In this document: piece by piece, positions 1-64,000 of the stretch
How the letters are laid out: every line of letters starts with the position of its first letter
Position numbering within the stretch: position 1 is the first letter of the stretch
Assembly (NCBI RefSeq): GCF_014651675.1
Contig: NZ_BMXI01000010.1
Coordinates: 1 to 64,000 of the forward strand
Origin: Roseibacillus persicicus
GTDB lineage: Bacteria > Verrucomicrobiota > Verrucomicrobiia > Verrucomicrobiales > Akkermansiaceae
Direction of reading: 5' to 3'
DNA length: 64,000 bases
Made by a program: the position numbers and the translations under genes
Notes under the pieces: model-generated
Seen by the model: only the letters and a program-made list of their open reading frames with translations
What the model was told of the DNA's origin: nothing
Database searches by the model: none

Positions 1-224
1 TTTGGAAACTGACGTTGACGGCCGATCTGCGATTCTCAGAAAAAACACCCTAAAAGTACAGTTTGTTTTGCGTCTTTTTCGGCAACTTCATCTGGAAAAC
101 GGTCTAAACGTCCGGAAGCGTTTGGGTTTAGCTCCAAAGGAAGAAAACTTCGACCTATTCGACTCGCGTCCCTTCGTTGGACCTTCCGATGGGACCATGG
201 TCCGGGGGATAGGATTGGGTTTCG

Positions 225-1160
225 TCAATCCAGACGAAAGGTGATTGGCACGGTCACCTGGTGGGTGATGGGCTCACCTAGACTGTTTCTGGCAGGGGCG
301 AATTTCCAGCGTTTGACCGCAGCCAGTGCCGAGGAATCGAGAGCGCTGTGCCCGGAACTTCGGCTGATAGAGGCAGCGGAGACTTTTCCTGAAGGTGAAA
401 TGGTGGCGGTGATCTGGGTGGTCCCTTCCAGACCGGCTCTTTTCGCAGAGCTGGGATAGAGAGGGGCCTTCTTGCTGATAACGGTGGGGGCAGAGCTCAC
501 TTTGGAGGCGAGGGCTTTTTGTCTGCGCTCGGCGGCGGCGATTCGGTCCCGTTCCGCTTTGGCCTGTTGTTCCTTGGCTCGCTGAGCGGCCAGAGCGGCG
601 CGTTGTTTTGCTTTCCGGGCTTCTTCGACGCGTCTGGCCTCCGCCAGCTCTGCTTTTCTTTGAGCTGCTTCAGCTTCCTCTTTTTTACGCTGTTCTTCCG
701 CTTCGCGCTCCTTTTGCAGGATTTCGGCGAGACGGGCTTCTTCCTCTTCTTGGTATTCGGCGAGCAGTTCGAGGTCGAGGCTCGCCTGGTCTGTTAGAAT
801 CTGGGTTTTCAGCTGAGAGCTATCGGTGCTAATGGGCGGAGTGGGAAGGGGACTTGCGAGTTGCACTCGCTGTAGAAGCTTGGGAGGGGTCGGGTTGCGG
901 TGAGGTTTGGCGATTGGGTTGGGGGCGTCCTCCGAAAGGGCTTCGTTTGGTTTTGTGAAGGGAGTGTTGACCGCCTTAACCTCAGTGAGATTGTCAGTGA
1001 GGTTGCTGACAATTGGAAAAAGCCAGAATCCGAAGCCTAGCAAAGCAACCGTTGAGGTTGCCAGCAAAACGGAGGAAAGCCCTTGTGCTGCAACTTCGCG
1101 CGGGCGCGGGGGCGGCAGCGGAGTGGTTTCTTTGGGCAGCTGGAGGAGGCGTGGTCGCAT
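225..1160 (-). CDS. tonB: TonB-family energy transducer
   Basis: The protein would link an inner-membrane ExbB/ExbD motor to outer-membrane TonB-dependent receptors. About 311 aa from the ATG at 1160; a TTG nine bases further upstream is a less likely start. The sequence shows a proline-rich cytoplasmic N-terminus, one hydrophobic membrane segment at about residues 24-50, a long Glu/Lys/Ala/Arg-rich periplasmic stretch at about 120-225 that is probably helical, and a C-terminal TonB domain. That domain contains YPSSAKRAGLEGT, a typical domain entry, and ends with a predicted strand in VTVPITFRLD. No exbB or exbD is visible, so the motor must lie elsewhere. It is downstream of and co-directional with the large CBM6 protein, which fits glycan uptake, but that link is inferred. 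No clear Shine-Dalgarno site precedes the ATG. Confidence 0.85.
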   Translation of the reverse strand: MRPRLLQLPKETTPLPPPRPREVAAQGLSSVLLATSTVALLGFGFWLFPIVSNLTDNLTEVKAVNTPFTKPNEALSEDAPNPIAKPHRNPTPPKLLQRVQLASPLPTPPISTDSSQLKTQILTDQASLDLELLAEYQEEEEARLAEILQKEREAEEQRKKEEAEAAQRKAELAEARRVEEARKAKQRAALAAQRAKEQQAKAERDRIAAAERRQKALASKVSSAPTVISKKAPLYPSSAKRAGLEGTTQITATISPSGKVSAASISRSSGHSALDSSALAAVKRWKFAPARNSLGEPITHQVTVPITFRLD

Positions 1161-1282
1161 TTTGCACAAACAAGAACGTGACGCACCATACTTTCATTTC
1201 AAATCGGAGCAAGGAGAGTATCGGCTCCTGCTGGCTATCGGGAGGGACCGCCCCAACTGTAACTCTTCTATTGAGAGACCTC

Positions 1283-4200
1283 CTAGTGTTCCTCGACTTC
1301 AACCTTGAAGAAGGCTTTGACCAAATTCTCTCCGGGAATTCGATAGCTGACGTATTTGTATCCGGGAGGAGGCACGGGGAGACCTGCAGGATTATTTACT
1401 GGTTCCAGTGGTCCTTCCCATTCTTCGAGGTCAGGTGAGCCGAGTGGCTGGTAGACAAATTGCTTGGTCAGATAGCCGGTTTCGGTGCGCCAGCCTCCCA
1501 ACCGAATCAAAAAGGTCACCGCGCAGATGTCTTCGGGACCATCGTGAGAGATGGTTAGTCGAAGCGCTTCTCCTTCAGAGGGAACACCGTCCCAAGAGCC
1601 GAAAGCCAAGGCGAGCAGGGACTCCTCGCTGCGTGGCAAGCGGAGGGCTGATGTGCCGGGGAGGTCGTCTGTCTTAGTAAACTCAATCCAGTTGAAATTG
1701 ATTCCGTTTCCAACGGTCTCAACTCGCAGAACCTGCTCTCCGCCATTGGGGAGGGTGATGCCTGTCAGGGTGGTGGAGACCCAGTTTGAGGGGCCCCCGG
1801 TGTCGGGAATGTCGAAGGTGACAATCTCGCTGCCATTCAGCTTTAGGCGGAGGTCGCCGGGATTGGCTTCTCCCGCTGCGGTGCGAACTGTGATGTCGTA
1901 GATTCCCGCTTCGGGGGAGACCGTATATTCGACCCATTCGTTGGCATCGAACCATCCCAGACTGAAGGAGCCGTCGACGTCGCCCGAAGGCTCGATATCC
2001 ACTCCGTCACTGCGGTAGGCCCCAGTGATGTTCTGGACGTCGTTATCTTGATAGGCGACTCCCGCCCCTCCTAGATCATAGTCCTCCGCTTGAATCCGAC
2101 CAGGCAGACTCGGAGTGGTTCCGAGGAAGGGACCTTGTTCGATTGGTGAGCCTCCTTCGCCACTGGTTTCGGAGAACTCGACCCAGTTCAGATTGTAGGG
2201 ACCTCCAATATATTCCAGTCGCAGGACCGCTGAACCAGCTTCGGTAACTTCAATATTGGGGAGTCGCGCGTCCTCCCAGAGATACCAATCCGCAGTTCCT
2301 TGGACGGTGATGATTCCCAGTTCCCGATCATCTAACAAAACCCGGATCAGACCGGGCGTGATCTCTGCGCTCGCAATCCGGGCGGTGATGTCATAGCTGC
2401 CGGGAGTCACGTCCACAGTGTATTCGGTCCACTCGCTGTTCTCGATCCAACCTAGCGAGAAGCCGTCCTCAATATCGTTGGAACGTTCGATGTCGACCCC
2501 GCTGTCGCGATAGGATCCACCGATATTTTCCGGATCCAAGTCGAAGAATGCTTCCCCGGCAGGACCATCATCAAAGTTCTCCGCCTCCACGCGTCCGGGA
2601 AGGTTGGCGGCAGTGCCGTTGTAGGGTCCTTGGGTCGTGCTGGAACCGCCCCCACTCCCAGCGCCACCACCGTTGCCGCCATCCGTGGTGCCGGGTTCGC
2701 GGAATTCAATCCAGTTCAAGTTGTAGGATGCTCCCGAAATCTCAAGGCGCAAAACGCCCGGTCCGGTGCCGTCGATTGTGACAGAGGGGAGGACAAACTC
2801 TTGCCAATTATACCAACCACCAGTGCTCTTAATATCGATTGTCCCTAACAGGTCACCATCCAGCAGGACTCGCAAGGAACCGGGTGAACCAAACTCACTG
2901 GCCGCACGGGCGACAATATCCCAAGTGCCTGGAGTCAAAGTGACAGAGTAGTGCAACCACTCGCCATCCTCGGCCCATCCAAGGCTGGGGGTGTTGTCGG
3001 TATCGAGTGAGGGCTCGAGGTCCACTCCCGTGTCGCGGTAGTCGCCTCCGATATTATTACTATCCACATCGTAGTAAGACACTCCGGCCCCACCGGTGTC
3101 GAAGTGCTCGGCCTGAATGAGAGTCGGTAGCAATGGTGCCACTCCACCGTAGGCCAGGCTGGGCTCGACGACATCGCTTTCCACGGTCCAAGTAAAGCTT
3201 CGCGAGGAAGTCAATGAGCCGTCGCTGACCGTCACAGTCACAGTCGAAACTCCCGCACTCAGAGCAGCCCCGGAGATGACTCCTGATTGCGGCGCGAGGT
3301 TGATGCCGGTAGGGAGACCGGAGGCGCTATAGCTGAGCTGGTCGCCATCGGGGTCGGTTCCATTCAAGTTCAGGGTCACCGTTTCGCCGACCTCACTGGT
3401 CAAGTCATTGACCCGTGCCAAGCTTGGCCCGTTATTGGCCGCTCCCTCGATCGTCCAGACAAAGTTCTCGGAGACAAACGACCAGCCATCACTGACCGAG
3501 AGGGTCACGTTGAAGACTCCGCCAACATTCGAAGTCGTTCCGGTAATGCGGCCGGTGTTGGAGTTCAATGAAAGTCCGGTCGGCAGATTGTTGGCCGAGA
3601 AGGCAAGAGCGTTCCCATGCGGATCACTCGCCGAGAGTTGCAGGTTGACGGGGGAGGACGCATTGGTCGTGAGGTTGCCGGGATTGGTCAAAACCGGAGC
3701 AGAGGTGTCGCCTTCGACCAAAGTTAGAAACTGGTTGGCTTGCACATTGAAGGCGGTATCGACTGTTCCTGATGGCCAGCGCACAACTAGTTTTGAGGCA
3801 ACCGCATTGTTCCCCATGCCAAAGCGTTGCGAGAACGAGTTGGTGATTCCATAGCCTTCACCTGTCCTTACTTCCCGCAATTGAACACCCCAAGGACCGT
3901 GTAGCTCCAGCCAGGCACCGGAGGCGAGCCGGTTACTGGTGCGGCCTTTCAAGGTGATAGAAAGAAAGCCATTTCCATTCGGTTCGGAAAGAAACAGTTT
4001 GTCGGGGCGGGAGGAGACAGGCGTGTTGTAGAGGTTCGCATATCCCGCGTAGATGTCAGGAAAGCCGTCGCGATTGAGGTCGCCAACTGCGGCAGACTCG
4101 ATCGCAGTGGAGGTGAAGGGGTTGGAAATTTGAGTGAAAGTGCCATCGCGATTGTTCATCCAAATCCCGTGCTGAGCTCCAGTGAGCAAAAGGTCGGTCC

Positions 4201-6940
4201 AGCCGTCGTTGTTGAAGTCGCGAAAGATGGACTGAATCACATTCCACGTCACATCGATACCGCTGGCACTAGTGATGTCGGTAAAGGTCCCGTCACCATT
4301 ATTGCGCATCAAGCGGCTGGCTTCTCCGTGATTGCCGATGAAGCAATCCAGGTCTCCGTCGTTGTCGATGTCGGCAAAGTCCGCGGTCCAACTTTGGGCC
4401 CCGTCTGCCAGGCCGGCTTCCGCTGCGACCTCGGTATAGGTGCCATCTCCGTTGTTTCGGAACAATTGGTTGATGCGGCGTGGGTCGCTGCTGCTCGTGA
4501 CCCCTCCACGGCATTTTGAGATATAGAGATCGATGTCGCCATCGCCATCGTAGTCGGTCCACACGTTGCCGTAGTTGCCAGAATTGTCGCTGGCGGGAGT
4601 GGTCGTGGTGTCGATGAGGCTGGCGTCGTGCACCAACCCTCCATTGCCGGTATTCCTGAAAGGGGGATTGAGGCCGACATCGTGGCAGGGGAAGAGGTCG
4701 AGCCAGCCGTCGCCATTGATATCCGCGAAGCTCACCGCTTGCAGGAACACTTTCGGGCTATCCAAGGTGCTGGAGGAAAAGGACGTTCCCGAGCCATTGG
4801 CCCGTTGGTAATGGAGTCCATCAAAGTAGCCCCCTGAGATGAGATCAGGGTAGCCATTGTTGTCGGTGTCCCCGATGGCGAGTCCCCATTGATTGGTGTT
4901 GCTCGGGGTCCCGAGCGACAGGGGGGTGAAGCTGCCGTCAGCATTCTGGTAGTCCACGAAAAGGTTTCTAGCTCGCCGGAAGCGTATAATGTCGTCCCTC
5001 CCATCCTGATTCATATCCACAACTCCCATGGCCACTCCGCTGTATGAAGTGGGGTCGGCCAAGCGGGATGAACTATCCGTAAAGGTGATGGAATTGGAGG
5101 TGACGGCGGCAGTAACTACGACGCGAATTGTGGCCGTCTGCGATGCTGCTCCGGTGCTATCGATGATTTGGTAAGTGAATTGATCACTACCAATGAAACC
5201 GGGGTCAGGCGTGTAGGTCACCCGTCCGTTGTTGCTCCACACGGTCGTCCCGTGTGCGGGAGCGCTGTCCTGGAGGAGGGAAAAGCTGTCTCTATCAACA
5301 TCGTTGTCGTTGGAAAAGGCGTTGATGGTTACCGCAATGCCAGAGCGGGTCAGGCCCTCATCATCATTGGCCAGCGGGGGATTGGAGTTTCCACTTCCAG
5401 GTTCAGAGAGAGTCATGATCCATTGGTTGAGAGTATCAACCGCGGTCTGGTCAATGACGTTGCGGCCAATGGGGGGCATCTTGTGAACGTCAGTGGTATT
5501 CATCCGGCGGTGAAGGATGCTGGTCTCCGGATTTTGGGGCGTGATGACATGTGCGCCGCTGATCCCGAGGTCGTAGAGAAGTTCACCATTGATGAGATTG
5601 GTATTCTCCAGGGTGGTCGCGAAGCGGAGGTCGAAACTGGTGTTCAGGCCCCCGGCGGGATTGTGGCAATTCGAGCAGTTGGCTGCCAAGTAGGAGCGCA
5701 TACGGAGTTCGAGGGACGCGGTCGCATCATCAACAGCGACCGCCGCCGGGTAGCTGGAGGCGGCCTCCAGAGAAGTAGTAAAGAGTCCCTCCGCGTCCCA
5801 AGCGCTCAGTTGATTGCTGGGAGAGCTTTCACCGGGATAGGTGAGATTGCCATTGAGTTGCCAGGTGTTGATTCCAAGAAAGATGCCCGCACCCCAGTTG
5901 TGGCAAGAGCGACAGTCCTGACGCCCGGGGTAGTCCCAGGTCTGGTTGCGGATGGTGCCGTCGGCGTTGGTGATACTGATGGTGTCGCTCGCTCCATCGG
6001 GCAAGAGGTCGGCATCACTTCCGTCCGCCCGCCAGCGATAGGAGACTCCGTAGAAATCACCATTCCCAATCGCGACCAGGAAACGAGTCTCCAAGCGTCG
6101 AACTTGGGCGGAGTCATTGTCGTTGATGGGGAGTTCGAAGTGCTTCACGGCAACCGTTCCCACAGGAAAGGTCCAAGGCTCGTCAGCATTGAAAACCACC
6201 TTTTCACCTGCGGAGTCGCGGGTTCCGTCGGAAGGAATGGCAATCCAACGCTTCTTACGAGCGCCATCGGACCACAGAGGAGAGTTCACGTCGTAAGGGA
6301 TGAGTCCGGGGGCGGCCGTCAACCTTGCCAAGTTGGAAAACGCGCCAGTGGCAGAAAGGGTGGCCGGTGGCTGAGCTCCTCCGTTGGTCGGATCGCTCGC
6401 GGGAAGGACACCGTTTAGATAGGCGCCAATGCTGGCAGTAAGAGTCGAAGTGGGAGCGGTGTAGTCCACGGTAAGGGTGACGGACTGCACCGCGTTGTCG
6501 TTTCCTGTATCGTTGTAATCCTCCGTGAACCGCAGGGTAAAAAGACCTGCCGCGTTCCCTGACAATCCGCTGGGAGTTAAATTTCCGGTGTCCCAAGAGC
6601 CCGCGCTGTTTGGAAAGCTCAGGTTGGTTCCGAAGTCCCAACTGGCCGTGTTTCCAGCAGGGTCGGTGACGCTGAGGTCGATCTCGCTTCGATAGCTGGG
6701 AGCCACTGCGCTACCGTTTGCGCGCAGTGTAATGGAATTGATCGTAGATGCCGTGGGTATTTCCGACGAGGTATCGAACTGAATCTGGAGAGTGGTCTGA
6801 CCGTCGGAATACCAGGGAGATGTCGAGTTCCCATCGGCATCGCCACTGACCGAAGTGGGCACGGTAAAGGTAGAGATCTCGGCTACAGCGCTAGCTGCCA
6901 GCACAAAGCTCGCGAAAAATTTAAAACAAAAGCGGAACAT
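1283..6940 (-). CDS. Secreted multidomain protein: diheme cytochrome-like, FG-GAP/UnbV, Ig-like and three CBM6 domains
   Basis: A 1885-aa exported protein, starting at the ATG at 6940 so that it begins MFRFCFKFF and a signal peptide. Domain order, approximate residues: P-domain-like beta region 25-165; a module like SO2930-type diheme cytochromes at 167-513 with two heme motifs, CRSCH (343-347) and CSNCH (422-426); a cadherin-like repeat 522-615; FG-GAP/VCBS repeats rich in DxDxDG-type calcium loops 620-983; an ASPIC/UnbV domain 993-1073; two putative Ig (He_PIG-like) domains 1080-1257; and three CBM6-like carbohydrate-binding domains at about 1267-1412, 1440-1592 and 1607-1754. Each CBM6-like domain begins with an (I/V)(Q/E)AE motif and ends with NWIEF or NWVEF. 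The last ~130 residues are unassigned. No catalytic glycosidase domain is seen. The protein may bind sulfated or other polysaccharide at the cell surface while carrying two c-type hemes; the role is unknown. Confidence 0.85.
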   Translation of the reverse strand: MFRFCFKFFASFVLAASAVAEISTFTVPTSVSGDADGNSTSPWYSDGQTTLQIQFDTSSEIPTASTINSITLRANGSAVAPSYRSEIDLSVTDPAGNTASWDFGTNLSFPNSAGSWDTGNLTPSGLSGNAAGLFTLRFTEDYNDTGNDNAVQSVTLTVDYTAPTSTLTASIGAYLNGVLPASDPTNGGAQPPATLSATGAFSNLARLTAAPGLIPYDVNSPLWSDGARKKRWIAIPSDGTRDSAGEKVVFNADEPWTFPVGTVAVKHFELPINDNDSAQVRRLETRFLVAIGNGDFYGVSYRWRADGSDADLLPDGASDTISITNADGTIRNQTWDYPGRQDCRSCHNWGAGIFLGINTWQLNGNLTYPGESSPSNQLSAWDAEGLFTTSLEAASSYPAAVAVDDATASLELRMRSYLAANCSNCHNPAGGLNTSFDLRFATTLENTNLINGELLYDLGISGAHVITPQNPETSILHRRMNTTDVHKMPPIGRNVIDQTAVDTLNQWIMTLSEPGSGNSNPPLANDDEGLTRSGIAVTINAFSNDNDVDRDSFSLLQDSAPAHGTTVWSNNGRVTYTPDPGFIGSDQFTYQIIDSTGAASQTATIRVVVTAAVTSNSITFTDSSSRLADPTSYSGVAMGVVDMNQDGRDDIIRFRRARNLFVDYQNADGSFTPLSLGTPSNTNQWGLAIGDTDNNGYPDLISGGYFDGLHYQRANGSGTSFSSSTLDSPKVFLQAVSFADINGDGWLDLFPCHDVGLNPPFRNTGNGGLVHDASLIDTTTTPASDNSGNYGNVWTDYDGDGDIDLYISKCRGGVTSSSDPRRINQLFRNNGDGTYTEVAAEAGLADGAQSWTADFADIDNDGDLDCFIGNHGEASRLMRNNGDGTFTDITSASGIDVTWNVIQSIFRDFNNDGWTDLLLTGAQHGIWMNNRDGTFTQISNPFTSTAIESAAVGDLNRDGFPDIYAGYANLYNTPVSSRPDKLFLSEPNGNGFLSITLKGRTSNRLASGAWLELHGPWGVQLREVRTGEGYGITNSFSQRFGMGNNAVASKLVVRWPSGTVDTAFNVQANQFLTLVEGDTSAPVLTNPGNLTTNASSPVNLQLSASDPHGNALAFSANNLPTGLSLNSNTGRITGTTSNVGGVFNVTLSVSDGWSFVSENFVWTIEGAANNGPSLARVNDLTSEVGETVTLNLNGTDPDGDQLSYSASGLPTGINLAPQSGVISGAALSAGVSTVTVTVSDGSLTSSRSFTWTVESDVVEPSLAYGGVAPLLPTLIQAEHFDTGGAGVSYYDVDSNNIGGDYRDTGVDLEPSLDTDNTPSLGWAEDGEWLHYSVTLTPGTWDIVARAASEFGSPGSLRVLLDGDLLGTIDIKSTGGWYNWQEFVLPSVTIDGTGPGVLRLEISGASYNLNWIEFREPGTTDGGNGGGAGSGGGSSTTQGPYNGTAANLPGRVEAENFDDGPAGEAFFDLDPENIGGSYRDSGVDIERSNDIEDGFSLGWIENSEWTEYTVDVTPGSYDITARIASAEITPGLIRVLLDDRELGIITVQGTADWYLWEDARLPNIEVTEAGSAVLRLEYIGGPYNLNWVEFSETSGEGGSPIEQGPFLGTTPSLPGRIQAEDYDLGGAGVAYQDNDVQNITGAYRSDGVDIEPSGDVDGSFSLGWFDANEWVEYTVSPEAGIYDITVRTAAGEANPGDLRLKLNGSEIVTFDIPDTGGPSNWVSTTLTGITLPNGGEQVLRVETVGNGINFNWIEFTKTDDLPGTSALRLPRSEESLLALAFGSWDGVPSEGEALRLTISHDGPEDICAVTFLIRLGGWRTETGYLTKQFVYQPLGSPDLEEWEGPLEPVNNPAGLPVPPPGYKYVSYRIPGENLVKAFFKVEVEEH

Positions 6941-7549
6941 GCTTGGAACAGGGTGGACTTGGTGCAAGTCTCTCGCGCAATGGAAAATCAAGGCTTGCGG
7001 GCAACTTTTATAAAAATTTAGTTCTGTTAACAACTAATTTTTAAAGAAAATCGACTAGTTCCGACGCGATTTATTAATAATTTGTGTGTTTTCAGGCGAT
7101 TTGGTGCAAAACTTCAGGTTTTGCATTAAGTTGCAGGGGTGTAGGTTTCAGGAGGCTAGTCCAAACGCCCCCGGCAAAGTTGGGGTTCCGCACAGAAAGG
7201 CGCTTCGGATCATCCTTCAATCTCCCGCTCCAAGCGGAACGACCTTCCTTTCAGCTGATTTCCAAAAATCCCCAGCTCAGTCGGAATTGGGCTGTCCAGC
7301 GGGGGAGCGTTTCCATCCCCGGATGCGACCCGATCCTTTGGCAAAGAGTGTAGTAGGCAAGCTGCGCTTTTGAATTGAGGCTCGAACGCACCGGAGAAAG
7401 GTTTTCCAATGCCCCAATCCCGGAGGCTGCAGCTAACCCAAGTCCCCATCACGGCTCATAGCGGTGAAAGGGTGGAGCAATTTTCCCGATTCAACCCAAG
7501 CCAACCTCAAGAAATTCGTTGATGGCGTCCGAGCTGACTTAGCACGCCT
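6941..7549. other. Intergenic region without a recognisable gene
   Basis: This stretch lies between the start of the large CBM6 protein and the end of the DUF1501 gene. It must hold the promoter for the former. Short open frames occur on both strands, but none has a recognisable protein, a ribosome-binding site or convincing codon use. No strong terminator with a T-run was found after the DUF1501 stop. Confidence 0.5.
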
Positions 7550-9031
7550 CTAGGTCAGAATCTGCTTCACGACCTTGCCGTGGACATCGGTCAGTCGGAA
7601 ACGGCGGCCTTGGTATTTGTGGGTGAGCTGAGTGTGGTCGACGCCGAGCAGGTGGAGTATGGTCGCTTGCAGGTCGTGGACATGGACCGCATCGGGATGG
7701 TAGTGATGCTTGTCTGGAGAAATAGGAACGCCTCCCGCATCGACGATATTGTAGCCGTAGGGATCCGTTTTCCCAAAGGTCAGACCCGGTTTGACCCCAC
7801 CGCCAGCCAGCCACATGGTGAAGCAGCGGGGATGGTGGTCGCGACCGTAATCCGTGGCGGTTAGAGTGCCTTGGGAATAGGCCGTCCGACCGAACTCGCC
7901 ACCCCAAACGACCAGAGTGTCTTCCAACAGCCCGCGCTGTTTGAGGTCTTTGATTAAGGCTGCAGAGGCTTGGTCAACTTCTTGAGCCTGATTGCGAATC
8001 CCTTTCGGGAGACCGCCGTGGTGGTCCCAGCCCTGGTGATAGAGTTGGATAAAGCGGGTCCCTTTTTCGGCCAGGCGACGGGCTAACAAGCAGTTGGCGG
8101 CAAAGGTTCCTGGCTTGCGGCTATCTTCACCGTAGAGCTCGAAGGTGCTGTCTGGTTCGTCGGAAAGGTCGGTGGTATCTGGCACGCTGGTTTGCATGCG
8201 ATAGGCCATCTCGTATTGAGCAATGCGGGATTCAATCTCGGGATCGATCTCGCGTTCGAATTGCTGGCGATTCAGCTTGTTGAGCGCATCGAGAGTTGAG
8301 CGCCTGCTGGTTCGACAGATGCCTTCGGGATTGGAGAGATAGAGGACGGGATCTTTGCCTGAACGGAACTGCACTCCCTGGTGTTTGGAATCGAGAAACC
8401 CCGAGCCCCACAAGCGGGAATAGAGAGGCTGACCTCCTTGGCCGGCGGACACCAGAACGATGAAGGAAGGCAGATTTTCGTTCAGCGAACCAAGCCCGTA
8501 AGAAATCCAGGAGCCAAAGGAAGGGCGCCCGGCAATCTGGGATCCGGTTTGGAAAAAAGTGATGGCGGGATCATGGTTGATGGCCTCGGTATACATCGAC
8601 TTCACGATACAAATGTCGTCCGCGATTTCGCGATGATAGGGGAGAAGTTCGCTGAACTCGGCACCGCTCTGACCATACTTGCCAAAAGAGAAATGGGACC
8701 CTGCCAGAGGAAGTGAGGACTGCATGGCCGACATCCCTGTGAGGCGCTGGCCGGCCCGGACCTCGGAGGGCAACTGCTGGCCGTTCATCTCGCGTAAGAG
8801 GGGTTTGTCGTCGAACAAGTCGTGTTGCGCCGGTCCTCCGGACTGGAAGAGGTAGATCACGCGTTTGGCCTTGGGGGCGAGGTCGGCCAACCCACTGGGA
8901 ATCTCCTTGCCGGCCCCGAGGGAGTTTTGAAGGAGACTGGATAGCGCGATCCCTCCTACTCCTGCCGCGCTGGATTTGAAAAAATGGCGGCGGTTGATGC
9001 CCAGAAAGTCGTCAATGGTGGGAGTATTCAT
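7550..9031 (-). CDS. DUF1501 sulfatase-fold protein, Tat-exported
   Basis: 493 aa. The start is set at the ATG at 9031, which overlaps the upstream stop as ATGA and implies translational coupling. The N-terminus NRRHFFKSSAAG followed by a hydrophobic run is a twin-arginine signal, so export is as a folded protein. DUF1501 proteins share the alkaline-phosphatase/sulfatase fold and are very abundant in Planctomycetes and Verrucomicrobia, nearly always paired with a DUF1549/DUF1553 cytochrome gene, exactly as here. Visible family features include FQSGGPAQHDLFD near the N-terminus, SWISYGLGS in the middle, and VVWGGEFGRTAYSQG followed by YGRDHHPRCFTMW and GG near the C-terminus. The biochemical activity of the family is not established. 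The context suggests a role in degrading an extracellular sulfated polymer. Confidence 0.9.
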   Translation of the reverse strand: MNTPTIDDFLGINRRHFFKSSAAGVGGIALSSLLQNSLGAGKEIPSGLADLAPKAKRVIYLFQSGGPAQHDLFDDKPLLREMNGQQLPSEVRAGQRLTGMSAMQSSLPLAGSHFSFGKYGQSGAEFSELLPYHREIADDICIVKSMYTEAINHDPAITFFQTGSQIAGRPSFGSWISYGLGSLNENLPSFIVLVSAGQGGQPLYSRLWGSGFLDSKHQGVQFRSGKDPVLYLSNPEGICRTSRRSTLDALNKLNRQQFEREIDPEIESRIAQYEMAYRMQTSVPDTTDLSDEPDSTFELYGEDSRKPGTFAANCLLARRLAEKGTRFIQLYHQGWDHHGGLPKGIRNQAQEVDQASAALIKDLKQRGLLEDTLVVWGGEFGRTAYSQGTLTATDYGRDHHPRCFTMWLAGGGVKPGLTFGKTDPYGYNIVDAGGVPISPDKHHYHPDAVHVHDLQATILHLLGVDHTQLTHKYQGRRFRLTDVHGKVVKQILT

Positions 9032-12000
9032 CGTTTCCAAATGGTTGCGTCGAGATTGAGGATTGTTTGGCAAATCACGGTGCTGGCCGCGAGCTTGGCG
9101 GTGGGGTGGTCGCTTTCGACATCGGATTCCCCGAGTGAGACGAGCTTCAGGGCAGCTTCCGGATTCTTTTGAAAGCGGTCGAGTTGTTCCTGATAGAGTG
9201 ATAGCAAGACCTCCTGTTCTTCAGCGGTGGGCTGTCGGCCTACGAGGCGGAGGAAGGCCGCTTCGATCTCCTTGGTCGGTTCGTCATGCGCGATTTCTTC
9301 CGCCAAGTGACGGGCCGCCTCCACGAATTGGACATCGTTGAGTAGCACCAAGGCTTGAAGGGGCGTGTTGGTGCGGGAGCGGGCCACGCTGCAAACCTCG
9401 CGGGACCCCGCGTCAAAGGCAAGCATGTTAGGCAGCGGTGCGGTTCTCTTCCAGACCGAATAGAGGGAGCGACGGTAGAGCGCCTGACCAACCGATTGGC
9501 GATATGGGGGGGACATCCCATTGGACTCGGTCCAGAGATCTTCGCCCGGTTGATAGGGGGAAACGGGTGGTCCTCCGGCAGCTGGATTAAGCAGTCCCGA
9601 GGCGGCTAAGGAGAGGTCACGAATCTGTTCCGCCGACAAGCGATGGGCTGGGCCACGGGCGAGGAGTCGGTTCTCGGGATCGATTTCGGCAAGCTCGGGA
9701 CAGTGGCGAGAGTTCTGCCCATATGTCGAGGAGAGCACGATTTGGCGACAAAGAGCCTTAATGTCCCAGCCGCTCTCAACGAAATTGCGGGCGAGCCAGT
9801 CTAACAATTCTGGATGGCTGGGGAGGGCACCTTGCAGCCCAAGGTTCTCGGGAGTATCAATGAGACCTGTTCCGAAGAACGCTGCCCACATTCGGTTGAC
9901 GAACACCCGGGCCGTGAGGGGATTGTCGGGATGGGTGGTCCACTGCGCCAAGCCCAGACGATCCCGGGGAGCATCTTCCGGAAAGGGCATGAGCATGGCC
10001 GGAGTGTTTCGCGGGACAATCTTGTCGGGGGTCTTGGGCGCATCATAGGCTCCCCGGTCGAGAATGTAGGCAGGCAAGGGATGGTCGAGCTCCTCCATTA
10101 CCGGAATTTCGTTCACGGGCTCTTCGGCATCTACGAGGGCTTTGACCGCTTGGTGCAGAGCCTCCTTAGCTTTGCGGGTTGGCTCATGCACTCTAAGCGT
10201 GAAGTAGTCCTTCAGACTCACCTCTCCCGAGTAGTCGGCGATCTTGGCGACCTCGGCTTGAGATAGGGTGCGATCGAAATGGCCAAAGTCAGCAATGAGA
10301 GCTCCGGCAAGTCCGGCATCGCGCCAGCGAGAGCCGAGCGCAAACTTGCCGCCGTGCTGGGTTGTTACACTGGCGGATTTTACTTTCTTATCCCTGAGGA
10401 TCTCGGTGGCGAGTTCAATTCCGTTCAGGTAGAGTTTGAGTCCACTCGCTTGATCAGAGGCATCCCAAGTGGCGACGATATTCTGCAGTTCGCCGGTGGG
10501 AATTGGTTCCAGGGTGCGGACGCCCATCCCGTTGCCTGGCCAGACGCGGTAGAGTCGCGATTCGAGAAAACCTTTTTCCAAGGTCAAATCCCAACCGTTG
10601 AATCCCGCATCAGTTCCCCGGCTGTGGTGGGCCAGCACCGCACGATGCTGCGTCGACTGTGACTGGAGGAGAGTGATGGAGATTGAGAATGGCGTCCAGC
10701 GATCGAAGGAGGGGATGTCGTGAAAGCTGAGATAGCGGTCCCCGTCCAGAGCGAGAGCGAGGGGCTCGGGCTGGTTTGGGTGCAGCGGCTTGAACTCCAG
10801 AGGAGGAGCATTGCCGTGGTCGCCTTCCGCAAATTTGGCGAACTTGGGGTTGAGTTCTCCGGTGGAAAAGTCGAGGCCGATCTTCGGCATTTCCAGCCCG
10901 ACTCCACGTCCGTCCAGCGTTGTGAGCCAGTTTTGAAAGGCTTCCTGACTGGCTTTCAGCTCGTTTTGATAGTTACTCCGTGCTTCGGCCAAGCGGCTTT
11001 CAGCCTGGTGCAATTGGTTTTCTTGCTTCTCGTCGGGAAGGAGCAAGGTGGGCGAGGGAACGCGTTCGGTCCGGTCATACATCCCGTTCTCGTCGATGGA
11101 GTTGAAAAAGGCGAAGAGCGAGTAGTAATCGGTCATCGTCAAGGGATCATACTTATGGTCGTGGCACCGGGTGCACTCCATGGTGAGACCCAGGACGGCG
11201 GTCCCAAAAGTGTGAACGCGATCGGCAATGTTTTCGGTGCGCCACTCTTCGAAGATGGCTCCTCCCTCGTTGTTGAGGCGGTGAAGTCGATTGAAGGCAG
11301 TGGCGAGTTTTTGCTCCCGGGTGGCATTCGGGAGCAGGTCTCCTGCGATGTTCCAAGTGAGAAAATCGTTGTAGGGAAGGTTCGAGTTGAAGGCCTCGAC
11401 CACCCAGTCGCGATAGGGCCACTGTGTATTCAGCTTGTCCGACTGGTAGCCATAGGAATCAGCATAACGGGCGGCATCCAGCCAGCCGACTGCAAGGTGC
11501 TCACCGTAGGATTGGGATTGCAGGAGGCGTTCGACCGCTTCCTGTTTGGCGGTTTGAAGGTTGTCGCGGGCTGCGGTCGCGAATCGTTCGATCTCTTCCG
11601 GAGATGGAGGGAGGCCGGTGAGGTCGAAGGTGGCACGGCGCAGCCAACGAAGGGGGCTGGCTGGCTCGGAGGGGGCGATGTCTTCTTTCTCCAAACGTGA
11701 GAGGATAAATTGGTCAATCGCATTGTTCGGCCATTCCTGGTTGGCGGGTTGGGGGACCTTAACTTCTGGTGGGAGATTGGCAAAGGCCCAGTGCTTCTCG
11801 TAGGGAGCCCCTTGCTCGATCCACAAACGCAGGATCTCTTTCTCATCATCGGTTAGAACTAGGTTGGACTTCGGAGGGGGCATGACCTCGTCGGGTTCCG
11901 ATGAAATGATTCGATGCCAGGCGACCGACTCCTCGACCTTGCCGGGAACGATGGCAAATCCATCTGATTCCTTGAGGGCAGCAAAGGCGGAGGCGGCATT

Positions 12001-12150
12001 GTCCAGTCGCAGGCCGGCGCCATTTTCTTTCTCGTCAGGGCCGTGGCAGAAGAAGCACTTGTCCGACAGAATGGGGCGCACGTCATAGTTGTAGCTCACT
12101 TCGGCGGAAGCAGGCAAAAGGGCGAGGATTCCAAGGAGAGAGAAACGCAT
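9028..12150 (-). CDS. PSD1 and planctomycete cytochrome c domain-containing protein with LamG domain
   Basis: 1040 aa with an N-terminal signal sequence ending near ASAEVSYNYD. Next comes a PSCyt1 heme-binding module containing CFFCHGPD at about residue 33, then DUF1549 at about 140-350 (it includes the second heme-like motif CTRCHDHKYDP near 325), a LamG/concanavalin-like insert at about 440-600 and DUF1553 (PSD1) at about 745-1000. This architecture is a hallmark of the Planctomycetes-Verrucomicrobia group. Such proteins are presumed periplasmic or surface oxidoreductases tied to catabolism of complex carbohydrates; the reaction is unknown. The gene lies 31 bp after the agarase-like gene and overlaps the DUF1501 gene by 4 bp, so the two probably act together. 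Confidence 0.9.
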   Translation of the reverse strand: MRFSLLGILALLPASAEVSYNYDVRPILSDKCFFCHGPDEKENGAGLRLDNAASAFAALKESDGFAIVPGKVEESVAWHRIISSEPDEVMPPPKSNLVLTDDEKEILRLWIEQGAPYEKHWAFANLPPEVKVPQPANQEWPNNAIDQFILSRLEKEDIAPSEPASPLRWLRRATFDLTGLPPSPEEIERFATAARDNLQTAKQEAVERLLQSQSYGEHLAVGWLDAARYADSYGYQSDKLNTQWPYRDWVVEAFNSNLPYNDFLTWNIAGDLLPNATREQKLATAFNRLHRLNNEGGAIFEEWRTENIADRVHTFGTAVLGLTMECTRCHDHKYDPLTMTDYYSLFAFFNSIDENGMYDRTERVPSPTLLLPDEKQENQLHQAESRLAEARSNYQNELKASQEAFQNWLTTLDGRGVGLEMPKIGLDFSTGELNPKFAKFAEGDHGNAPPLEFKPLHPNQPEPLALALDGDRYLSFHDIPSFDRWTPFSISITLLQSQSTQHRAVLAHHSRGTDAGFNGWDLTLEKGFLESRLYRVWPGNGMGVRTLEPIPTGELQNIVATWDASDQASGLKLYLNGIELATEILRDKKVKSASVTTQHGGKFALGSRWRDAGLAGALIADFGHFDRTLSQAEVAKIADYSGEVSLKDYFTLRVHEPTRKAKEALHQAVKALVDAEEPVNEIPVMEELDHPLPAYILDRGAYDAPKTPDKIVPRNTPAMLMPFPEDAPRDRLGLAQWTTHPDNPLTARVFVNRMWAAFFGTGLIDTPENLGLQGALPSHPELLDWLARNFVESGWDIKALCRQIVLSSTYGQNSRHCPELAEIDPENRLLARGPAHRLSAEQIRDLSLAASGLLNPAAGGPPVSPYQPGEDLWTESNGMSPPYRQSVGQALYRRSLYSVWKRTAPLPNMLAFDAGSREVCSVARSRTNTPLQALVLLNDVQFVEAARHLAEEIAHDEPTKEIEAAFLRLVGRQPTAEEQEVLLSLYQEQLDRFQKNPEAALKLVSLGESDVESDHPTAKLAASTVICQTILNLDATIWKR

Positions 12151-12181
12151 GGAGGGTGGCGGGTTTGTTAGGGGAAAGTTT

Positions 12182-14176
12182 TTAGAGAGAGCGGAGGGTT
12201 CTCAATACGGCAGAACCAATCGTCACTTTTTCATCTACAGTGGATAAAACTTCCACCGAATTGTTCTCTTGCAAGAGACTTGATTCGATTTTGATGATTC
12301 GGCAGGAGGAGTAGGCTCCCTCTTTGTCTACGAATCGCGCGGCGCTGTCTTCCACTTGATTGGGGATTTCTTTGCCGTTCAATTTGATGACAAGCGATTT
12401 GTTTTCAGCTTTTGGGAGGTGAAAGCCAATGCGGAGGGTTGCTTCTTTCACTTCGGCAGGATTGGGGACGGTGAGGGGGATGGACGTTCCAGCTGGAACC
12501 ATGACTTTCCCTCCATAGTGAATGGTTTCGTTGAAGTGCTTCTCTTCCGCAATTGGAGCGGCGAATTCGGCAACGAAGACAATCGTTTCTTGTGGAGCCA
12601 AGTCGTGGAGCATGGCTTCAGTTTGTTCTTCGCGATAGGAAAGGGTCAGATCTTCGTTCTGGCTCAAGCGCCGGACTTGTAGATTGTTTGGCTGACTGAT
12701 GGAGAGGTCGAGGTTCAGTTTCTCTGGTTTGCGCGAGAGATTGTGGGCAATGACGAAGAGCTTGTTGCCATCCACAAAGCTGCGGCACATGACGTCGGGG
12801 TCGTTGGAAGTGGCGTCAATTCGTCTTCCGTTGACTCCTGCAAAAAGGCGATAGTAATTGTGAAGGCCGGTGGGCACCCAGTCCTTGCCATTCTGTTCGA
12901 AGTCCCGGGGGGCGTAGAGAACCGCGTAGTATTTGGGATCCCAGTTGGCGGAGTGGAGGAGGACAAAGGGCACGGCCTTGAGCACGGTTTGTGGGTGGTC
13001 CATGAAGACCAGGGCGTTGGCGACCATTGAGTTGATGTGAAGAAAGTCGTGGATGGAGCGCGCCCTCAGGGCATAGTCGAATTCGCTTTCACCCTCTTTT
13101 CGCTCCATCACTTCCTCCGCCACTTTAAGGATAAGGTCATGATTGCTGTCGCCATTGCCACTGGCGGCGTAACCACCTTGCTCACTGATGACGATGGAAC
13201 AGGCTTTTCCCTGCGAGATGAGGGTATAGTTGGGAACGAGGTCGATTATCCCTTCCAAGGGCAAGCCGCTTAAGATCATTCCTCCGAAATTCTGACCATT
13301 CCAGCTATGGTAGTCATAAGTGTGGAAAGAGTAGAAATCGAGGCCGTTGGCAGTGTTATCCATGAACTTCCGCACACCGTTGAAGGCCTGGTAGTCATTG
13401 CGGTAGAAGTTGCCGACTGCGTTGCAGGGGCCGCCTACGAGGACTTCCGGCGTGCGAGCTGAAACAGCCTTTTTGGTCTCAAGGTGCCAGTTGGCGATTC
13501 GTTCGGGACTGTTGAGAAGAAAGGACCAGTGGGGTTCATTGATAGGCTCGAAGTAGCGCGGGCGGGTCAGATCCGTGAAGTTATGATCGAGGACCGCCGC
13601 GGCGAGTTCTGCTGCCGCTTCGGTATTGACTGGAATCACCGGGGGACGGTGACCGTGGCCGCTTTTTTTGGCTTCCTCGGGCATCCATTGTCCCATGAAT
13701 TCTGGGTAGCCTCCGGGAAGACCATGGGCGGCGACCTCGAGATTGGGGGAGAAGTCTCTCGTCAGCTTGGGAGAGTCCTGGTGGTCCTGACTACCGAGTT
13801 GCTCTTTTAAGAATGCGAGGTCGGCGTGGCCGGGGCGAGCCTCGTCTTCGCGCACGGACTTGGTCCAACGGACCACGGAGCGAACGGGGCCGAGGTCCCG
13901 CCCGAACGAGATATCAAGTTCCTCCACGAGTTCCTGATAGCGTTTGCCTTCAGCGGTTTGTTTTTCAAAGTTTTTTCCACCGTGAGCCAGTGCGAAGTAG
14001 CGGTGGCGTTCAAGGTCAGTGTGACCCTCGATGCTTCGGGTGACCTGAGGGCGGATTGATAGAGTGACAGATGCAGCCGGCAGGGCGGGAGGCTCAACCG
14101 TGCCGGAATTCTGCGACCAAGTGGTGACGGTTGAGCTCAGGAGGATGAATCCGAGGAGATGGGTTTGGGACTTCAT
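12182..14176 (-). CDS. Secreted glycoside hydrolase, GH86 beta-agarase/beta-porphyranase-like
   Basis: 664 aa from the ATG at 14176; a longer frame would run into the sulfatase gene. A signal peptide covers roughly residues 1-22. The body looks like a clan GH-A barrel: FEPINEP supplies the likely acid/base Glu214 and ISEQGG the likely nucleophile Glu332, both at positions expected for strands 4 and 7. An all-beta C-terminal region of about 200 residues follows. The overall pattern, including FHTYDYHSW and MDHPQTVLKAVPF, resembles GH86 enzymes that cut agarose or porphyran backbones. Family membership is from memory, and GH39- or GH5-like alternatives cannot be excluded. The sulfatase immediately upstream supports a sulfated galactan as substrate. 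Confidence 0.6.
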   Translation of the reverse strand: MKSQTHLLGFILLSSTVTTWSQNSGTVEPPALPAASVTLSIRPQVTRSIEGHTDLERHRYFALAHGGKNFEKQTAEGKRYQELVEELDISFGRDLGPVRSVVRWTKSVREDEARPGHADLAFLKEQLGSQDHQDSPKLTRDFSPNLEVAAHGLPGGYPEFMGQWMPEEAKKSGHGHRPPVIPVNTEAAAELAAAVLDHNFTDLTRPRYFEPINEPHWSFLLNSPERIANWHLETKKAVSARTPEVLVGGPCNAVGNFYRNDYQAFNGVRKFMDNTANGLDFYSFHTYDYHSWNGQNFGGMILSGLPLEGIIDLVPNYTLISQGKACSIVISEQGGYAASGNGDSNHDLILKVAEEVMERKEGESEFDYALRARSIHDFLHINSMVANALVFMDHPQTVLKAVPFVLLHSANWDPKYYAVLYAPRDFEQNGKDWVPTGLHNYYRLFAGVNGRRIDATSNDPDVMCRSFVDGNKLFVIAHNLSRKPEKLNLDLSISQPNNLQVRRLSQNEDLTLSYREEQTEAMLHDLAPQETIVFVAEFAAPIAEEKHFNETIHYGGKVMVPAGTSIPLTVPNPAEVKEATLRIGFHLPKAENKSLVIKLNGKEIPNQVEDSAARFVDKEGAYSSCRIIKIESSLLQENNSVEVLSTVDEKVTIGSAVLRTLRSL

Positions 14177-14192
14177 TATCTTGGAAAGAGGA

Positions 14193-15800
14193 TTACTGAG
14201 CCGAGGACCACTCGCCAAAGGTGCCAGGCAAGGTGGAAAGAGTTTCGGACAGAAGGCTTTTCATCTGTCTCAGTTGCTCTTGATGGGCCGGGTCGCCGGC
14301 TAGATTGGTGGTTTCGGTGGGATCGTTCCGCAGGTCGTAGAGTTGGTCCGCATCGAAGTAGTTCTCCAGATAGGGCGGTTTGGCAGCCATGGTGAGGCGG
14401 ACGAGGAAATTGCCTCCGGGAGGGCCTCCAATGTGGGGAATCTTGGCGTTTGGATCGAATTCCCATTTCACCCAAGCATGGTTTGCTTTGATCTCATCGA
14501 GAGTTTCCTTCTGCAAGCGATGGGCTTCTTCAGCAGGGGGCACTTGGCTGGGAGGGAGGCGAAAGGCCAGATACTTCCAGTCCTTGGTGACTACTGTGCG
14601 GGTGAAGCCGATTTCTCCATAGACCGCTTTGCGCCAATCGACTTGTTCGCCACGCAAAAGTGGCAAGTAGCTCTCTCCGTCCAGCGGCATGTCGGGAAGA
14701 GGCTCTGTTCCCGTGGCGTCGAGGATGGTTGGAGCAATATCGACGTTGGAAACGAGAGCTTCGCAGACTTGGGGCTCGATAGTGCCCGGCCAGTAGGCCG
14801 CGGAAGGGGTGCGCAAGGCTCCCTGATAGAGTGAACTCTTGCTCGCCATTTCCATCCCGTGGTCGTTGAAGTAGATGACGAGGGTGTTTTCGGCCAGGCC
14901 TAGCGATTCCACCTTGTTCAAGATTGCTCCAATGCCCGCATCCAGCCAGGTCTGGCCGGCACTGTCGCGCGAGAATCCTGCGGCCTTGGCTTTGGCGAAC
15001 AGGCTTTCGCGGGATGGCATTCCGACGGGGGCTTGGTCGAGAATCCCGGCGGGAGTACTGCGGGGATCGGTCGTCATTCCGGCCACGGGATCGGGGAAAT
15101 GGGGGAGAGTGGTGGAGAAGTAGAGGAAGAAGGGTTTGTCTTTGTTCGATTCGATAAACTCCAGAGCCCCTTCGGTGACCCAGTCCATATTGTGGTGGGC
15201 CAAGCCGGTGTTTTTCAGTTGGGGCGAGTCAAGGGGGTTGCCCGCATAGGCCCGTGCGACGTGGTCGAAGCCGAAGGTGCGGAGTTGCGCGCAGAGAGCG
15301 GTCTGATTGGCTTGTAGTTTTTCTCTGACCGACGGATCTGTGGGGTCGGAGTTTTTGGGGATTTGCTCAAGCTTGACCCGCGTGCCGATGTGCCACTTTC
15401 CGATCAAGCCGGTCACGTAGCCCGCAGCCTGCATCGCCTTGGGGAGATTGGGACGGTCGGCTTCGAGATGTGTATTGAAGTAGACGTTGCGTACGCCTTC
15501 GGGGGTCACGTCACGGAGCAGTGCGGGAGAGGAACCCCGGCTGGGGTAGCGTCCGGTGATGCAGCCGTAGCGACTGGGGGTGCAGACGGTGGAGGAGGTG
15601 TAGCTGTTGGAAAAGAATGCTCCTTCGTTGGCCAGCTTGTCCAAACTCGGGGTTAGAGCCTCGTTTTTGATAAAACCGAGATCTTCCTGACGTTGGTCGT
15701 CGGTGATGATGAAGATGACGTTGGGTCTCGATTCCTCGCCCTGACTGGGCAAAAGGAGTAACAAGGAGACCGCGAGAGATTTTCGAAGAGGGCGAAGCAT
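14193..15800 (-). CDS. Type I (formylglycine-dependent) sulfatase
   Basis: 535 aa with a signal peptide of about 22 residues. The core motifs of arylsulfatase-type enzymes are present: the metal-binding ITDDQ near residue 33, the maturation motif C-T-P-S-R with Cys73 to be converted to formylglycine, GKWHIG, HFPDP and YFNDHGMEM. It should hydrolyse sulfate esters from a polysaccharide in the periplasm or outside the cell. A formylglycine-generating enzyme must be encoded elsewhere. It is the first gene of the minus-strand run sulfatase, GH86-like, PSD1, DUF1501, with a 16-bp gap to the next gene. The natural substrate is unknown; porphyran or agar-type galactan is suggested by the neighbour. 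Confidence 0.93.
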   Translation of the reverse strand: MLRPLRKSLAVSLLLLLPSQGEESRPNVIFIITDDQRQEDLGFIKNEALTPSLDKLANEGAFFSNSYTSSTVCTPSRYGCITGRYPSRGSSPALLRDVTPEGVRNVYFNTHLEADRPNLPKAMQAAGYVTGLIGKWHIGTRVKLEQIPKNSDPTDPSVREKLQANQTALCAQLRTFGFDHVARAYAGNPLDSPQLKNTGLAHHNMDWVTEGALEFIESNKDKPFFLYFSTTLPHFPDPVAGMTTDPRSTPAGILDQAPVGMPSRESLFAKAKAAGFSRDSAGQTWLDAGIGAILNKVESLGLAENTLVIYFNDHGMEMASKSSLYQGALRTPSAAYWPGTIEPQVCEALVSNVDIAPTILDATGTEPLPDMPLDGESYLPLLRGEQVDWRKAVYGEIGFTRTVVTKDWKYLAFRLPPSQVPPAEEAHRLQKETLDEIKANHAWVKWEFDPNAKIPHIGGPPGGNFLVRLTMAAKPPYLENYFDADQLYDLRNDPTETTNLAGDPAHQEQLRQMKSLLSETLSTLPGTFGEWSSAQ

Positions 15801-15891
15801 TCAGGAGGGTAATGTCCTGATTCTCAAATTTCTCCAAAAAATGAGGGGAAAAACTGGGTTCGGTTCCAGGCTGGAACCCGGGGAGGCGAGC

Positions 15892-16890
15892 TTATCGCTT
15901 GGGTGCCCGCTCAGTCGCCATCTTGTATTTGACCACCGCTTCAGCGATGGAGAAGGCGAGACGGTCCTGATAGTCGGAGCGGGCGATGTAGGAGCCTTCC
16001 GTCCGGTTGGATAGAAAGCCGCCCTCCAAGAGGATTGCCGGGTGCTTGACGCCTGAGATGACCGAATAGCGCGCTCTCCGGATGCCCCGGTCGGTTCGCT
16101 GAGTGGCCTTGATGACATTGGAGTGAACGGCTGTCGCCAACGCAACATTGGCGGAGTCGTTGTTATTGCCGGGTTTTTCCTGATAATCTGAGGCTTTCAA
16201 TCCCCGGCCGTAGTGGGCGACTCCTTTGGGGGAGAGGGTGAAGGTCTCGATGCCCTGGGCGCGTCCGCCACCGCCGGAATTGAAGTGCAGCGATATGAAA
16301 ATGGCGTTGGGGAATCTGTTGGCGTAGTCGACCCGTTGCTGGAGGGTGAGGTAGCGGTCCTTGTCGCGGGTCAGTCCCACCTTGAAGCCGCGCTTGCGCA
16401 ATTGCAGAGAGAGTTTTCTGGCAAGAGCCAAGGCGTGGTCCTTTTCCTTCCCGTTGCCATGAGGGCTAACCGTTCCCGGGTCGTGGCCACCATGTCCGGG
16501 GTCGATGATGACGGTGTCGATCCGGGAGGGGCCCCGACCACCCACATTGTAGGGACGCATCACAGGGTCAAGCAACTTGACCAAATCAATACGGTGCACC
16601 AGATAGCGGTTGCCGGAGCGTTTGACGGGAAAGGAAAAGACGAATTTGATTTTGTTCATCCAGACATCCTGTTGGCCAACGAGGAACTCCACGCGTATTT
16701 CCTTTTTCTCGAGGATCAGCTTGGAGCCGGAAGTGCGCATGGTGGAGAATCCGTAAAACTTCTGGATACTACGAACAGTGACGTAATTCTCCTTGCCGAC
16801 TACAACATTCTCCCACGCGGCGGTGCTCTGGGCCGACAGTTGTGGCACCATCAAGGAAAGAAAAACGAGGGCGAGTAATCTGGAAATCAT
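15892..16890 (-). CDS. N-acetylmuramoyl-L-alanine amidase (Amidase_3)
   Basis: 332 aa. It cleaves the amide bond between N-acetylmuramic acid and L-alanine in peptidoglycan. A signal peptide (residues 1-20) directs it to the periplasm. Residues about 27-110 form a separate N-terminal region containing VTVRSIQKFYGF, like copper-amine-oxidase-N/AMIN-type binding modules. The catalytic domain starts at TVIIDPGHGG. Probable zinc ligands are His133, Glu149 and His202 (ISLHFN), and the catalytic Glu is about 289 in LLEGGFLSN. Family motifs are complete, so it should be active. It stands alone, separated from the sulfatase by 91 bp and divergent from the SMP-30 gene. Confidence 0.93.
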   Translation of the reverse strand: MISRLLALVFLSLMVPQLSAQSTAAWENVVVGKENYVTVRSIQKFYGFSTMRTSGSKLILEKKEIRVEFLVGQQDVWMNKIKFVFSFPVKRSGNRYLVHRIDLVKLLDPVMRPYNVGGRGPSRIDTVIIDPGHGGHDPGTVSPHGNGKEKDHALALARKLSLQLRKRGFKVGLTRDKDRYLTLQQRVDYANRFPNAIFISLHFNSGGGGRAQGIETFTLSPKGVAHYGRGLKASDYQEKPGNNNDSANVALATAVHSNVIKATQRTDRGIRRARYSVISGVKHPAILLEGGFLSNRTEGSYIARSDYQDRLAFSIAEAVVKYKMATERAPKR

Positions 16891-17001
16891 GGGGAAGATT
16901 GCGCCCAGACTACCTTTTTGAAAGAGGAATACAATTTAGGAATCGGTCAAAAGTCCGATTTTGGGATTTGTCTCCTTTCCGCCAAGGGGTTAGCTGGGGG
17001 C

Positions 17002-17856
17002 ATGGAAATTGAATTGGCAGGAAGCTATCGGGCAAAGTGGGGCGAGGGACCAATCTGGTGGAGTGGAATGCTGTATTACGTTGATATCGAATCTCATCGC
17101 GTGATTTGCTTCGACCCTGCCAGCGGCGAGGAGCGTCTCTTGGAAGTGGGAGAGCGAGTTGGCGCGGTCGTGCCACGGAGTCGGGGGGGGCTGGTTTTCG
17201 TCGGCGATACGGGCTTTCACCTTCTTGATGAAGAAACTGGAGAGCAGAAGCCCATCGTCGATCCGGAGCCAGACAAGGACGACAATCGCTTCAATGATGG
17301 AAAGTGCTCTCCGGACGGGCGACTGTTTGCGGGGACCATCTCTTTGGTGAAAAAGGAGGGGGACGCGGCCCTCTATGAGCTCAATCCAGAGTTGGGAGTG
17401 CGTGAAGTCTTTGGGGGAGTCACCAACTCCAACGGCATTGCATGGAGTCCAGACGGAAAGCGTGTTTATTATATCGATACTCCCCGTCGAGAGATCTGGG
17501 GCTTCGACTACAACTCGGCGACGGGGGAGTGGAGTAATCGGGAGGTGGTGGTGGATACCAAGCATCATGACACTTCGCCGGACGGAATGGCAATGGATGC
17601 GGAGGGGAAAGTGTGGGTTGCCTTCTGTCATGGTGGTTGTGTGGCTCGCTTCGATGTCGAAACGGGCGAGGAACTGCAACGCATTGACCTGCCTTGCGTC
17701 GAGACCACGGCCTGCACCTGGGGCGGCGAGAACTTGGATGAGCTCTACGTCACCACTGGAATTCACAAGAGTATCGTGGAGGAAGATGCCGGCCGTTTGT
17801 TTGTGATCAAGGGGCTCGGGGTGAAGGGTATGCCCGCGAACCCGTTCGCAGGCTAG
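17002..17856 (+). CDS. SMP-30/gluconolactonase family protein
   Basis: 284 aa from the ATG at 17002, preceded by a G-rich ribosome-binding site; a longer frame from 16918 adds 28 residues that do not look native. SMP-30 proteins are six-bladed propellers that hydrolyse sugar lactones using a divalent metal. The sequence shows AKWGEGPIWW with the metal-binding Glu, FNDGKCSPDGRLFAGT, SNGIAWSPDGKRVYYIDT, and SPDGMAMDAEGKVWVA with the metal-binding Asp. No signal peptide is seen, so the enzyme is cytoplasmic. It may act in sugar-acid catabolism, such as gluconate or galactonate pathways. The substrate cannot be read from sequence. Confidence 0.88.
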   Translation: MEIELAGSYRAKWGEGPIWWSGMLYYVDIESHRVICFDPASGEERLLEVGERVGAVVPRSRGGLVFVGDTGFHLLDEETGEQKPIVDPEPDKDDNRFNDGKCSPDGRLFAGTISLVKKEGDAALYELNPELGVREVFGGVTNSNGIAWSPDGKRVYYIDTPRREIWGFDYNSATGEWSNREVVVDTKHHDTSPDGMAMDAEGKVWVAFCHGGCVARFDVETGEELQRIDLPCVETTACTWGGENLDELYVTTGIHKSIVEEDAGRLFVIKGLGVKGMPANPFAG

Positions 17857-17916
17857 CCCGACCGCTGGAGCTAGTTTGAGATTGTCCCTGCTTGAATCGA
17901 GCCTCAGTGTCTGAAC

Positions 17917-18339
17917 ATGTATAAAGTATTTCTAGTCTTATTCTTGGGGTGCTTACTTTTCGCGATGGCGCTTTTGCTCGATGATCGTATCGGGGCTGGA
18001 CTCTATGTGCCGGATCGTCAATCGAGCCTCTTCCTCGGATTTTCCATTCTGGCTGGTTCGTGTTTGCTTGGCTTGTCAATGGATTCCAATGGCGCTGAGC
18101 GTTCCCTCCACCGGACCTACTGTCGGGTCGCGGCGGAATTGGAGAAAGGCCCCCTGACTCGAACGGAGTTAGGTCAAGCGATTGGTTCGGAGAGCACCCA
18201 AGTATCTTCCAATTCGCCCGACAATTCGACGATCTCGTTTCAGCAATGTTTCTCGGCCAAGGAAAGCGCATTACTCGATCGGATGATCTATGAGGGAAAG
18301 GTCATTGAGCGAAACGAAAAGCTTTCCTTGCCGGGCTAG
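17917..18339 (+). CDS. Small membrane protein of unknown function
   Basis: 140 aa. Two hydrophobic segments at about residues 4-20 and 38-55 are followed by a soluble C-terminal half containing ELEKGPLTRTELGQAIG. That stretch reads like a short helix-turn-helix-type segment but is not a recognised domain. I recognise no family. It is co-directional with the SMP-30 gene, 60 bp downstream, and convergent with the membrane-protein pair that follows. Confidence 0.6.
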   Translation: MYKVFLVLFLGCLLFAMALLLDDRIGAGLYVPDRQSSLFLGFSILAGSCLLGLSMDSNGAERSLHRTYCRVAAELEKGPLTRTELGQAIGSESTQVSSNSPDNSTISFQQCFSAKESALLDRMIYEGKVIERNEKLSLPG

Positions 18340-18356
18340 AGGCTCGAGTGTGGTCT

Positions 18357-19145
18357 CTAGTTCTCAAGAAATGGATTGTCCGTCCGACTGCTCTTGATGC
18401 TGGACTGGTTGTTAGCACTCCCGGTGCTCGTCGAGTCGGATTCGCGGGCAGCCTCGTCAATGGAATCCATCCAGTGGGTGAGGAAGAACTTCTTTTCCTG
18501 TGGAAGAAGGGTCTCCGAAGTTCCGAGAATCGGGCGCAACGCGGTCGACATTTGTAGGGTGACTGTTAGGAAAATGAGTAACCAGAGATGAACCTGCCAC
18601 GAGCTGGTGGCCCGGCGGCTGACCTTGCGGAGCAGACTGCCCGCGAGGAGAAAGGACAGCAACCAGACCACAAGCGCCAGAAAGCCGACGAACGGCAAAG
18701 AGTTGGAGGACTGGGTAAAGATCCAAAGAATGGGCGCGAAGGCGATCAGGAGCAGGCCCAAGAGCGCGAGGAAGCAGAGATAGGCGGCGGCAACTCCTCC
18801 CAGTCGCAGAGGCGAATTGGCCAGGCAGGAAAAAACGTAGAGACTGGGGAAACAAATCAATGCCCCCAAGAGAAGCCCTCCTCCAACTTTCAGCGGAGCA
18901 GCCCAGAGCTGGGTTCCACCGGAGTAGGAGCCGAAGACTAAACCCAGCACCCCCGCGCTGAAAAGGGCGAGTAGCGCGAGGGGGAGAATGAGCTGTCGTT
19001 TCTCCGGCAGCGCTTTCAATAGATTGAGGGGACTTCGCAGCAGCGCCTCGATGGCGGTGGCCAGGTTGGTGACCTCGACGGCTTGACGGCCTTCGTTTGG
19101 GTCCTTGGGTTCTTCGGTTTGTTCCGGTAGGTTGGGTGGATTCAT
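18357..19145 (-). CDS. Multi-pass membrane protein of unknown function (Yip1-like topology)
   Basis: 262 aa from the ATG at 19145, which overlaps the preceding stop as ATGA; a longer frame starting at 19271 is rejected. The N-terminus is acidic and proline-rich. About five hydrophobic segments follow, and the C-terminus is polar (Ser/Asp/Asn-rich). The LxLP...R-L-I-LPLALLAL arrangement is like Yip1/DUF-type membrane proteins but is not diagnostic. It forms a two-gene unit with the similar membrane protein just upstream. Confidence 0.7.
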   Translation of the reverse strand: MNPPNLPEQTEEPKDPNEGRQAVEVTNLATAIEALLRSPLNLLKALPEKRQLILPLALLALFSAGVLGLVFGSYSGGTQLWAAPLKVGGGLLLGALICFPSLYVFSCLANSPLRLGGVAAAYLCFLALLGLLLIAFAPILWIFTQSSNSLPFVGFLALVVWLLSFLLAGSLLRKVSRRATSSWQVHLWLLIFLTVTLQMSTALRPILGTSETLLPQEKKFFLTHWMDSIDEAARESDSTSTGSANNQSSIKSSRTDNPFLEN

Positions 19146-19924
19146 TGCTGGTTTGATTTTGAGGTTGGATGTTTCAAAAGAGAGTGAAGAAAGAGAGCGG
19201 CGAGAGCTCCGGTCGCAAGCAGGACAACGACGGTGAGCTCCTCGGAGAGCAGGCGATTGAGCGCGCGCCAAACGGCTTCGTAAAAGGTGCCGTTGAACAT
19301 GTCTTTGCGCAGGAACTCGACCTCCAGGGAGGGGGAGCCGAAGAAGGGACGCATCAGATAAGAAAGCTGCGCGCCCACGATGGCATTGGACCCCAGCCAG
19401 GAGAGAAGAGTCAGACGGGCCGCCCGGAAGTCCGGAGTGAGAGCGCGAATCAATCCAAAGAGGCGCACCACCGCAAGAAAGCCGCCAAGGCCGATAATTG
19501 CGGTATGAATCAGGAGATAGAAGCTATGGGAGGACGCGGCTTCGGGCGAATCAGCGGGCGGGGCTTCCAGTGCCAGAAAGAAGGTCACTGGAGCGAGGGA
19601 AGCGAGAAGGAGGGAAGCCAAGGAGAAGGCCAGAAGCTGGCAAAGCACGGACTGCCGGAAGCCAATTCCGGTCCCAAACAAAAGTCCGAGCATCCCATTG
19701 AGCAATCCGGTGATGAGAAGAGTGAAAAAGAGGAGAAGGGGGGTCTTGAGTGCGACATAGCAGGCCATGTCGAGTCCCCGCCAGAGGCCAACCGTGAACC
19801 CGTAGAATCCGGCTCCGAGGATAATGAGCCCCACTGCTCGGGGGATGGACTGGCGGAGAGCCTCGGGTGCGAAAAGAGGAAGAAGATCGCGAGTTTGTCC
19901 GCGGGCAAGGGTGGCGGGAGACAT
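19142..19924 (-). CDS. Multi-pass membrane protein of unknown function
   Basis: 260 aa with about six predicted membrane segments and no conserved catalytic motif that I recognise. It overlaps the downstream membrane-protein gene by 4 bp, so the two are likely co-translated partners. It lies 74 bp downstream of a pseudopilin gene on the same strand, so it may share that transcript. A Yip1-like fold is possible. Confidence 0.7.
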   Translation of the reverse strand: MSPATLARGQTRDLLPLFAPEALRQSIPRAVGLIILGAGFYGFTVGLWRGLDMACYVALKTPLLLFFTLLITGLLNGMLGLLFGTGIGFRQSVLCQLLAFSLASLLLASLAPVTFFLALEAPPADSPEAASSHSFYLLIHTAIIGLGGFLAVVRLFGLIRALTPDFRAARLTLLSWLGSNAIVGAQLSYLMRPFFGSPSLEVEFLRKDMFNGTFYEAVWRALNRLLSEELTVVVLLATGALAALFLHSLLKHPTSKSNQQ

Positions 19925-19942
19925 CGGGTGGAGAGAGTGGGA

Positions 19943-19966
19943 GAGGCGCTCAAGTCAAAGCGCCTC
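19943..19966 (-). other. Intergenic hairpin between pseudopilin and membrane-protein genes
   Basis: A perfect 8-bp stem (GAGGCGCT paired with AGCGCCTC) with an 8-base loop sits in the 74-bp gap. No T-run follows on the minus strand, so it is not a standard intrinsic terminator. It could be a processing or stability element inside a polycistronic transcript. Confidence 0.35.
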
Positions 19967-19998
19967 CCCCGGTCTAGATAAAACAATCGAAGGGTCTG

Positions 19999-20796
19999 TT
20001 AGTCGGAGCCGCGGGCCTTTAAATCGGCTGGAGCGAGGCGACCTTCTTCCAATGCTTCAGGCGAAAAGATATTGGTGCTCCGTCCGTTGATGGTGTCGCG
20101 CACGGGACCCGCATCTGGATCGCTGCCGCCGATCGGAATGGTGGCCGTCGAGCCATCCAAGCGAGCTACTAGAATTCGCCCGTCCCAGGTTTTCTTCGAA
20201 AAGCGTGGGCTGTCCCCCGTGCTGATTGGGGTGTCGAAGACGAGGGGGAGATGGCTGGCGGAAGTGTTCATCAGGTTGGCGGTGTAGCCCCACACGTTTT
20301 CACCGCGGTCCACTTTGCCGTCTTTGTTGGGGCGCTGGAGATCGAAGCTTCGCCGGAAAGCGGAGTTGTAAAGAAGCTCCTCGTTGTCGAGCCCGCGCGA
20401 CATCAGTTGGTTGAAATAGTCGTTGGAGGTTCGTTGTTGTTCTCGTTGCCGAGAGCCACTCCCTGCGAGTTTTTTAGAGTCGAGTTTCCACTTGCCCTCC
20501 AGCTTTCGTGTAGAGGAGCGGGGCTCATCATCGCGCAAGAGTTCCTCTAACAGAATAGCGGTCGAATCACTGGGGTATTCTCCCTCGAAGTCGGCGGCAA
20601 AGAGGTCGAGTGCACCTTTGATGTTCCGCACATTGCTGAGGCCTTCGACGCGTTCGGCGTGTTTGAGCCCTCGCATCGCCGCCGGAGTGGCAATGCCGGC
20701 GAGGACGACGATGATGGAGATGACGACAAGAAGCTCCACTAAAGTGAAGCCTCGCAGCCCTCTGGGTTGGGCGAGGGGTTGGGTTGGTGTTTTCAT
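19999..20796 (-). CDS. Type II secretion/type IV-pilus-like pseudopilin (prepilin N-methylation)
   Basis: 265 aa. A short leader ends LRG, followed by the prepilin signature FTLVELLVVISIIVVLAG, cleaved after Gly and N-methylated on Phe by a prepilin peptidase. The long soluble part begins VRNIKGALDLFAADFEGEYPSD and contains a large C-terminal region conserved with the paralogue at 21112-21918. Verrucomicrobiota encode many such G/H-type pseudopilins. The role may be in a type II secretion system or surface filament. No other secretion genes are adjacent. Confidence 0.88.
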   Translation of the reverse strand: MKTPTQPLAQPRGLRGFTLVELLVVISIIVVLAGIATPAAMRGLKHAERVEGLSNVRNIKGALDLFAADFEGEYPSDSTAILLEELLRDDEPRSSTRKLEGKWKLDSKKLAGSGSRQREQQRTSNDYFNQLMSRGLDNEELLYNSAFRRSFDLQRPNKDGKVDRGENVWGYTANLMNTSASHLPLVFDTPISTGDSPRFSKKTWDGRILVARLDGSTATIPIGGSDPDAGPVRDTINGRSTNIFSPEALEEGRLAPADLKARGSD

Positions 20797-20905
20797 GCTG
20801 TTAGTTATTTCTACGGTTATGAGGAATCGCTTCCCCGGGTTAGGCCGTTAGATGAACAGATGAAAATGAAGGAACGGTGAAGGGAGTGTGAAATGGGGGT
20901 GAAGA

Positions 20906-20996
20906 GTTGTCGGTTGTCGGTTGTCGGTTGTCGGTTGTCAGTTGTCAGTTGTCAGTTGTCAGTTGTCCGATAACCGATAACCGATAACCGATAACC
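20906..20996. repeat. Heptanucleotide tandem repeats, two opposed arrays
   Basis: Nine copies of GTTGTC(G/A/C) from 20906 to 20968 run directly into four copies of GATAACC to 20996. The second unit is nearly the reverse complement of the first (GGTTATC versus GGTTGTC), so the transcript could fold with G-U wobble pairs. A further GACAAC follows at about 21003. The arrays lie in the 315-bp space between the two pseudopilin genes, upstream of the second gene. Confidence 0.9.
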
Positions 20997-21053
20997 GATC
21001 TCTGACAACTAACACCCCCCTAAACTCACCGCGATTCTTCTCCGCTCGACACG

Positions 21054-21087
21054 AAAAAGGCCGGTCTCACGCGAGGTGGGACCGGCC
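21054..21087 (-). terminator. Intrinsic terminator after the first pseudopilin gene
   Basis: On the minus strand a 12-bp stem (GGCCGGTCCCAC paired with GTGAGACCGGCC, one mismatch) with a 5-base loop is followed by TTTTT. It begins 24 bp beyond the stop at 21112. It should separate transcription of the two pseudopilin paralogues. Confidence 0.9.
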
Positions 21088-21111
21088 TGGAATTGTGAAT
21101 TGTTCGGAAAC

Positions 21112-21918
21112 TTAGTTGCCGGAGCCGATACGCTTCAGGTCGGGAACAGTCATGACTCCTTCTTCCAATGCCTCAGGCGAGAAGAGGTTCATGCGGTCTC
21201 CGTCGATCTTGCCGGTCACGTTGCCTTCTTTGGCATCGGTTCCGCCAATCAACTCGGTACGAGTCGAGCTGTCGAGGCGTGCCATGATGACTTTACCGTC
21301 CCAAACTTTCTTCGAGAACTTGGGGTTGTCACCGGTGCTGATAGGAGAGTCAAACACCACTGGAAGGTGACTGCTTGAAGTCTGCTGGAGGTTCTTGGTG
21401 TAAGCCCAAACGCACTCGCCCTGATCGACCACTTTGTCGTTGTTAGGCTTCTTCACGATGAAGGCCTTTTTGAAGGCTTTCTGGAAGAAGAGTTCTTCGT
21501 TGTCGAGACCACGGCTCATCAACTGCTGGAAGTAGTAGTTGGATGGCTTGTCCGAAGAAGAAGAACCGCGACCACCGCGGGAACCACGGCTATCAAGACG
21601 GCTTCCGCCGTCCAAACCGCGTCGGTCCAAACGGCTGCTGCTGCCGCGCTTGGAGGCTCCGGCGCTGTCGTCGGAGATTTCCATGATTTCCTCTGCGGTG
21701 TCATCGCTGGGGTATTCCCCGTCGAAGTCACTTGCGAAGAGGTCAAGAGCTGACTTGATGCCCTTGACGTTGTTGATTCCGGTGACCTGCTCGGCTTTAC
21801 CGAGGGCCTTCATCGCGGTCGGCACGGCGAGGCCGGCCAGAACGACGATGATCGAGATAACGACCAGCAGTTCCACCAAGGTGAAACCGGACCGCATTTG
21901 TCCTTTTGTTGCTTTCAT
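21112..21918 (-). CDS. Pseudopilin with RG/RS-rich insert (paralogue of the next gene)
   Basis: 268 aa. Leader MKATKGQMRSG, cleavage site G|FTLVELLVV and hydrophobic helix to residue 32 mark a prepilin-peptidase substrate. The downstream domain matches the neighbouring 265-aa protein along its length (SALDLFASDFDGEYPSDDTA, QQLMSRGLDNEELF, PISTGDNPKFSKKVWDGK, NLFSPEALEEG). Between about residues 90 and 122 lies a low-complexity stretch of Arg, Gly, Ser and Asp that is different and shorter in charge bias in the paralogue. Tandem duplication is the likely origin. A strong terminator follows. Confidence 0.88.
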   Translation of the reverse strand: MKATKGQMRSGFTLVELLVVISIIVVLAGLAVPTAMKALGKAEQVTGINNVKGIKSALDLFASDFDGEYPSDDTAEEIMEISDDSAGASKRGSSSRLDRRGLDGGSRLDSRGSRGGRGSSSSDKPSNYYFQQLMSRGLDNEELFFQKAFKKAFIVKKPNNDKVVDQGECVWAYTKNLQQTSSSHLPVVFDSPISTGDNPKFSKKVWDGKVIMARLDSSTRTELIGGTDAKEGNVTGKIDGDRMNLFSPEALEEGVMTVPDLKRIGSGN

Positions 21919-22121
21919 TGTTTTATCTAGTTTTTGTGGTTATAGGGAAAAATCCCTTGGTTTAAGCAAACGACAAACGCCATTTGCACCCTTAAAACTA
22001 GACTTGATAGATGGGGTGACAAGGGAAAAAGTGAGGGATGGATCACAGGTAGTGACCTTGTGAATGCATGGCGGGTCTATCCTCAATTCCCGCTTTGCAA
22101 ACCGCCTGATTAGGCGATGTC

Positions 22122-23228
22122 CTACCCCTCGAACTTGGGTGGATTGGCGTGCCATTCAGCGTAGACTTTGGGCGAGATCTCCGAGGGCTTGATCTCGGAT
22201 CGCCCTCCCCAAAAGACGTTGGTGTAACTCACTGGGATCCCAATGGATTCGAGGTGCTTGTCGATGGCCGCCTTGTGCTCCATGACCTTGGGCTTCTCGG
22301 TGCCGTGCACCACGCCCATGATGTTGACGTTGCCGAACTTGGGGCCGCCTTCGCGCCAGTAGGCGTGGGTCATGCAGTGGTGGCGTCCGACTTCGGCGCC
22401 GGCCTGTTCCTGCATGCCATCGGGAACGGCCCAATGGAAAAGTCCGTTGAAACGGGTGACCTTTTTGCCGGTCTCGGAGGGCTTGACGTGTTCGAGGAAG
22501 GTGGAGAAGCGACCAATGACCTTCTTCGCATTGAGGGTCGCGGCAACTTCGCAAAAGCGGTCGAGCGAGACTCCGGCGATTTCGGCGCGCTTGTCCCAGC
22601 AGTTGGAGACGATTTCCTCAGGCGTGAGCTCTTCTTTCAGAGCCAAAAGGACCTCCCATTCTTCGTCGGTCAGCTCGACGGTGGTGGTGGTCATCATTTC
22701 GGCAGGGGCATCGACCTTTGCACCGGGCTCGAGTCCTTTGCGGCGGGTGTGGCCGACTCCCAGGGCGAAAACTCCATGGGCAGGCATCAGGATATACTCG
22801 TCTGCACCTACAATCTCCTTGAGGACGGTCGCGTGGTGGTCGAGAGACTCGCCCTGTGGTACTTTCAAAGTGGTCCACAGACGGTAGCCCGAACCAGAGA
22901 CCTCGGTGTCGGTAGAGCGGGTGACCACGTGGCCCGAGAAGGGATCATGTTGGAACATGTAGTCGAAGATTGCGGTCAGCTTTTCCTCCGGCACTCGCCA
23001 GGCGACCAATGCCCCGTGGGCCAATTTGGTCGCGAGCAGGGTTTGCCGCACCCGGCGGATGACTCCCGCTTCGAGCATGGCGCGAATGCGCTCGAGCACG
23101 ACCTCGAGCTCGACGCCGGACTTCTCGGCAATCACTTCGAAGGGGTGGCGTTGAAAACCGGCTACGAGGTCTTCGGATACTTCAAGAATCTTGGCGTTGA
23201 TGGGGTCGTCGTGCTCGGTAGGAATCAT
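22122..23228 (-). CDS. Fused AhbA/AhbB-type siroheme decarboxylase-like (Lrp/AsnC fold) protein
   Basis: 368 aa made of two similar halves, each with a winged-helix followed by an AsnC ligand-binding-like fold. Half one (about 10-165) shows VLERIRAMLEAGVIRRVRQ and SGYRLWTTLKVP. Half two (about 190-350) shows ATLNAKKVIGRFSTFLEH, FNGLFHWAVPDGM and NVNIMGVVHGT. This matches the AhbA plus AhbB (or NirDL/NirGH) pattern of enzymes that decarboxylate siroheme to didecarboxysiroheme in the alternative heme and heme d1 pathways. In most organisms the halves are separate subunits. The alternative reading is a double AsnC-type transcription factor, which is how such proteins are often auto-annotated. 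No other heme d1 gene is adjacent. The gene stands alone. Confidence 0.62.
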   Translation of the reverse strand: MIPTEHDDPINAKILEVSEDLVAGFQRHPFEVIAEKSGVELEVVLERIRAMLEAGVIRRVRQTLLATKLAHGALVAWRVPEEKLTAIFDYMFQHDPFSGHVVTRSTDTEVSGSGYRLWTTLKVPQGESLDHHATVLKEIVGADEYILMPAHGVFALGVGHTRRKGLEPGAKVDAPAEMMTTTTVELTDEEWEVLLALKEELTPEEIVSNCWDKRAEIAGVSLDRFCEVAATLNAKKVIGRFSTFLEHVKPSETGKKVTRFNGLFHWAVPDGMQEQAGAEVGRHHCMTHAYWREGGPKFGNVNIMGVVHGTEKPKVMEHKAAIDKHLESIGIPVSYTNVFWGGRSEIKPSEISPKVYAEWHANPPKFEG

Positions 23229-23401
23229 ATCGTGGGACGTTTCTAAGCATGGAAGGACGTTTGTGCCACCTCCAGAATTTCATTTTCGCCGCAATAATTG
23301 CTCGCGAGGGTCATTCTGCAATCAGTCTCGAGAGGCGAAGGCCAAGGGGAAGCGGGTAGAACGCTTTCCTGTTTTTCCAAGTCCTTGACTTCGAATGGCA
23401 C

Positions 23402-23431
23402 AAAAAAGAGCAGCCCTGTCGAGGGCTGCTC
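23402..23431 (-). terminator. Intrinsic terminator after the PEP-CTERM gene
   Basis: A perfect 10-bp stem (GAGCAGCCCT paired with AGGGCTGCTC) with a 4-base loop is followed on the minus strand by TTTTTT. It lies about 80 bp beyond the stop of the PEP-CTERM gene. Confidence 0.93.
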
Positions 23432-23509
23432 CTGATATCGGAAAAAGGTTCCGGATGCAGTCAAGTCGTGAGCCCACGAAGAGGTTCTCCGATCTGGCTG
23501 GGAGGTTGG

Positions 23510-24340
23510 CTATTTGCGTCGACGCAGCAGTAGAGCGAATCCTCCAAGGCCGAGTAGAGCGGCGGAAGATGGCTCGGGAATGGTGGTGATGGTCACATCA
23601 CCCAAGCTGAGGCCGGGATTTCCCTGAGAATAGGCTACGAAGTAGAATTCTCCGTCCGCCGAGTCAGTGAACAAGCTTGAGAGTGATCCTGCTGGCAAAG
23701 TGCCACTGGCAGCATCCAGGCTGAAAGATGCGCTGCCATCCGCATTCACCGTCATGGAAAACGTTTGGGTCGTCCCATAAGCGATCGCAGTGTTCAGAGC
23801 AGTAGATGCCAGGGTCAAGGTTCCGAAATCGGTGAAGATGCCTTGATCAGTAGAATCCCCCGAGGAGTGAGCAGGTCTGTTGGCTGCGGAGAAGCCGACC
23901 GTATTCAAGGAATCCTGATTAGAGAACAAGTAAGCTCCGATGTTGTTGGCGTTTCCGGTTCCGTCTGCAGCGGGAGTGGCGGCTGTTACTTCATCAACGA
24001 TACCGAATGAAGAGGTGAATGAAGGAAAGGCGTCAGCAAGTGCGGAGGTCGTGAAAGTCACGTCGAGGGTGAAGCCGGCGGTCAAGTCGAACTGATTGGT
24101 GGTGTGGACCCAAGCCAGGCGGTTTCCAAAGTCCGTCTGAGCCGTGGCGCTGCCAGTGGCGTCGTCGAAGGGGTCCGCAGCTGTAATGTTGGTGCCGCTC
24201 ACCATTCCTCCACCGATGCCGGTGTTGATACCAATCCCGTCGGCGGCATCGAAGGTGTCTTGATAGACAATCGCTCCGTGGAGAGGGGCGGCTATTAGAG
24301 TAGCCATACTTACTCCTAATAATTTAGCTGTATTTTTCAT
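23510..24340 (-). CDS. PEP-CTERM sorting-domain protein
   Basis: 276 aa. An N-terminal signal peptide (about 1-23) precedes a Ser/Thr/Ala/Gly-rich extracellular domain beginning YQDTFDAADG, probably a LamG-like beta sandwich. The C-terminus carries IPEPSSAALLGLGG, a hydrophobic helix and RRRK, the PEP-CTERM tripartite signal recognised by an exosortase. The protein is expected to be processed and displayed at the surface or in an exopolysaccharide matrix. No exosortase gene is in the window. It is monocistronic, with its own terminator. Confidence 0.92.
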   Translation of the reverse strand: MKNTAKLLGVSMATLIAAPLHGAIVYQDTFDAADGIGINTGIGGGMVSGTNITAADPFDDATGSATAQTDFGNRLAWVHTTNQFDLTAGFTLDVTFTTSALADAFPSFTSSFGIVDEVTAATPAADGTGNANNIGAYLFSNQDSLNTVGFSAANRPAHSSGDSTDQGIFTDFGTLTLASTALNTAIAYGTTQTFSMTVNADGSASFSLDAASGTLPAGSLSSLFTDSADGEFYFVAYSQGNPGLSLGDVTITTIPEPSSAALLGLGGFALLLRRRK

Positions 24341-24948
24341 GTTGTATCTTTGTTGATGGATGTGTATTTTTCAAGAATCTGAACTTTTGCTGGGAATCAC
24401 AGACAGACGAGGTCCAAGACTTGACGATCGACTTATTTCCCGTTCAGTTCGCTCCGACGAGGCCAATACTTTTGAGGACTGAACCCGTGGAGGGGGTAGA
24501 TTTTTGCTGAATTTGAAAGGGTTCCGACTTCAGTTGCCGAATTTTGTCCTCTGCCAAAACAGGGGAAGCCCACTGCGACCCTTCGCTTCTTTCTCTTTGG
24601 GAACGCGAGAAAGACCCTGATTTTGCGATCTGTGGGTCATTCCGCAGTCCGGTAGCACCCTTTCACTGAATGATTTATGCGCAGGCCCTTTTGAGGACTA
24701 GCCAAGGAGAGGCCAATGCGTCGAGTGTGGCTGGACGGGGACGGGCCCCAAAGGTCTCTTATGGGGCGATAGGTCGCTTGGACCCAGAGATGCCGGGTCG
24801 TAGCGAGCTTGTGTAGCTCATCAACGGCAGAAAAAATCTGAGCCGAATACCTTGGGGAGAAAGCGTCAGGCGCAACGGGGACGCTGCTTTCTCCTGTCTA
24901 TGAATTGGGAGCAGGGGATGGGTAGGCCTCTTGCGGAGATACCTAAAC
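24341..24948. other. Intergenic region without a recognisable gene
   Basis: About 600 bp between the PEP-CTERM start and the end of a hypothetical gene. Only short, unconvincing open frames occur. It should contain the PEP-CTERM promoter near 24341-24450. No RNA gene or clear repeat was recognised. Confidence 0.45.
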
Positions 24949-25413
24949 CTACGACGAAGGGCGGAGCCAGTGGGTGAGTCTGGGATATTGCTCCGCCATT
25001 TCGAAATAGGTGATGAGGGGGATGCCCGGGCCGGTGCCGGCACGGTAGGCTTCAATCAGAGCGGTGCTTTGTCCATGATAGCCAGAAGGGTGGAAAACGT
25101 GCTCGGCCCCCACGCCAGTCTCTTCGGCTGCGGCAAAAGCCCAGGCCATCGCGGCCATTTCAAGGGCGGGCGGTGGCGACGGGTTGTCGTCCAAGTCGGG
25201 GCGCTCGGCAGGAAGAGAGGCCGCGATTCGTCCGGCGGCGTAGTAGAGATCTCCAGGGAACTGAAGGAGGGCGCGATCAATCTTCAAGGTTCCACCGAGG
25301 CAGGAGATGCCCGGTACGCAGGAGGTTTGGCCTTCTTCGAAAGTAACTTCTCTGGCTTCAATACCGATTTTCTCGAAAAATGTGAGAGTCTCTTGGATCT
25401 GTTGCTCGGTCAT
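24949..25413 (-). CDS. Conserved-looking hypothetical protein
   Basis: 154 aa from the ATG at 25413, giving MTEQQIQETLTFFEKIGI; upstream in-frame sequence up to 25533 looks non-native. The protein is soluble, with no signal peptide. It contains EEGQTSCVPGISCLGGTLKIDRALL, FPGDLYYAAGRIAAS and FHPSGYHGQSTALIEAYRAG. I recognise no characterised family and no metal motif. It is divergent from purM. Base composition is like its neighbours. Confidence 0.7.
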   Translation of the reverse strand: MTEQQIQETLTFFEKIGIEAREVTFEEGQTSCVPGISCLGGTLKIDRALLQFPGDLYYAAGRIAASLPAERPDLDDNPSPPPALEMAAMAWAFAAAEETGVGAEHVFHPSGYHGQSTALIEAYRAGTGPGIPLITYFEMAEQYPRLTHWLRPSS

Positions 25414-25756
25414 TGTTGTCGGGTAATTGTCTGATGAAGTGGCAGGAAGGTACCTTGCACAACGGTGAGGGGGAGAGTGCATGGTTTTTTTGCCGGGATG
25501 GGTAGAAAATTCGGGAGTGAATTTTTGGCTCAAAGCGCAGGGAGCCCGGTCTCTGGAAAAACTGGAAGCTTGAGGACTTGGCTTGAATCAGGGCAGCCAG
25601 CCGCAGTATCACTACCAGTTGAAATGGCCAGACTATCGGATGTTTCAGGGAGACGGGGTTGGACCGAGATTGCCCGGAACAAGGTCTGGAGAGCAAAAAA
25701 GTAGGTTTAGGCACGCTAGGGGCGAAAAAGGGGTGACAGCGGGGGATTCGGTTTCC

Positions 25757-26764
25757 ATGCTGCGCACTTCGATGGCAGGCGAACTGACTTACAAGGATTC
25801 GGGCGTGGACACGCGCAGGGCAGCAGCTTTTGTGGGCGACATTGGCGCGCACGTGAAGAGAACCCAGCAACAGCGCCAGCTCTTTGGGGCGTTCGGGCTT
25901 TTTGCCGCTCTCTATGACCTGAGCGATTACAAGGCGCCGGTTCTGGTGACCGGCTGCGATGGCGTGGGCACCAAGTTGGAGCTCCTTCTCAAGCACGATA
26001 TGCTGGAAGTCGCGGGCAAAGACCTCGTGGCGATGTCGGTCAACGACATCATCACCACCGGCGGCGACCCGCTGATGTTCCTCGACTATCTGGGCATTGC
26101 CAAATTGGACGAGGCCAAGCTGGTGCGCCTGATCGCCGGAATGTGTGATTATCTCGAGTCCTGCGGCTGTATCTTGGCCGGGGGCGAAACCGCCGAGATG
26201 CCGGGCATCGTGCCCGAGGACGTGGTGGAGCTTTCCGGATTCTGTATCGGCGCGGCCGAAAAGCCCGACTTGATCGACCCCACCACCGTGGAGGTTGGCG
26301 ATGTCTTGGTGGGCTTTCACTCCGATAGTTTTCACGCCAACGGTTTTAGTCTGGTGCGGCGCGTGCTGGCTTCCCGTCCGGGAGAATTTTCTGAGGAGGA
26401 GGAAAAGGCGATGCTGGCTCCGACCCGTCTCTACTATGATGTCGTGAAGGAGATTCGCGAAGCCGGCGTGACGCCAAAGGCCTACGCGCACATCACCGGC
26501 GGTGGTTTGCCCGAGAACTTGGAGCGCTTGTTCCAGGGGAAAGGGGCGGACCTGACCATCCCTCACTGGGACAACGCGGTTTGCCAAAAGGTGCTCGAGA
26601 GCGTGGACGCGGAGGACCGGTTCCACACTTTCAATATGGGCATCGGTTGGGTCGCGATTGTCTCGCCTGACGAGGTCGACAAGATTCTTTCCGCTGGCCC
26701 TGGCGGCGTGGCGCTGGGAACCGTTCGCGAAGGCGATGGGGTGACGGTAAAGGTCGCGTCCTAA
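25757..26764 (+). CDS. purM: Phosphoribosylformylglycinamidine cyclo-ligase
   Basis: 335 aa. PurM converts FGAM to AIR with ATP in de novo purine synthesis. The start is set at the ATG at 25757, preceded by a G-rich stretch; 25772 is also possible, and the in-frame extension to 25583 is rejected. Motifs: TYKDSGVD at the N-terminus, LVTGCDGVGTKLEL, MSVNDIITTGGDPLMFLDYLG, ILAGGETAEMPG and HITGGGLPENLER. The length is close to the usual 345 aa. It is followed at 47 bp by an antiporter gene, and a purF-like gene lies 2 kb downstream. Confidence 0.96.
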   Translation: MLRTSMAGELTYKDSGVDTRRAAAFVGDIGAHVKRTQQQRQLFGAFGLFAALYDLSDYKAPVLVTGCDGVGTKLELLLKHDMLEVAGKDLVAMSVNDIITTGGDPLMFLDYLGIAKLDEAKLVRLIAGMCDYLESCGCILAGGETAEMPGIVPEDVVELSGFCIGAAEKPDLIDPTTVEVGDVLVGFHSDSFHANGFSLVRRVLASRPGEFSEEEEKAMLAPTRLYYDVVKEIREAGVTPKAYAHITGGGLPENLERLFQGKGADLTIPHWDNAVCQKVLESVDAEDRFHTFNMGIGWVAIVSPDEVDKILSAGPGGVALGTVREGDGVTVKVAS

Positions 26765-26811
26765 TCGTGACCCCAATCTGACCTGCAACTGCTCATTAGG
26801 AAGGACCACAG

Positions 26812-28437
26812 ATGGACGCCATCCTGATAGCACTCGCCTTTGGTTTCGGCCTCGTCGCGCAGCGGTTTCGTCTGCCGCCCATGGTCGGCTTTCTGGGCGC
26901 GGGCTTTGTCCTTCAGGCCGTGGGCCGGGAGGGTGGCGAGACCATTGAGAAAGCCGCCGAATTGGGGGTGACTCTGATGCTCTTTAGCATTGGGCTGAAG
27001 CTGAGAATCAAGAACCTCCTGCGCCCCGAGATCTGGGCGGGCACGACTTTGCACGCCGGGGCGGTGCTGCTGCTCTTTTCTCCCCTCATGGTGGGGTTGG
27101 CGGCTCTGCTGGCTCCGGCTGCTGGACTGGATTGGTCGGGGGCGGTTCTGGTGGCCTTTGCCTTGAGCTTTTCGAGCACGGTCTTTGCGATCAAGGCGCT
27201 GACTGAAAACGGCGACCTTGGGGCCATGCACGGGCGGCTCGCGATTGGGGTCCTGGTGATGCAGGACATTGTCGCGGTTCTTTTTCTGACCATCTCGAAA
27301 GGGGTGATTCCGTCTCCGTGGGTCTTCGCTCTCATCCCGGGCCTGCTACTGGCGAGACCGCTGTTAGGGTGGATTTTAAACCACTCCGGTCACGGTGAGC
27401 TGGTGGCCTTGTGTGGGTTTTTCCTCGCTCTGGTCGTGGGAGCCAAAGGCTTTGATTCCGTGGGGATGAAGGCTGATCTGGGCGCGCTCTTCATGGGGGT
27501 TCTGGTTGGGACGCATCCGCGCGCGAAGGAATTGAAGAAGTCTTTGTCGGGCATCACCGACCTTCTTCTGGTGGGCTTTTTTCTCAATATCGGGCTGGAG
27601 GGCGAGCTCTCGTGGAAGGCCGTAGGGTGGGCGCTGGCGATGTTGGTTTTGCTTCCCTTGAAAGGGCTGGGCTTTCTGGTCTTGTTCACGCGTTTTAAGC
27701 TCCGGGCGCGCACCGCCTGGATGGCTGCGGCGTCGCTCTCGACCTACAGCGAGTTCGGGCTCATTGTGATGGCGCTGGGTGCGGGCAAAGGGTGGATTGG
27801 CGAGGAGTGGTTGGTGGCGGTGGCTTTGGCCCTTTCGCTCAGCTTTTTGATTGCCGCACCTCTCAATCGGAAGGCGGAGAAGCTCTACGATCCAATCAGC
27901 GACTCGTTGAAAAAGCTGCAAACCCGCGGGCGGCACCGGGATGATTTGCCCATCATCCGGCGGGGGGAGAAGGTGGCGGTTTTCGGAATGGGACGAGTGG
28001 GTCTGGCAGCTTATCACTCGCTGGAGCATCGGTTTCCGGGTCAAGTGATTGGCTTCGATCGTGATCCGGGCAAAGTGGAGTTTCATCGCGAGCAAGAGCG
28101 CAACGTGATGCTGGCGGATGCGACTGATTCGGATTTTTGGGAGCGCGTTAGTCCGAAGGAATGGCTGGAGCTGGTGGTGCTGGCGATGCCTTCCCATCAG
28201 TCGAACCTTCACGCAATCGAGACCCTGAAGAGACATGATTTCAATGGGGTGGTGGTGGCCAGTGCGCAGTATGATGAGGAAGTGCGCGAGCTGCGGAGTC
28301 TGGGGATCGATGCGGCCTTCAACCTCTACACTCAGGCGGGCGCGAGTTTCTCGCGACACGTTTTCAATGTCTTCGTGCAACAGCGTCCCGACCTCGTCGC
28401 GACCTGGGAAGAAGCCGGCAATGAAAGTGAGCGCTGA
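26812..28437 (+). CDS. CPA2 (Kef-type) cation/proton antiporter with TrkA-N domain
   Basis: 541 aa. A strong ribosome-binding site (AGGAAGGA) lies about 10 bases before the ATG. Residues about 1-355 form some twelve membrane helices of the Na+/H+ exchanger fold, with ELGVTLMLFSIGLKLRI and DLGALFMGVLVGTHPRAKEL. Residues about 375-500 form a Rossmann RCK/TrkA-N domain with VAVFGMGRVGLAAYHSL and IGFDRDPGKV. It probably exports K+ or Na+ in exchange for protons under nucleotide or thiol control. The closest known type is YbaL/KefB-like. The ion specificity is not readable. Confidence 0.92.
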   Translation: MDAILIALAFGFGLVAQRFRLPPMVGFLGAGFVLQAVGREGGETIEKAAELGVTLMLFSIGLKLRIKNLLRPEIWAGTTLHAGAVLLLFSPLMVGLAALLAPAAGLDWSGAVLVAFALSFSSTVFAIKALTENGDLGAMHGRLAIGVLVMQDIVAVLFLTISKGVIPSPWVFALIPGLLLARPLLGWILNHSGHGELVALCGFFLALVVGAKGFDSVGMKADLGALFMGVLVGTHPRAKELKKSLSGITDLLLVGFFLNIGLEGELSWKAVGWALAMLVLLPLKGLGFLVLFTRFKLRARTAWMAAASLSTYSEFGLIVMALGAGKGWIGEEWLVAVALALSLSFLIAAPLNRKAEKLYDPISDSLKKLQTRGRHRDDLPIIRRGEKVAVFGMGRVGLAAYHSLEHRFPGQVIGFDRDPGKVEFHREQERNVMLADATDSDFWERVSPKEWLELVVLAMPSHQSNLHAIETLKRHDFNGVVVASAQYDEEVRELRSLGIDAAFNLYTQAGASFSRHVFNVFVQQRPDLVATWEEAGNESER

Positions 28438-28526
28438 CTCGACCCGGACCGCGAGTGCCTCCACTCGCCCCACCGAACCGTCTCTTTGAATCATGATTCT
28501 GCCAACGAGTTGGCAGAGAGCCAGGC

Positions 28527-28837
28527 GGTAGGGCAGTTTTGCCAAAACAGCCGCGAATGTTGAGGGAAGGTCCCCAGGCTTTCAGCTGCCGTCCGAGGGA
28601 TGATCTTTCGGACGAGCCAGAACACTCGCGGTCCTTTTGTCAAAAGGACCCTACCGGCGGGGGTGGAAAGTGCGGGGTGGTGGTCTTGGTTATTCGGTGA
28701 TCATCACTCTTTAAATCGCAGTCGTGCGAGGTCGAGCAAGCAAGCTTTGCTCTTCCCGGGCGGGTGAGAGAACGGACACATCCACCCCAGAGCGGCAGCA
28801 AGCGGCGCGCACTCCAGAAGGTTGCTTAGCTCTCGCA
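28527..28837 (-). repeat. Interspersed repeat, single inverted copy of the 333-bp unit
   Basis: Reverse-complement copy of the unit found three times at 35443-36410. It begins with a 129-bp core (28527-28655) bounded by GGTAGGG and CCCTACC. Each end carries a palindrome: GTTTTGCCAAAAC-type at one end and GGTCCTTTTGTCAAAAGGACC-type at the other. The rest holds the shared GAGCAAGCAAGCTTTGCTC and GCGGCAGCAAGCGGCGCGCAC segments. It is more diverged than the tandem copies and fills most of the antiporter-purF spacer. Confidence 0.88.
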
Positions 28838-28980
28838 GCTGCTGGGGAACCGATGACTTTCGCCAAAAATCCAATACGGAACAGAGCTTGAGCGGGTTTT
28901 GTAACAAAGGATGGATTGGGGCTTGGAATCGGGAGGGACTTTGCCCACCTTTCGCGGGTCTGGTTCACTGAATAACAGTT

Positions 28981-30909
28981 TTGAGCGATTTCCTGAAACA
29001 CGAGTGCGGGGTGGCGGTAGTGCGTTTGCGCAAGCCGCTGCAATATTACTACGATAAATACGGCACCGCATTGTGGGGCTTTAACAAGTTGATGCTCCTG
29101 ATGGAGAAGCAACACAACCGCGGACACGACGGTGTCGGGATGGGGTGTGTGAAGCTGGGGATGCCGCTCGGCGAGCCCTACATCTTCCGTCGCCGCGATG
29201 CGGCCAAGGATTCTCTGGCGGGCATGTTCCGCCGCGAGATGAAAAAGTTCAACAAGATGGAGCGCAACGAGGTGCTCACCCGCGAGGATCCAGCGTCCAT
29301 CAAGAACAAGTTCGACTTCGGCGGCGAGGTTCTGATGGGGCACTTGCGATACGGAACTTCGGGCGAGTTCAGCGAAGGCTCTTGTCACCCTTACCTCCGT
29401 CGCAGCAACTGGCCGACGCGGACTTTGTTGGTGCTGGGAAATTTCAATATGACCAACGCGGGAGAGCTCAACCGCAAGCTCATCGAGCGGGGACAGCATC
29501 CGATCTTCGGAACCGATACCCAGACCGTTTTGGAGGAGGTGGGCTTCCATCTCGACGAAGCTCACACCGACATCTACCGCCGTCTGCGCGATGAGGAAGA
29601 AGTCGATGGCCAGACCAGGCAGGACCAGATTTCCTCGGAGCTCGATATCGGTAAAATCGTAGCCGAGTCCGCCGAGAACTGGGATGGCGGCTACACCATC
29701 GCCGGGGTTGTAGGCAATGGCGACATGTTCGTCACCCGCGACCCGCGCGGCATCCGTCCTTGCTTCATGTATATGGACGACGAGGTCATTGCCTTTGCCA
29801 GCGAGCGAGTGCCTTTGATGACGGTGTTCGAGACCGAGCAAGACGATATCAACGAAGTGCCTCCCGGCGAAGTGATCACAGTCAGCAGCAAGGGGGAGGT
29901 CCATCGTTCCAGCTTTCATAAGGGCGAAAAGCCTTCTCCCTGCTCCTTCGAGCGCATCTACTTTTCCCGCGGAAACGACCCGGGCATCTACAAAGAACGC
30001 AAGGCCATGGGAGCCGCGCTGGTGCCTCAGATTGTGGAAAGTATCGGCGACAATTTCGAGAAAGCCGTCTTTTCCTTCATCCCCAACACCGCCGAGACGG
30101 CCTACTACGGTTTGATGGATGGCTTGCGTCTTTATCGCCGGGATCAGGTGAAAAAGCGCATCGCGGAAGCTGCCAAGCAGGGGATCGTCACCGAGGAGCT
30201 TCTCGATGAGCTCATCATGAGCAATTGGCCACGAGGCGAGAAGATTGCCCACAAGGACATCAAGATGCGCACCTTCATTTCGCAGGAAAAAGGACGCGCG
30301 CAATTGGTCTCCCACGTTTACGACATTACGTACGGTCTAGTGGGTCCCGATGACGCCCTCGTGGTGTTGGACGATTCCATCGTTCGGGGCACCACTCTGA
30401 AGAAGTCGATTCTCAAAATCCTTGCCCGCACCAAGCCGCGCAAGATCGTCATTTGCTCCACAGCGCCCCAGATTCGTTATCCCGATTGCTATGGCATCGA
30501 CATGTCCGAGATGGGCAAGTTCATCGCCTTCCGCGCGGCCGAGAGCTTGCGCAAGAAGCGGGGCGAAGCGGCCTTGTTGGAAGAGGTCTATCAGCAGTGC
30601 AAGGTCGAGATGGCCAAGCCTGCGGACGAGCGCATCAATGCCGTGCAAGGCGTCTATGAAGGACTGACCCCGGAGGAAATCTCCGCCGAGGTCGCGCTGC
30701 TGGTCACGCCCGAGGACATCGATTGGCATGGCGAAATCGAGGTCATCTACCAAGGCATCGCGAACCTGCACGCCTCCATCGATGAGGAGTCAGGCGACTG
30801 GTACTTCACCGGCAACTACCCGACGCAAGGAGGGGTCGCGGTCGCGAACACCGCCTACATGCACTACTACGAGGGCAAGGACGGGCGCAGCTACGACTTG
30901 CCGCTGTAG
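28981..30909 (+). CDS. purF: Amidophosphoribosyltransferase-like protein, long form
   Basis: 642 aa, longer than the usual ~500. The start is TTG at 28981: an in-frame stop lies just upstream and the first ATG is far inside the domain. The N-terminus MSDFLKHECG places the glutaminase nucleophile at Cys9, which should be exposed by propeptide removal. The glutaminase half continues MEKQHNRGHDGVG, GHLRYGTSG and NFNMTN. The transferase half has the PRPP loop VVVLDDSIVRGTT at 461-473. The long form resembles the Bacteroidetes-type enzyme. It should make phosphoribosylamine from PRPP and glutamine, the first purine step; purM 2 kb away agrees. No clear Shine-Dalgarno sequence precedes the TTG. Confidence 0.87.
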   Translation: MSDFLKHECGVAVVRLRKPLQYYYDKYGTALWGFNKLMLLMEKQHNRGHDGVGMGCVKLGMPLGEPYIFRRRDAAKDSLAGMFRREMKKFNKMERNEVLTREDPASIKNKFDFGGEVLMGHLRYGTSGEFSEGSCHPYLRRSNWPTRTLLVLGNFNMTNAGELNRKLIERGQHPIFGTDTQTVLEEVGFHLDEAHTDIYRRLRDEEEVDGQTRQDQISSELDIGKIVAESAENWDGGYTIAGVVGNGDMFVTRDPRGIRPCFMYMDDEVIAFASERVPLMTVFETEQDDINEVPPGEVITVSSKGEVHRSSFHKGEKPSPCSFERIYFSRGNDPGIYKERKAMGAALVPQIVESIGDNFEKAVFSFIPNTAETAYYGLMDGLRLYRRDQVKKRIAEAAKQGIVTEELLDELIMSNWPRGEKIAHKDIKMRTFISQEKGRAQLVSHVYDITYGLVGPDDALVVLDDSIVRGTTLKKSILKILARTKPRKIVICSTAPQIRYPDCYGIDMSEMGKFIAFRAAESLRKKRGEAALLEEVYQQCKVEMAKPADERINAVQGVYEGLTPEEISAEVALLVTPEDIDWHGEIEVIYQGIANLHASIDEESGDWYFTGNYPTQGGVAVANTAYMHYYEGKDGRSYDLPL

Positions 30910-31286
30910 TTCTTTTTTCGTTCGAGAACGGCGACAATCCCGAACCACAATCCGACCACCAGCAGAGCGTCCACTTCGTTGGGCTTCTGCGTGGTCTTGT
31001 TCATCTGTGAGGGGATGGGAGTGGCGCGGAAGGGTGCGGTAAAGTCGAAGTTGCCCACCTCGTCCTGCATCCGGAACAGGGCGGAGCCAATGCAGAAGCC
31101 CACGATGGTGGGGAGCAACCAACTGGGCTGCTTCCATTTGATCATGGCACCGGTCAGAACTGCGGCGGCCAGATAGAAAAAGATCCAGAACCACGAGTCA
31201 TGATTACCGTATTGGGCGGCATCATTGAACTGCAGCGTCATGAAGTAGAGAAAGATGAGGCCGACGATGATTTTGGCGATTTTCAT
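30891..31286 (-). CDS. TMEM220-family membrane protein
   Basis: 131 aa with about four membrane segments (about 5-20, 32-50, 58-72 and 106-122). The N-terminal pattern GLIFLYFMTLQFNDAAQY followed by WFWIFFYLAAA is typical of the transmembrane 220 family, whose function is unknown. It is convergent with purF, and the two stops overlap by 19 bp, an unusually tight tail-to-tail arrangement. Confidence 0.82.
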   Translation of the reverse strand: MKIAKIIVGLIFLYFMTLQFNDAAQYGNHDSWFWIFFYLAAAVLTGAMIKWKQPSWLLPTIVGFCIGSALFRMQDEVGNFDFTAPFRATPIPSQMNKTTQKPNEVDALLVVGLWFGIVAVLERKKNYSGKS

Positions 31287-31393
31287 GGAGAGGGATGGTT
31301 TCCAATCAGCCTACGCAGATTGAGAAGATTTTCAATCAAGGGGGGGACAAGAAAAGGGTTTTGCCCTCGGGTTTTTCCGCTTAAGTTCCTGCG

Positions 31394-31861
31394 ATGGCTG
31401 AAGCGAATATTCTCTTTGTGTGCACCGGCAACACCTGCCGCAGTCCCATGGCGGAAGGCCTCTTTCGCAAAGCGGCGGAGGGGAAAGACTACCAAGTGTC
31501 CTCCGCCGGAGTTTCGGCCTACAACGGCTCAGCGGCCAGTCCCGAGACCCTGGAAATTTTGCAGAAAAATGGGGTGAGCCTCGACGGCTTCGGTAGCCGC
31601 ATGGCCAGCGAGGAAATTCTCGAGGAGGCGACCCACGTCTTCTGTCTCACCCGCGGGCACTATCAGATTCTGGCGCAGATGTTTCCCGAATTTGAAGAAA
31701 AGCTCTACCTCGCAGCGGAGTTTGCCGAAATCGATGGCGAAGTCGGCAAAGACATCAGCGACCCTTACGGCTGTGGGCGTGCGGCCTACGAACAGGTCGC
31801 ACAGGAACTGGATGCAGCCATCGCGGGGATCCTGGGCTTTCTGGAAGCGAAAACGGATTAG
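31394..31861 (+). CDS. Low-molecular-weight protein tyrosine phosphatase
   Basis: 155 aa. The P-loop VCTGNTCRS gives the catalytic Cys10 and Arg16, and the general acid Asp lies in ISDPYG near residue 122. Length and fold match LMW-PTPs such as Wzb/Etp/YwlE. It may dephosphorylate tyrosine-kinase substrates in polysaccharide export or protein-arginine phosphate; arsenate reductase use is less likely because the second and third Cys residues of ArsC are not evident. It lies upstream of rpiB-glyA, 142 bp apart. Confidence 0.9.
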   Translation: MAEANILFVCTGNTCRSPMAEGLFRKAAEGKDYQVSSAGVSAYNGSAASPETLEILQKNGVSLDGFGSRMASEEILEEATHVFCLTRGHYQILAQMFPEFEEKLYLAAEFAEIDGEVGKDISDPYGCGRAAYEQVAQELDAAIAGILGFLEAKTD

Positions 31862-32003
31862 GCGACGGGGTCGGAGATGCCGACCTCTCGTTTGGGACGG
31901 CTTGGATTGCTGCTTTTAGCCCAAAACCGGCTCGAAACCCTTTTTTCGCAATTGCCTTTCGCGCTGGGAAGGGGCAGGGAAGGGGGGACGAATTGTCGAT
32001 TCT

Positions 32004-33686
32004 ATGAGCGAGGCAACATTCCCAAATATCAGAGTGGCCCTGGGCGCCGATCACGGCGGCTTGGAGATTAAAGCAGCCCTTCAAACCTTCTTGGAAGGGG
32101 CAGGGTGCACGGTGCAGGACTTTGGGACCAACGAGGAGGATTCGGTCGATTATTCTGATTTCGCCAACGACGTTTGTCGCGCGATGACCGATGGTCGTTT
32201 CGACTTCGGGATCCTCGTTTGCAAAAGCGGAATCGGCATGTCCATCAGCGCCAACCGCTGGCACGGTATTCGCGCCGCGAAGGTCAATTCGGTTGAGGAA
32301 GCGACCGTCACCCGCAGCCACAACGACGCCAACGTTCTCTGTCTTGGGAATATGTATGCCTCTTCTGAAGAGGCGATTGCGATGGCTGAGGCTTTCTTGA
32401 AAACCTCTTTCGAAGGCGGTCGTCACGAGCGCCGTCTCATCAAAGGATCCGGCAGCCGCCTCGCGGTCACCGATGGTAAAGTCTACGACATCATCGAGGG
32501 CGAGCACGCGCGCCAGCGCAGCCACGTGGAGCTCATTGCTTCCGAGAACTTTGCCAGCCCGGCGGTGATGGAAGCGCAGGGCTCCGTCCTCACCAACAAG
32601 TATGCCGAGGGCTACCCCGGCAAGCGCTGGTATGGCGGTTGTGAAGAGGTCGACAAGGTCGAGACCCTCGCTATCGAGCGCGCGAAAGAAATCTTCGGGG
32701 CCGAGCACGTGAACGTGCAGCCCCACTCCGGTAGCCAGGCCAACACCGCGGTTTACTTCGCGGTTCTCAAGCCCGGCGACCGCATCCTGACCATGGACTT
32801 GGCCCACGGCGGTCACCTGACCCACGGTCACCCCGCAAACTTCTCCGGCCGCCTCTACGATGTCGTTCACTACGGCGTCACCGAGGGCGAGGAAACCATC
32901 GACTACGATGCCCTCGAGGCCTTGGCCAAAGAGTGCAAGCCCAAGCTCATCACCAGCGGGGCGAGCGCATACTCCCGCATCATCGACTTCGAGCGCATGG
33001 GGAAGATTGCCAAAAGCGTGGGAGCCTACCTGATGGTCGACATGGCGCACATCGCCGGTCTGGTCGCAGCCGGGGTGCACCCGAATCCCGTCCCGCATGC
33101 GGACTTCGTCACCACCACCACTCACAAGTCCCTCCGCGGACCTCGCGGCGGCATCATTCTTTGTAAAGAAGAGCACGCCAAGAAAATCGACGGCCGGGTT
33201 TTCCCGGGGGTGCAGGGCGGACCGCTCATGCACGTCATCGCGGCCAAGGCGGTCTGCTTCGGCGAGTGTCTCAAGCCGGGCTTCAAAGAGTATCAGCAGC
33301 AGGTGGTGAAAAACACCAGCGCCCTCGCCAATCGCCTTGCCCATCACGGTCTCCGCATCGTCTCCGGCGGTTCCGACAACCACGTCTTCATGGTGGATCT
33401 GCGACCCATTGACATCAACGGCAACGAGGCGAGCATTACCCTCGATAAGGTCGGCATCACGGTCAACAAGAACGCCATTCCTTTCGACACTGGTAGCCCC
33501 ATGAAGCCGAGCGGAATCCGCATCGGAACCCCGGCGGTGACCACGCGTGGAATGAAAGAGGCCGATGTTGAAAAAGTGGCCGACCTGATCTATGAGGCCC
33601 TCACCAACAAGGACGACGAAGCCAAGCTCGCGGACATCCAGTCTCGCGTCTTTGCCTTTAACGAGGCCTTCCCCATGCCCTACTGA
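32004..33686 (+). CDS. Bifunctional fusion: ribose-5-phosphate isomerase B and serine hydroxymethyltransferase
   Basis: 560 aa in one uninterrupted frame. Residues 1 to about 150 are RpiB/Lac[11 protein letters not shown], the catalytic Cys in [16 protein letters not shown] and the His in [12 protein letters not shown]. Residues about 152-560 are a full-length Gly[49 protein letters not shown], and the PLP lysine Lys375 in [14 protein letters not shown]. RpiB interconverts ribose-5-P and ribulose-5-P; GlyA makes glycine and 5,10-methylene-THF from serine. rpiB and glyA are adjacent in several bacterial lineages, and here they are joined. The linker is short (about residues 145-152). A G-run RBS precedes the ATG. 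lpdA follows by 47 bp, hinting at a glycine/one-carbon unit. Confidence 0.93.
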
Positions 33687-33733
33687 GCGTAAACTCTGGA
33701 AACGAATAACTTAATAACGAAAATTCTCTGACT

Positions 33734-35113
33734 ATGTATGATTTGATTGTGATCGGTGGAGGCCCTGCTGGATATATCGCCGCGATTCGCGCCGGACAGC
33801 TCGGGAAAAAAGTAGCTTGTGTCGAGGTGGATCGCGCGGGCGGAACTTGTCTGAACTGGGGATGTATTCCCACCAAGGCATTGCTCAAGAACGCCCACCT
33901 TTATCATCAGATGAAGCATCACGCTGCGGACTTCGGCATGAAGTTCGACAACCTGAGCTACGACTGGTCAGAGGTGATTGGTCGTTCCCGCAAAGTGGCG
34001 GATCGTCTCGCGGGCGGAGTGGAGTTTCTCTTCAAAAAGAACAAGGTCGACTACTTGCGTGGTTTTGGCTCCATCGAGGGCGAAGGCAAGGTCGGCGTCA
34101 CCGACAAGGACGGAAAGAAAGAAGTCTTCGAGGCCAAGAACATCATCGTCGCGACGGGTTGTAAGCCCCGCGAATTGCCTCCTCTTCCTTTCGACGGCAA
34201 GGCGGTTCTATCTTCCAAGCATGCCATGAATCTGAAGGAGCAGCCCAAGTCCATGCTCATCATTGGCGCGGGTGCCATCGGAGTGGAATTTGCCTACATC
34301 TACAACGCCTTCGGCACTGAGGTGACTATGGTCGAGATGCAACCTACTATTCTTCCCGTAGAAGATAGCGAAGTGGGCAAGACCCTCGAGCGCTCTTACA
34401 AGAAGATGGGCGTCAAATGCCTCACTGACACCAAGGTCACTGCCTTCAAGAACAATGGCAACAGCGTAACCCTGACCGTCGAAAGCAAGAAGGGGACGCA
34501 AGACATCACTGCCGACACCTGTCTCGTCGCGATTGGCGTCGCCCCCGTTTTGCCTGGCGGCGAAACTCCGGAGCTCGACGAGCGCGGATTCGTCAAGACT
34601 GACGAGCGTTACACCACCAATCTTCCCAACGTGTTCGCCATCGGCGACATCGACGGACCTCCCTGGTTGGCGCACACCGGCATGTTCGAGGCCGTTCAGT
34701 GTGTGGATGGAATCTTCGTCGAAGGTCACAACCCTCGTCGCGTCGAAAACTTCCCGGGCTGCACCTACTGTCACCCTGAGGTCGCTTCCATCGGTAAGAC
34801 CGAGGACGCGCTCAAGGCTGAAGGAGTGGACTACAAGGTCGGCAAATTCCCTTACCAGGCCCTTGGTAAGGCCCAGGCCATCGGCGAGACCGAAGGCTTC
34901 GTGAAGCTTCTCTTTGGAAAAGAACACGGCGAGCTGTTAGGAGCTCACATCATCGGGGAAAACGCCACCGACCTCATCGCCGAGATGGGTCTCGCGTTGG
35001 AGATGGAACTGACTGCGGACGAGATCCACAGCACCATCCACGCTCACCCAACGATTGCCGAAGCCATCCACGAGGCCACCCTCGATGCCGACGGCCACGC
35101 CCTTCACATCTAA
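33734..35113 (+). CDS. lpdA: Dihydrolipoyl dehydrogenase
   Basis: 459 aa. FAD-dependent E3 enzyme of 2-oxoacid dehydrogenase complexes and the glycine cleavage system. Features: FAD-binding VIGGGPAGYIAAIRAGQLG, the redox disulfide in GGTCLNWGCIPTKALL (Cys39 and Cys44), NAD-binding IIGAGAIGVEFAYIY, the second FAD motif VFAIGDIDG, and the C-terminal His-Glu pair in HPTIAEAIHEA (about His438 and Glu443). It follows the RpiB-GlyA gene by 47 bp and ends at an intrinsic terminator, so the pair is probably an operon. Co-transcription with SHMT suggests glycine metabolism, but pyruvate dehydrogenase service is equally possible. Confidence 0.95.
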   Translation: MYDLIVIGGGPAGYIAAIRAGQLGKKVACVEVDRAGGTCLNWGCIPTKALLKNAHLYHQMKHHAADFGMKFDNLSYDWSEVIGRSRKVADRLAGGVEFLFKKNKVDYLRGFGSIEGEGKVGVTDKDGKKEVFEAKNIIVATGCKPRELPPLPFDGKAVLSSKHAMNLKEQPKSMLIIGAGAIGVEFAYIYNAFGTEVTMVEMQPTILPVEDSEVGKTLERSYKKMGVKCLTDTKVTAFKNNGNSVTLTVESKKGTQDITADTCLVAIGVAPVLPGGETPELDERGFVKTDERYTTNLPNVFAIGDIDGPPWLAHTGMFEAVQCVDGIFVEGHNPRRVENFPGCTYCHPEVASIGKTEDALKAEGVDYKVGKFPYQALGKAQAIGETEGFVKLLFGKEHGELLGAHIIGENATDLIAEMGLALEMELTADEIHSTIHAHPTIAEAIHEATLDADGHALHI

Positions 35114-35169
35114 GCCTCTGCTGCAGGGCCCTTAAGGCTCTGCGTGGTCCTGATAGATTTTTTTGAATG

Positions 35170-35202
35170 GAACAGGGGCAGCAATGTCCCTGTTCTTTTT
35201 TT
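35170..35202 (+). terminator. Intrinsic terminator after lpdA
   Basis: An 8-bp stem (GAACAGGG paired with CCCTGTTC) with a 10-base loop is followed by TTTTTTT. It ends only 7 bases before the likely ATG of the next small gene, so that gene either depends on read-through or starts further downstream. Confidence 0.92.
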
Positions 35203-35209
35203 GTTAAAG

Positions 35210-35398
35210 ATGAATCTCTCCAACTATCAATCGATGGATCCCCATCTTCTCGTGGGGCTGGTCAATACCGAGCTACGCAACAACGCGAGCAGCCTCGAAG
35301 ACCTCTGCAAAACCCACAATCTCGAGCCACAAGAGCTCCAAGCCCGTCTTGCCCAAGGCGGCTACGAATGGCGCCCCGAGCAAAAGCAATTTCGTTAG
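35210..35398 (+). CDS. DUF4250-family small protein
   Basis: 62 aa from the ATG at 35210; an alternative start at 35234 gives MDPHLLVGLVNTELRN, closer to the usual family N-terminus. Conserved features are LLVGLVNTELRN, SSLEDLCKTHNL, LQARLAQGGYEW and a final KQFR. The function of DUF4250 is unknown. The start lies immediately after the lpdA terminator, which leaves little room for its own promoter and favours read-through or the downstream start. The repeat tandem begins 45 bp after the stop. Confidence 0.78.
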   Translation: MNLSNYQSMDPHLLVGLVNTELRNNASSLEDLCKTHNLEPQELQARLAQGGYEWRPEQKQFR

Positions 35399-35442
35399 CA
35401 TCCAAGTCCCTCACACCTCCTGAAAACCAGCGGACGGTGAAA

Positions 35443-36410
35443 GGTGAGCGACCTTCTGGAGTGCGCGCCGCTTGCTGCCGCTCTGGGATGGACAGGTTCG
35501 TTCTTCCTCCAATCCGGGATGAGCAAAGCTTGCTTGCTCGAACTCATGGGACCGCGATTCAAAGAGAGCAGCCCATCAAATAACCAAAGCCCGCACCCCG
35601 CACTCTTCATCCCTCACCGGTAGGGTCCTTTTGATAAAAGGACCGCGAGATTTCAGGGATGTTCGAAAGGTTCTCTCGCGATCGAAGGGCGTTAGCCTGG
35701 GGATCCTCCCCAAACATTCGCGGCTGTTTTATCAAAACAGCCCTACCGCTCGCAGGTTCTTTGGCGACTGCGAGAGGTGAGCGATCTTCTGGAGTGCGCG
35801 CCGCTTGCTGCCGCTCTGGGATGGACAGGTTCGTTCTTCCACCCACCCGAGAAGAGCAAAGCTTGCTTGCTCGAACTCATGGGACCGCGATTCAAAGAGA
35901 GCAGCCCATCAAATAACCAAAGCCCGCACCCCGCACTCTTCATCCCTCACCGGTAGGGTCCTTTTGATAAAAGGACCGCGAGATTTCAGGGATGTTTGAA
36001 CGGTTCTCTCGCGGACGAAGGGCGTTAGCCTCGGGACCTTCCCCAAACATTCGCGGCTGTTTTATCAAAACAGCCCTACCGTTCGCAGGTTCTTTGGCGA
36101 TGGTGAGAGCTGGGCGATCTTCTGAAGTGCGCGCCGCTTGCTGCCGCTCTGGGATGGACAGGTTCGTTCTCCCACCAACTCGGGAAGATCAAAGCTTGCT
36201 TGCTCGAACTCATGGGACCGCGATTCAAAGAGAGCAGCCCATCAAATAACCAAAGCTCGCACCCCGCACTCTTAATCCCTCATCGGTAGGGTCCTTTTGA
36301 TAAAAGGACCGCGAGATTTCAGGGATGTTCGAAAGGTTCTCTCGCGGACGAAGGCCTCGGGACCTTCCCCCAAACATTCGCGACCGTTTTATCAAAACAG
36401 CCCAACCGCC
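35443..36410 (+). repeat. Three tandem copies of a 333-bp interspersed repeat
   Basis: Units start at 35443, 35776 and about 36109; the shared GTGCGCGCC falls at 35461, 35794 and 36127, an exact 333-bp period. Each unit contains a 129-bp core with terminal inverted repeats GGTAGGG/CCCTACC at 35619-35747, 35952-36080 and 36285-36407 (the last is slightly shortened and ends CCCAACC). Each core end is itself a hairpin: GGTCCTTTT-gat-AAAAGGACC at one end and GCTGTTTT-atc-AAAACAGC at the other. The rest has GAGCAAAGCTTGCTTGCTC. Short frames of 85 aa inside are artefacts. A fourth, inverted copy is at 28527-28837. Confidence 0.95.
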
Positions 36411-36413
36411 GTT

Positions 36414-36662
36414 TCACTTCCACCAATCGCCATCCCGCTCCCACTCTGCAACCGGCTTTGCACTCTTTTCCTTCCGGGCAGAGGATGGCTTCTTGGGCGC
36501 TTTCTCTTCAGGAAACTCCGGCAGGTCTTGCTCCGCGTTTCGGCGTCCATTGCGCGCCATAATCAGAAACATCGTAACCAGAGAACCCAGCGCAAAGGCC
36601 AATATCGCCACCATCGTCAGAGCGTGGGCATCTGCGGGAGTGATGGCGATGAGAGAGGTCAT
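36414..36662 (-). CDS. Small single-pass membrane protein, unknown function
   Basis: 82 aa with one hydrophobic helix at about residues 14-36, then a charged tail (Lys/Glu/Pro-rich) ending WERDGDWWK. The start codon overlaps the stop of the upstream GNAT gene by 4 bp (ATGA), so the two are coupled. The stop abuts the end of the tandem repeat. No family is recognised. Confidence 0.68.
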   Translation of the reverse strand: MTSLIAITPADAHALTMVAILAFALGSLVTMFLIMARNGRRNAEQDLPEFPEEKAPKKPSSARKEKSAKPVAEWERDGDWWK

Positions 36663-37258
36663 GATTCACTGAGAGATTCCGTAGTAAGGATCAAGCGCAT
36701 CGGAATGAGGCTGGAAAACTGGAAGCCGTGCTGCTGGAAAAAGGCCTGCGAATCGTTCGACAATCGATCGGCTAACAAGGTGATGCGCTTAAAATCCTTC
36801 TCCTTGGCAAAAGCAATCACCGCTTCCAAGAGCATGGCACCAAAGCCCTGACCGCGATGTTCGGGATGGATGATGACATCTTCCATAATCAACACGAAAC
36901 CACCCATCGCCGTGGAAACGGTAAAAAGCAAGTTCGCCATTCCCACAATCCGATCCTGCGCCCGAACGACAAAGATGCGTCCCCGAGCCGGTTCTTCTAG
37001 AATGTGGCGAATCCCTCTTTCCTGCAGGGCAGGGTCGGGAACGAAATCATCCTGCAGTTCCAAAAGATCGACCACGAGTTCGGTCAATGAAGAGAGATCC
37101 TCAATAGTGGCTGGTTCGATATGCACATCCGGCGTCACGCCAGAATTATGGGCAGAATTCACGAAAATGAACAGAACGGGTTTTGCTGGATTGGTCGCCA
37201 ATCCCTTGCGAGGGAAAAAACAGAAAAGACCACCCTCATCCCGCCAATTCCTCCGCAA
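36659..37258 (-). CDS. GNAT-family N-acetyltransferase
   Basis: Up to 199 aa. The GNAT domain begins at VHIEPATIEDLSSL and includes FVVRAQDRIVGMANL, the beta4 segment GFVLIMEDVIIHPEHRGQGFGAMLLEAVIAFAKE (acetyl-CoA loop R/Q-G-Q-G-F-G) and FFQQHGFQ near the end. The ATG at 37258 adds about 40 residues and overlaps hemW by 23 bp; GTG codons at 37138 or 37126 would start right at the domain and are plausible. The substrate is unknown. It is coupled to the small membrane-protein gene downstream. Confidence 0.87.
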   Translation of the reverse strand: MRRNWRDEGGLFCFFPRKGLATNPAKPVLFIFVNSAHNSGVTPDVHIEPATIEDLSSLTELVVDLLELQDDFVPDPALQERGIRHILEEPARGRIFVVRAQDRIVGMANLLFTVSTAMGGFVLIMEDVIIHPEHRGQGFGAMLLEAVIAFAKEKDFKRITLLADRLSNDSQAFFQQHGFQFSSLIPMRLILTTESLSES

Positions 37259-38363
37259 TTGCGTCGACCAACAGCGCGCCCGACCGCGTGAGCGTCAGGT
37301 GGGACTCGCTGACAGTAGCGAGCTCGTGCTCAAGTAGCATTTGCCAGCTCACTCCCTCGGGAAGATAGCGCAGAGGCAACCCCGTATCGGTGCGGAGCAG
37401 CAGGGCGATGCGCTCCAGATTAAATTGCTCCTCGCTGAGGTGCTCGCTCTCGTGCATGGCGTGACCCACGGACTGGATTTGCTGAATGTAGCGCTGGGTG
37501 TCGGGCGCGTTTTTCCACCGTGTCGCAAAGCAGTCGGAGCCGTGGCTCTTGATGGTCGAAACCGCCGAGGGCCCCAGACCCAGATAGTTGCGGCCTTCCC
37601 AATAGCTCAGATTGTGCCGTGAATGATGCCCCGGCGTGCTGTAGTTCGAGGTCTCATAGTGGCGAAACCCGGCCGAGGTCAGGGTCTCGTGCGCGAGGGT
37701 AAAGAGACGGGCGTTGAGGTCGGGATCGTCGCTCAGTTCACCTTTCTCGAATTGCTCGAAGTATGCGGTGTCCTCTTCGTAGGTCAGATTGTAGCAGGAA
37801 ATGTGGTCGGGCTTCAGCGCCAAGGCCTGGGTGAGATTGTCCTGCCACGACTCCTCGGTCTGGTGGGGGACCGAGAACATGAGGTCGAGATTACAGCTCG
37901 GGATTTTCGCCTCGCGCAACAGCTTGAAGGACTCCGCCGCCGCCTCCGCCGTGTGGTCCCGCCCGAGGGCCTTGAGCTCGTTTTCTTGGAAGGACTGCAC
38001 CCCCAGGGAAACCCGCGAAACCCCCAGCTCGCGAAAAAGCTGAGCCTTCGAAAGATGAAAGGTGGAAGGGTTGGCCTCCAGGTCGACCTCTTCCACTTGG
38101 GAAAAATCGAAAACCTCCTGCAGCCCGAGGAAGAGGTGGCTCAGGTGCTTTTCCGAAAGAAGGGAAGGAGTTCCGCCCCCCAGGTAGACCGTGCGAATCG
38201 CCGGCGCTCCCAGTTCCTCGTTCTTTCGTCGCCCTTCCTCTAACAGCGCATCGATGAAGGCGGTAAAGTCCGTCTTGCCGGGCGTGTGTTTGTAGAAAGA
38301 GCAGTAGGGACAGATCTTGTGGCAAAAGGGGAGGTGGAGATAGAGGCTCAGCGGTTCCGACAC
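37236..38363 (-). CDS. hemW: Radical SAM heme chaperone HemW
   Basis: 375 aa. GTG start at 38363 with an AGGAG ribosome-binding site about 7 bases upstream. The radical-SAM cluster motif is FCHKICPYCSF (C-x3-C-x2-C followed by F rather than C, the HemW rather than HemN signature). VYLGGGTPSLL, EANPSTF, SRVSLGVQSF and the C-terminal HemN_C region follow. HemW inserts heme into respiratory enzymes rather than oxidising coproporphyrinogen. The C-terminus includes SYWEGRNYLGLGPSAVS, typical of the family. The last 23 bp overlap the long reading of the GNAT gene. Confidence 0.92.
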   Translation of the reverse strand: MSEPLSLYLHLPFCHKICPYCSFYKHTPGKTDFTAFIDALLEEGRRKNEELGAPAIRTVYLGGGTPSLLSEKHLSHLFLGLQEVFDFSQVEEVDLEANPSTFHLSKAQLFRELGVSRVSLGVQSFQENELKALGRDHTAEAAAESFKLLREAKIPSCNLDLMFSVPHQTEESWQDNLTQALALKPDHISCYNLTYEEDTAYFEQFEKGELSDDPDLNARLFTLAHETLTSAGFRHYETSNYSTPGHHSRHNLSYWEGRNYLGLGPSAVSTIKSHGSDCFATRWKNAPDTQRYIQQIQSVGHAMHESEHLSEEQFNLERIALLLRTDTGLPLRYLPEGVSWQMLLEHELATVSESHLTLTRSGALLVDAIAEELAG

Positions 38364-38429
38364 CTCGTCTCCTTAGCGGGATGTGCCGCTAATGAAACGA
38401 AGATTTTACCAGAATAGCACCAGATGGAC

Positions 38430-39491
38430 CTATTGGGCCACAGCTGGGGCAAACATCTTTTTCTTCAGAAAGAGCGAGACGTGCACCAAGCCGATGAGGG
38501 CCGGAACCTCCACCAGCGGCCCCACCACTGCGGCAAAGGCGATGCCGGAATCGATGCCGAAGACTGCGATCGCCACCGCAATGGCGAGCTCGAAGTTGTT
38601 GCCAGCGGAGGTGAAGGCGATGCTCGCGGTGCGTGGATAGTCCGCCCCCAACTTGGCCGCCATCACGAAGCTGACGAAGAACATGATGGCGAAGTAGAGG
38701 AGCAGCGGGATGGCGATGCGCAGTACATCCAGGGGCAACTCGACGATGGCATCGCCTTTGTAGGTGAACATCACCACGATGGTGAAGAGGAGAGCGACCA
38801 GTGTCAGGGGAGAGATGCGCGGGATGAACTGGTTCTCATACCACTCCACACTATTAACCCTCGTTAGGACCACCCGGGTGAGCATTCCGGCGAAAAAGGG
38901 AATCCCGAGATAGATCATCACCGAGGTGAAAATCTCACTCATCGAGATATCGACCACCGCGCCCTCCAGACCCACGAGAGGAGGCAGGACAGTGATGAAC
39001 AACCAGGCATAGGCTCCATAGAACAGAATCTGCGCAATGCTATTGAAGGCCACCAGTCCGGCGGCGTATTCGGATGAGCCTTTCGCCAAATCATTCCAGA
39101 CGAGCACCATCGCAATACAACGGGCCAGCCCCACAAGAATCAGACCCACCATGTAGTCCGGTTGATCGCGTAGAAGAAGAACCGCCAGCACCCACATCAC
39201 CACTGGGCCAATGATCCAGTTCTGGACGAGAGAGATCCCGATAATGCGGGGATTGGAGAAGACCCTCGGGAGCTCGCTATAGCGCACCTTGGCCAAGGGA
39301 GGATACATCATTACGATGAGCCCGATGGCGAGGGGGAGGTTGGTGGTCCCGACCGTGAAGGGCTCGAAAAAGGCCTTGGGATCACTGATGAGAAAGCGGC
39401 CGATCACGATACCCAGAGCCATTGCGGCGAAAATCCAGGCCGTGAGATAACGGTCTAGGAACGACATTTTGAGAGAGATTTTTTCAGACAT
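38430..39491 (-). CDS. acr3: Arsenite efflux transporter, ACR3 family
   Basis: 353 aa, about ten membrane helices. ACR3-specific features: [17 protein letters not shown] at the N-terminus, the essential cysteine Cys125 in [26 protein letters not shown], and [17 protein letters not shown] in the late helices. It exports arsenite (and possibly antimonite) with the proton gradient. It sits 29 bp downstream of arsR and should be co-transcribed with and induced through it. No arsenate reductase is adjacent, although an LMW-PTP is 7 kb away. Confidence 0.94.
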
Positions 39492-39520
39492 GAGAAAGTG
39501 TTGTTAGAGAGAAAAGAGAA

Positions 39521-39820
39521 TTAGCAATCGCAGGCGGAAGTGTCCTCGCCGATGGATTCGATACAGCGGAGAAAGGTAGGCAGGCATTCACAGGAAAGTT
39601 GGTAATAGACCTGGAGCCCCTTCTTCTCGCAGGACACCCAGCCCGCCTTTCGCATCAGGGTCAGGTGCTTGGAAACGGTCGACATGTCGCAGCCGAATTT
39701 CTCCACGAAATCCGAAACACAACGGGGGCCGTCTGCCAGGCTCTGGGCGATCTCGAGTCGAACCGGATGAGCCAAGGCTTTAATGATTTCGACCCGGCGG
39801 TCGGTGGTGATGGATGTCAT
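39521..39820 (-). CDS. arsR: ArsR-family arsenic-responsive repressor
   Basis: 99 aa winged-helix dimer-type regulator. The recognition region is CDMSTVSKHLTLMRKAGWV. Cysteines at 34, 44 and a C-terminal cluster (CEC and CDC) are candidates for As(III) binding; the exact sensing set differs from the E. coli R773 CxCxxC arrangement. A perfect inverted repeat ends 3 bp upstream of the ATG and is the likely operator, giving autoregulation together with acr3. Confidence 0.92.
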   Translation of the reverse strand: MTSITTDRRVEIIKALAHPVRLEIAQSLADGPRCVSDFVEKFGCDMSTVSKHLTLMRKAGWVSCEKKGLQVYYQLSCECLPTFLRCIESIGEDTSACDC

Positions 39821-39822
39821 TT

Positions 39823-39842
39823 ACTTGGCGAAAATGCCAAGT
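39823..39842. promoter_or_regulatory. Probable ArsR operator
   Basis: Perfect 7-bp inverted repeat ACTTGGC-gaaaat-GCCAAGT placed 3 bp upstream of the arsR ATG. Its position and symmetry suit a repressor site overlapping the 5' end of the arsR-acr3 transcript. Assigning it to ArsR is inferred from position. Confidence 0.7.
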
Positions 39843-40265
39843 AGTTCGAATTTGTCAATGGGGAATTGAACGAGTGTGGAATCAGGGAGCGGACGGGCGG
39901 GTTACGCCTGATTGAAGAACTGAGCCCCTCAAACTTCATTTGTCAGGGTCCGTCCCTCGCAGTCGAGAAACCAATCTGTAGTCCTCAGGCAAAACGGAGT
40001 CCGCCATACTTCCGCAATCCGGCAACATCGAGTCCACCTCGTTCGTCCCACAAATCACCCTGCTGAACCTGTCAACAACTCCCGGGTCAATCAGGAACCG
40101 ATTACGAGGATTCTTTTCTAGAGCATAACGGCATCCCTCCTAGAGTCTCAATCAGTGCGGACAAAACAAGATTGATGGTGCCCAATCCGGTTTGCACGGT
40201 CTCAGTCTCATTGACATTGGCTTCGGCACCGTATAATTAAAGTTCTGGTAAAAGATATTGAATGA
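39843..40265. other. Intergenic region, no recognised gene
   Basis: It holds the arsR promoter at its left end and probably a promoter for the plus-strand hypothetical gene at its right end. One 66-codon frame (39866-40066) lacks a recognisable product or ribosome-binding site. The stretch is more AT-rich than the surrounding genes. Confidence 0.4.
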
Positions 40266-40724
40266 ATGGACCAACTGAAAGATTTATGCCGATGGTCGAA
40301 AGTAGGTTGGTGGACAGCTTGGTTCCTTATTTTCGTCGCTTCATTACTTCCGCCTTTGGTCTATTGGTGGGCGAGCTTAGAGGAGAGAATCGAGCCTCTT
40401 CGTTATTCTTGGGGGCTCACGCCTGCTGAACTCTTGTTTCTCCGCTATTTTTCGCGGGTGTCCTATTGCATCCCGTTAATTTTAGTTGGTCTATTTTTGC
40501 TCGCAATCAAGTTGCGAAAGAATCGCAAGAGCTTGCTGGTGTTAGGCTCATTACTTACGACAATTTTCACCTCATTCTATTTGGGATACTGCCTGATAGT
40601 GCTTTCTATGTATTTGTCAGGTTATGCAACGGTTATTGAAACGAGCAGGAAGGAGACCGCTGGTCCAAGCGCAACAAATGCCGACCAAGGCGTGCCAGCA
40701 AAGTCCGAGCACTCTGGTGGGTAA
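40266..40724 (+). CDS. Hypothetical membrane protein
   Basis: 152 aa with about three hydrophobic helices (about 15-36, 68-82 and 92-118) and a polar C-terminus. I recognise no family. AT-rich codons (many TTA, ATT, TTT) differ from neighbouring genes such as acr3, suggesting a horizontally acquired patch. It is followed by a lipoprotein-like gene on the same strand. Confidence 0.55.
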   Translation: MDQLKDLCRWSKVGWWTAWFLIFVASLLPPLVYWWASLEERIEPLRYSWGLTPAELLFLRYFSRVSYCIPLILVGLFLLAIKLRKNRKSLLVLGSLLTTIFTSFYLGYCLIVLSMYLSGYATVIETSRKETAGPSATNADQGVPAKSEHSGG

Positions 40725-40815
40725 CTGATTGACCGGTCGTTTGGGAGTGCTAGCGTGCAGGAAGTTGTAGGGTCTAGCTGCACTCGAAAGTTCAGCTGAA
40801 AAATAGATTTCTGGA

Positions 40816-41208
40816 ATGAGCGTTTATAGAAAAAGCAGCTTGAATGCCTTGTTTCAGGTTTTTCTTGTAAGCCATCTATTGCTAGTGTCTTGCGCGCACA
40901 ATAGAAAAAGCGTCGAAAGGAGCGGCCCTGAGGTTTTGGTAGAGCGCGATGAGATTGATGTTATCATCATCAAGCCTAATATGCTTGTTGAACTGCGTCG
41001 AGGTGATGTGGCACGTCTATGGTTACAAGGTGAACCTTATCAGATAGTAGGTTTGAACGAGAGCTCAGTTATCCTCAGGGAATCAACCAGTCTTACAGAA
41101 ATTAGTTTTAGACTGGATGAGGTTTCTCCTTTCGGGAAAATACGTGAAATCGACCCTGAGAAAGGAACGGTGAAAGTGTTTAATCGAGTGGTGTTTAACG
41201 AACTTTAG
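40816..41208 (+). CDS. Putative lipoprotein, unknown function
   Basis: 130 aa. A basic N-terminus, a hydrophobic stretch and LLLVSCAHN form a lipobox with Cys26 as the probable lipidation site. The mature part is small and mostly beta-like (VDVIIIKPNMLVELRRGD, EPYQIVGLNESSVILRE). No family is recognised. Codon use is AT-rich like the preceding gene. Confidence 0.6.
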   Translation: MSVYRKSSLNALFQVFLVSHLLLVSCAHNRKSVERSGPEVLVERDEIDVIIIKPNMLVELRRGDVARLWLQGEPYQIVGLNESSVILRESTSLTEISFRLDEVSPFGKIREIDPEKGTVKVFNRVVFNEL

Positions 41209-41962
41209 CTGACCATAATGCGAACAGCGTGGCAGAGTAGACTTTGAGTTCTTCTACGCATGCTCTTATCTGAGATGCGGCAAAGTGTGCTGAACGAAAC
41301 GCAGTATCACAAATCCGAATGCGCTCGCGAATCGGAAGTCGACGGGGAGGTCGGGCGTGGAGTGAGATTTCGTGCAGATTGGTAGGCATTACAAGCGAAG
41401 CGCAGGATCAGGATGGGCAGGACCAAAGCGGCGTGCCCCGAGGGTGCTGAAAGCATTAAATATTCGTAAGGTGGTAGAGCAAGTTCGAGGCTTGGTGGGT
41501 AACACAGTGTTTCGCCTTCACCGTTGGTCCGTTACGGAAATTTCATCGTATCAAGGAGGACGTGGCTTAGATTGTCTACGTGATGCGTTCCGAACGGGAC
41601 CTAAAGTTGACCGAATTTCTAGAGCGTGAACGGTAGGCGAGGGAACAATGCGCTGCACGACAAAAACCGACCGCGTTGATGAGTTGGTGGTATTACGGCT
41701 GTGGCGAGTCACTAGTATGGAGTGTTTCTTCAGTTAGGGTGCGAGGGGAAATTTCCCAGTAATCTCTTTTTGCCGAACAAGGGTGAATGAGGAGGGAGAA
41801 GGCGAGGCATGCTCAAGTTGAAAGCCTGTTGAATGGTTTTCGAGAGAATGGCTGGGGGAGTTCATGGCGGAGAGGGGTGGCGTCGATGGGAGTTGCGATT
41901 TTGTCTTCGGCGGAATCCAAGGTTGTGACAGGCGGGGTCGAAGCGCTAAGGTCCGGCCGACG
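41209..41962. other. Non-coding or degenerate stretch
   Basis: About 750 bp with only short frames of no recognisable product on either strand. It separates the AT-rich small genes from the squalene/phytoene synthase-like gene, whose promoter must be near the right end. It may be decayed acquired DNA; no insertion-sequence ends or attC hairpin were found. Confidence 0.4.
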
Positions 41963-42847
41963 ATGTCAGCCGCCCCCTCTGAAAATCTTGGAACCGATGT
42001 CCTGCGGGATGTTTCGCGTTCCTTCTATCTGACCTTACGTGCGTTGCCGGCTGGAATGCGGGAGGCGACGAGTGTGGGGTATTTGCTGGCGCGGGCGAGC
42101 GATACCATTGCCGATTGCGGGGGCGAGCGGGTGGAGCGCCTGGCTTTGCTTAGGCAATTTCAGCAGGTGATTGCTGGTGGCGAAGCGGGGGATTTTTTTT
42201 CAAAGGCTGCGGCCATTGCTCGAGAGGACGGGCTGAAAGAAGGGGAGCGTGTTCTGATGCCTCGGCTCGAGGAGGTTTTTGTCTGGTGGCAGACTCTGCC
42301 TGGGGCCGAAGGCGAGGCGGTGCGTGAAGTCGTGACCACAATTACGACGGGCCAGCTCTGGGACTTGGAACGATTTCCGGAAGGGGAGGTGGTCACTCTA
42401 ACAGATGCCGCCGAGGCTGAGGAGTATTGTTATCAGGTGGCGGGTTGTGTAGGTGAGTTCTGGACCGTGATTGGATTTCACAACGACCCTCGTTTTGCCG
42501 TGCGGCCGAAGGGGGAGATGCTCCAGCTGGGGCGGAATTATGGAAAGGGACTGCAGCTGGTCAACATTCTGCGGGATGAGGGGGAGGACAAGGAACGGGG
42601 GCGACGTTATCTCCCCGGTGAGCGGAAGGAATGGCTGGAAAAGGCGCGCGGCTATCTGGAGGACGGGCTCAGCTACTCGCGAGCGGTGCGAGGTCGGCGG
42701 GCGCGTTTGGCGACCGTTCTGCCTGCACTCATAGGGATGGAAACTTTGACTCTGTTAGAGAAGGCCTCGCGCGAGGAGAGGGCGCAGGGGGTGAAGGTGA
42801 ACCGCAAGGTGGTGAAGAGGTGTCTTTGGCGGGCGTTTTGGTTCTAG
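41963..42847 (+). CDS. Squalene/phytoene synthase family protein
   Basis: 294 aa from the ATG at 41963 (the frame opens upstream at 41864). It should join two prenyl diphosphates head to head. The Mg-diphosphate motifs are DTIAD (47-51, DxxxD) and NYGKGLQLVNILRDEGED (205-209). VSRSFYLTLRALP is the usual N-terminal active-site segment. The family covers squalene synthase (sterol/hopanoid) and phytoene or dehydrosqualene synthase (carotenoid); the product cannot be told from sequence. No other isoprenoid gene is adjacent. The next gene starts 8 bp after the stop, so the two are probably co-transcribed. Confidence 0.87.
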   Translation: MSAAPSENLGTDVLRDVSRSFYLTLRALPAGMREATSVGYLLARASDTIADCGGERVERLALLRQFQQVIAGGEAGDFFSKAAAIAREDGLKEGERVLMPRLEEVFVWWQTLPGAEGEAVREVVTTITTGQLWDLERFPEGEVVTLTDAAEAEEYCYQVAGCVGEFWTVIGFHNDPRFAVRPKGEMLQLGRNYGKGLQLVNILRDEGEDKERGRRYLPGERKEWLEKARGYLEDGLSYSRAVRGRRARLATVLPALIGMETLTLLEKASREERAQGVKVNRKVVKRCLWRAFWF

Positions 42848-42855
42848 GTTCGAAA

Positions 42856-45800
42856 ATGAATTCTTGGTTAGTCAGAGCGGATACGGGAGGGACCTTCACT
42901 GATGGTTGGGCGCGGAGTCCGGAGGGGGAAGAGCGACGCTGCAAGGTGCTGTCAAGCGGCTGTATTCGAGGGCAAGCTCGGGAGGAAATTTCTGAGGGGC
43001 TGTTTCGGGTGAGTGGGATCGAGGGTTTTCCAGACGGTTTTTTGGTTGGGTGGTCGGTGAATGGTTCGTTGGTTGGGGAGCATGCTCAAAGTTGCTTGCG
43101 ATTGGTTGCGGGCTTGCCAGCGGTTGGAGAGATTCTGGAGTTTACCACAGGGGAGGAAGCGCCCGTCTTGGCTGCGCGAATTCTGACGAGAACGCGTCTG
43201 GAGGATGAGTTTCCGACAATGGACTTTCGCGTTGCTACCACGCGGGGCACCAATGCACTTTTGGAGGGGAAGGGCACCGAGCCGGTTCTTTTTATCACCC
43301 AAGGATTTCGCGACCTGCCGGAGATTCGGGATCAGCGTCGGCCGGAGCTCTTTGCCCGGGTGATTGAGAAGTTGCCTGCAATTACTAGAAAGATAGTAGA
43401 AGTCAGTGGGCGGCAGGCCGTCGATGGGAGGGAACTGGTGCGCTTGGACGAGGAGGGGCTTCGTGCTGGGGCCCGTAATTGGGTGGCGCAGGGCGAGAAA
43501 GTGGCGGTGGTGGCTCTTCTTCATTCGGATCGCTTTCCTGCCATCGAGTCGCGGGTGAAAGAGATTCTGTTGGAAGAAGGCTTCCAGGAAGTCACAACCT
43601 CGACCCAGTTGGGCGCGCGGTTGGGATTTCTTCCGCGTATGGAAACCGCGCTGGCGAACGGCTATCTCGGGCCGGTGATGAACGAGTTCAAGCGGCGGGT
43701 TGCCTCGGCGGGGGAGGTGTCCTTTCTCACTAGTGCCGGGGGGCTTCAGGTGCGAGAGGGCTATGAACCGGTAGATAGTTTGTTGAGTGGTCCGGCGGGT
43801 GGGCTGGTGGGGGCCCTGGAAGTGGCGCGCGGGGCTGGCTTCGAGAAAATTTTGACCTTTGATATGGGGGGCACCTCCACGGACGTTGCCCGGCTGGAGG
43901 GCGCCATCCCCCTCCGCTACGAGCAAGCGATTGGCCCGGTCCGGGTGCGACGGCCGGGGGTGAAGATGGAAACGGTGGCTGCTGGGGGAGGTTCGATCTG
44001 TCGGTGGCATCAGGGCGGCTTGGAGGTGGGACCTCACAGTGCGGGTGCTGATCCCGGGCCGGCCTGTTACGGGCGGGGTGGGCCTTTGACGGTGACGGAC
44101 GTGAACTTTTTGTTAGGCTTTCTCGATGAGACTCAGGTCGAGATTCCTCTTTCCCGTGAGGACGCGTGGCAACGCTTCGTGGAGTTGAAAGAGACGATGA
44201 GGCGAGACGGCGCGGAGGTGCCTGAGGACGAGGAATTGCTTGCTGGGCTGCGAGCGATTGCGGTTGAGCGAATGGCGGAGGCGGTGCGCTCGATCTCGGT
44301 CGGTGAAGGTTTCGAGCCCGCGGAATACACGCTGGTCGCCTTTGGCGGAGCCGGGCCCCAGCATGCTTGCGAGCTGGCAGATAGTCTGGGGGTGAAGAGG
44401 GTGTTGGTGCCGGGCGATGCGGGTTTGCTGAGTGCCTGGGGGCTTCATCGTTCACGACGCGAAGGGGTGGAGGAACGGCAGGTCCTCCAACCGTTGGAGA
44501 AGCTCACGCCGAGTTGGGCGTCTCTCTTGCAGGAACTCAAGGAGCAAGCTCTTTCCCAAGTGCCTGGAAGTGAGATGGAGCGATGGCTGATAGAGGTTCG
44601 CGTGGCTGGTCAGGCCTCCACGATTGAGTTGGAGTTCGAAGGAAAACTTTTCCCTTCATTGGCTCAACTGGCTGAGAGGTTTTCGGAACGTTACTGGCAG
44701 CTCTTTGGCTATGCTCGTTCGCAGGAACATCCCTTGGAGGTGGTGATGGTGCGCGCGGTGGCGAGCGAGGTTCGGCCCGATGTTGTGAGAGAATCTTTTG
44801 CGAATCCGGAGGCTGTCTCCGGGCTGCTGAATTCCAGCTACTGCACCATCCTCGTCGGCGAAGGTTGGCAGGTGAGGCGAGGGAAACGGGGCAGTCTCTT
44901 GCTTGAGAAAACGCAGTCCGGCCGGATTCGGCAGCAGAGTGGGGCGGTGGGGGAAGAGCTGATGCGCGCACGCTTCGAGAGCATCGCGGAGAGCATGGGC
45001 GAGTTGCTGCGTCGCACCGCGCTGTCGACCAATGTGAAGGAGCGTCTCGACTTCTCTTGTGCACTTTTGGATGGGGAGGGGAGGCTTCTCGTGAATGCTC
45101 CTCATATCCCGGTGCACTTGGGGGCGCTGGGGGTGTGCGTTCGGAAGGTTTCGCAAGATCGGGTTTGGAAAAAGGGCGATGTCGTGGTGGTGAATCATCC
45201 CGCATACGGTGGCTCCCATCTGCCGGACGTCACGGTGGTAAGCCCGATTTTCGGCGCTTCCGAGAAAGTCGTCGCCTTCGTTGCCAACCGGGCCCATCAC
45301 TCGGAGATCGGTGGCCGGACTCCCGGCTCCATGCCAGGTGATGCTCGAAACCTGGAAGAAGAAGGAGTGGTCATCGCGCCACGACTTCTTTTCGACGGCG
45401 GCGAAGAAGGTTTTGATGAGGTGGAGTATCTTTTGCGTAACGCGCCTTATCCGAGCCGCGCGGTGGCCGAGAACCTCGCCGATCTTCGCGCTCAAGCGGC
45501 GGCGAATTTTGCGGGGGAAAAGGCTATGGCAGGGCTCTTTGCCGAATTCGGAGAAGAGACGGTGAGTGCCGGGATGGAGTCCTTGCGTCTGCGTGCTGCT
45601 CAGTTGATGAGTATACGCTTGCAAGAAGAAGGTTCTTGGTCGGCGGAAGATGCGCTCGATGATGGCACCCCGGTTCAAGTTCGGCTCACCGCTCGAGAGG
45701 GGCACTTGCACATCGATTTTGCGGGGACGGGCTCTCGGCATGCGGGAAATCTCAATGCCACCGAAGGAGTGATTCGCAGTGCGGTCCTTTACGTTTTGCG

Positions 45801-46458
45801 GCTTTGGCTGAACGAGGACCTGCCGCTCAACGAGGGGCTCATGGAGCATGTGACGGTGGCCGCGGAAGGCACGTTCCTACAGCCCGATTTTCCCGAGGAT
45901 GTGGCTTCGTGTCCGGCCGTGGTGGGTGGCAATGTGGAAACGAGCCAGCGCATCGTGGAGGTTCTCCTCCGGGCCTTGGGAGTGGGGGCGGAGAGTCAGG
46001 GTACAATGAATAATTTCCTCTTTGGCAACGAGCGCTTTGGCTATTACGAAACTATCGGAGGTGGTTCGGGTGCAACGGATTGTTCGGATGGAGCGAGCGG
46101 GGTCCATGTCCACATGACCAACACCGCCATCACCGATCCCGAGGTTTTTGAATATCGCTTTCCCGTTCGGCTGCACCAATTTTCTTTGCGAAAGGAAAGT
46201 GGGGGGGAGGGACGGTTTCGAGGGGGGAATGGTCTGGTGCGCGAGGTCGAGTTCCTCGAAGACATGACCGTGACCTTGCTCACCCAACGTCGGGAAGAAG
46301 CTCCACGAGGGCTGGCCAATGGAGGAGATGGTCTTGGTGGGAAGCAGGAGCTTTTTCGTGCGGGAAGTTGGCAGATTTTGCCGGGAATTGTCTCTCTCGA
46401 AGTTGCGGCCAGCGAGCGCATCCGCGTCCAGACCCCGGGTGGAGGAGGCTGGGGCTAG
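42856..46458 (+). CDS. 5-oxoprolinase / hydantoinase A+B fusion
   Basis: 1200 aa from the ATG at 42856. Residues about 4-200 are the HyuA N-terminal domain (RADTGGTFTD), about 200-560 the ASKHA-fold HyuA domain (FDMGGTSTDVARLEG, AAGGGSICRW, HSAGADPGPACYGRGGPLT), and about 703-1195 the HyuB domain (MRARFESIAESMGELLRRTALS, NHPAYGGSHLPDVTV, VNRAHHSEIGG without the leading residues, DFAGTGSRHAGNLNATEG). Such fused enzymes hydrolyse 5-oxoproline or hydantoins with ATP. The length is near that of eukaryotic-type OPLAH. Its position 8 bp after a prenyl synthase gene is probably coincidental. Confidence 0.9.
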   Translation: MNSWLVRADTGGTFTDGWARSPEGEERRCKVLSSGCIRGQAREEISEGLFRVSGIEGFPDGFLVGWSVNGSLVGEHAQSCLRLVAGLPAVGEILEFTTGEEAPVLAARILTRTRLEDEFPTMDFRVATTRGTNALLEGKGTEPVLFITQGFRDLPEIRDQRRPELFARVIEKLPAITRKIVEVSGRQAVDGRELVRLDEEGLRAGARNWVAQGEKVAVVALLHSDRFPAIESRVKEILLEEGFQEVTTSTQLGARLGFLPRMETALANGYLGPVMNEFKRRVASAGEVSFLTSAGGLQVREGYEPVDSLLSGPAGGLVGALEVARGAGFEKILTFDMGGTSTDVARLEGAIPLRYEQAIGPVRVRRPGVKMETVAAGGGSICRWHQGGLEVGPHSAGADPGPACYGRGGPLTVTDVNFLLGFLDETQVEIPLSREDAWQRFVELKETMRRDGAEVPEDEELLAGLRAIAVERMAEAVRSISVGEGFEPAEYTLVAFGGAGPQHACELADSLGVKRVLVPGDAGLLSAWGLHRSRREGVEERQVLQPLEKLTPSWASLLQELKEQALSQVPGSEMERWLIEVRVAGQASTIELEFEGKLFPSLAQLAERFSERYWQLFGYARSQEHPLEVVMVRAVASEVRPDVVRESFANPEAVSGLLNSSYCTILVGEGWQVRRGKRGSLLLEKTQSGRIRQQSGAVGEELMRARFESIAESMGELLRRTALSTNVKERLDFSCALLDGEGRLLVNAPHIPVHLGALGVCVRKVSQDRVWKKGDVVVVNHPAYGGSHLPDVTVVSPIFGASEKVVAFVANRAHHSEIGGRTPGSMPGDARNLEEEGVVIAPRLLFDGGEEGFDEVEYLLRNAPYPSRAVAENLADLRAQAAANFAGEKAMAGLFAEFGEETVSAGMESLRLRAAQLMSIRLQEEGSWSAEDALDDGTPVQVRLTAREGHLHIDFAGTGSRHAGNLNATEGVIRSAVLYVLRLWLNEDLPLNEGLMEHVTVAAEGTFLQPDFPEDVASCPAVVGGNVETSQRIVEVLLRALGVGAESQGTMNNFLFGNERFGYYETIGGGSGATDCSDGASGVHVHMTNTAITDPEVFEYRFPVRLHQFSLRKESGGEGRFRGGNGLVREVEFLEDMTVTLLTQRREEAPRGLANGGDGLGGKQELFRAGSWQILPGIVSLEVAASERIRVQTPGGGGWG

Positions 46459-46503
46459 CTTTTTACCCTGTTCATTGGGTTAGGTTTGCTTGATAGTCTT
46501 CAC

Positions 46504-47646
46504 ATGTTGAAGAGTTCTTTGTTTGTCTTACTCTTTCTCTTGATTGGGGGAATCGGGCAGGCTCGCGTGTGGACAGATTCATTAGGAAGAAAGTTCGAGG
46601 GGACTCTGATTCGAAAGGATGGCGACTCGGTCGTTCTCGACATCGGTGGCCGTCAGCGCACCTTGGCTTTTTCTCAGTTGAGCCCGGCGGACCAAGCCTA
46701 TTTGAAAGGAGGAAGGAGTCGTCGGTCCTCTGCAAAGGAGTCCGTGCCTTCGGTCCAGGCATCGAAAGCCCAGATTCAGGCGAATACTGGGATTCAGGTA
46801 GTACGATTAAGCGCGGATACGGTCAACAAGCGTTGGAGCTATGGTAGTCCGAACTTCGAGTTCATCTGCGATGACGATTTGGGGCTTCCGGTTGTTAGGG
46901 AGTTTGCGTGGATGTTCGAATCCGTGTGGCAGTTCGCTGCTCGCAAGCCCTTCGATCTTCCACGCCTGCGGGCGCAGCAGAAGGTTCGGATGAAAACGTA
47001 TCTCATCAAATCCTACGCCGACTATGTGAAGATGGGGGGGCCTCCCAAGTCGGGTGGGGTCTTCATCTCTTCGCGCGACATCATTCTTATTCCTTATCAA
47101 AGCCTGGGAATTACGAACCACGGAGGCCGCTACCGGGTCGATTCCAAGGTCGGAAATTACACCCTGCGGCACGAGGTGGCTCATCAGCTGATGCTCGGTC
47201 AGAGTCAGCAGGCGGGCTGGTTCATTGAGGGGTCGGCCGAATACATCGCGACCGTTCCCTACCAGCAAACGCGGATGTTGGTGAGTCATCACCAGAAGTC
47301 GGTCATCGACTATCTGACAGCCTATGGATGGAACGGGCAGGGGGGACGGAATCTGGGGCGCAATCTCAAGCTGGCTCGATTGGAGAGTTTGATGAATCCG
47401 GATTATGCGACTTTCCAAAAGCAACCCAATGCCTATGCCTCTGCGCTGCTGCTCTACTACTATTTCATGAAGTTCGATGGGAAAAAGGACGGAGCCGCCT
47501 TGGCCGCCTATGTGGGAGAGCTGCAGTATGGCCGTCCCGAGTTTGTTGCGCGCGAGAAACTCCTCGCGGGCCGAAGCTATGCTGAGCTGGAAAAGCAGAT
47601 GGCGGCAGCTTGGAATCAGGTGGGAATCCGGCTCACCTTCGAGTGA
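46504..47646 (+). CDS. Secreted SHD1-domain zinc metallopeptidase-like protein
   Basis: 380 aa from the ATG at 46504. Signal peptide about 1-20. Immediately after it comes an SHD1-like domain (RVWTDSLGRKFEG through FSQLSPADQAYL), common in Planctomycetes and Verrucomicrobia. A basic linker precedes the peptidase region, which contains HEVAHQ (His223, Glu224, His227) and WFIEGSAEY with the likely third ligand Glu242, a gluzincin pattern as in DUF1570-like peptidase-MA proteins. It should be periplasmic or extracellular; the substrate is unknown. It lies 45 bp after the oxoprolinase stop. Confidence 0.85.
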   Translation: MLKSSLFVLLFLLIGGIGQARVWTDSLGRKFEGTLIRKDGDSVVLDIGGRQRTLAFSQLSPADQAYLKGGRSRRSSAKESVPSVQASKAQIQANTGIQVVRLSADTVNKRWSYGSPNFEFICDDDLGLPVVREFAWMFESVWQFAARKPFDLPRLRAQQKVRMKTYLIKSYADYVKMGGPPKSGGVFISSRDIILIPYQSLGITNHGGRYRVDSKVGNYTLRHEVAHQLMLGQSQQAGWFIEGSAEYIATVPYQQTRMLVSHHQKSVIDYLTAYGWNGQGGRNLGRNLKLARLESLMNPDYATFQKQPNAYASALLLYYYFMKFDGKKDGAALAAYVGELQYGRPEFVAREKLLAGRSYAELEKQMAAAWNQVGIRLTFE

Positions 47647-47675
47647 GAGCAGTCTTTTAGCCGGGAAATCCGAGC

Positions 47676-47714
47676 AAAAAAAAGACCTGTGAGCTTGGAG
47701 TGCTTACACAGGTC
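47676..47714 (-). terminator. Intrinsic terminator after tRNA-Val
   Basis: On the minus strand an 8-bp stem (GACCTGTG paired with CACAGGTC) with a 15-base loop is followed by TTTTTTTT. It begins 11 bp beyond the tRNA 3' end. On the plus strand it lies after the metallopeptidase gene but without a T-run. Confidence 0.85.
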
Positions 47715-47725
47715 AAGAGGAGGAA

Positions 47726-47800
47726 TGGTGCTCGATGCGGGATTTGAACCTGCGACCCCCACAATGTCAATGTGGTGCTCTACCCCTGAGCTAACCGAGC
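47726..47800 (-). tRNA. tRNA-Val (anticodon GAC)
   Basis: 75 nt including an encoded CCA. The 7-bp acceptor stem pairs GCTCGGT with ATCGAGC (one G-T pair), the anticodon stem is CCACA/TGTGG, and the 7-base loop TTGACAT has anticodon GAC. The T-loop reads GGTTCAAATCC. It is on the minus strand between convergent and divergent genes, with its own terminator. Confidence 0.96.
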
Positions 47801-47964
47801 GTTCCTTTCGGGGCGGAGAAGCTATGAGCATTTTGCGCCGCTGGCAATGTCTTTTTTACGGTTCTTTTCAGTAATTTGAGTCGGGTCGTCCGGAGCTCCT
47901 AATTTTGGACGCGGGAGGAAAACTTGATAGACGTAGGAATGGTTTCCCGTTAAGGCTCCTCAGG

Positions 47965-48879
47965 ATGGACAGACGAAAATTTGTGACCGCTGCTGGATCC
48001 GCTTTAGCCCTTGCTGGAGCCGGAAAGGGATTTGCTCAAGAAGCTGCTGAGAAGGAGGTCAAAGGGGGCTCCGAGCCCTTTAAAGTCTTGTTCGCCCCGA
48101 CGGCCAAGCACTTTGGCCAGCACAAAACGATTGAAGAGTATCTCGGGACGATGCAACAGGCCCACGATGCTGGTTTCCGCGCTTGGGAAGACAATTGGCT
48201 GAGCCGTCGTTCTCCCGGTGATCAGGAAAAGGTGGGTGAGTTTCTGCGAAGCAATGGCATGACCATGGGGGTGACGGTGGTGACCACTGGTGGTGGTGCG
48301 CGGTGGGCTACGGCGTCGAAGGAACAGGCTGATGGTATTCTGAAGGATTGCCATGCCGCCGTGGAGGTTGCCAAACGGGTGGGGCACAAGTGGTTCACCC
48401 TGATTCCCGGAGCCCGGGTGGAGGATGAGCCTCTGGAGGCACAACTGAAGGCAACCGTCGATATGATGAAGCGTTGCAGTGATATCTTTGATGAGGCGGG
48501 CTTGGTCTACGTGATGGAGCCTCTTTCGCATCCCATGGGCGGGAAGCCGGTTCTCCTGGAGACCTTTAAACACGGATACGAAATGGCAAAGTTGGTGGAC
48601 CGTCCTTCCTGTAAGTTGTTGGCTGACTTTTACCATCAGCAGCAGGTGGGTGGAGACTTGATCAAGAACGCCGACGAATGCTGGGACCAGATAGCTTACA
48701 TTCAATACGGAGATGTTCCCGGGCGGAAGCAGCCTGGAACTGGCGAGATCAACTATGCGAATGTCACCAAGCACATCAAGGACAAGGGATACACCGGAGT
48801 CATTGGCCTGGAGCATGGAGTGCAAGGAAGCTCCCAAGATCTCATCGACTCCTACCGGGCGATCGATGCGGTGTTATAG
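47965..48879 (+). CDS. Tat-exported sugar phosphate isomerase/epimerase-like (hydroxypyruvate isomerase-like) protein
   Basis: 304 aa from the ATG at 47965. The N-terminus MDRRKFVTAAGSALALAGAG is a twin-arginine signal, so the protein acts in the periplasm. The rest is an AP-endonuclease-2/xylose-isomerase-like TIM barrel. Metal-site candidates are the Glu of VMEPLSHP, the Asp of LLADFYHQQ and the Glu of GLEHG. YIQYGDVPGRKQPGTGEINY resembles the hydroxypyruvate isomerase (Hyi) motif. Exported members of this family are common in Verrucomicrobia, and the true substrate is unknown. A terminator follows. Confidence 0.86.
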   Translation: MDRRKFVTAAGSALALAGAGKGFAQEAAEKEVKGGSEPFKVLFAPTAKHFGQHKTIEEYLGTMQQAHDAGFRAWEDNWLSRRSPGDQEKVGEFLRSNGMTMGVTVVTTGGGARWATASKEQADGILKDCHAAVEVAKRVGHKWFTLIPGARVEDEPLEAQLKATVDMMKRCSDIFDEAGLVYVMEPLSHPMGGKPVLLETFKHGYEMAKLVDRPSCKLLADFYHQQQVGGDLIKNADECWDQIAYIQYGDVPGRKQPGTGEINYANVTKHIKDKGYTGVIGLEHGVQGSSQDLIDSYRAIDAVL

Positions 48880-48906
48880 ATTCTGAATTACTCGCGATAT
48901 TTTTCG

Positions 48907-48937
48907 GGCGTGCTCACCAAGTGGGCGCGCCTTTTTT
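48907..48937 (+). terminator. Intrinsic terminator after the Hyi-like gene
   Basis: A 9-bp stem (GGCGTGCTC paired with GGGCGCGCC, with two G-U pairs) with a 7-base loop is followed by TTTTTT. Its right edge touches the selO stop codon, so selO and the Hyi-like gene are tightly convergent. Confidence 0.82.
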
Positions 48938-50387
48938 ATGTGCCACAGAAGGTCTCATGCACGACTTGCTCTGGAGTCGGGCGCTCTTCGTATTCGGCAA
49001 ATTCGGGGGCTTCTTCGAAGGGGTGGGCCAGCGCGGCTGACAATTTTTCAAAGGGCTCGAAGTCTCCTCGATAGCCAGCCTGAATCACTTCCTCGACGCG
49101 GTGATTGCGTGGGATGCGAATGGGGTTGGCGAGCCGCATCTTCTCGAAGTTGGGGGCAGGTTCGACTGTTTGCCAAAGCTGGAGCCAGTTTTCACAGGCG
49201 GCAGGGTCGGAGAAAAGGGCCAGTAGGCCCTCGGTGGATTCCTTGTTGGCAACTTGCGTGAGACGGCGAAAGAAGAGGGTGAAGTCCACGGAGTGATTGG
49301 CAAGAAGCTCCAATGTGGTGCGGACGAAGTCCTCTGGTGCGCCTTCAGAGACCCCGAGCTTGGCACAGAAGCGGGCGTGATAGTTCTTTCCAAATTGTCC
49401 CGCGTATTCCGCCAACGCTTCTTCGGCGAGAACTTTCGCTTCCTCTCTATCAGAATCTAACAATGGGAGCAGAGCTTCCGCCAAGCGGCTCAAATTCCAC
49501 AGGCCGATGTTGGCCTGATTGCCCCAGGCGTAGCGCGCATTGCGATCGATGGAGCTGAAGACGCAACCGGGATGAAACTCTTCCATGAAGGCGCAGGGAC
49601 CGTAGTCAATGGTCTCGCCCGAGATGGAACAGTTGTCGGTATTCATCACCCCGTGGATAAAGCCGAGGCTCATCCAGTGGGGAATGAGGTTGGCCTGGGC
49701 GGCTATGACTGCCTTGAGAAAAGCCAGAGGGGGATTCGCGGTCTCGGCGGCGGCTGGGTAGTGGCGGTTGATGGCGTAGTCTGTGAGAACTTGAATTGCT
49801 TCCAGGTCCTCACGCGCCTGAAAGAATTGAAAAGTTCCCACTCGCAGATGACTGGCCGCCACCCGGGTAAAGACTCCTCCCGCGACCATGCCTTCCTGCC
49901 TCAGCACGGTCTCGCCAGTGGTTACCGCGGCGAGAGCCCGCGTGGTGGGAACTCCCAGCGCATGCATGGCCTCGCTGACGAGGTATTCCCGCAACACCGG
50001 ACCCAGAGCGGATTTGCCGTCGCCTTGTCGGGAAAAAGGAGTGCGCCCCGAGCCCTTGAGCTGAATGTCGCGACGTCCTTCCGAACCAACCACTTCACCC
50101 AAAAGGATGGCACGTCCATCACCCAGCTGTGGTGAAAATCCACCGAACTGATGCCCGGCATAGGCTTGGGCGAGGGGCTCCGAACCTTCCGCGACCGCAT
50201 TGCCGGAAAAGACATCCAAGGCTTCCGTTGTGCTGAGCCAAGAGGGATTGATACCTAAGTCTTGCGCCAGATTGGGATTAATTTTGATGAGCTGGGGGCT
50301 GGGCACAGCTGTTGGTTCTTGCTCCGCAAAGAACCGGTCCGGCAACCGTGCGTAGGTATTTTGAAACGGAATGGGTGTGGTAGGCAT
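48936..50387 (-). CDS. selO: Protein adenylyltransferase SelO
   Basis: 483 aa from the ATG at 50387; an ATG 24 bases upstream is also possible. SelO (YdiU) is a pseudokinase-fold enzyme that transfers AMP to Ser/Thr/Tyr residues in proteins of redox homeostasis. Family motifs: AYAGHQFGGFSPQLGDGRA, DIQLKGSGRTPFSRQGDG, LREYLVSEAMHALGVPTTRAL, GFIHGVMNTDNCSISGETIDYGPCAFME. The C-terminus ends FCGT, as in a bacterial member without selenocysteine. It is the gene next to the dnaE2 3' remnant (55 bp upstream of it on the minus strand). Confidence 0.94.
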   Translation of the reverse strand: MPTTPIPFQNTYARLPDRFFAEQEPTAVPSPQLIKINPNLAQDLGINPSWLSTTEALDVFSGNAVAEGSEPLAQAYAGHQFGGFSPQLGDGRAILLGEVVGSEGRRDIQLKGSGRTPFSRQGDGKSALGPVLREYLVSEAMHALGVPTTRALAAVTTGETVLRQEGMVAGGVFTRVAASHLRVGTFQFFQAREDLEAIQVLTDYAINRHYPAAAETANPPLAFLKAVIAAQANLIPHWMSLGFIHGVMNTDNCSISGETIDYGPCAFMEEFHPGCVFSSIDRNARYAWGNQANIGLWNLSRLAEALLPLLDSDREEAKVLAEEALAEYAGQFGKNYHARFCAKLGVSEGAPEDFVRTTLELLANHSVDFTLFFRRLTQVANKESTEGLLALFSDPAACENWLQLWQTVEPAPNFEKMRLANPIRIPRNHRVEEVIQAGYRGDFEPFEKLSAALAHPFEEAPEFAEYEERPTPEQVVHETFCGT

Positions 50388-50443
50388 CGTTTTGAGAAAG
50401 GTAGGGGGCATTCGAGAGATGGCAACTCGAGAGGTTTTTGCCT

Positions 50444-50680
50444 AGTGAAAGTCGTGGGAGGAGACGTCCAGGGTGCCCGGGAGGCCTCCCAAGGGCCAGA
50501 GGTTGTGGGTGTAGACGGAGGCGACGCCGCCTCCGCCGATTTGCACTGAGCCTTCGATGCGGAGGAAGGGCTCGGTGGTGATGGTGAGGAGGTGGTGCTC
50601 GAAGGTTTTTTTAGGGAACAAAGATATTGGCGATTCCGGTCTCGTCTTCGAGAGAAACGAAGCAGTGGCCTTTCGCGGTC
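50444..50680 (-). pseudogene. Remnant of the dnaE2 3' end
   Basis: This 237-bp segment is nearly identical to the last 236 bp of the intact dnaE2 (57263-57498), in the same orientation. Differences seen by eye: about six substitutions and a one-base insertion in the T-run near 50605-50612 that shifts the frame. The final codon would be TAG rather than TGA. The match starts within the stop codon and stops sharply at ...TTTCGCGGTC. It cannot encode a functional domain alone. It stands between selO and the metzincin gene. Confidence 0.93.
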
Positions 50681-50913
50681 AAATAGGGACTTTGACCAAA
50701 GGTCTATGAGGCGTCTTCCCCCTTGCTGCTACTTGAGGACGATAGCGAAACCAGAATGATTCGAGAGATGCCTCTTTCCAATCCTGGTAATCACAGATTT
50801 TAGCTCTGGGTGTTGTGAAGTTCTGTTTGAGTTTCTAGCGCCTTCTGTTCGCGGAAAAATTTCGCGAAATTTTTTTGTAACCTCTCATCATCTTTGACGA
50901 AGGGGAGGGTGAG

Positions 50914-53900
50914 ATGAAAAAACCCAATGCCTTTCCGCTCGTTGTCTTAATGCTTCTGGTCGCCATTTTGGCGTTCGTAACTTCCCGTCGAAGCGATGAG
51001 GTGGTCACCGGTTCCGAACCCGGGGCTAAGCCGTTGACAGTCATTCCGGTCAAGCGTTCCGTGGCATCGGTGACCGTCGACCAGAAGCTGCTTCCCGCGC
51101 TCACGGAATTCGACCAGTGGTTGGAGGGGCATCTGCAGGCTGGTGCGGAGGCTGAAGTCGATTTGGCGGTGGTTCGTCGACTGGCCGAGGCGCGCGGGGA
51201 GGCGATGTTGGAGCTCGTGCAGGCCGAACCGCAGCGCGCCCTGCAGCAGTCTTTGAAATGGCATCAATGGGTGGCTTTGCCGGAGGAGATTCAGGAACTC
51301 GTGGAGCAGCCTTTCAGTGAGACCGGATCGTTTTTTCATTTGGCCAATTGTCTTCTCGAAGGGCATCGCTCGGATTCGTTCGAGCCCTTCTACATCGAGG
51401 TTGAGGGGGAGACTTCTACTGCTCATGTTTATGGCCGTCGATTGACGGGGTTGTCGGAGGTCGACATTCCGTTGCAGGGGATTCGTATTGGGGGACATGC
51501 CGCCTTGTGGTCCCGGCCCATCTTTGCTCTCGACGAGGCTGACTATGCTGCGGTGACGAACCTTTTTGGGAAAGGGAACCAGCGGGAGGACTTGGGTGAG
51601 GTGGCGGTTCCTTCTTTGATGGGAGGAAAGATTTACTATTTTGCTGATGAGGCCGAGCGGGAAGCCGCGGCAAGGAGTCTAGCTGAAGCGGAGGCTCTCC
51701 CTGGACCCTATGGGGGGCGGAATCTGCTGGCAGCGTCGGGTGGAGTTGGAGATTTCGGGGGCGGAGGAATCGGGCATGGCGATCTCGCAGCGAGTGAATG
51801 GACCGAGACCAACAAGAAGGTGTTTCTGATCAATATTAAGTATTCAGATACCCCCTCGACCACTCTCACCGCAGCTCAGCTGCAGACTCGATTGAGCGAT
51901 GCCTCCGCTCGCATTTCGGAGATTTCGTATGGGAAGACTGCTCTGGAATTTCATGGCATTGCTGAAGTCAGTTTGTCGAGCGACAGCTTCTACTACGAGA
52001 ACAGTAATCTGGGTGTTGATACGCGGGTTGAGACAATGGCGGCGGAAGCGCGCCTAAAATTGTCGCCAGCGCAGCTCGCGTTGTATGATTCAGCAGATCT
52101 TGTGGTTCATGCCCACCCGCAAACAAGCATTGGCTATTTGGGCTTGGCCACTACTGGGGGGCCTAATCTTTGGATGAACGGAACCGCTTCGGTGCGGGAT
52201 TATGTACATGAGTTCGGTCATAGCTATGGTCTGGGTCACGCTAATTATCAGTGGGCGGACGCGCGCGGGACTTATGTTCGAACCGACCATTCCTTCCAAT
52301 CTGGCAATAATATTTTAAAAGCAGAGCACCTGGAGTATGGAGATCGTTTCGACATTATGGGTGGGGGTGCAGACCTGGCTACGGGTGATTTTCACGTCAG
52401 AGGTAAGAGGCTGCTGAACTGGATCGAGCCCAACGGGGTGCATGAGGTGAAGTACAGTGGAAACTATCGAATCTCGGCTTTCGACCATGGAGCCGCGTCG
52501 ACAACGAGCAAGCTTGGGCTGCGAGTGGAGAACGGATACGGTGATATTTTTTGGGTGGGCTATCGCGCGAACTATGACACCAGTGATCCTGAAAGAAATG
52601 CTCATCTGGGAGCGACCATCGTGCGCCAAACGGGGAATTCACACAGCCTCATCGATGGCACTCCATGGTCGCAGGATGACGAGTTGAACGATATCAAGGA
52701 TGCCGCTTTGCCAATTGGGGAATCTTGGACCGATGCGACAGGAACCCTACGCATCAAGGTCATCGGCAGTGGAGGCACGCTGCCGAACAAGACTTTGGAC
52801 CTTCAAATTTCGCGCACCGTGGCGCGAATGGAGCTTTGGCAGGATGCGCAGGAGACTGCCGAGGGCCTGGTTGGAAGCTATGTCGATTCAGTCGTGAACG
52901 CAGTGGGAGAGCCGGATTGGCGAACCACGAGAACGATCGCCGGAACTCGCGTAGACAGCGAACTGGATTTTATTTCCGAATCGTCTTGGGGAACTCCTTC
53001 GGATGTGAACCTCACCGGAGGAACGGACGGAGTTTGGAAGGATTTTGCGGTGCAGTGGGATGGCTATCTCAGAGTCAACAATTCGCTCAGGCTGCGCACG
53101 CGTTCGCAGGACGGTTCTCGGATGCTGATTGACTACAATGGAGACAACACCTTCGATCTAGCTACTGAAGTCGTGGATAACAACTGGGCAGGCGAGTCAA
53201 CCTTGCCCCTCGAGGGGGATCGGAGCAATCTGCTGTCGCCAGGTCTGTATAAATTTCGAGTGCAATACAGTTCAGGCGCTGGGCTAGATCATCTGGAGCT
53301 GGTAGTCGACGATCACATCTTCGACTTTAGCACGGACTTGGCCGCTACACAGCCGGGACTCATGGGAAGCTTTTTCAATCAGAGTCTCCGGAGCAATTCT
53401 TCGCTTGATTGGACAAGCGGGGTCAATGTTGATGGCACCCGAATTGATCGGCTGCCTTTCTATCGCACGAGTAACTTTAGTCAGCCCGAAATAGCTGATC
53501 CTCTCCCGGGGATGGGCTCTGACTGGGATGGTTTTTCGGTGCAATGGGATGGCTACCTCACTTTGAACTCTGGGGCTAGTTTCACCTCGCGAAGTGACGA
53601 TGGGAGCCGGTTCATGATCGATTGGAATGGCAACGGTGTTTTTGGCCCAAATGAAATCACGGACAACGGATTGGGTGATGGTCAGTATGTGACCCTCGGG
53701 GAGACTACTTTTTGGCCGAGCGCTGGAACCTATAAAATGCGCATTCAATATGAGGAGGGGACAGGTGATAATATCTATCAATTCCTAGGGCGAGCCGGGC
53801 AGGATGACCATGGGAACTTGGCTGATTTCGCCTCGCTGATCAATGATAGCTTAGTGGTGGATGGCGAGCTGTTCGCCAATGATAAGGACTACTTCCGTTT

Positions 53901-56900
53901 TGAACTCACGAGTGAGACCACCGTGGCGTTGGGGACTACCGGTTCTACCGACACCTTTGGAACCCTGCGTTCTTTATCGGGAGCGGAGATCGACACTGAT
54001 GATGATGATGGTCCTGGAAATAATTTTCTGATCACTCAAACTCTCCAGGCAGGAAGCTACATCCTGGAGGTGAAGGGATACAATGAGACGGCAACGGGAG
54101 GGTATCGGATTGTCAACGACAAGATCATGCCCGAGATTCAGCTTTCCGGTTCCATTGGCCTCACCATCGACCGTGGCGATAGCGTTCCGGACCAGACCGT
54201 CACGCTGACTAATGTCGGGAATGGGGTTTTGAATTATCGGGTTTTTCCGGTGGGAGCCTGGTGGGTCACAGCTTCGGTTTCAGAAGGGACCTTGCCGCCG
54301 GGGCAGTCACAGGACATTGTTTTGGAATTTGATACCAGCACTCTGGGTGGTGGATTCTCGCTCTCCTCTTCACTAGGCATCGAATCTCTTGACGATCCCT
54401 CCTTATATGAAAGCACAGGGGTATCGGTCACTATCAATGGACCAAGCGATGACTATGGTGGGCGACCGCAATCAGCGAAGACTTTGCCTGCTACCGTCGG
54501 CGTGCTTCAGGCGGGTAATATCGAAGTTGGTTTTGATGAGGACTGGTTCGAATTTGTGCTCACTGAGGCTGCGACGATGGAAGTGTGGACCTCGAGCTCA
54601 ATGGATACGGTGGGCGCGCTTTACGATTCGGAAGGAATGGCTTTGCCTCCAGGCAATGATGATGCGGGCGGAATTTTTGGAGATCAGTTCCGCATCGTAC
54701 GCGAGCTTACGGCCGGCACATATTATATCGGGGTGCGTTCCTTCGGTGTGGGTACCGGGGACTACTTGCTGCACGCCAATATTCATCCCGAGGAGCTTCC
54801 CTTTGACTTCACGAATCCGGTGCTTTCCCCTGGAGATACCATTATTCCCATTGGTTTGGCGGATGGCACCCCGACCAATCCCAGTAGCTCTCCGGCATCG
54901 GGGGACGAAGATGTCGCCAGGGTGATTGATCGGCGGTTTGATACCAATTATCTTAACTTTGGGCGCAATAACACCGGTTTCATCGTTACCCCGAGCGTGG
55001 GGTCGAAGCAGGTGAGGGGATTTGTGATGGTTACTGCGGACGATGAAGAAAACCGTGACCCCGTGGGTTGGGAACTCTTTGGAACCAATGAGGCTATCGT
55101 GAGTGCCGCGCATAGTGAGGGCACCGCTGAGAGTTGGACCTCCATCGCGGCGGGAACGCTTTCGTTGCCTTCGGCTCGCGAGACAATGGGAAGCCTGGCC
55201 GTGTTCCCTAACGATATGCCCTATGCTTCTTACAAGTTGTTGGTGACCAGTCTAAAGGGACCCAATCCAGAGGCGATGCAGGTGGCGGAGGTGCAGTTCA
55301 TCACGGGCGCCGATGTCCCTGAGGTGACGAGCCTTGCCGATTCAGGTGCCGGCTCTTTGCGGAGTGTTCTCTCAACCTTACCCAGTGGTGGCACCATTAT
55401 TTTTAATGAGAGTTTGAGTGGCGGGGTGCTGCGCTTCGAAAGTGGTGAGATCGCTCTTGATAGTGAGGTCACCTTGGATACTTCGGCACTAGCAGACGGC
55501 TTGACCTTGCAAGGAAATGGTGAGAGCCGCTTGTTTAATATTTCAGAGAACGGAGGCTTGCACCTCTCGGGAGTCAATATCACCGGTGCCAATCCCGGCA
55601 CGCTGTGGGGAGGCGCCATTCGGTCGGAGGGCGTGCTGACGATTGAAGATTCAGCGGTCTTTGGAAATAGCGGCGGGAACGGCGGTGCGATCTACTGTGA
55701 AGACAACGCTCAACTGGTTCTCCGCAATGTCACCTTTGCCCACAACCATAGTAGCGGTTTTGGTGGCGCGGTGAGGTTGCGGCATGCCACCACCGAGGCT
55801 TTGATTGAAAATTGCACCTTCAGTCAAAACACCGCTGCGACTGATGGGGGAGGGCTGAGTTCATCGGGTGTACTCACCATTCGCAATACCATTCTGGCAG
55901 ATAATGATGCGGGTGCGGCGGCAAAGAATTTTCATCGTCCAACCACTCCCGTTCTTCAAGAGGGGAACTTGTTCGATGTTGAGGTAGCGTTGCTTCCCCT
56001 AGGCTTCTATGGCGGGACGACCGCTTCGATGCCTCCGGCCAATGATTCGCTCGCCCTCAACGCGGCCACTGGAACGAGTATTCCGGTATTCGATCAGAAT
56101 GGCTTCGCCCGCTTGGGGGTGGCAGATGCTGGGGCTGCAGAGGCTCGGGAAGTTCTCTTGGAAGGAGTTTTGACGGGCCCGCCCGGGGAGATCACTTTCA
56201 CGACCAGCGCTCCGGCGAGTGTGATGACCATGCTTGAGTTCAGCTTCGACTTGGAGGCCTTCAACCCGGATCCTACTACTCTCGGGAGCGGAGATTCGGC
56301 GGCGGAAGTTGTTTTTGGAAGTGACAAAGCCTTTGCGCGAAGCCGTCTCATGAGCAGCTTCTCAGAAGGGTTGCGCGCTTATTGGGGGTTTGAAGGGGAT
56401 GCTGATAACTCGGCCTATGCCCTTGGCGATCTTGCGAATAGTGAAAACCTGAATGGAACCTGGGGAGGAGACGCGCAAACTGGTGACGGAGGGATTCTTG
56501 GGGATGCCGCCTTGTTCGATGGTGATGGAGACTTCATCGCAATTTCTGGAGAAGTGGTGGAGGATGAGCCTGATTCTTCCTTCACTGTCTCGTCTTGGTT
56601 CCGTGCTGATGCGGTGCCGAGTGGAAACGATCGGATGTTTGTTTATGAAACGAGTCCAATTTTTACACACTCTCTAAGCTTATCCGAAGGTTCTGTTTTA
56701 GCTAACACCACTATCCAATTCTTCCTTGATATTGCTGGTAGTCCTGATGATGGGGTCATTAAATTCGAGCTGCCCGATTCCGAGGTTGTAGGCCAAGTCT
56801 TTCATAGCGCAGTGACTTTTGACCAAGGCAGTAAGACCTTTACGGTTTACCTCAATGGTGAAGAGGTGGGCTCCGAGGTGCTTACTGGTACGCTCTCGAA

Positions 56901-57054
56901 CTTCGACTCCTTCCGAATTGGGACCTATCGCGATGCCGATGGCCGCTGGTTTGATGGCGTCATCGATGAGGTCGCGATTTGGGAGAGAGTTCTGTCGCCC
57001 GCCGAGATTCCGCTGCTTTACAATGGAGGAGAGCCCGTTCGGTTGACTCCGTAA
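50914..57054 (+). CDS. Giant secreted metzincin-like protease with PA14, PPC, discoidin-like, beta-helix and LamG domains
   Basis: 2046 aa. GAGGGTGAG ribosome-binding site. A signal/anchor helix spans 8-24. A prodomain-like region (about 45-270) is followed by a peptidase domain (about 290-560) with HEFGHSYGLGH (His432, Glu433, His436, His442), the metzincin zinc site, and a downstream MGGG turn. Then, approximate residues: two PA14-like modules 651-800 and 813-960, a pre-peptidase C-terminal-like domain 963-1070, an Ig/ASPM-like region 1073-1176, a second PPC-like domain 1180-1291, a discoidin-like region 1297-1466, a right-handed beta-helix (GAGSLRSVL, GGAI repeats) 1469-1683, and a C-terminal LamG domain 1817-2044. 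It probably binds surfaces or glycans and digests protein outside the cell. The gene is bracketed by dnaE2 3' copies. Confidence 0.88.
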   Translation: MKKPNAFPLVVLMLLVAILAFVTSRRSDEVVTGSEPGAKPLTVIPVKRSVASVTVDQKLLPALTEFDQWLEGHLQAGAEAEVDLAVVRRLAEARGEAMLELVQAEPQRALQQSLKWHQWVALPEEIQELVEQPFSETGSFFHLANCLLEGHRSDSFEPFYIEVEGETSTAHVYGRRLTGLSEVDIPLQGIRIGGHAALWSRPIFALDEADYAAVTNLFGKGNQREDLGEVAVPSLMGGKIYYFADEAEREAAARSLAEAEALPGPYGGRNLLAASGGVGDFGGGGIGHGDLAASEWTETNKKVFLINIKYSDTPSTTLTAAQLQTRLSDASARISEISYGKTALEFHGIAEVSLSSDSFYYENSNLGVDTRVETMAAEARLKLSPAQLALYDSADLVVHAHPQTSIGYLGLATTGGPNLWMNGTASVRDYVHEFGHSYGLGHANYQWADARGTYVRTDHSFQSGNNILKAEHLEYGDRFDIMGGGADLATGDFHVRGKRLLNWIEPNGVHEVKYSGNYRISAFDHGAASTTSKLGLRVENGYGDIFWVGYRANYDTSDPERNAHLGATIVRQTGNSHSLIDGTPWSQDDELNDIKDAALPIGESWTDATGTLRIKVIGSGGTLPNKTLDLQISRTVARMELWQDAQETAEGLVGSYVDSVVNAVGEPDWRTTRTIAGTRVDSELDFISESSWGTPSDVNLTGGTDGVWKDFAVQWDGYLRVNNSLRLRTRSQDGSRMLIDYNGDNTFDLATEVVDNNWAGESTLPLEGDRSNLLSPGLYKFRVQYSSGAGLDHLELVVDDHIFDFSTDLAATQPGLMGSFFNQSLRSNSSLDWTSGVNVDGTRIDRLPFYRTSNFSQPEIADPLPGMGSDWDGFSVQWDGYLTLNSGASFTSRSDDGSRFMIDWNGNGVFGPNEITDNGLGDGQYVTLGETTFWPSAGTYKMRIQYEEGTGDNIYQFLGRAGQDDHGNLADFASLINDSLVVDGELFANDKDYFRFELTSETTVALGTTGSTDTFGTLRSLSGAEIDTDDDDGPGNNFLITQTLQAGSYILEVKGYNETATGGYRIVNDKIMPEIQLSGSIGLTIDRGDSVPDQTVTLTNVGNGVLNYRVFPVGAWWVTASVSEGTLPPGQSQDIVLEFDTSTLGGGFSLSSSLGIESLDDPSLYESTGVSVTINGPSDDYGGRPQSAKTLPATVGVLQAGNIEVGFDEDWFEFVLTEAATMEVWTSSSMDTVGALYDSEGMALPPGNDDAGGIFGDQFRIVRELTAGTYYIGVRSFGVGTGDYLLHANIHPEELPFDFTNPVLSPGDTIIPIGLADGTPTNPSSSPASGDEDVARVIDRRFDTNYLNFGRNNTGFIVTPSVGSKQVRGFVMVTADDEENRDPVGWELFGTNEAIVSAAHSEGTAESWTSIAAGTLSLPSARETMGSLAVFPNDMPYASYKLLVTSLKGPNPEAMQVAEVQFITGADVPEVTSLADSGAGSLRSVLSTLPSGGTIIFNESLSGGVLRFESGEIALDSEVTLDTSALADGLTLQGNGESRLFNISENGGLHLSGVNITGANPGTLWGGAIRSEGVLTIEDSAVFGNSGGNGGAIYCEDNAQLVLRNVTFAHNHSSGFGGAVRLRHATTEALIENCTFSQNTAATDGGGLSSSGVLTIRNTILADNDAGAAAKNFHRPTTPVLQEGNLFDVEVALLPLGFYGGTTASMPPANDSLALNAATGTSIPVFDQNGFARLGVADAGAAEAREVLLEGVLTGPPGEITFTTSAPASVMTMLEFSFDLEAFNPDPTTLGSGDSAAEVVFGSDKAFARSRLMSSFSEGLRAYWGFEGDADNSAYALGDLANSENLNGTWGGDAQTGDGGILGDAALFDGDGDFIAISGEVVEDEPDSSFTVSSWFRADAVPSGNDRMFVYETSPIFTHSLSLSEGSVLANTTIQFFLDIAGSPDDGVIKFELPDSEVVGQVFHSAVTFDQGSKTFTVYLNGEEVGSEVLTGTLSNFDSFRIGTYRDADGRWFDGVIDEVAIWERVLSPAEIPLLYNGGEPVRLTP

Positions 57055-57260
57055 GAGGGCTTCGAATAGGGAGCGCGTGGTTTAGGACTCTGCTTTGCAT
57101 AGATCTGTAAGCGAGTCCGTTCGGCTTGTGCGGGTTTCTTGGGTGGGCCGTTCCTTTCGGGGTTTTTGTTCAGCAGCCGTTGAAGGAATGAAGGTTTTTG
57201 GCCTGGAGAAGTCGACCAGTCCATCCCAAGCGAGGCGCAGTCTCCAACGGCAAATCTTTT

Positions 57261-60200
57261 TCAGTGAAAGTCGTGGGAGGAGACGTCCAGGGTGCCCGGG
57301 AGGTCTCCCAAGGGCCAGAGGTTGTGGGTGTAGACGGAGGCGACGCCGCCTTCGCCGATTTGCACGGAGCCTTCGATGCGGAGGAAGGGCTCGGTGGTGA
57401 TGGTGAGGCGGTGGTGCTCGAAGGTTCTTTTGGGAACAAAGATATTGGCGATTCCGGTCTCGTCTTCGAGAGAAATGAAGCAGTGGCCTTTCGCGGTCTG
57501 CGGGCGTTGTCGGCAGATGACCATGCCGGCGATCTGCACGTAGGAACCGTGGGAGAGGTCTGTGAGTTGGGAGGCGGTCTTTAGGTGTTGGACGTTCAGC
57601 TGTGAGCGTTCAGCGCTGGACTTTGAATCCTGAAGTTGGCTGCGCCAGAGCTTCATGGGATGGGGGCCGGTGGTTTGGCTTTGGGTTGCGAAGTCAGAGG
57701 CAATGCGTTCCCACGCGGTCATCATGGCGAGGGCTTCCGCTCCCTCTAACGCGCGCTGTTCATCGTTCGGAGTTTGGTGTGGTAGGTGCGTGAAAAGCTC
57801 GAGCTGAAGGGGGCGTTCGACTTGCCAGAGAGCATGGCGGCGGTGTTGGACGTCGGGGAGATTGTTGAGGGCACCGGTTTCGGCCAAGAGGCGGCGCTCT
57901 CTTTTGTTGAGTCGAGCTCGTTGGAGGAAGTCGGCGAGGCTGGTGAAGGGCGATTTTTCGCGTTCTGTTAGAATGCGTTCGGCGGTGGCTTGGGGGAACC
58001 CTTTTAAGCGGTGAAGTCCGAGGCGGAGGGCTTCCAGGGGGGGATTTGGGGATGACGGGATTTTGTGATTAACCGCAGAGTCGCTGAGGTCGTTGAGGTG
58101 CGCAGAGTTTGGCTTGGTTAGAGTTTTTCCAACAGGAGATGAGGAGGAGAGGCGAGGTTGGATGGATGAGGGTTTGCTTTGGTTTTTGAGTTTTTGAGTT
58201 TTTGGTTTTTGCGGGCTAGTAAGAGAACGATGTTCGATTGCTGGCTCTTCTTTCGTTTTTGGTTTTTCCGAATCCTCAATCGTTGTCTCCCAGAAGCTGT
58301 TCACCACACAGACTGGTCGCGCGCGCACCCCGTGGCGCTTGGCATCCTGCAGGAGGGTGTTGACGTTGTAGAATCCCATGGGCTGGTTGTTGATGAGTCC
58401 GGCGTAGAATTCCACCGGGTGATGGACTTTGAGCCAGCAGGAGGCATAGGCGATGAGGGCGAAGGAGATGGCATGGGATTCCGGGAAGCCATAGAGGGCG
58501 AACGACCCGATGGAATGAACGACCTTTTCCTGAACTTCCTCCTCAATGCCCTTGGCAGTCATGTTGTGGCGGAGCTTGTCGGTGACCGCTTGCATCTTTT
58601 CATCCGAGCGCTTGAAAGCCATCGCGCGGCGGAGCTCGTCGGCCTCGGTTCCCGAGAAGTCGGCGATGAGCATGGCCATGCGGAGCACTTGTTCTTGAAA
58701 GAGCGGAACGCCGAGGGTGCGCTTGAGGACGGGCTCGAAGAGGGGATGAATGTAGTCCACTTTTTCAAAGCCCTGGCGCCGATTGAGATAGGGGTGAGCG
58801 AGCTCGCCTACGATGGGGCCGGGCCGGATGATGGCCACCTCTACCGCGACATCATAAAAGCAGCGGGGGCACAGGATGGGCAGGGTGTTCATCTGGGCGC
58901 GGGACTCGACCTGAAAGGTGCCCACGGTATCGGCGGCGCACATCAGGTCGTAGGTGGCGGGATCGTCTTTCGGGATTTTCGCGATATCGATCTTCTTTCC
59001 ACGCTGGTGGCAGAGCCGAATGGAGTCTTCCATCGCTGCCAGCATCCCGAGCCCTAACAGATCGATTTTGACGATGCCGAGGTCTTCGCAGTCGTCCTTG
59101 TCCCACTGCACGATGGTGCGGCCGGGCATGGTGGCGGGTTGGAGCGGGACGACGGCATCGAGCCCGTCGTCGCAGATGATCATCCCGCCGGAGTGCTGGC
59201 CGAGATGGCGGGGTAGGGATTGGAATTGCTCGAATAGATAGGCCAGGGCCTTGAAGCGGGGATGGCTTTCGGGGACCCCGGCTTCGATGATGAATTGGTG
59301 GTGGGGAGTGTGTTCGGCGATGCGTCCCTCGGGGACTTCTTTCGCGGGATCGGAAGCGCGCGGGGAGGCGTGCACATCGGAGAAGCGGTTGGCGGTTTCT
59401 TCGGAAAAGCCGAGGACTTTGGAGACTTCGCGAAAGGCCGAGCGCGAGCGGTAGGTGATGACGTTGGCGGTCATGGCGGCCCCGCGGGGAGCATACTTTT
59501 GGAAGACATATTGAATCACGGATTCGCGGCGTTCGCCCGAGGGGAAGTCGATGTCGATGTCGGGCCAGGACTTGCGGTTCTCGGAGAGGAAGCGTTCGAA
59601 CAAGAGGCCGGACCCAATGGGATCGGCGGCAGTGAGTCCGAGGAGGTAGCAGACCACGGAGTTGGCCGCCGAGCCTCGTCCCTGGCAGAGGATGCCCTGC
59701 GAGTTGGCGAAGGAGACGAGGTCGTGAACGATGAGGAAGTAGCCGGAGAAGCTGAGCTTGCGAATGAGGGCAAGCTCTTGGGTCAGTTGAGCGGTGACTT
59801 TTCTACTAGATTTCCCGTAGCGGCGGGGGATGCCTTGGTGGCAAAGCTGAGTCAGCATAGCGTGGGCGGCATCGGGGTCGTCGCGATGTTCGGGGAGGAG
59901 CGAGGGGAAGCGGTAGCCGAGATTTTCGAGAGAGAACTCGAGGCGTTCGTGGAGGCGGAGGGTTTCGTGGAGGGCTTCGGCATGGTCGGGGAAGAGGGCG
60001 GCCATGGCACTGGAGGACTTGAGGTGGCGCTCGGAGTTCTGGCCCAAGAGGGTTCCGGCTTCGTCGAGGTTGGTGTGGTGCCGCAGGCAGGTGAAGACGT
60101 CGGCGATGAGCTTGTCGTGCCGGGTGGCATAGAGGGGGGCGTTGGAGGCAAGGAGGGGAATGCGATAGCGATCGGAAAGCTCGCGCAAGCAGCGGTCGAG

Positions 60201-60740
60201 GAGTTGGTCGTTTCGGGTGAGGTGGCGGGTGAGGACGAGGTAGAGGTTTTCGCGGCCAAAGACTTGGAGGAGGGTTTCGAGGTGGGCGCGGGCCGCTTTG
60301 TTTTTCCCTTCTAACAGATAGCGGTGCAAAGGGGTGCCGGGGTGTCCGGTGAGGGTGATGAGGTCGCGCACGCGATGGCGCGCGAGGTCGAGGTCTTCGC
60401 GAAGGAGGGTGGTGGCGAGATGATGATCGGTGAGGAGGCGGGAGAGATTTTGATAAGCGAGTCGACTGGGGCAGAGGCAGGCGAGGGTGAGAGGATGCGG
60501 GTGGGGAGAGTAGTCGGGGTGAGGAACGGATAGCTCCAGACTGGCGCCGACATGAGCCTTGAGCCCGAGGCTTTGCGCCGCCTGATGGGCGCGGGCGGAA
60601 CCATGAAATCCCAAGTGATCGGGCTGGGCAAAGCCGGGTTGCCCCAGGTCTGCCACGCGTAGGGCGAGGGCTTCGGGGTGGCTTCCGCCGCGGAGAAAGG
60701 AGAAGGCGGAGAAAGCGAGGTGTTCGACGAAGGGGGGCAT
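57261..60740 (-). CDS. dnaE2: Error-prone DNA polymerase III alpha subunit
   Basis: 1159 aa. DnaE2 is the translesion replicase of the ImuA-ImuB-DnaE2 mutasome. Features: PHP domain with FSFLRGGSHPEALA at the N-terminus, the polymerase Asp triad in PDIDIDFPSG (Asp394, Asp396, Asp398), LCQGRGSAANSVVCYLLG, VEVAIIRPGPI, GFPESHAISFALIAYASCWLK, helix-hairpin-helix (LGLHRLKGFP) and a C-terminal OB fold. Between VNSFWETTIE and ALRLGLHRLKG lies about 78 extra low-complexity residues (Lys/Pro/Ser/Gln-rich), encoded by 58040-58290. Catalytic motifs are intact. It follows imuB by 222 bp, longer than the usual overlap. The 3' 236 bp are duplicated at 50444-50680. Confidence 0.95.
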   Translation of the reverse strand: MPPFVEHLAFSAFSFLRGGSHPEALALRVADLGQPGFAQPDHLGFHGSARAHQAAQSLGLKAHVGASLELSVPHPDYSPHPHPLTLACLCPSRLAYQNLSRLLTDHHLATTLLREDLDLARHRVRDLITLTGHPGTPLHRYLLEGKNKAARAHLETLLQVFGRENLYLVLTRHLTRNDQLLDRCLRELSDRYRIPLLASNAPLYATRHDKLIADVFTCLRHHTNLDEAGTLLGQNSERHLKSSSAMAALFPDHAEALHETLRLHERLEFSLENLGYRFPSLLPEHRDDPDAAHAMLTQLCHQGIPRRYGKSSRKVTAQLTQELALIRKLSFSGYFLIVHDLVSFANSQGILCQGRGSAANSVVCYLLGLTAADPIGSGLLFERFLSENRKSWPDIDIDFPSGERRESVIQYVFQKYAPRGAAMTANVITYRSRSAFREVSKVLGFSEETANRFSDVHASPRASDPAKEVPEGRIAEHTPHHQFIIEAGVPESHPRFKALAYLFEQFQSLPRHLGQHSGGMIICDDGLDAVVPLQPATMPGRTIVQWDKDDCEDLGIVKIDLLGLGMLAAMEDSIRLCHQRGKKIDIAKIPKDDPATYDLMCAADTVGTFQVESRAQMNTLPILCPRCFYDVAVEVAIIRPGPIVGELAHPYLNRRQGFEKVDYIHPLFEPVLKRTLGVPLFQEQVLRMAMLIADFSGTEADELRRAMAFKRSDEKMQAVTDKLRHNMTAKGIEEEVQEKVVHSIGSFALYGFPESHAISFALIAYASCWLKVHHPVEFYAGLINNQPMGFYNVNTLLQDAKRHGVRARPVCVVNSFWETTIEDSEKPKTKEEPAIEHRSLTSPQKPKTQKLKNQSKPSSIQPRLSSSSPVGKTLTKPNSAHLNDLSDSAVNHKIPSSPNPPLEALRLGLHRLKGFPQATAERILTEREKSPFTSLADFLQRARLNKRERRLLAETGALNNLPDVQHRRHALWQVERPLQLELFTHLPHQTPNDEQRALEGAEALAMMTAWERIASDFATQSQTTGPHPMKLWRSQLQDSKSSAERSQLNVQHLKTASQLTDLSHGSYVQIAGMVICRQRPQTAKGHCFISLEDETGIANIFVPKRTFEHHRLTITTEPFLRIEGSVQIGEGGVASVYTHNLWPLGDLPGTLDVSSHDFH

Positions 60741-60836
60741 TGTTCAATAATCTGGATGCTGGTTTTTTGAGGGGTTTGGGGTTGTTCGTTTTTTGACGCA
60801 GAGGCTCAGAGTTGCGGAGTGAACGCAGAGATTTAG

Positions 60837-60919
60837 GATTTGAGATTTGAGATTTGAGATTTGAGATTTGTGTCTTGTGTCTTGTGTCTTGTGTCTTGTG
60901 TCTTGTGTCTTGTGTCTTG
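60837..60919. repeat. Two heptanucleotide tandem arrays between imuB and dnaE2
   Basis: About five copies of GATTTGA (60837-60870) are followed directly by seven copies of TGTCTTG (60871-60919). Upstream at about 60795-60830 is a CGCAGAGGCTCAGAG...AACGCAGAG repeat of the type that also occurs inside dnaE2 near 58072-58110. The arrays occupy most of the 222-bp imuB-dnaE2 spacer. Confidence 0.92.
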
Positions 60920-60962
60920 CTCGAACGGAGCCATTCGATTTTCGAACCATCAGTAGTGCCCA

Positions 60963-62414
60963 TTAGTAGTATCCCTCAATTTGCCAATGATGCGGAGGCT
61001 GGTGCGTGAGGCGGGAGAGGGGGCCGCGATGGAGTTGCACGTCCCATTCGTGACCCGTCCAGCGCTGGGCGCTTTCCCACCAAGTGCTTTGCAAGATGAA
61101 GGGGCCGGAGACTTCGCGGAGGGGGCCGGGGTAGGGGCCGTCGAGGAGGACTTGCGGAGTTTTTTCCGGAGTGGTGAGAACTTGCACGGCGAGGGGCGGA
61201 CGGAGTCTGCGCAGGGGAAGGGTGCTGGTGAAGAGAGCGTGGGCTGCGGTGTCGCCGGGCTTTTCCCGCGAGCGGTCAAAGAGAGATTCGGGAGGCAGAA
61301 GTTGGTAGCAATCGGGGCGAAAGCTATCAGTCGCTTGCGGCACCCCGAGGGCGTCGCGGCCGAGACAGGCGGAGAGTTGATTGAGGGTGTGGGCGAATTG
61401 GTTGGGATCGCGCAGGGCCTTTTGAAAGAGATCGTGCTGGGAGCGGGAGGGACGGGTGACGGAGGCATCAAGGGTGAGTGCGATGACCGGGGCGGGAGCG
61501 GTGAGACCGTTGAGATGGGTCTCGATAATGCGCAGGAGTTGGTCCTGATCGGTGGTGGGTTCGGGGATACGTAGGGTCGAGAGATGGTGGGTGTGATCTT
61601 CGAAATGAAGGGTGAGAAAGAGTCCGTCGGGGACGCGTTGGTGGGCTTGCAAGCGGGCGGCGAGAGTGTGGAGAAAGCGCCGGAGCAAGAGGAGCAAGGA
61701 GTCGAGGGTCTCGAGTGGGTAATCGAGGTCGAGGTGTTGGCGGTAGTCTTTGGGAGGGCGATAGAGGGTGAGGAGGCGATGATGACGACCGGTTGCGATG
61801 TCGTGCAGGAACGCGGCCTGGCCTCCGAGCCGTTCCTGCAAATCAGGACGTGGCAAAGTGGTGAAGTCGTTGATGGAACGGAGTCCCCAGGAGGCGAGAG
61901 TGTGGGCGAGGTCGTTGTGTTCAGGGCCAGGAGGGAGAAAGGTGGCAAGCAAGAGGGGGAGGGGGGCGTTCTGAAAATTTGAGCCTGCGATGACGCTGAG
62001 GTGGGCGAGGTCGGGGGTGGGGGCGATGGCTTGTTGTAGAGGGAGGCTGGTGAGGGCGGAGAGAGTCGGGGGAGTGTTTTTTTTCCAGCCTAAGAGCAGG
62101 GTGTCGGGGCGAGTGACTTCGAGGTCGGGGGAGAGGTTGCGGGCGACGTGAAGTAATTCTTGGCGAAGGAGGATTTCGTTCTCAGGTTTGGGTTCAAGGA
62201 TTTGTAAGGTTGGGCAGCGGGCCAAGGCTCGTGGAGTGGGAATGCCGATGAAGAGCCCCCATTGCAGGGCCGCGGAATTGAGGCAGGTGAGCTGAGATTT
62301 TTTTGCGGCGAGATCGTGGCCGTTGCTGAGGGCCAGGGGGTGTTCCCAAGCGTCGGGTAATCCCCAAGTCGCAGCCCGGAGGGGAAGGGCGGGGAGATGG
62401 AGGGCGAGGAACAT
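60963..62414 (-). CDS. imuB: ImuB-like Y-family polymerase homologue
   Basis: 483 aa. ImuB is a catalytically defective DinB-like protein that binds the beta clamp and links ImuA to DnaE2. The N-terminus MFLALHLPALPLRAA replaces the active YxDxD metal site, and AALQWGLFIGIPTPRALARCP and LASWGLRSINDFTTLPRPDLQERLG (helix-hairpin-helix region) are typical. RP-rich tails follow. Position and length fit ImuB, with imuA upstream and dnaE2 downstream on the same strand. Spacers on both sides are unusually long and repeat-filled. Confidence 0.9.
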   Translation of the reverse strand: MFLALHLPALPLRAATWGLPDAWEHPLALSNGHDLAAKKSQLTCLNSAALQWGLFIGIPTPRALARCPTLQILEPKPENEILLRQELLHVARNLSPDLEVTRPDTLLLGWKKNTPPTLSALTSLPLQQAIAPTPDLAHLSVIAGSNFQNAPLPLLLATFLPPGPEHNDLAHTLASWGLRSINDFTTLPRPDLQERLGGQAAFLHDIATGRHHRLLTLYRPPKDYRQHLDLDYPLETLDSLLLLLRRFLHTLAARLQAHQRVPDGLFLTLHFEDHTHHLSTLRIPEPTTDQDQLLRIIETHLNGLTAPAPVIALTLDASVTRPSRSQHDLFQKALRDPNQFAHTLNQLSACLGRDALGVPQATDSFRPDCYQLLPPESLFDRSREKPGDTAAHALFTSTLPLRRLRPPLAVQVLTTPEKTPQVLLDGPYPGPLREVSGPFILQSTWWESAQRWTGHEWDVQLHRGPLSRLTHQPPHHWQIEGYY

Positions 62415-62420
62415 GGGGGG

Positions 62421-63032
62421 TGGTTGTCGGTTGTCAGTTGTCAGTTGGGCAGGAGGCAGTTTTGGTTGTTATTGGGTGATTGGGTGATTGGGTGATTGGG
62501 TGATTGGGTGATTGGGTGATTGGGTGATTGGGTTATGGACGTGGGACGTGGGACGTGGGACGTGTTTTGTTAGAATTAGAGAAAGAGGCGTTCCGTCAGC
62601 CCCAACGGGGCGAAAGAGCAAAGCCCGGGGTGAAACCCCGGGACAAAGGCTGAACCGATGATTGAGCGAGGTAGTGATCCGAAAGTTCTGAGGGGTGGAC
62701 ACGAAGCGAGAGGAGGTTGCGTTGGGGTTGGCAGGGTTGGGTGTTGAGAGGTCGGTCGCAGGCTGGCGCTGGGGCGGGAGTTTTTGAACAGACTTCGAGA
62801 AGGGGAATGAACTGTCGGATCATTGGCTCGTCTGGAATTTCTGGGTGGGTGAGATCTCGGGGTTGCACCCCGGGCTTTGCTCTCTCGCCCCGTTGGGGCT
62901 GGGGGAGGTTGCGGTATTTGGGCTGGGGCTGCTTGAGCTGGGGCGATTGGTCTTTGGTCTTTGGTCTTTGGTGATTGGTGATTGGTGATTGGTGATTGGT
63001 GATTGGTGATTGGTGATTGGTGATTGGTGATT
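62421..63032. repeat. Repeat-filled imuA-imuB spacer: STRR arrays and an inverted pair of a GC-rich repeat
   Basis: Contents, in order: a short GTTGTC array (62423-62446); eight copies of ATTGGGTG (62471-62534); four copies of GGACGTG (62537-62564); a GC-rich repeat CAGCCCCAACGGGGCGAAAG (62598 onward, to about 62655) with internal hairpins; its inverted partner at 62853-62902, which has CCCCGTTGGGGCTGG at one end; three copies of GGTCTTT (62949-62969); and nine copies of GGTGATT (62970-63032). The pair brackets about 200 bp. There is no coding sequence. Confidence 0.9.
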
Positions 63033-63051
63033 GGATCTTCTTTCCCGGTTT

Positions 63052-63678
63052 TCATCCATGACTTGTTAGGATGGTTTGGGTTTTGAGGGGGTGGCTTTGG
63101 AGTTTGGTGAAGAGTTGGTTTCGCAGTTGGCTCAGGTCGTGGAGGGAGAAGCTGTTTTCCAATTCATATCGAGCGGCAGCGGCGGCGATGAGCGGGGCGG
63201 GAGTGAGGGCGAGAAGGGAGGTTCCCGAGCTTTCCGCCAAGGTGCGGAGGCGATACCAGGAGGAGGAGGGAATCTGACGGAGTTCGCGCAAAGGGGTGAG
63301 CGAGCAGTCGAGCAAGACGAGGGGAATGTTACCGTCGCGAACTAACAAGTCGGCGGCTTGAAGTGATTTTTTGGGATTGGCCGAACGGAGCCAGAGCAAG
63401 GGCCGTCGCGGGCGATAGGAGGCGGGGTCGAAGTGATCGCCGGGGTCGATGAGGGCGAGAGGGAGTTCGCGGTTTTCCGGTTCGTCTTCCAGTAACTGCG
63501 AAAGGAGTAAGGAGGATCCCGAAACCGAAGGTGGGGTTACCAATTCGGTAATTGTTCCCTTTGGTAACGGGGGCATTCCCCGGAGTTGGTAGCTTTCCGC
63601 TGCCGGGCGATCCTCGTGCGCAGCCGGAAAACGCTCGCGCAATTGGCGGCGCAGCTCGGAAATGGGCACGGCAGACAT
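63052..63678 (-). CDS. imuA: ImuA-like RecA-fold protein
   Basis: 208 aa. First gene of the mutasome operon. The N-terminus VPISELRRQLRERFPAAHE, GTITELVTPPSVSGSSLLLSQLL in the place of the nucleotide-binding region, LPLALIDPGDHFDP, PLLWLRSANPKKSLQAADLLVRDGNIPLVLLDC, and SWYRLRTLAESSGTSLLALTP fit the short RecA-like ImuA family. It is thought to help activate the ImuB-DnaE2 complex. A LexA-type box lies 2 bp upstream of the ATG, and genes downstream are imuB and dnaE2. Confidence 0.85.
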   Translation of the reverse strand: MSAVPISELRRQLRERFPAAHEDRPAAESYQLRGMPPLPKGTITELVTPPSVSGSSLLLSQLLEDEPENRELPLALIDPGDHFDPASYRPRRPLLWLRSANPKKSLQAADLLVRDGNIPLVLLDCSLTPLRELRQIPSSSWYRLRTLAESSGTSLLALTPAPLIAAAAARYELENSFSLHDLSQLRNQLFTKLQSHPLKTQTILTSHG

Positions 63679-63679
63679 G

Positions 63680-63693
63680 TGTTCAAAAGAACA
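63680..63693. promoter_or_regulatory. LexA (SOS) box upstream of imuA
   Basis: Perfect inverted repeat TGTTC-AAAA-GAACA ending 2 bases before the imuA ATG. TGTTC-N4-GAACA is the LexA-binding motif type reported for Verrucomicrobia. The location, just before the first gene of an SOS mutasome, makes LexA repression of the whole imuA-imuB-dnaE2 operon likely. The box overlaps the start region, so the transcript leader must be very short or the promoter lies within it. Confidence 0.85.
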
Positions 63694-63938
63694 TTTAAAG
63701 AGGGGGTAGTCAAGAGGATTTCAAGGGGGGAGTTGCTTTGAAATTGGACCAGGATTGATGAGATAGATTAGATTTGGGTGGCCGAATTGAGAAGGGGGCT
63801 TGGCAATAAGCTGGGGTTGTTTATTGGAGCGGTGGGGGCTGGGTTCGTTTCCGCTTGGTTAGGGCCCGGGTGTGTTGGGCCTGTGATTTCGTGACGACTG
63901 AAGTCGACACTCCGTGACGGTGTTAGGTGGGGGGCGCG

Positions 63939-64000
63939 CTAGAGGCCGGGTAGTTGCGTTTTGCCCAATTCTTCTTCGATGATCGCTTCGCAGATGCGGA
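63939..64000 (-). CDS. 3' end of an unidentified gene, cut by the window edge
   Basis: On the minus strand an open frame running in from the window edge encodes RICEAIIEEELGKTQLPGL and stops at TAG (63941-63939). The acidic-helix ending looks like a real soluble protein C-terminus. Too short to identify. It is followed on the minus strand by 240 bp with no gene, then imuA. Confidence 0.5.
   Translation of the reverse strand, partial: RICEAIIEEELGKTQLPGL

Follow-up and report, generated by a model that had tools for sequence, protein, structure and literature searches.

A 6582-bp block carrying a giant metzincin-like protease gene lies between dnaE2 and selO in Roseibacillus persicicus, bracketed by two copies of the dnaE2 3' end in the same orientation. 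The block is most simply read as an insertion that arose in this lineage after its split from the congener G001, and the comparisons reported here support this reading well. We consider it probable that the block entered at the dnaE2 3' end through homologous recombination with a donor bearing a dnaE2 end of its own, and that the duplicated end subsequently decayed. The same layout was found at two other dnaE2 genes. The relevant features of the window, i.e. the whole 64,000-nucleotide stretch of DNA that was analysed, are the following:

48936-50411, minus strand: selO, 491 aa (Pfam SelO, E 1e-112), which adjoins dnaE2 in G001
50410-50421, plus strand: left copy of the 12-bp direct repeat ATTCGAGAGATG, which occurs 3 times in the genome; it overlaps the start codon of selO
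50444-50680, minus strand: second repeat copy, a decayed dnaE2 3'-end remnant of 237 bp with one 1-bp insertion, ending at TAG
50681-57262, plus strand: putative inserted block, 6582 bp, missing between dnaE2 and selO in G001
50681-50913, no strand: left end of the block, preceding the metzincin gene, with no other match in 4 genomes of the genus
50759-50770, plus strand: right copy of the same 12-mer, on the far side of the remnant
50914-57054, plus strand: 2046-aa multidomain metzincin-like protein with PA14, PPC, GEVED and laminin-G-like domains above cut-off
52207-52239, plus strand: zinc-binding motif HEFGHSYGLGH, residues 432-442 (pattern HExxHxxGxxH)
57055-57260, no strand: right end of the block, from the metzincin gene to the dnaE2 stop, with no other match in 4 genomes of the genus
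57261-60740, minus strand: dnaE2, intact error-prone DNA polymerase, 1159 aa (NCBIfam PRK05672.1; Pfam alpha-subunit domains)
57263-57498, minus strand: first repeat copy, the final 236 bp of dnaE2, ending on the T that opens the stop codon TGA
60963-62414, minus strand: ImuB-like Y-family protein, upstream of dnaE2 (Pfam IMS_C, E 1e-7)
63052-63678, minus strand: ORF in the place of imuA, with no Pfam or NCBIfam match

The dnaE2 product scored 1091 bits against the NCBIfam model 'error-prone DNA polymerase', above its cut-off of 939. The ORF next to it was named ImuB-like from its domain, its position and general knowledge of such cassettes, and the imuA label of the ORF beyond it comes from its position and the same general knowledge.

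The two copies of the dnaE2 end are about 97% identical; they differ at 7 places, with one 1-bp indel, and the longest exact run in common is 47 bp. The match starts inside the stop codon, which reads TGA in dnaE2 and TAG in the remnant, and the flanks of the two copies diverge immediately at 50680/50681. The 1-bp insertion shifts the reading frame of the remnant, which ends up 32 bp from the start of selO. A preliminary description of this DNA, made from the letters alone, had reported the near-identical pair, the start of the match within the stop codon, the frameshifted remnant beside selO and a single long gene between the copies, and all four were confirmed. Chance is excluded as the source of the match (E = 6e-110). 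A search of the 5.28-Mb draft genome (92 contigs) found the repeat at these two sites only, with no third copy of the dnaE2 3' end, and a dispersed element was rejected on this ground. We also compared 1,248,751 bases with themselves (stretches of five contigs, part of the 5.28 Mb), accepting repeats of at least 85% identity and at least 60 bp, less than 30 kb apart on the same contig. This yielded 41 rows, mostly tandem arrays, and the dnaE2 pair was the sole non-array pair in the 1.25 Mb with at least 90% identity, at least 100 bp and more than 2 kb of separation, array status being judged by eye. The genome being a draft, one could suspect an assembly artefact, in which two loci were misjoined via their common dnaE2 end. 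Such an error through the repeat is highly improbable because the longest exact common stretch is so short; against it also stand the 7 differences between the copies, the position of the block inside a 230-kb contig and the presence of the same layout in two other assemblies.

We used the dnaE2 genes of G001 and G003 as outgroups for the polarity of these differences. The remnant is 97.5% identical to its own dnaE2, 78.5% to that of G001 and 68.5% to that of G003. At alignment columns 26, 71, 94 and 151 the intact gene has the state of both outgroups, and we therefore placed all four polarisable changes (4/4) in the remnant; the 3 further differences (columns 76, 137 and 199) gave no polarity. 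By these alignments, the remnant is a decaying copy of the same species' own dnaE2. Among the dnaE2 3' ends compared, its closest match was the adjoining dnaE2 and not that of an unrelated genome, as was also the case for the two other scars described below. The insertion had been called recent: this holds relative to the split from G001 (about 97% identity to its own dnaE2 vs about 79% to that of G001), but the remnant has already decayed.

A site without the block is seen in G001, where selO (C145:13871-15331) and dnaE2 (15990-19274) share a strand and are separated by about 660 bp that contain neither block nor remnant. Across the tRNA-Val region, a TIM-barrel gene, selO and dnaE2 the window matches G001 at the DNA level, whereas the block is passed over. 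This block-free adjacency supports the earlier proposal that the block was inserted between dnaE2 and selO. G003 has a dnaE2 match without a selO match, and G002 has selO without a full-length DnaE2-like match. Among 260 genomes of the family, selO was found in 87 (E 1e-100 or better) and dnaE2 in 80 (E 1e-200 or better), and a pairing of the two was seen only in G001 and, interrupted by the block, here; the lists were compared by eye, and many of these genomes are fragmented, so that some adjacencies could be missed. No relative with this metzincin gene between dnaE2 and selO was found in the genomes searched. Because the repeat is unique, the decay lies in the remnant and G001 is block-free, insertion in this lineage is the simplest reading. 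Alternatively, the ancestor could already have had the metzincin gene, with a loss in G001.

A truncated copy of the dnaE2 3' end downstream of the gene was found in three cases: this locus, the family member G121 and the acidobacterium Candidatus Sulfopaludibacter sp. SbA3. In SbA3 (locus L232), a 92% identical repeat of the final 79 bp of dnaE2, including the stop, stands about 0.73 kb downstream; the stretch between the copies holds HepT-like and nucleotidyltransferase ORFs, which are encoded on the opposite strand. In G121 (locus L273), the remnant lies about 3.9 kb downstream, is 75% identical over about 420 bp and ends at TGA, and an Hsp20 gene stands between it and dnaE2. The cargo thus differs in each case (a giant protease, Hsp20, a HepT-like/nucleotidyltransferase pair), while the homology ends at the stop codon in 3/3 and starts 79, 236 or about 420 bp before it. 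No neighbour gene of the G121 and SbA3 cases turned up in another dnaE2 locus, which leaves these two without a block-free counterpart.

A fixed end at the stop with a variable start is what would be expected if dnaE2 genes with different downstream neighbours had recombined. In such a scenario, incoming DNA would have carried a dnaE2 3' end beside the metzincin gene, and recombination by homology between this end and the chromosomal dnaE2 would have kept dnaE2 intact, put the metzincin gene behind it and left the second dnaE2 end beside selO, to decay later. The donor may have been a circle that integrated by a single crossover, a linear fragment joined by homology at one side and illegitimately at the other, or a replicon carrying a complete second dnaE2 that was mostly deleted afterwards; the start of the repeat would be set by the illegitimate junction or by a later deletion. 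The observations support this route in part. In Campbell-type single-crossover integration, direct repeats of the common segment flank the integrated DNA and one gene copy stays whole. Direct repeats at both ends of the insert and one whole gene copy are found here too, but no vector or replication genes were seen, and a circular donor is hypothetical. Single-crossover homologous integration, held to be the simplest model in the preliminary description, therefore fits the direct repeats, yet it is one of several recombination routes. Another parallel is the C-terminal displacement at T6SS effector/Rhs loci, for which homology-facilitated illegitimate recombination is proposed in the accessible part of PMC5361080: there too one finds a single homologous anchor, new DNA behind it and the old 3' end moved downstream. 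As far as that text goes, the gene gains a different 3' end at those loci, whereas here the ends are near identical and the gene encodes a DNA polymerase. A simple tandem duplication, running from inside dnaE2 into the downstream DNA, would account for direct orientation and near identity as well. Its homology would pass the stop codon, and the fact that homology ends there in 3/3 cases contradicts it; we rejected it as very unlikely.

The intact gene, the cargo and, beyond the cargo, the co-oriented displaced 3' fragment form the signature of tRNA-gene islands as described in the available text of the Islander work (PMC4383910). An element could accordingly have targeted the dnaE2 3' end by site-specific integration, restored the gene, displaced the old end and later lost its integrase. 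Our locus departs from the islands of that text (PMC4383910) in that the target is a protein gene, the cargo is one gene, the start of the repeat varies between cases and no integrase was seen inside or overlapping the block. The absence of an integrase had been noted before, and indeed the one long gene of the block has no integrase domain. There is no Rfam match across 50300-57600, so no RNA target was seen at the junctions, and the sole tRNA detected in the window lies at 47726-47800. For each of 113 dnaE2 genes we scanned one ORF close to the 3' end, and Phage_integrase was not among the best 25 of 115 families, a ranking outside which families with at most 2 members may fall. The 113 proteins were drawn from 118 ORFs, five being left out (selO in L074 and long ones in L177, L180, L213 and L305), and in L232 and L273 the ORF was swapped for one nearer dnaE2. 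HTH_17-like domains are carried by excisionases, and an ORF near dnaE2 in the G121 insert has a weak HTH_17 match, below cut-off. In G113, the neighbour of a truncated dnaE2 is an ORF that matches Phage_integrase below cut-off; this dnaE2 fragment lacks the last residues of the gene and hence is not a displaced end. Different integrases could explain the variable starts, but since no integrase was seen in the block and the repeat start differs among the three cases, the site-specific duplication of a target, offered as an option in the preliminary description, is the less likely route, and we regard it as unlikely.

The 12-mer ATTCGAGAGATG opens another possibility, namely that a short dnaE2 piece was pasted between selO and a pre-existing metzincin gene, for instance during break repair, and that the older block was lost in G001. 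Two of the three genomic occurrences of the 12-mer bracket the remnant, 349 bp apart. Only 0.46% of random 237-bp segments (n=20,000) had an exact direct repeat of at least 12 bp in their 100-bp flanks, a figure to be read knowing that the 12-mer was spotted post hoc among several flank pairs. This flanking hints that the remnant and some adjacent DNA might have been inserted separately. The 12-mer copies enclose the remnant and not the block, and insertion of the block leaves them unexplained. Stray pieces of dnaE2 do occur in the family: degraded ones stand alone in G113, G132 and G200, and G120 and G163 hold others that are short or weak. However, the 78 bp and 22 bp that separate the remnant from the 12-mers gave no match elsewhere in the genome (22 bp being too short for such a search), so the supposed stray insert is not simply dnaE2, and the end at the stop codon and the same orientation are also seen in two other genomes. 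We judge a stray copy to be improbable and continue to favour recombination with a donor dnaE2 end.

Because degraded pieces stand alone in other genomes of the family, dnaE2 copies are evidently gained and lost. The gene is mobile and can exist in more than one copy: two dnaE2 genes occur in at least 6 of the 80 matching family genomes, and the dnaE2 C-terminus was matched in 809 of 72,556 plasmid records. Plasmid-borne imuABC cassettes (PMC4151985) and an imuA-imuB-dnaE2 cassette on an integrative element (PMC7466150) have been described; in the accessible text of these two sources the same gene cassette is the cargo of mobile elements, and a dnaE2 3'-end scar is not described. Searching the phylum with the dnaE2 C-terminus gave matches in 43/387 genomes, with fragments in G113 and G163 besides the window. 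Solitary fragments at E 1e-8 or better were C-terminal in 5 genomes (G000, G113, G121, G132 and G200) and N-terminal in 1 (G113), an excess that allows no conclusion because the C-terminus is better conserved. On viral contigs, the C-terminus gave 8 pattern matches, none of which was confirmed, in a scan that detects close relatives only. One unannotated phage record has a weak match to the C-terminus (E 3e-5). No donor with a dnaE2-metzincin junction was found among the plasmids, phages and viral contigs searched.

Regarding the cargo, a beta-helix Pfam match in the 2046-aa protein falls just below cut-off, as does Peptidase M66 (19.4 bits vs a curated cut-off of 20.6). HExxHxxGxxH is present in 8/9 homologue loci scanned, and a Met-turn-like DIMG lies near residue 480 of the window protein; from general knowledge of these motifs, we take HEFGHSYGLGH to be a metzincin zinc site and DIMG a candidate Met-turn. 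A hydrophobic N-terminal stretch, identified by eye, suggests secretion. No full-length counterpart was found in three congeners, which gave partial matches only. Contig C2 of the same genome holds a paralogue broken by one TAG, whose C-terminal half is 54% alike and whose N-terminal half is 36% alike. Among 279 ORFs (ATG-started, at least 450 codons), the metzincin gene ranks at the 7th percentile for GC3 and at the 11th for codon score, a mildly atypical composition that weakly supports a foreign origin. A sequence search found no solved structure matching the protease domain. We rejected a plasmid or phage origin of the protease, as its domain gave 2 weak matches only in plasmid records and no match in phage records.

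The recurrence of the scar was assessed in distinct dnaE2 genes with at least 1.5 kb of downstream DNA, using as controls other ORFs of at least 200 aa from the same loci, many of them predicted from length only. The sample included a further family set of 58 stretches with dnaE2 (L268-L325); L266 and L267 were left out, and 31 dnaE2 entries with less than 1.5 kb downstream, possible duplicates among them, were skipped. Truncated 3'-end copies were found behind 3/109 dnaE2 genes and 0/774 other ORFs (Fisher p = 0.0018 with the index case, 0.015 without it), an enrichment built on few cases, one of which is the starting case. The controls gave 2/774 positives, spanning residues 1-424 of 424 and 21-297 of 297; as these are complete or near-complete tandem paralogues, the count of truncated ends is zero. 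A nucleotide comparison of 94 dnaE2 loci gave 1 positive (L232), the window's own locus being too short there for its remnant to appear. A wider scan of 1387 ORFs of at least 200 aa, dnaE2 included, gave 3 hits: two dnaE2 genes and one gene, HsdS-like as named by eye (C7:169015-170403), with a 71-bp copy that falls short of the stop. At looser limits (60 stretches, 401 ORFs), two ORFs other than dnaE2, in L267 and L285, had repeats of about 77-78%; 59/60 stretches were scored as having a dnaE2 3' end, of which L267 has a fragment only, leaving 58 real ones. The opposite-strand translations of the L267 repeat resemble a paralogous gene pair. The HsdS-like, L267 and L285 repeats weaken the idea of a hotspot at the dnaE2 3' end, which is possible but unproven. 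We view as conceivable, if doubtful, the broader proposal that recombination has repeatedly targeted the 3' end of dnaE2, the gene that closes the SOS mutasome cassette, in two phyla or more: incoming DNA with another dnaE2 end would keep the polymerase intact, drop unrelated cargo behind it and leave a dnaE2 tail as a scar.

A single scar is of a known type; what is new is that its layout recurs at dnaE2. We found no report of such scars at dnaE2 in the literature searched, from which subscription journals were largely absent. Here, an island-type scar is seen without an integrase in sight, and the arrival of a giant protease gene can be placed, on the insertion reading, at one locus and after a known species split. 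A wider survey is worthwhile above all for the recurrence at dnaE2. If true, it would mean that new genes also land at a cassette for damage-induced mutagenesis; dnaE2 tails would then offer a simple means of finding recombination-acquired genes, and the SOS mutasome cassette would be tied to gene capture.

The arrangement of the dnaE2 cassette differs between the window and the congener G001, in which selO and dnaE2 are adjacent. In the window, the imuA-like ORF (63052-63678, minus strand; named imuA from its position, as imuB is from domain and position) lies upstream of imuB and dnaE2, whereas the G001 ORF that matches it on contig C145 (L074:638-1393; 76% DNA identity over 300 bp) is found on the far side of selO, ~9.6 kb from dnaE2. 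Within the window's dnaE2 protein, residues ~832-903 (near 58030-58250) form a linker of ~70 residues that fails to align with congeners. Around the dnaE2 remnant of the window we also noticed a rare 12-bp direct repeat (50410-50421 and 50759-50770), flanking it on both sides, one copy of which overlaps the start codon of selO.

Among the own genes tested in G000, the draft genome of the window, there was only one other pair of a gene and a copy of its 3' region of such kind. The gene, HsdS-like and named by eye, lies on contig C7:167726-169113 (= L117:7726-9113) and is followed 1.2 kb downstream by the copy (71 bp, 94%), which has the same orientation as the gene. G000 also contains another giant gene of the metzincin-like type besides that of the window, on contig C2:158918-164947 (L077:5916-12116, minus strand); its C-terminal half is 54% alike to that of the window metzincin, and it is interrupted by one in-frame TAG at codon 875. 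Elsewhere in the window, three 333-bp units stand in tandem with 93% matches (35433-36409). A ~132-bp part of this array is found again on contigs C2 and C5, and a stretch similar to this part is common to contigs C2, C5 and C7.

Degraded dnaE2 copies were also observed in other genomes of the family. A truncated pseudogene in G113 (contig C6, L266:8395-10926), 86% alike to the intact dnaE2 on contig C16 of that genome, adjoins a tyrosine-recombinase-like ORF whose Phage_integrase match falls below the cut-off. Three further genomes carry a solitary dnaE2 remnant, with surrounding genes that look alike when judged by eye.

Solitary dnaE2 remnants in Akkermansiaceae genomes
L332:6965-8422, remnant in G200
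L267:11578-13050, remnant in G163
L334:7355-8563, remnant in G120

These remnants perhaps represent a decayed old dnaE2 locus, common to all three genomes.
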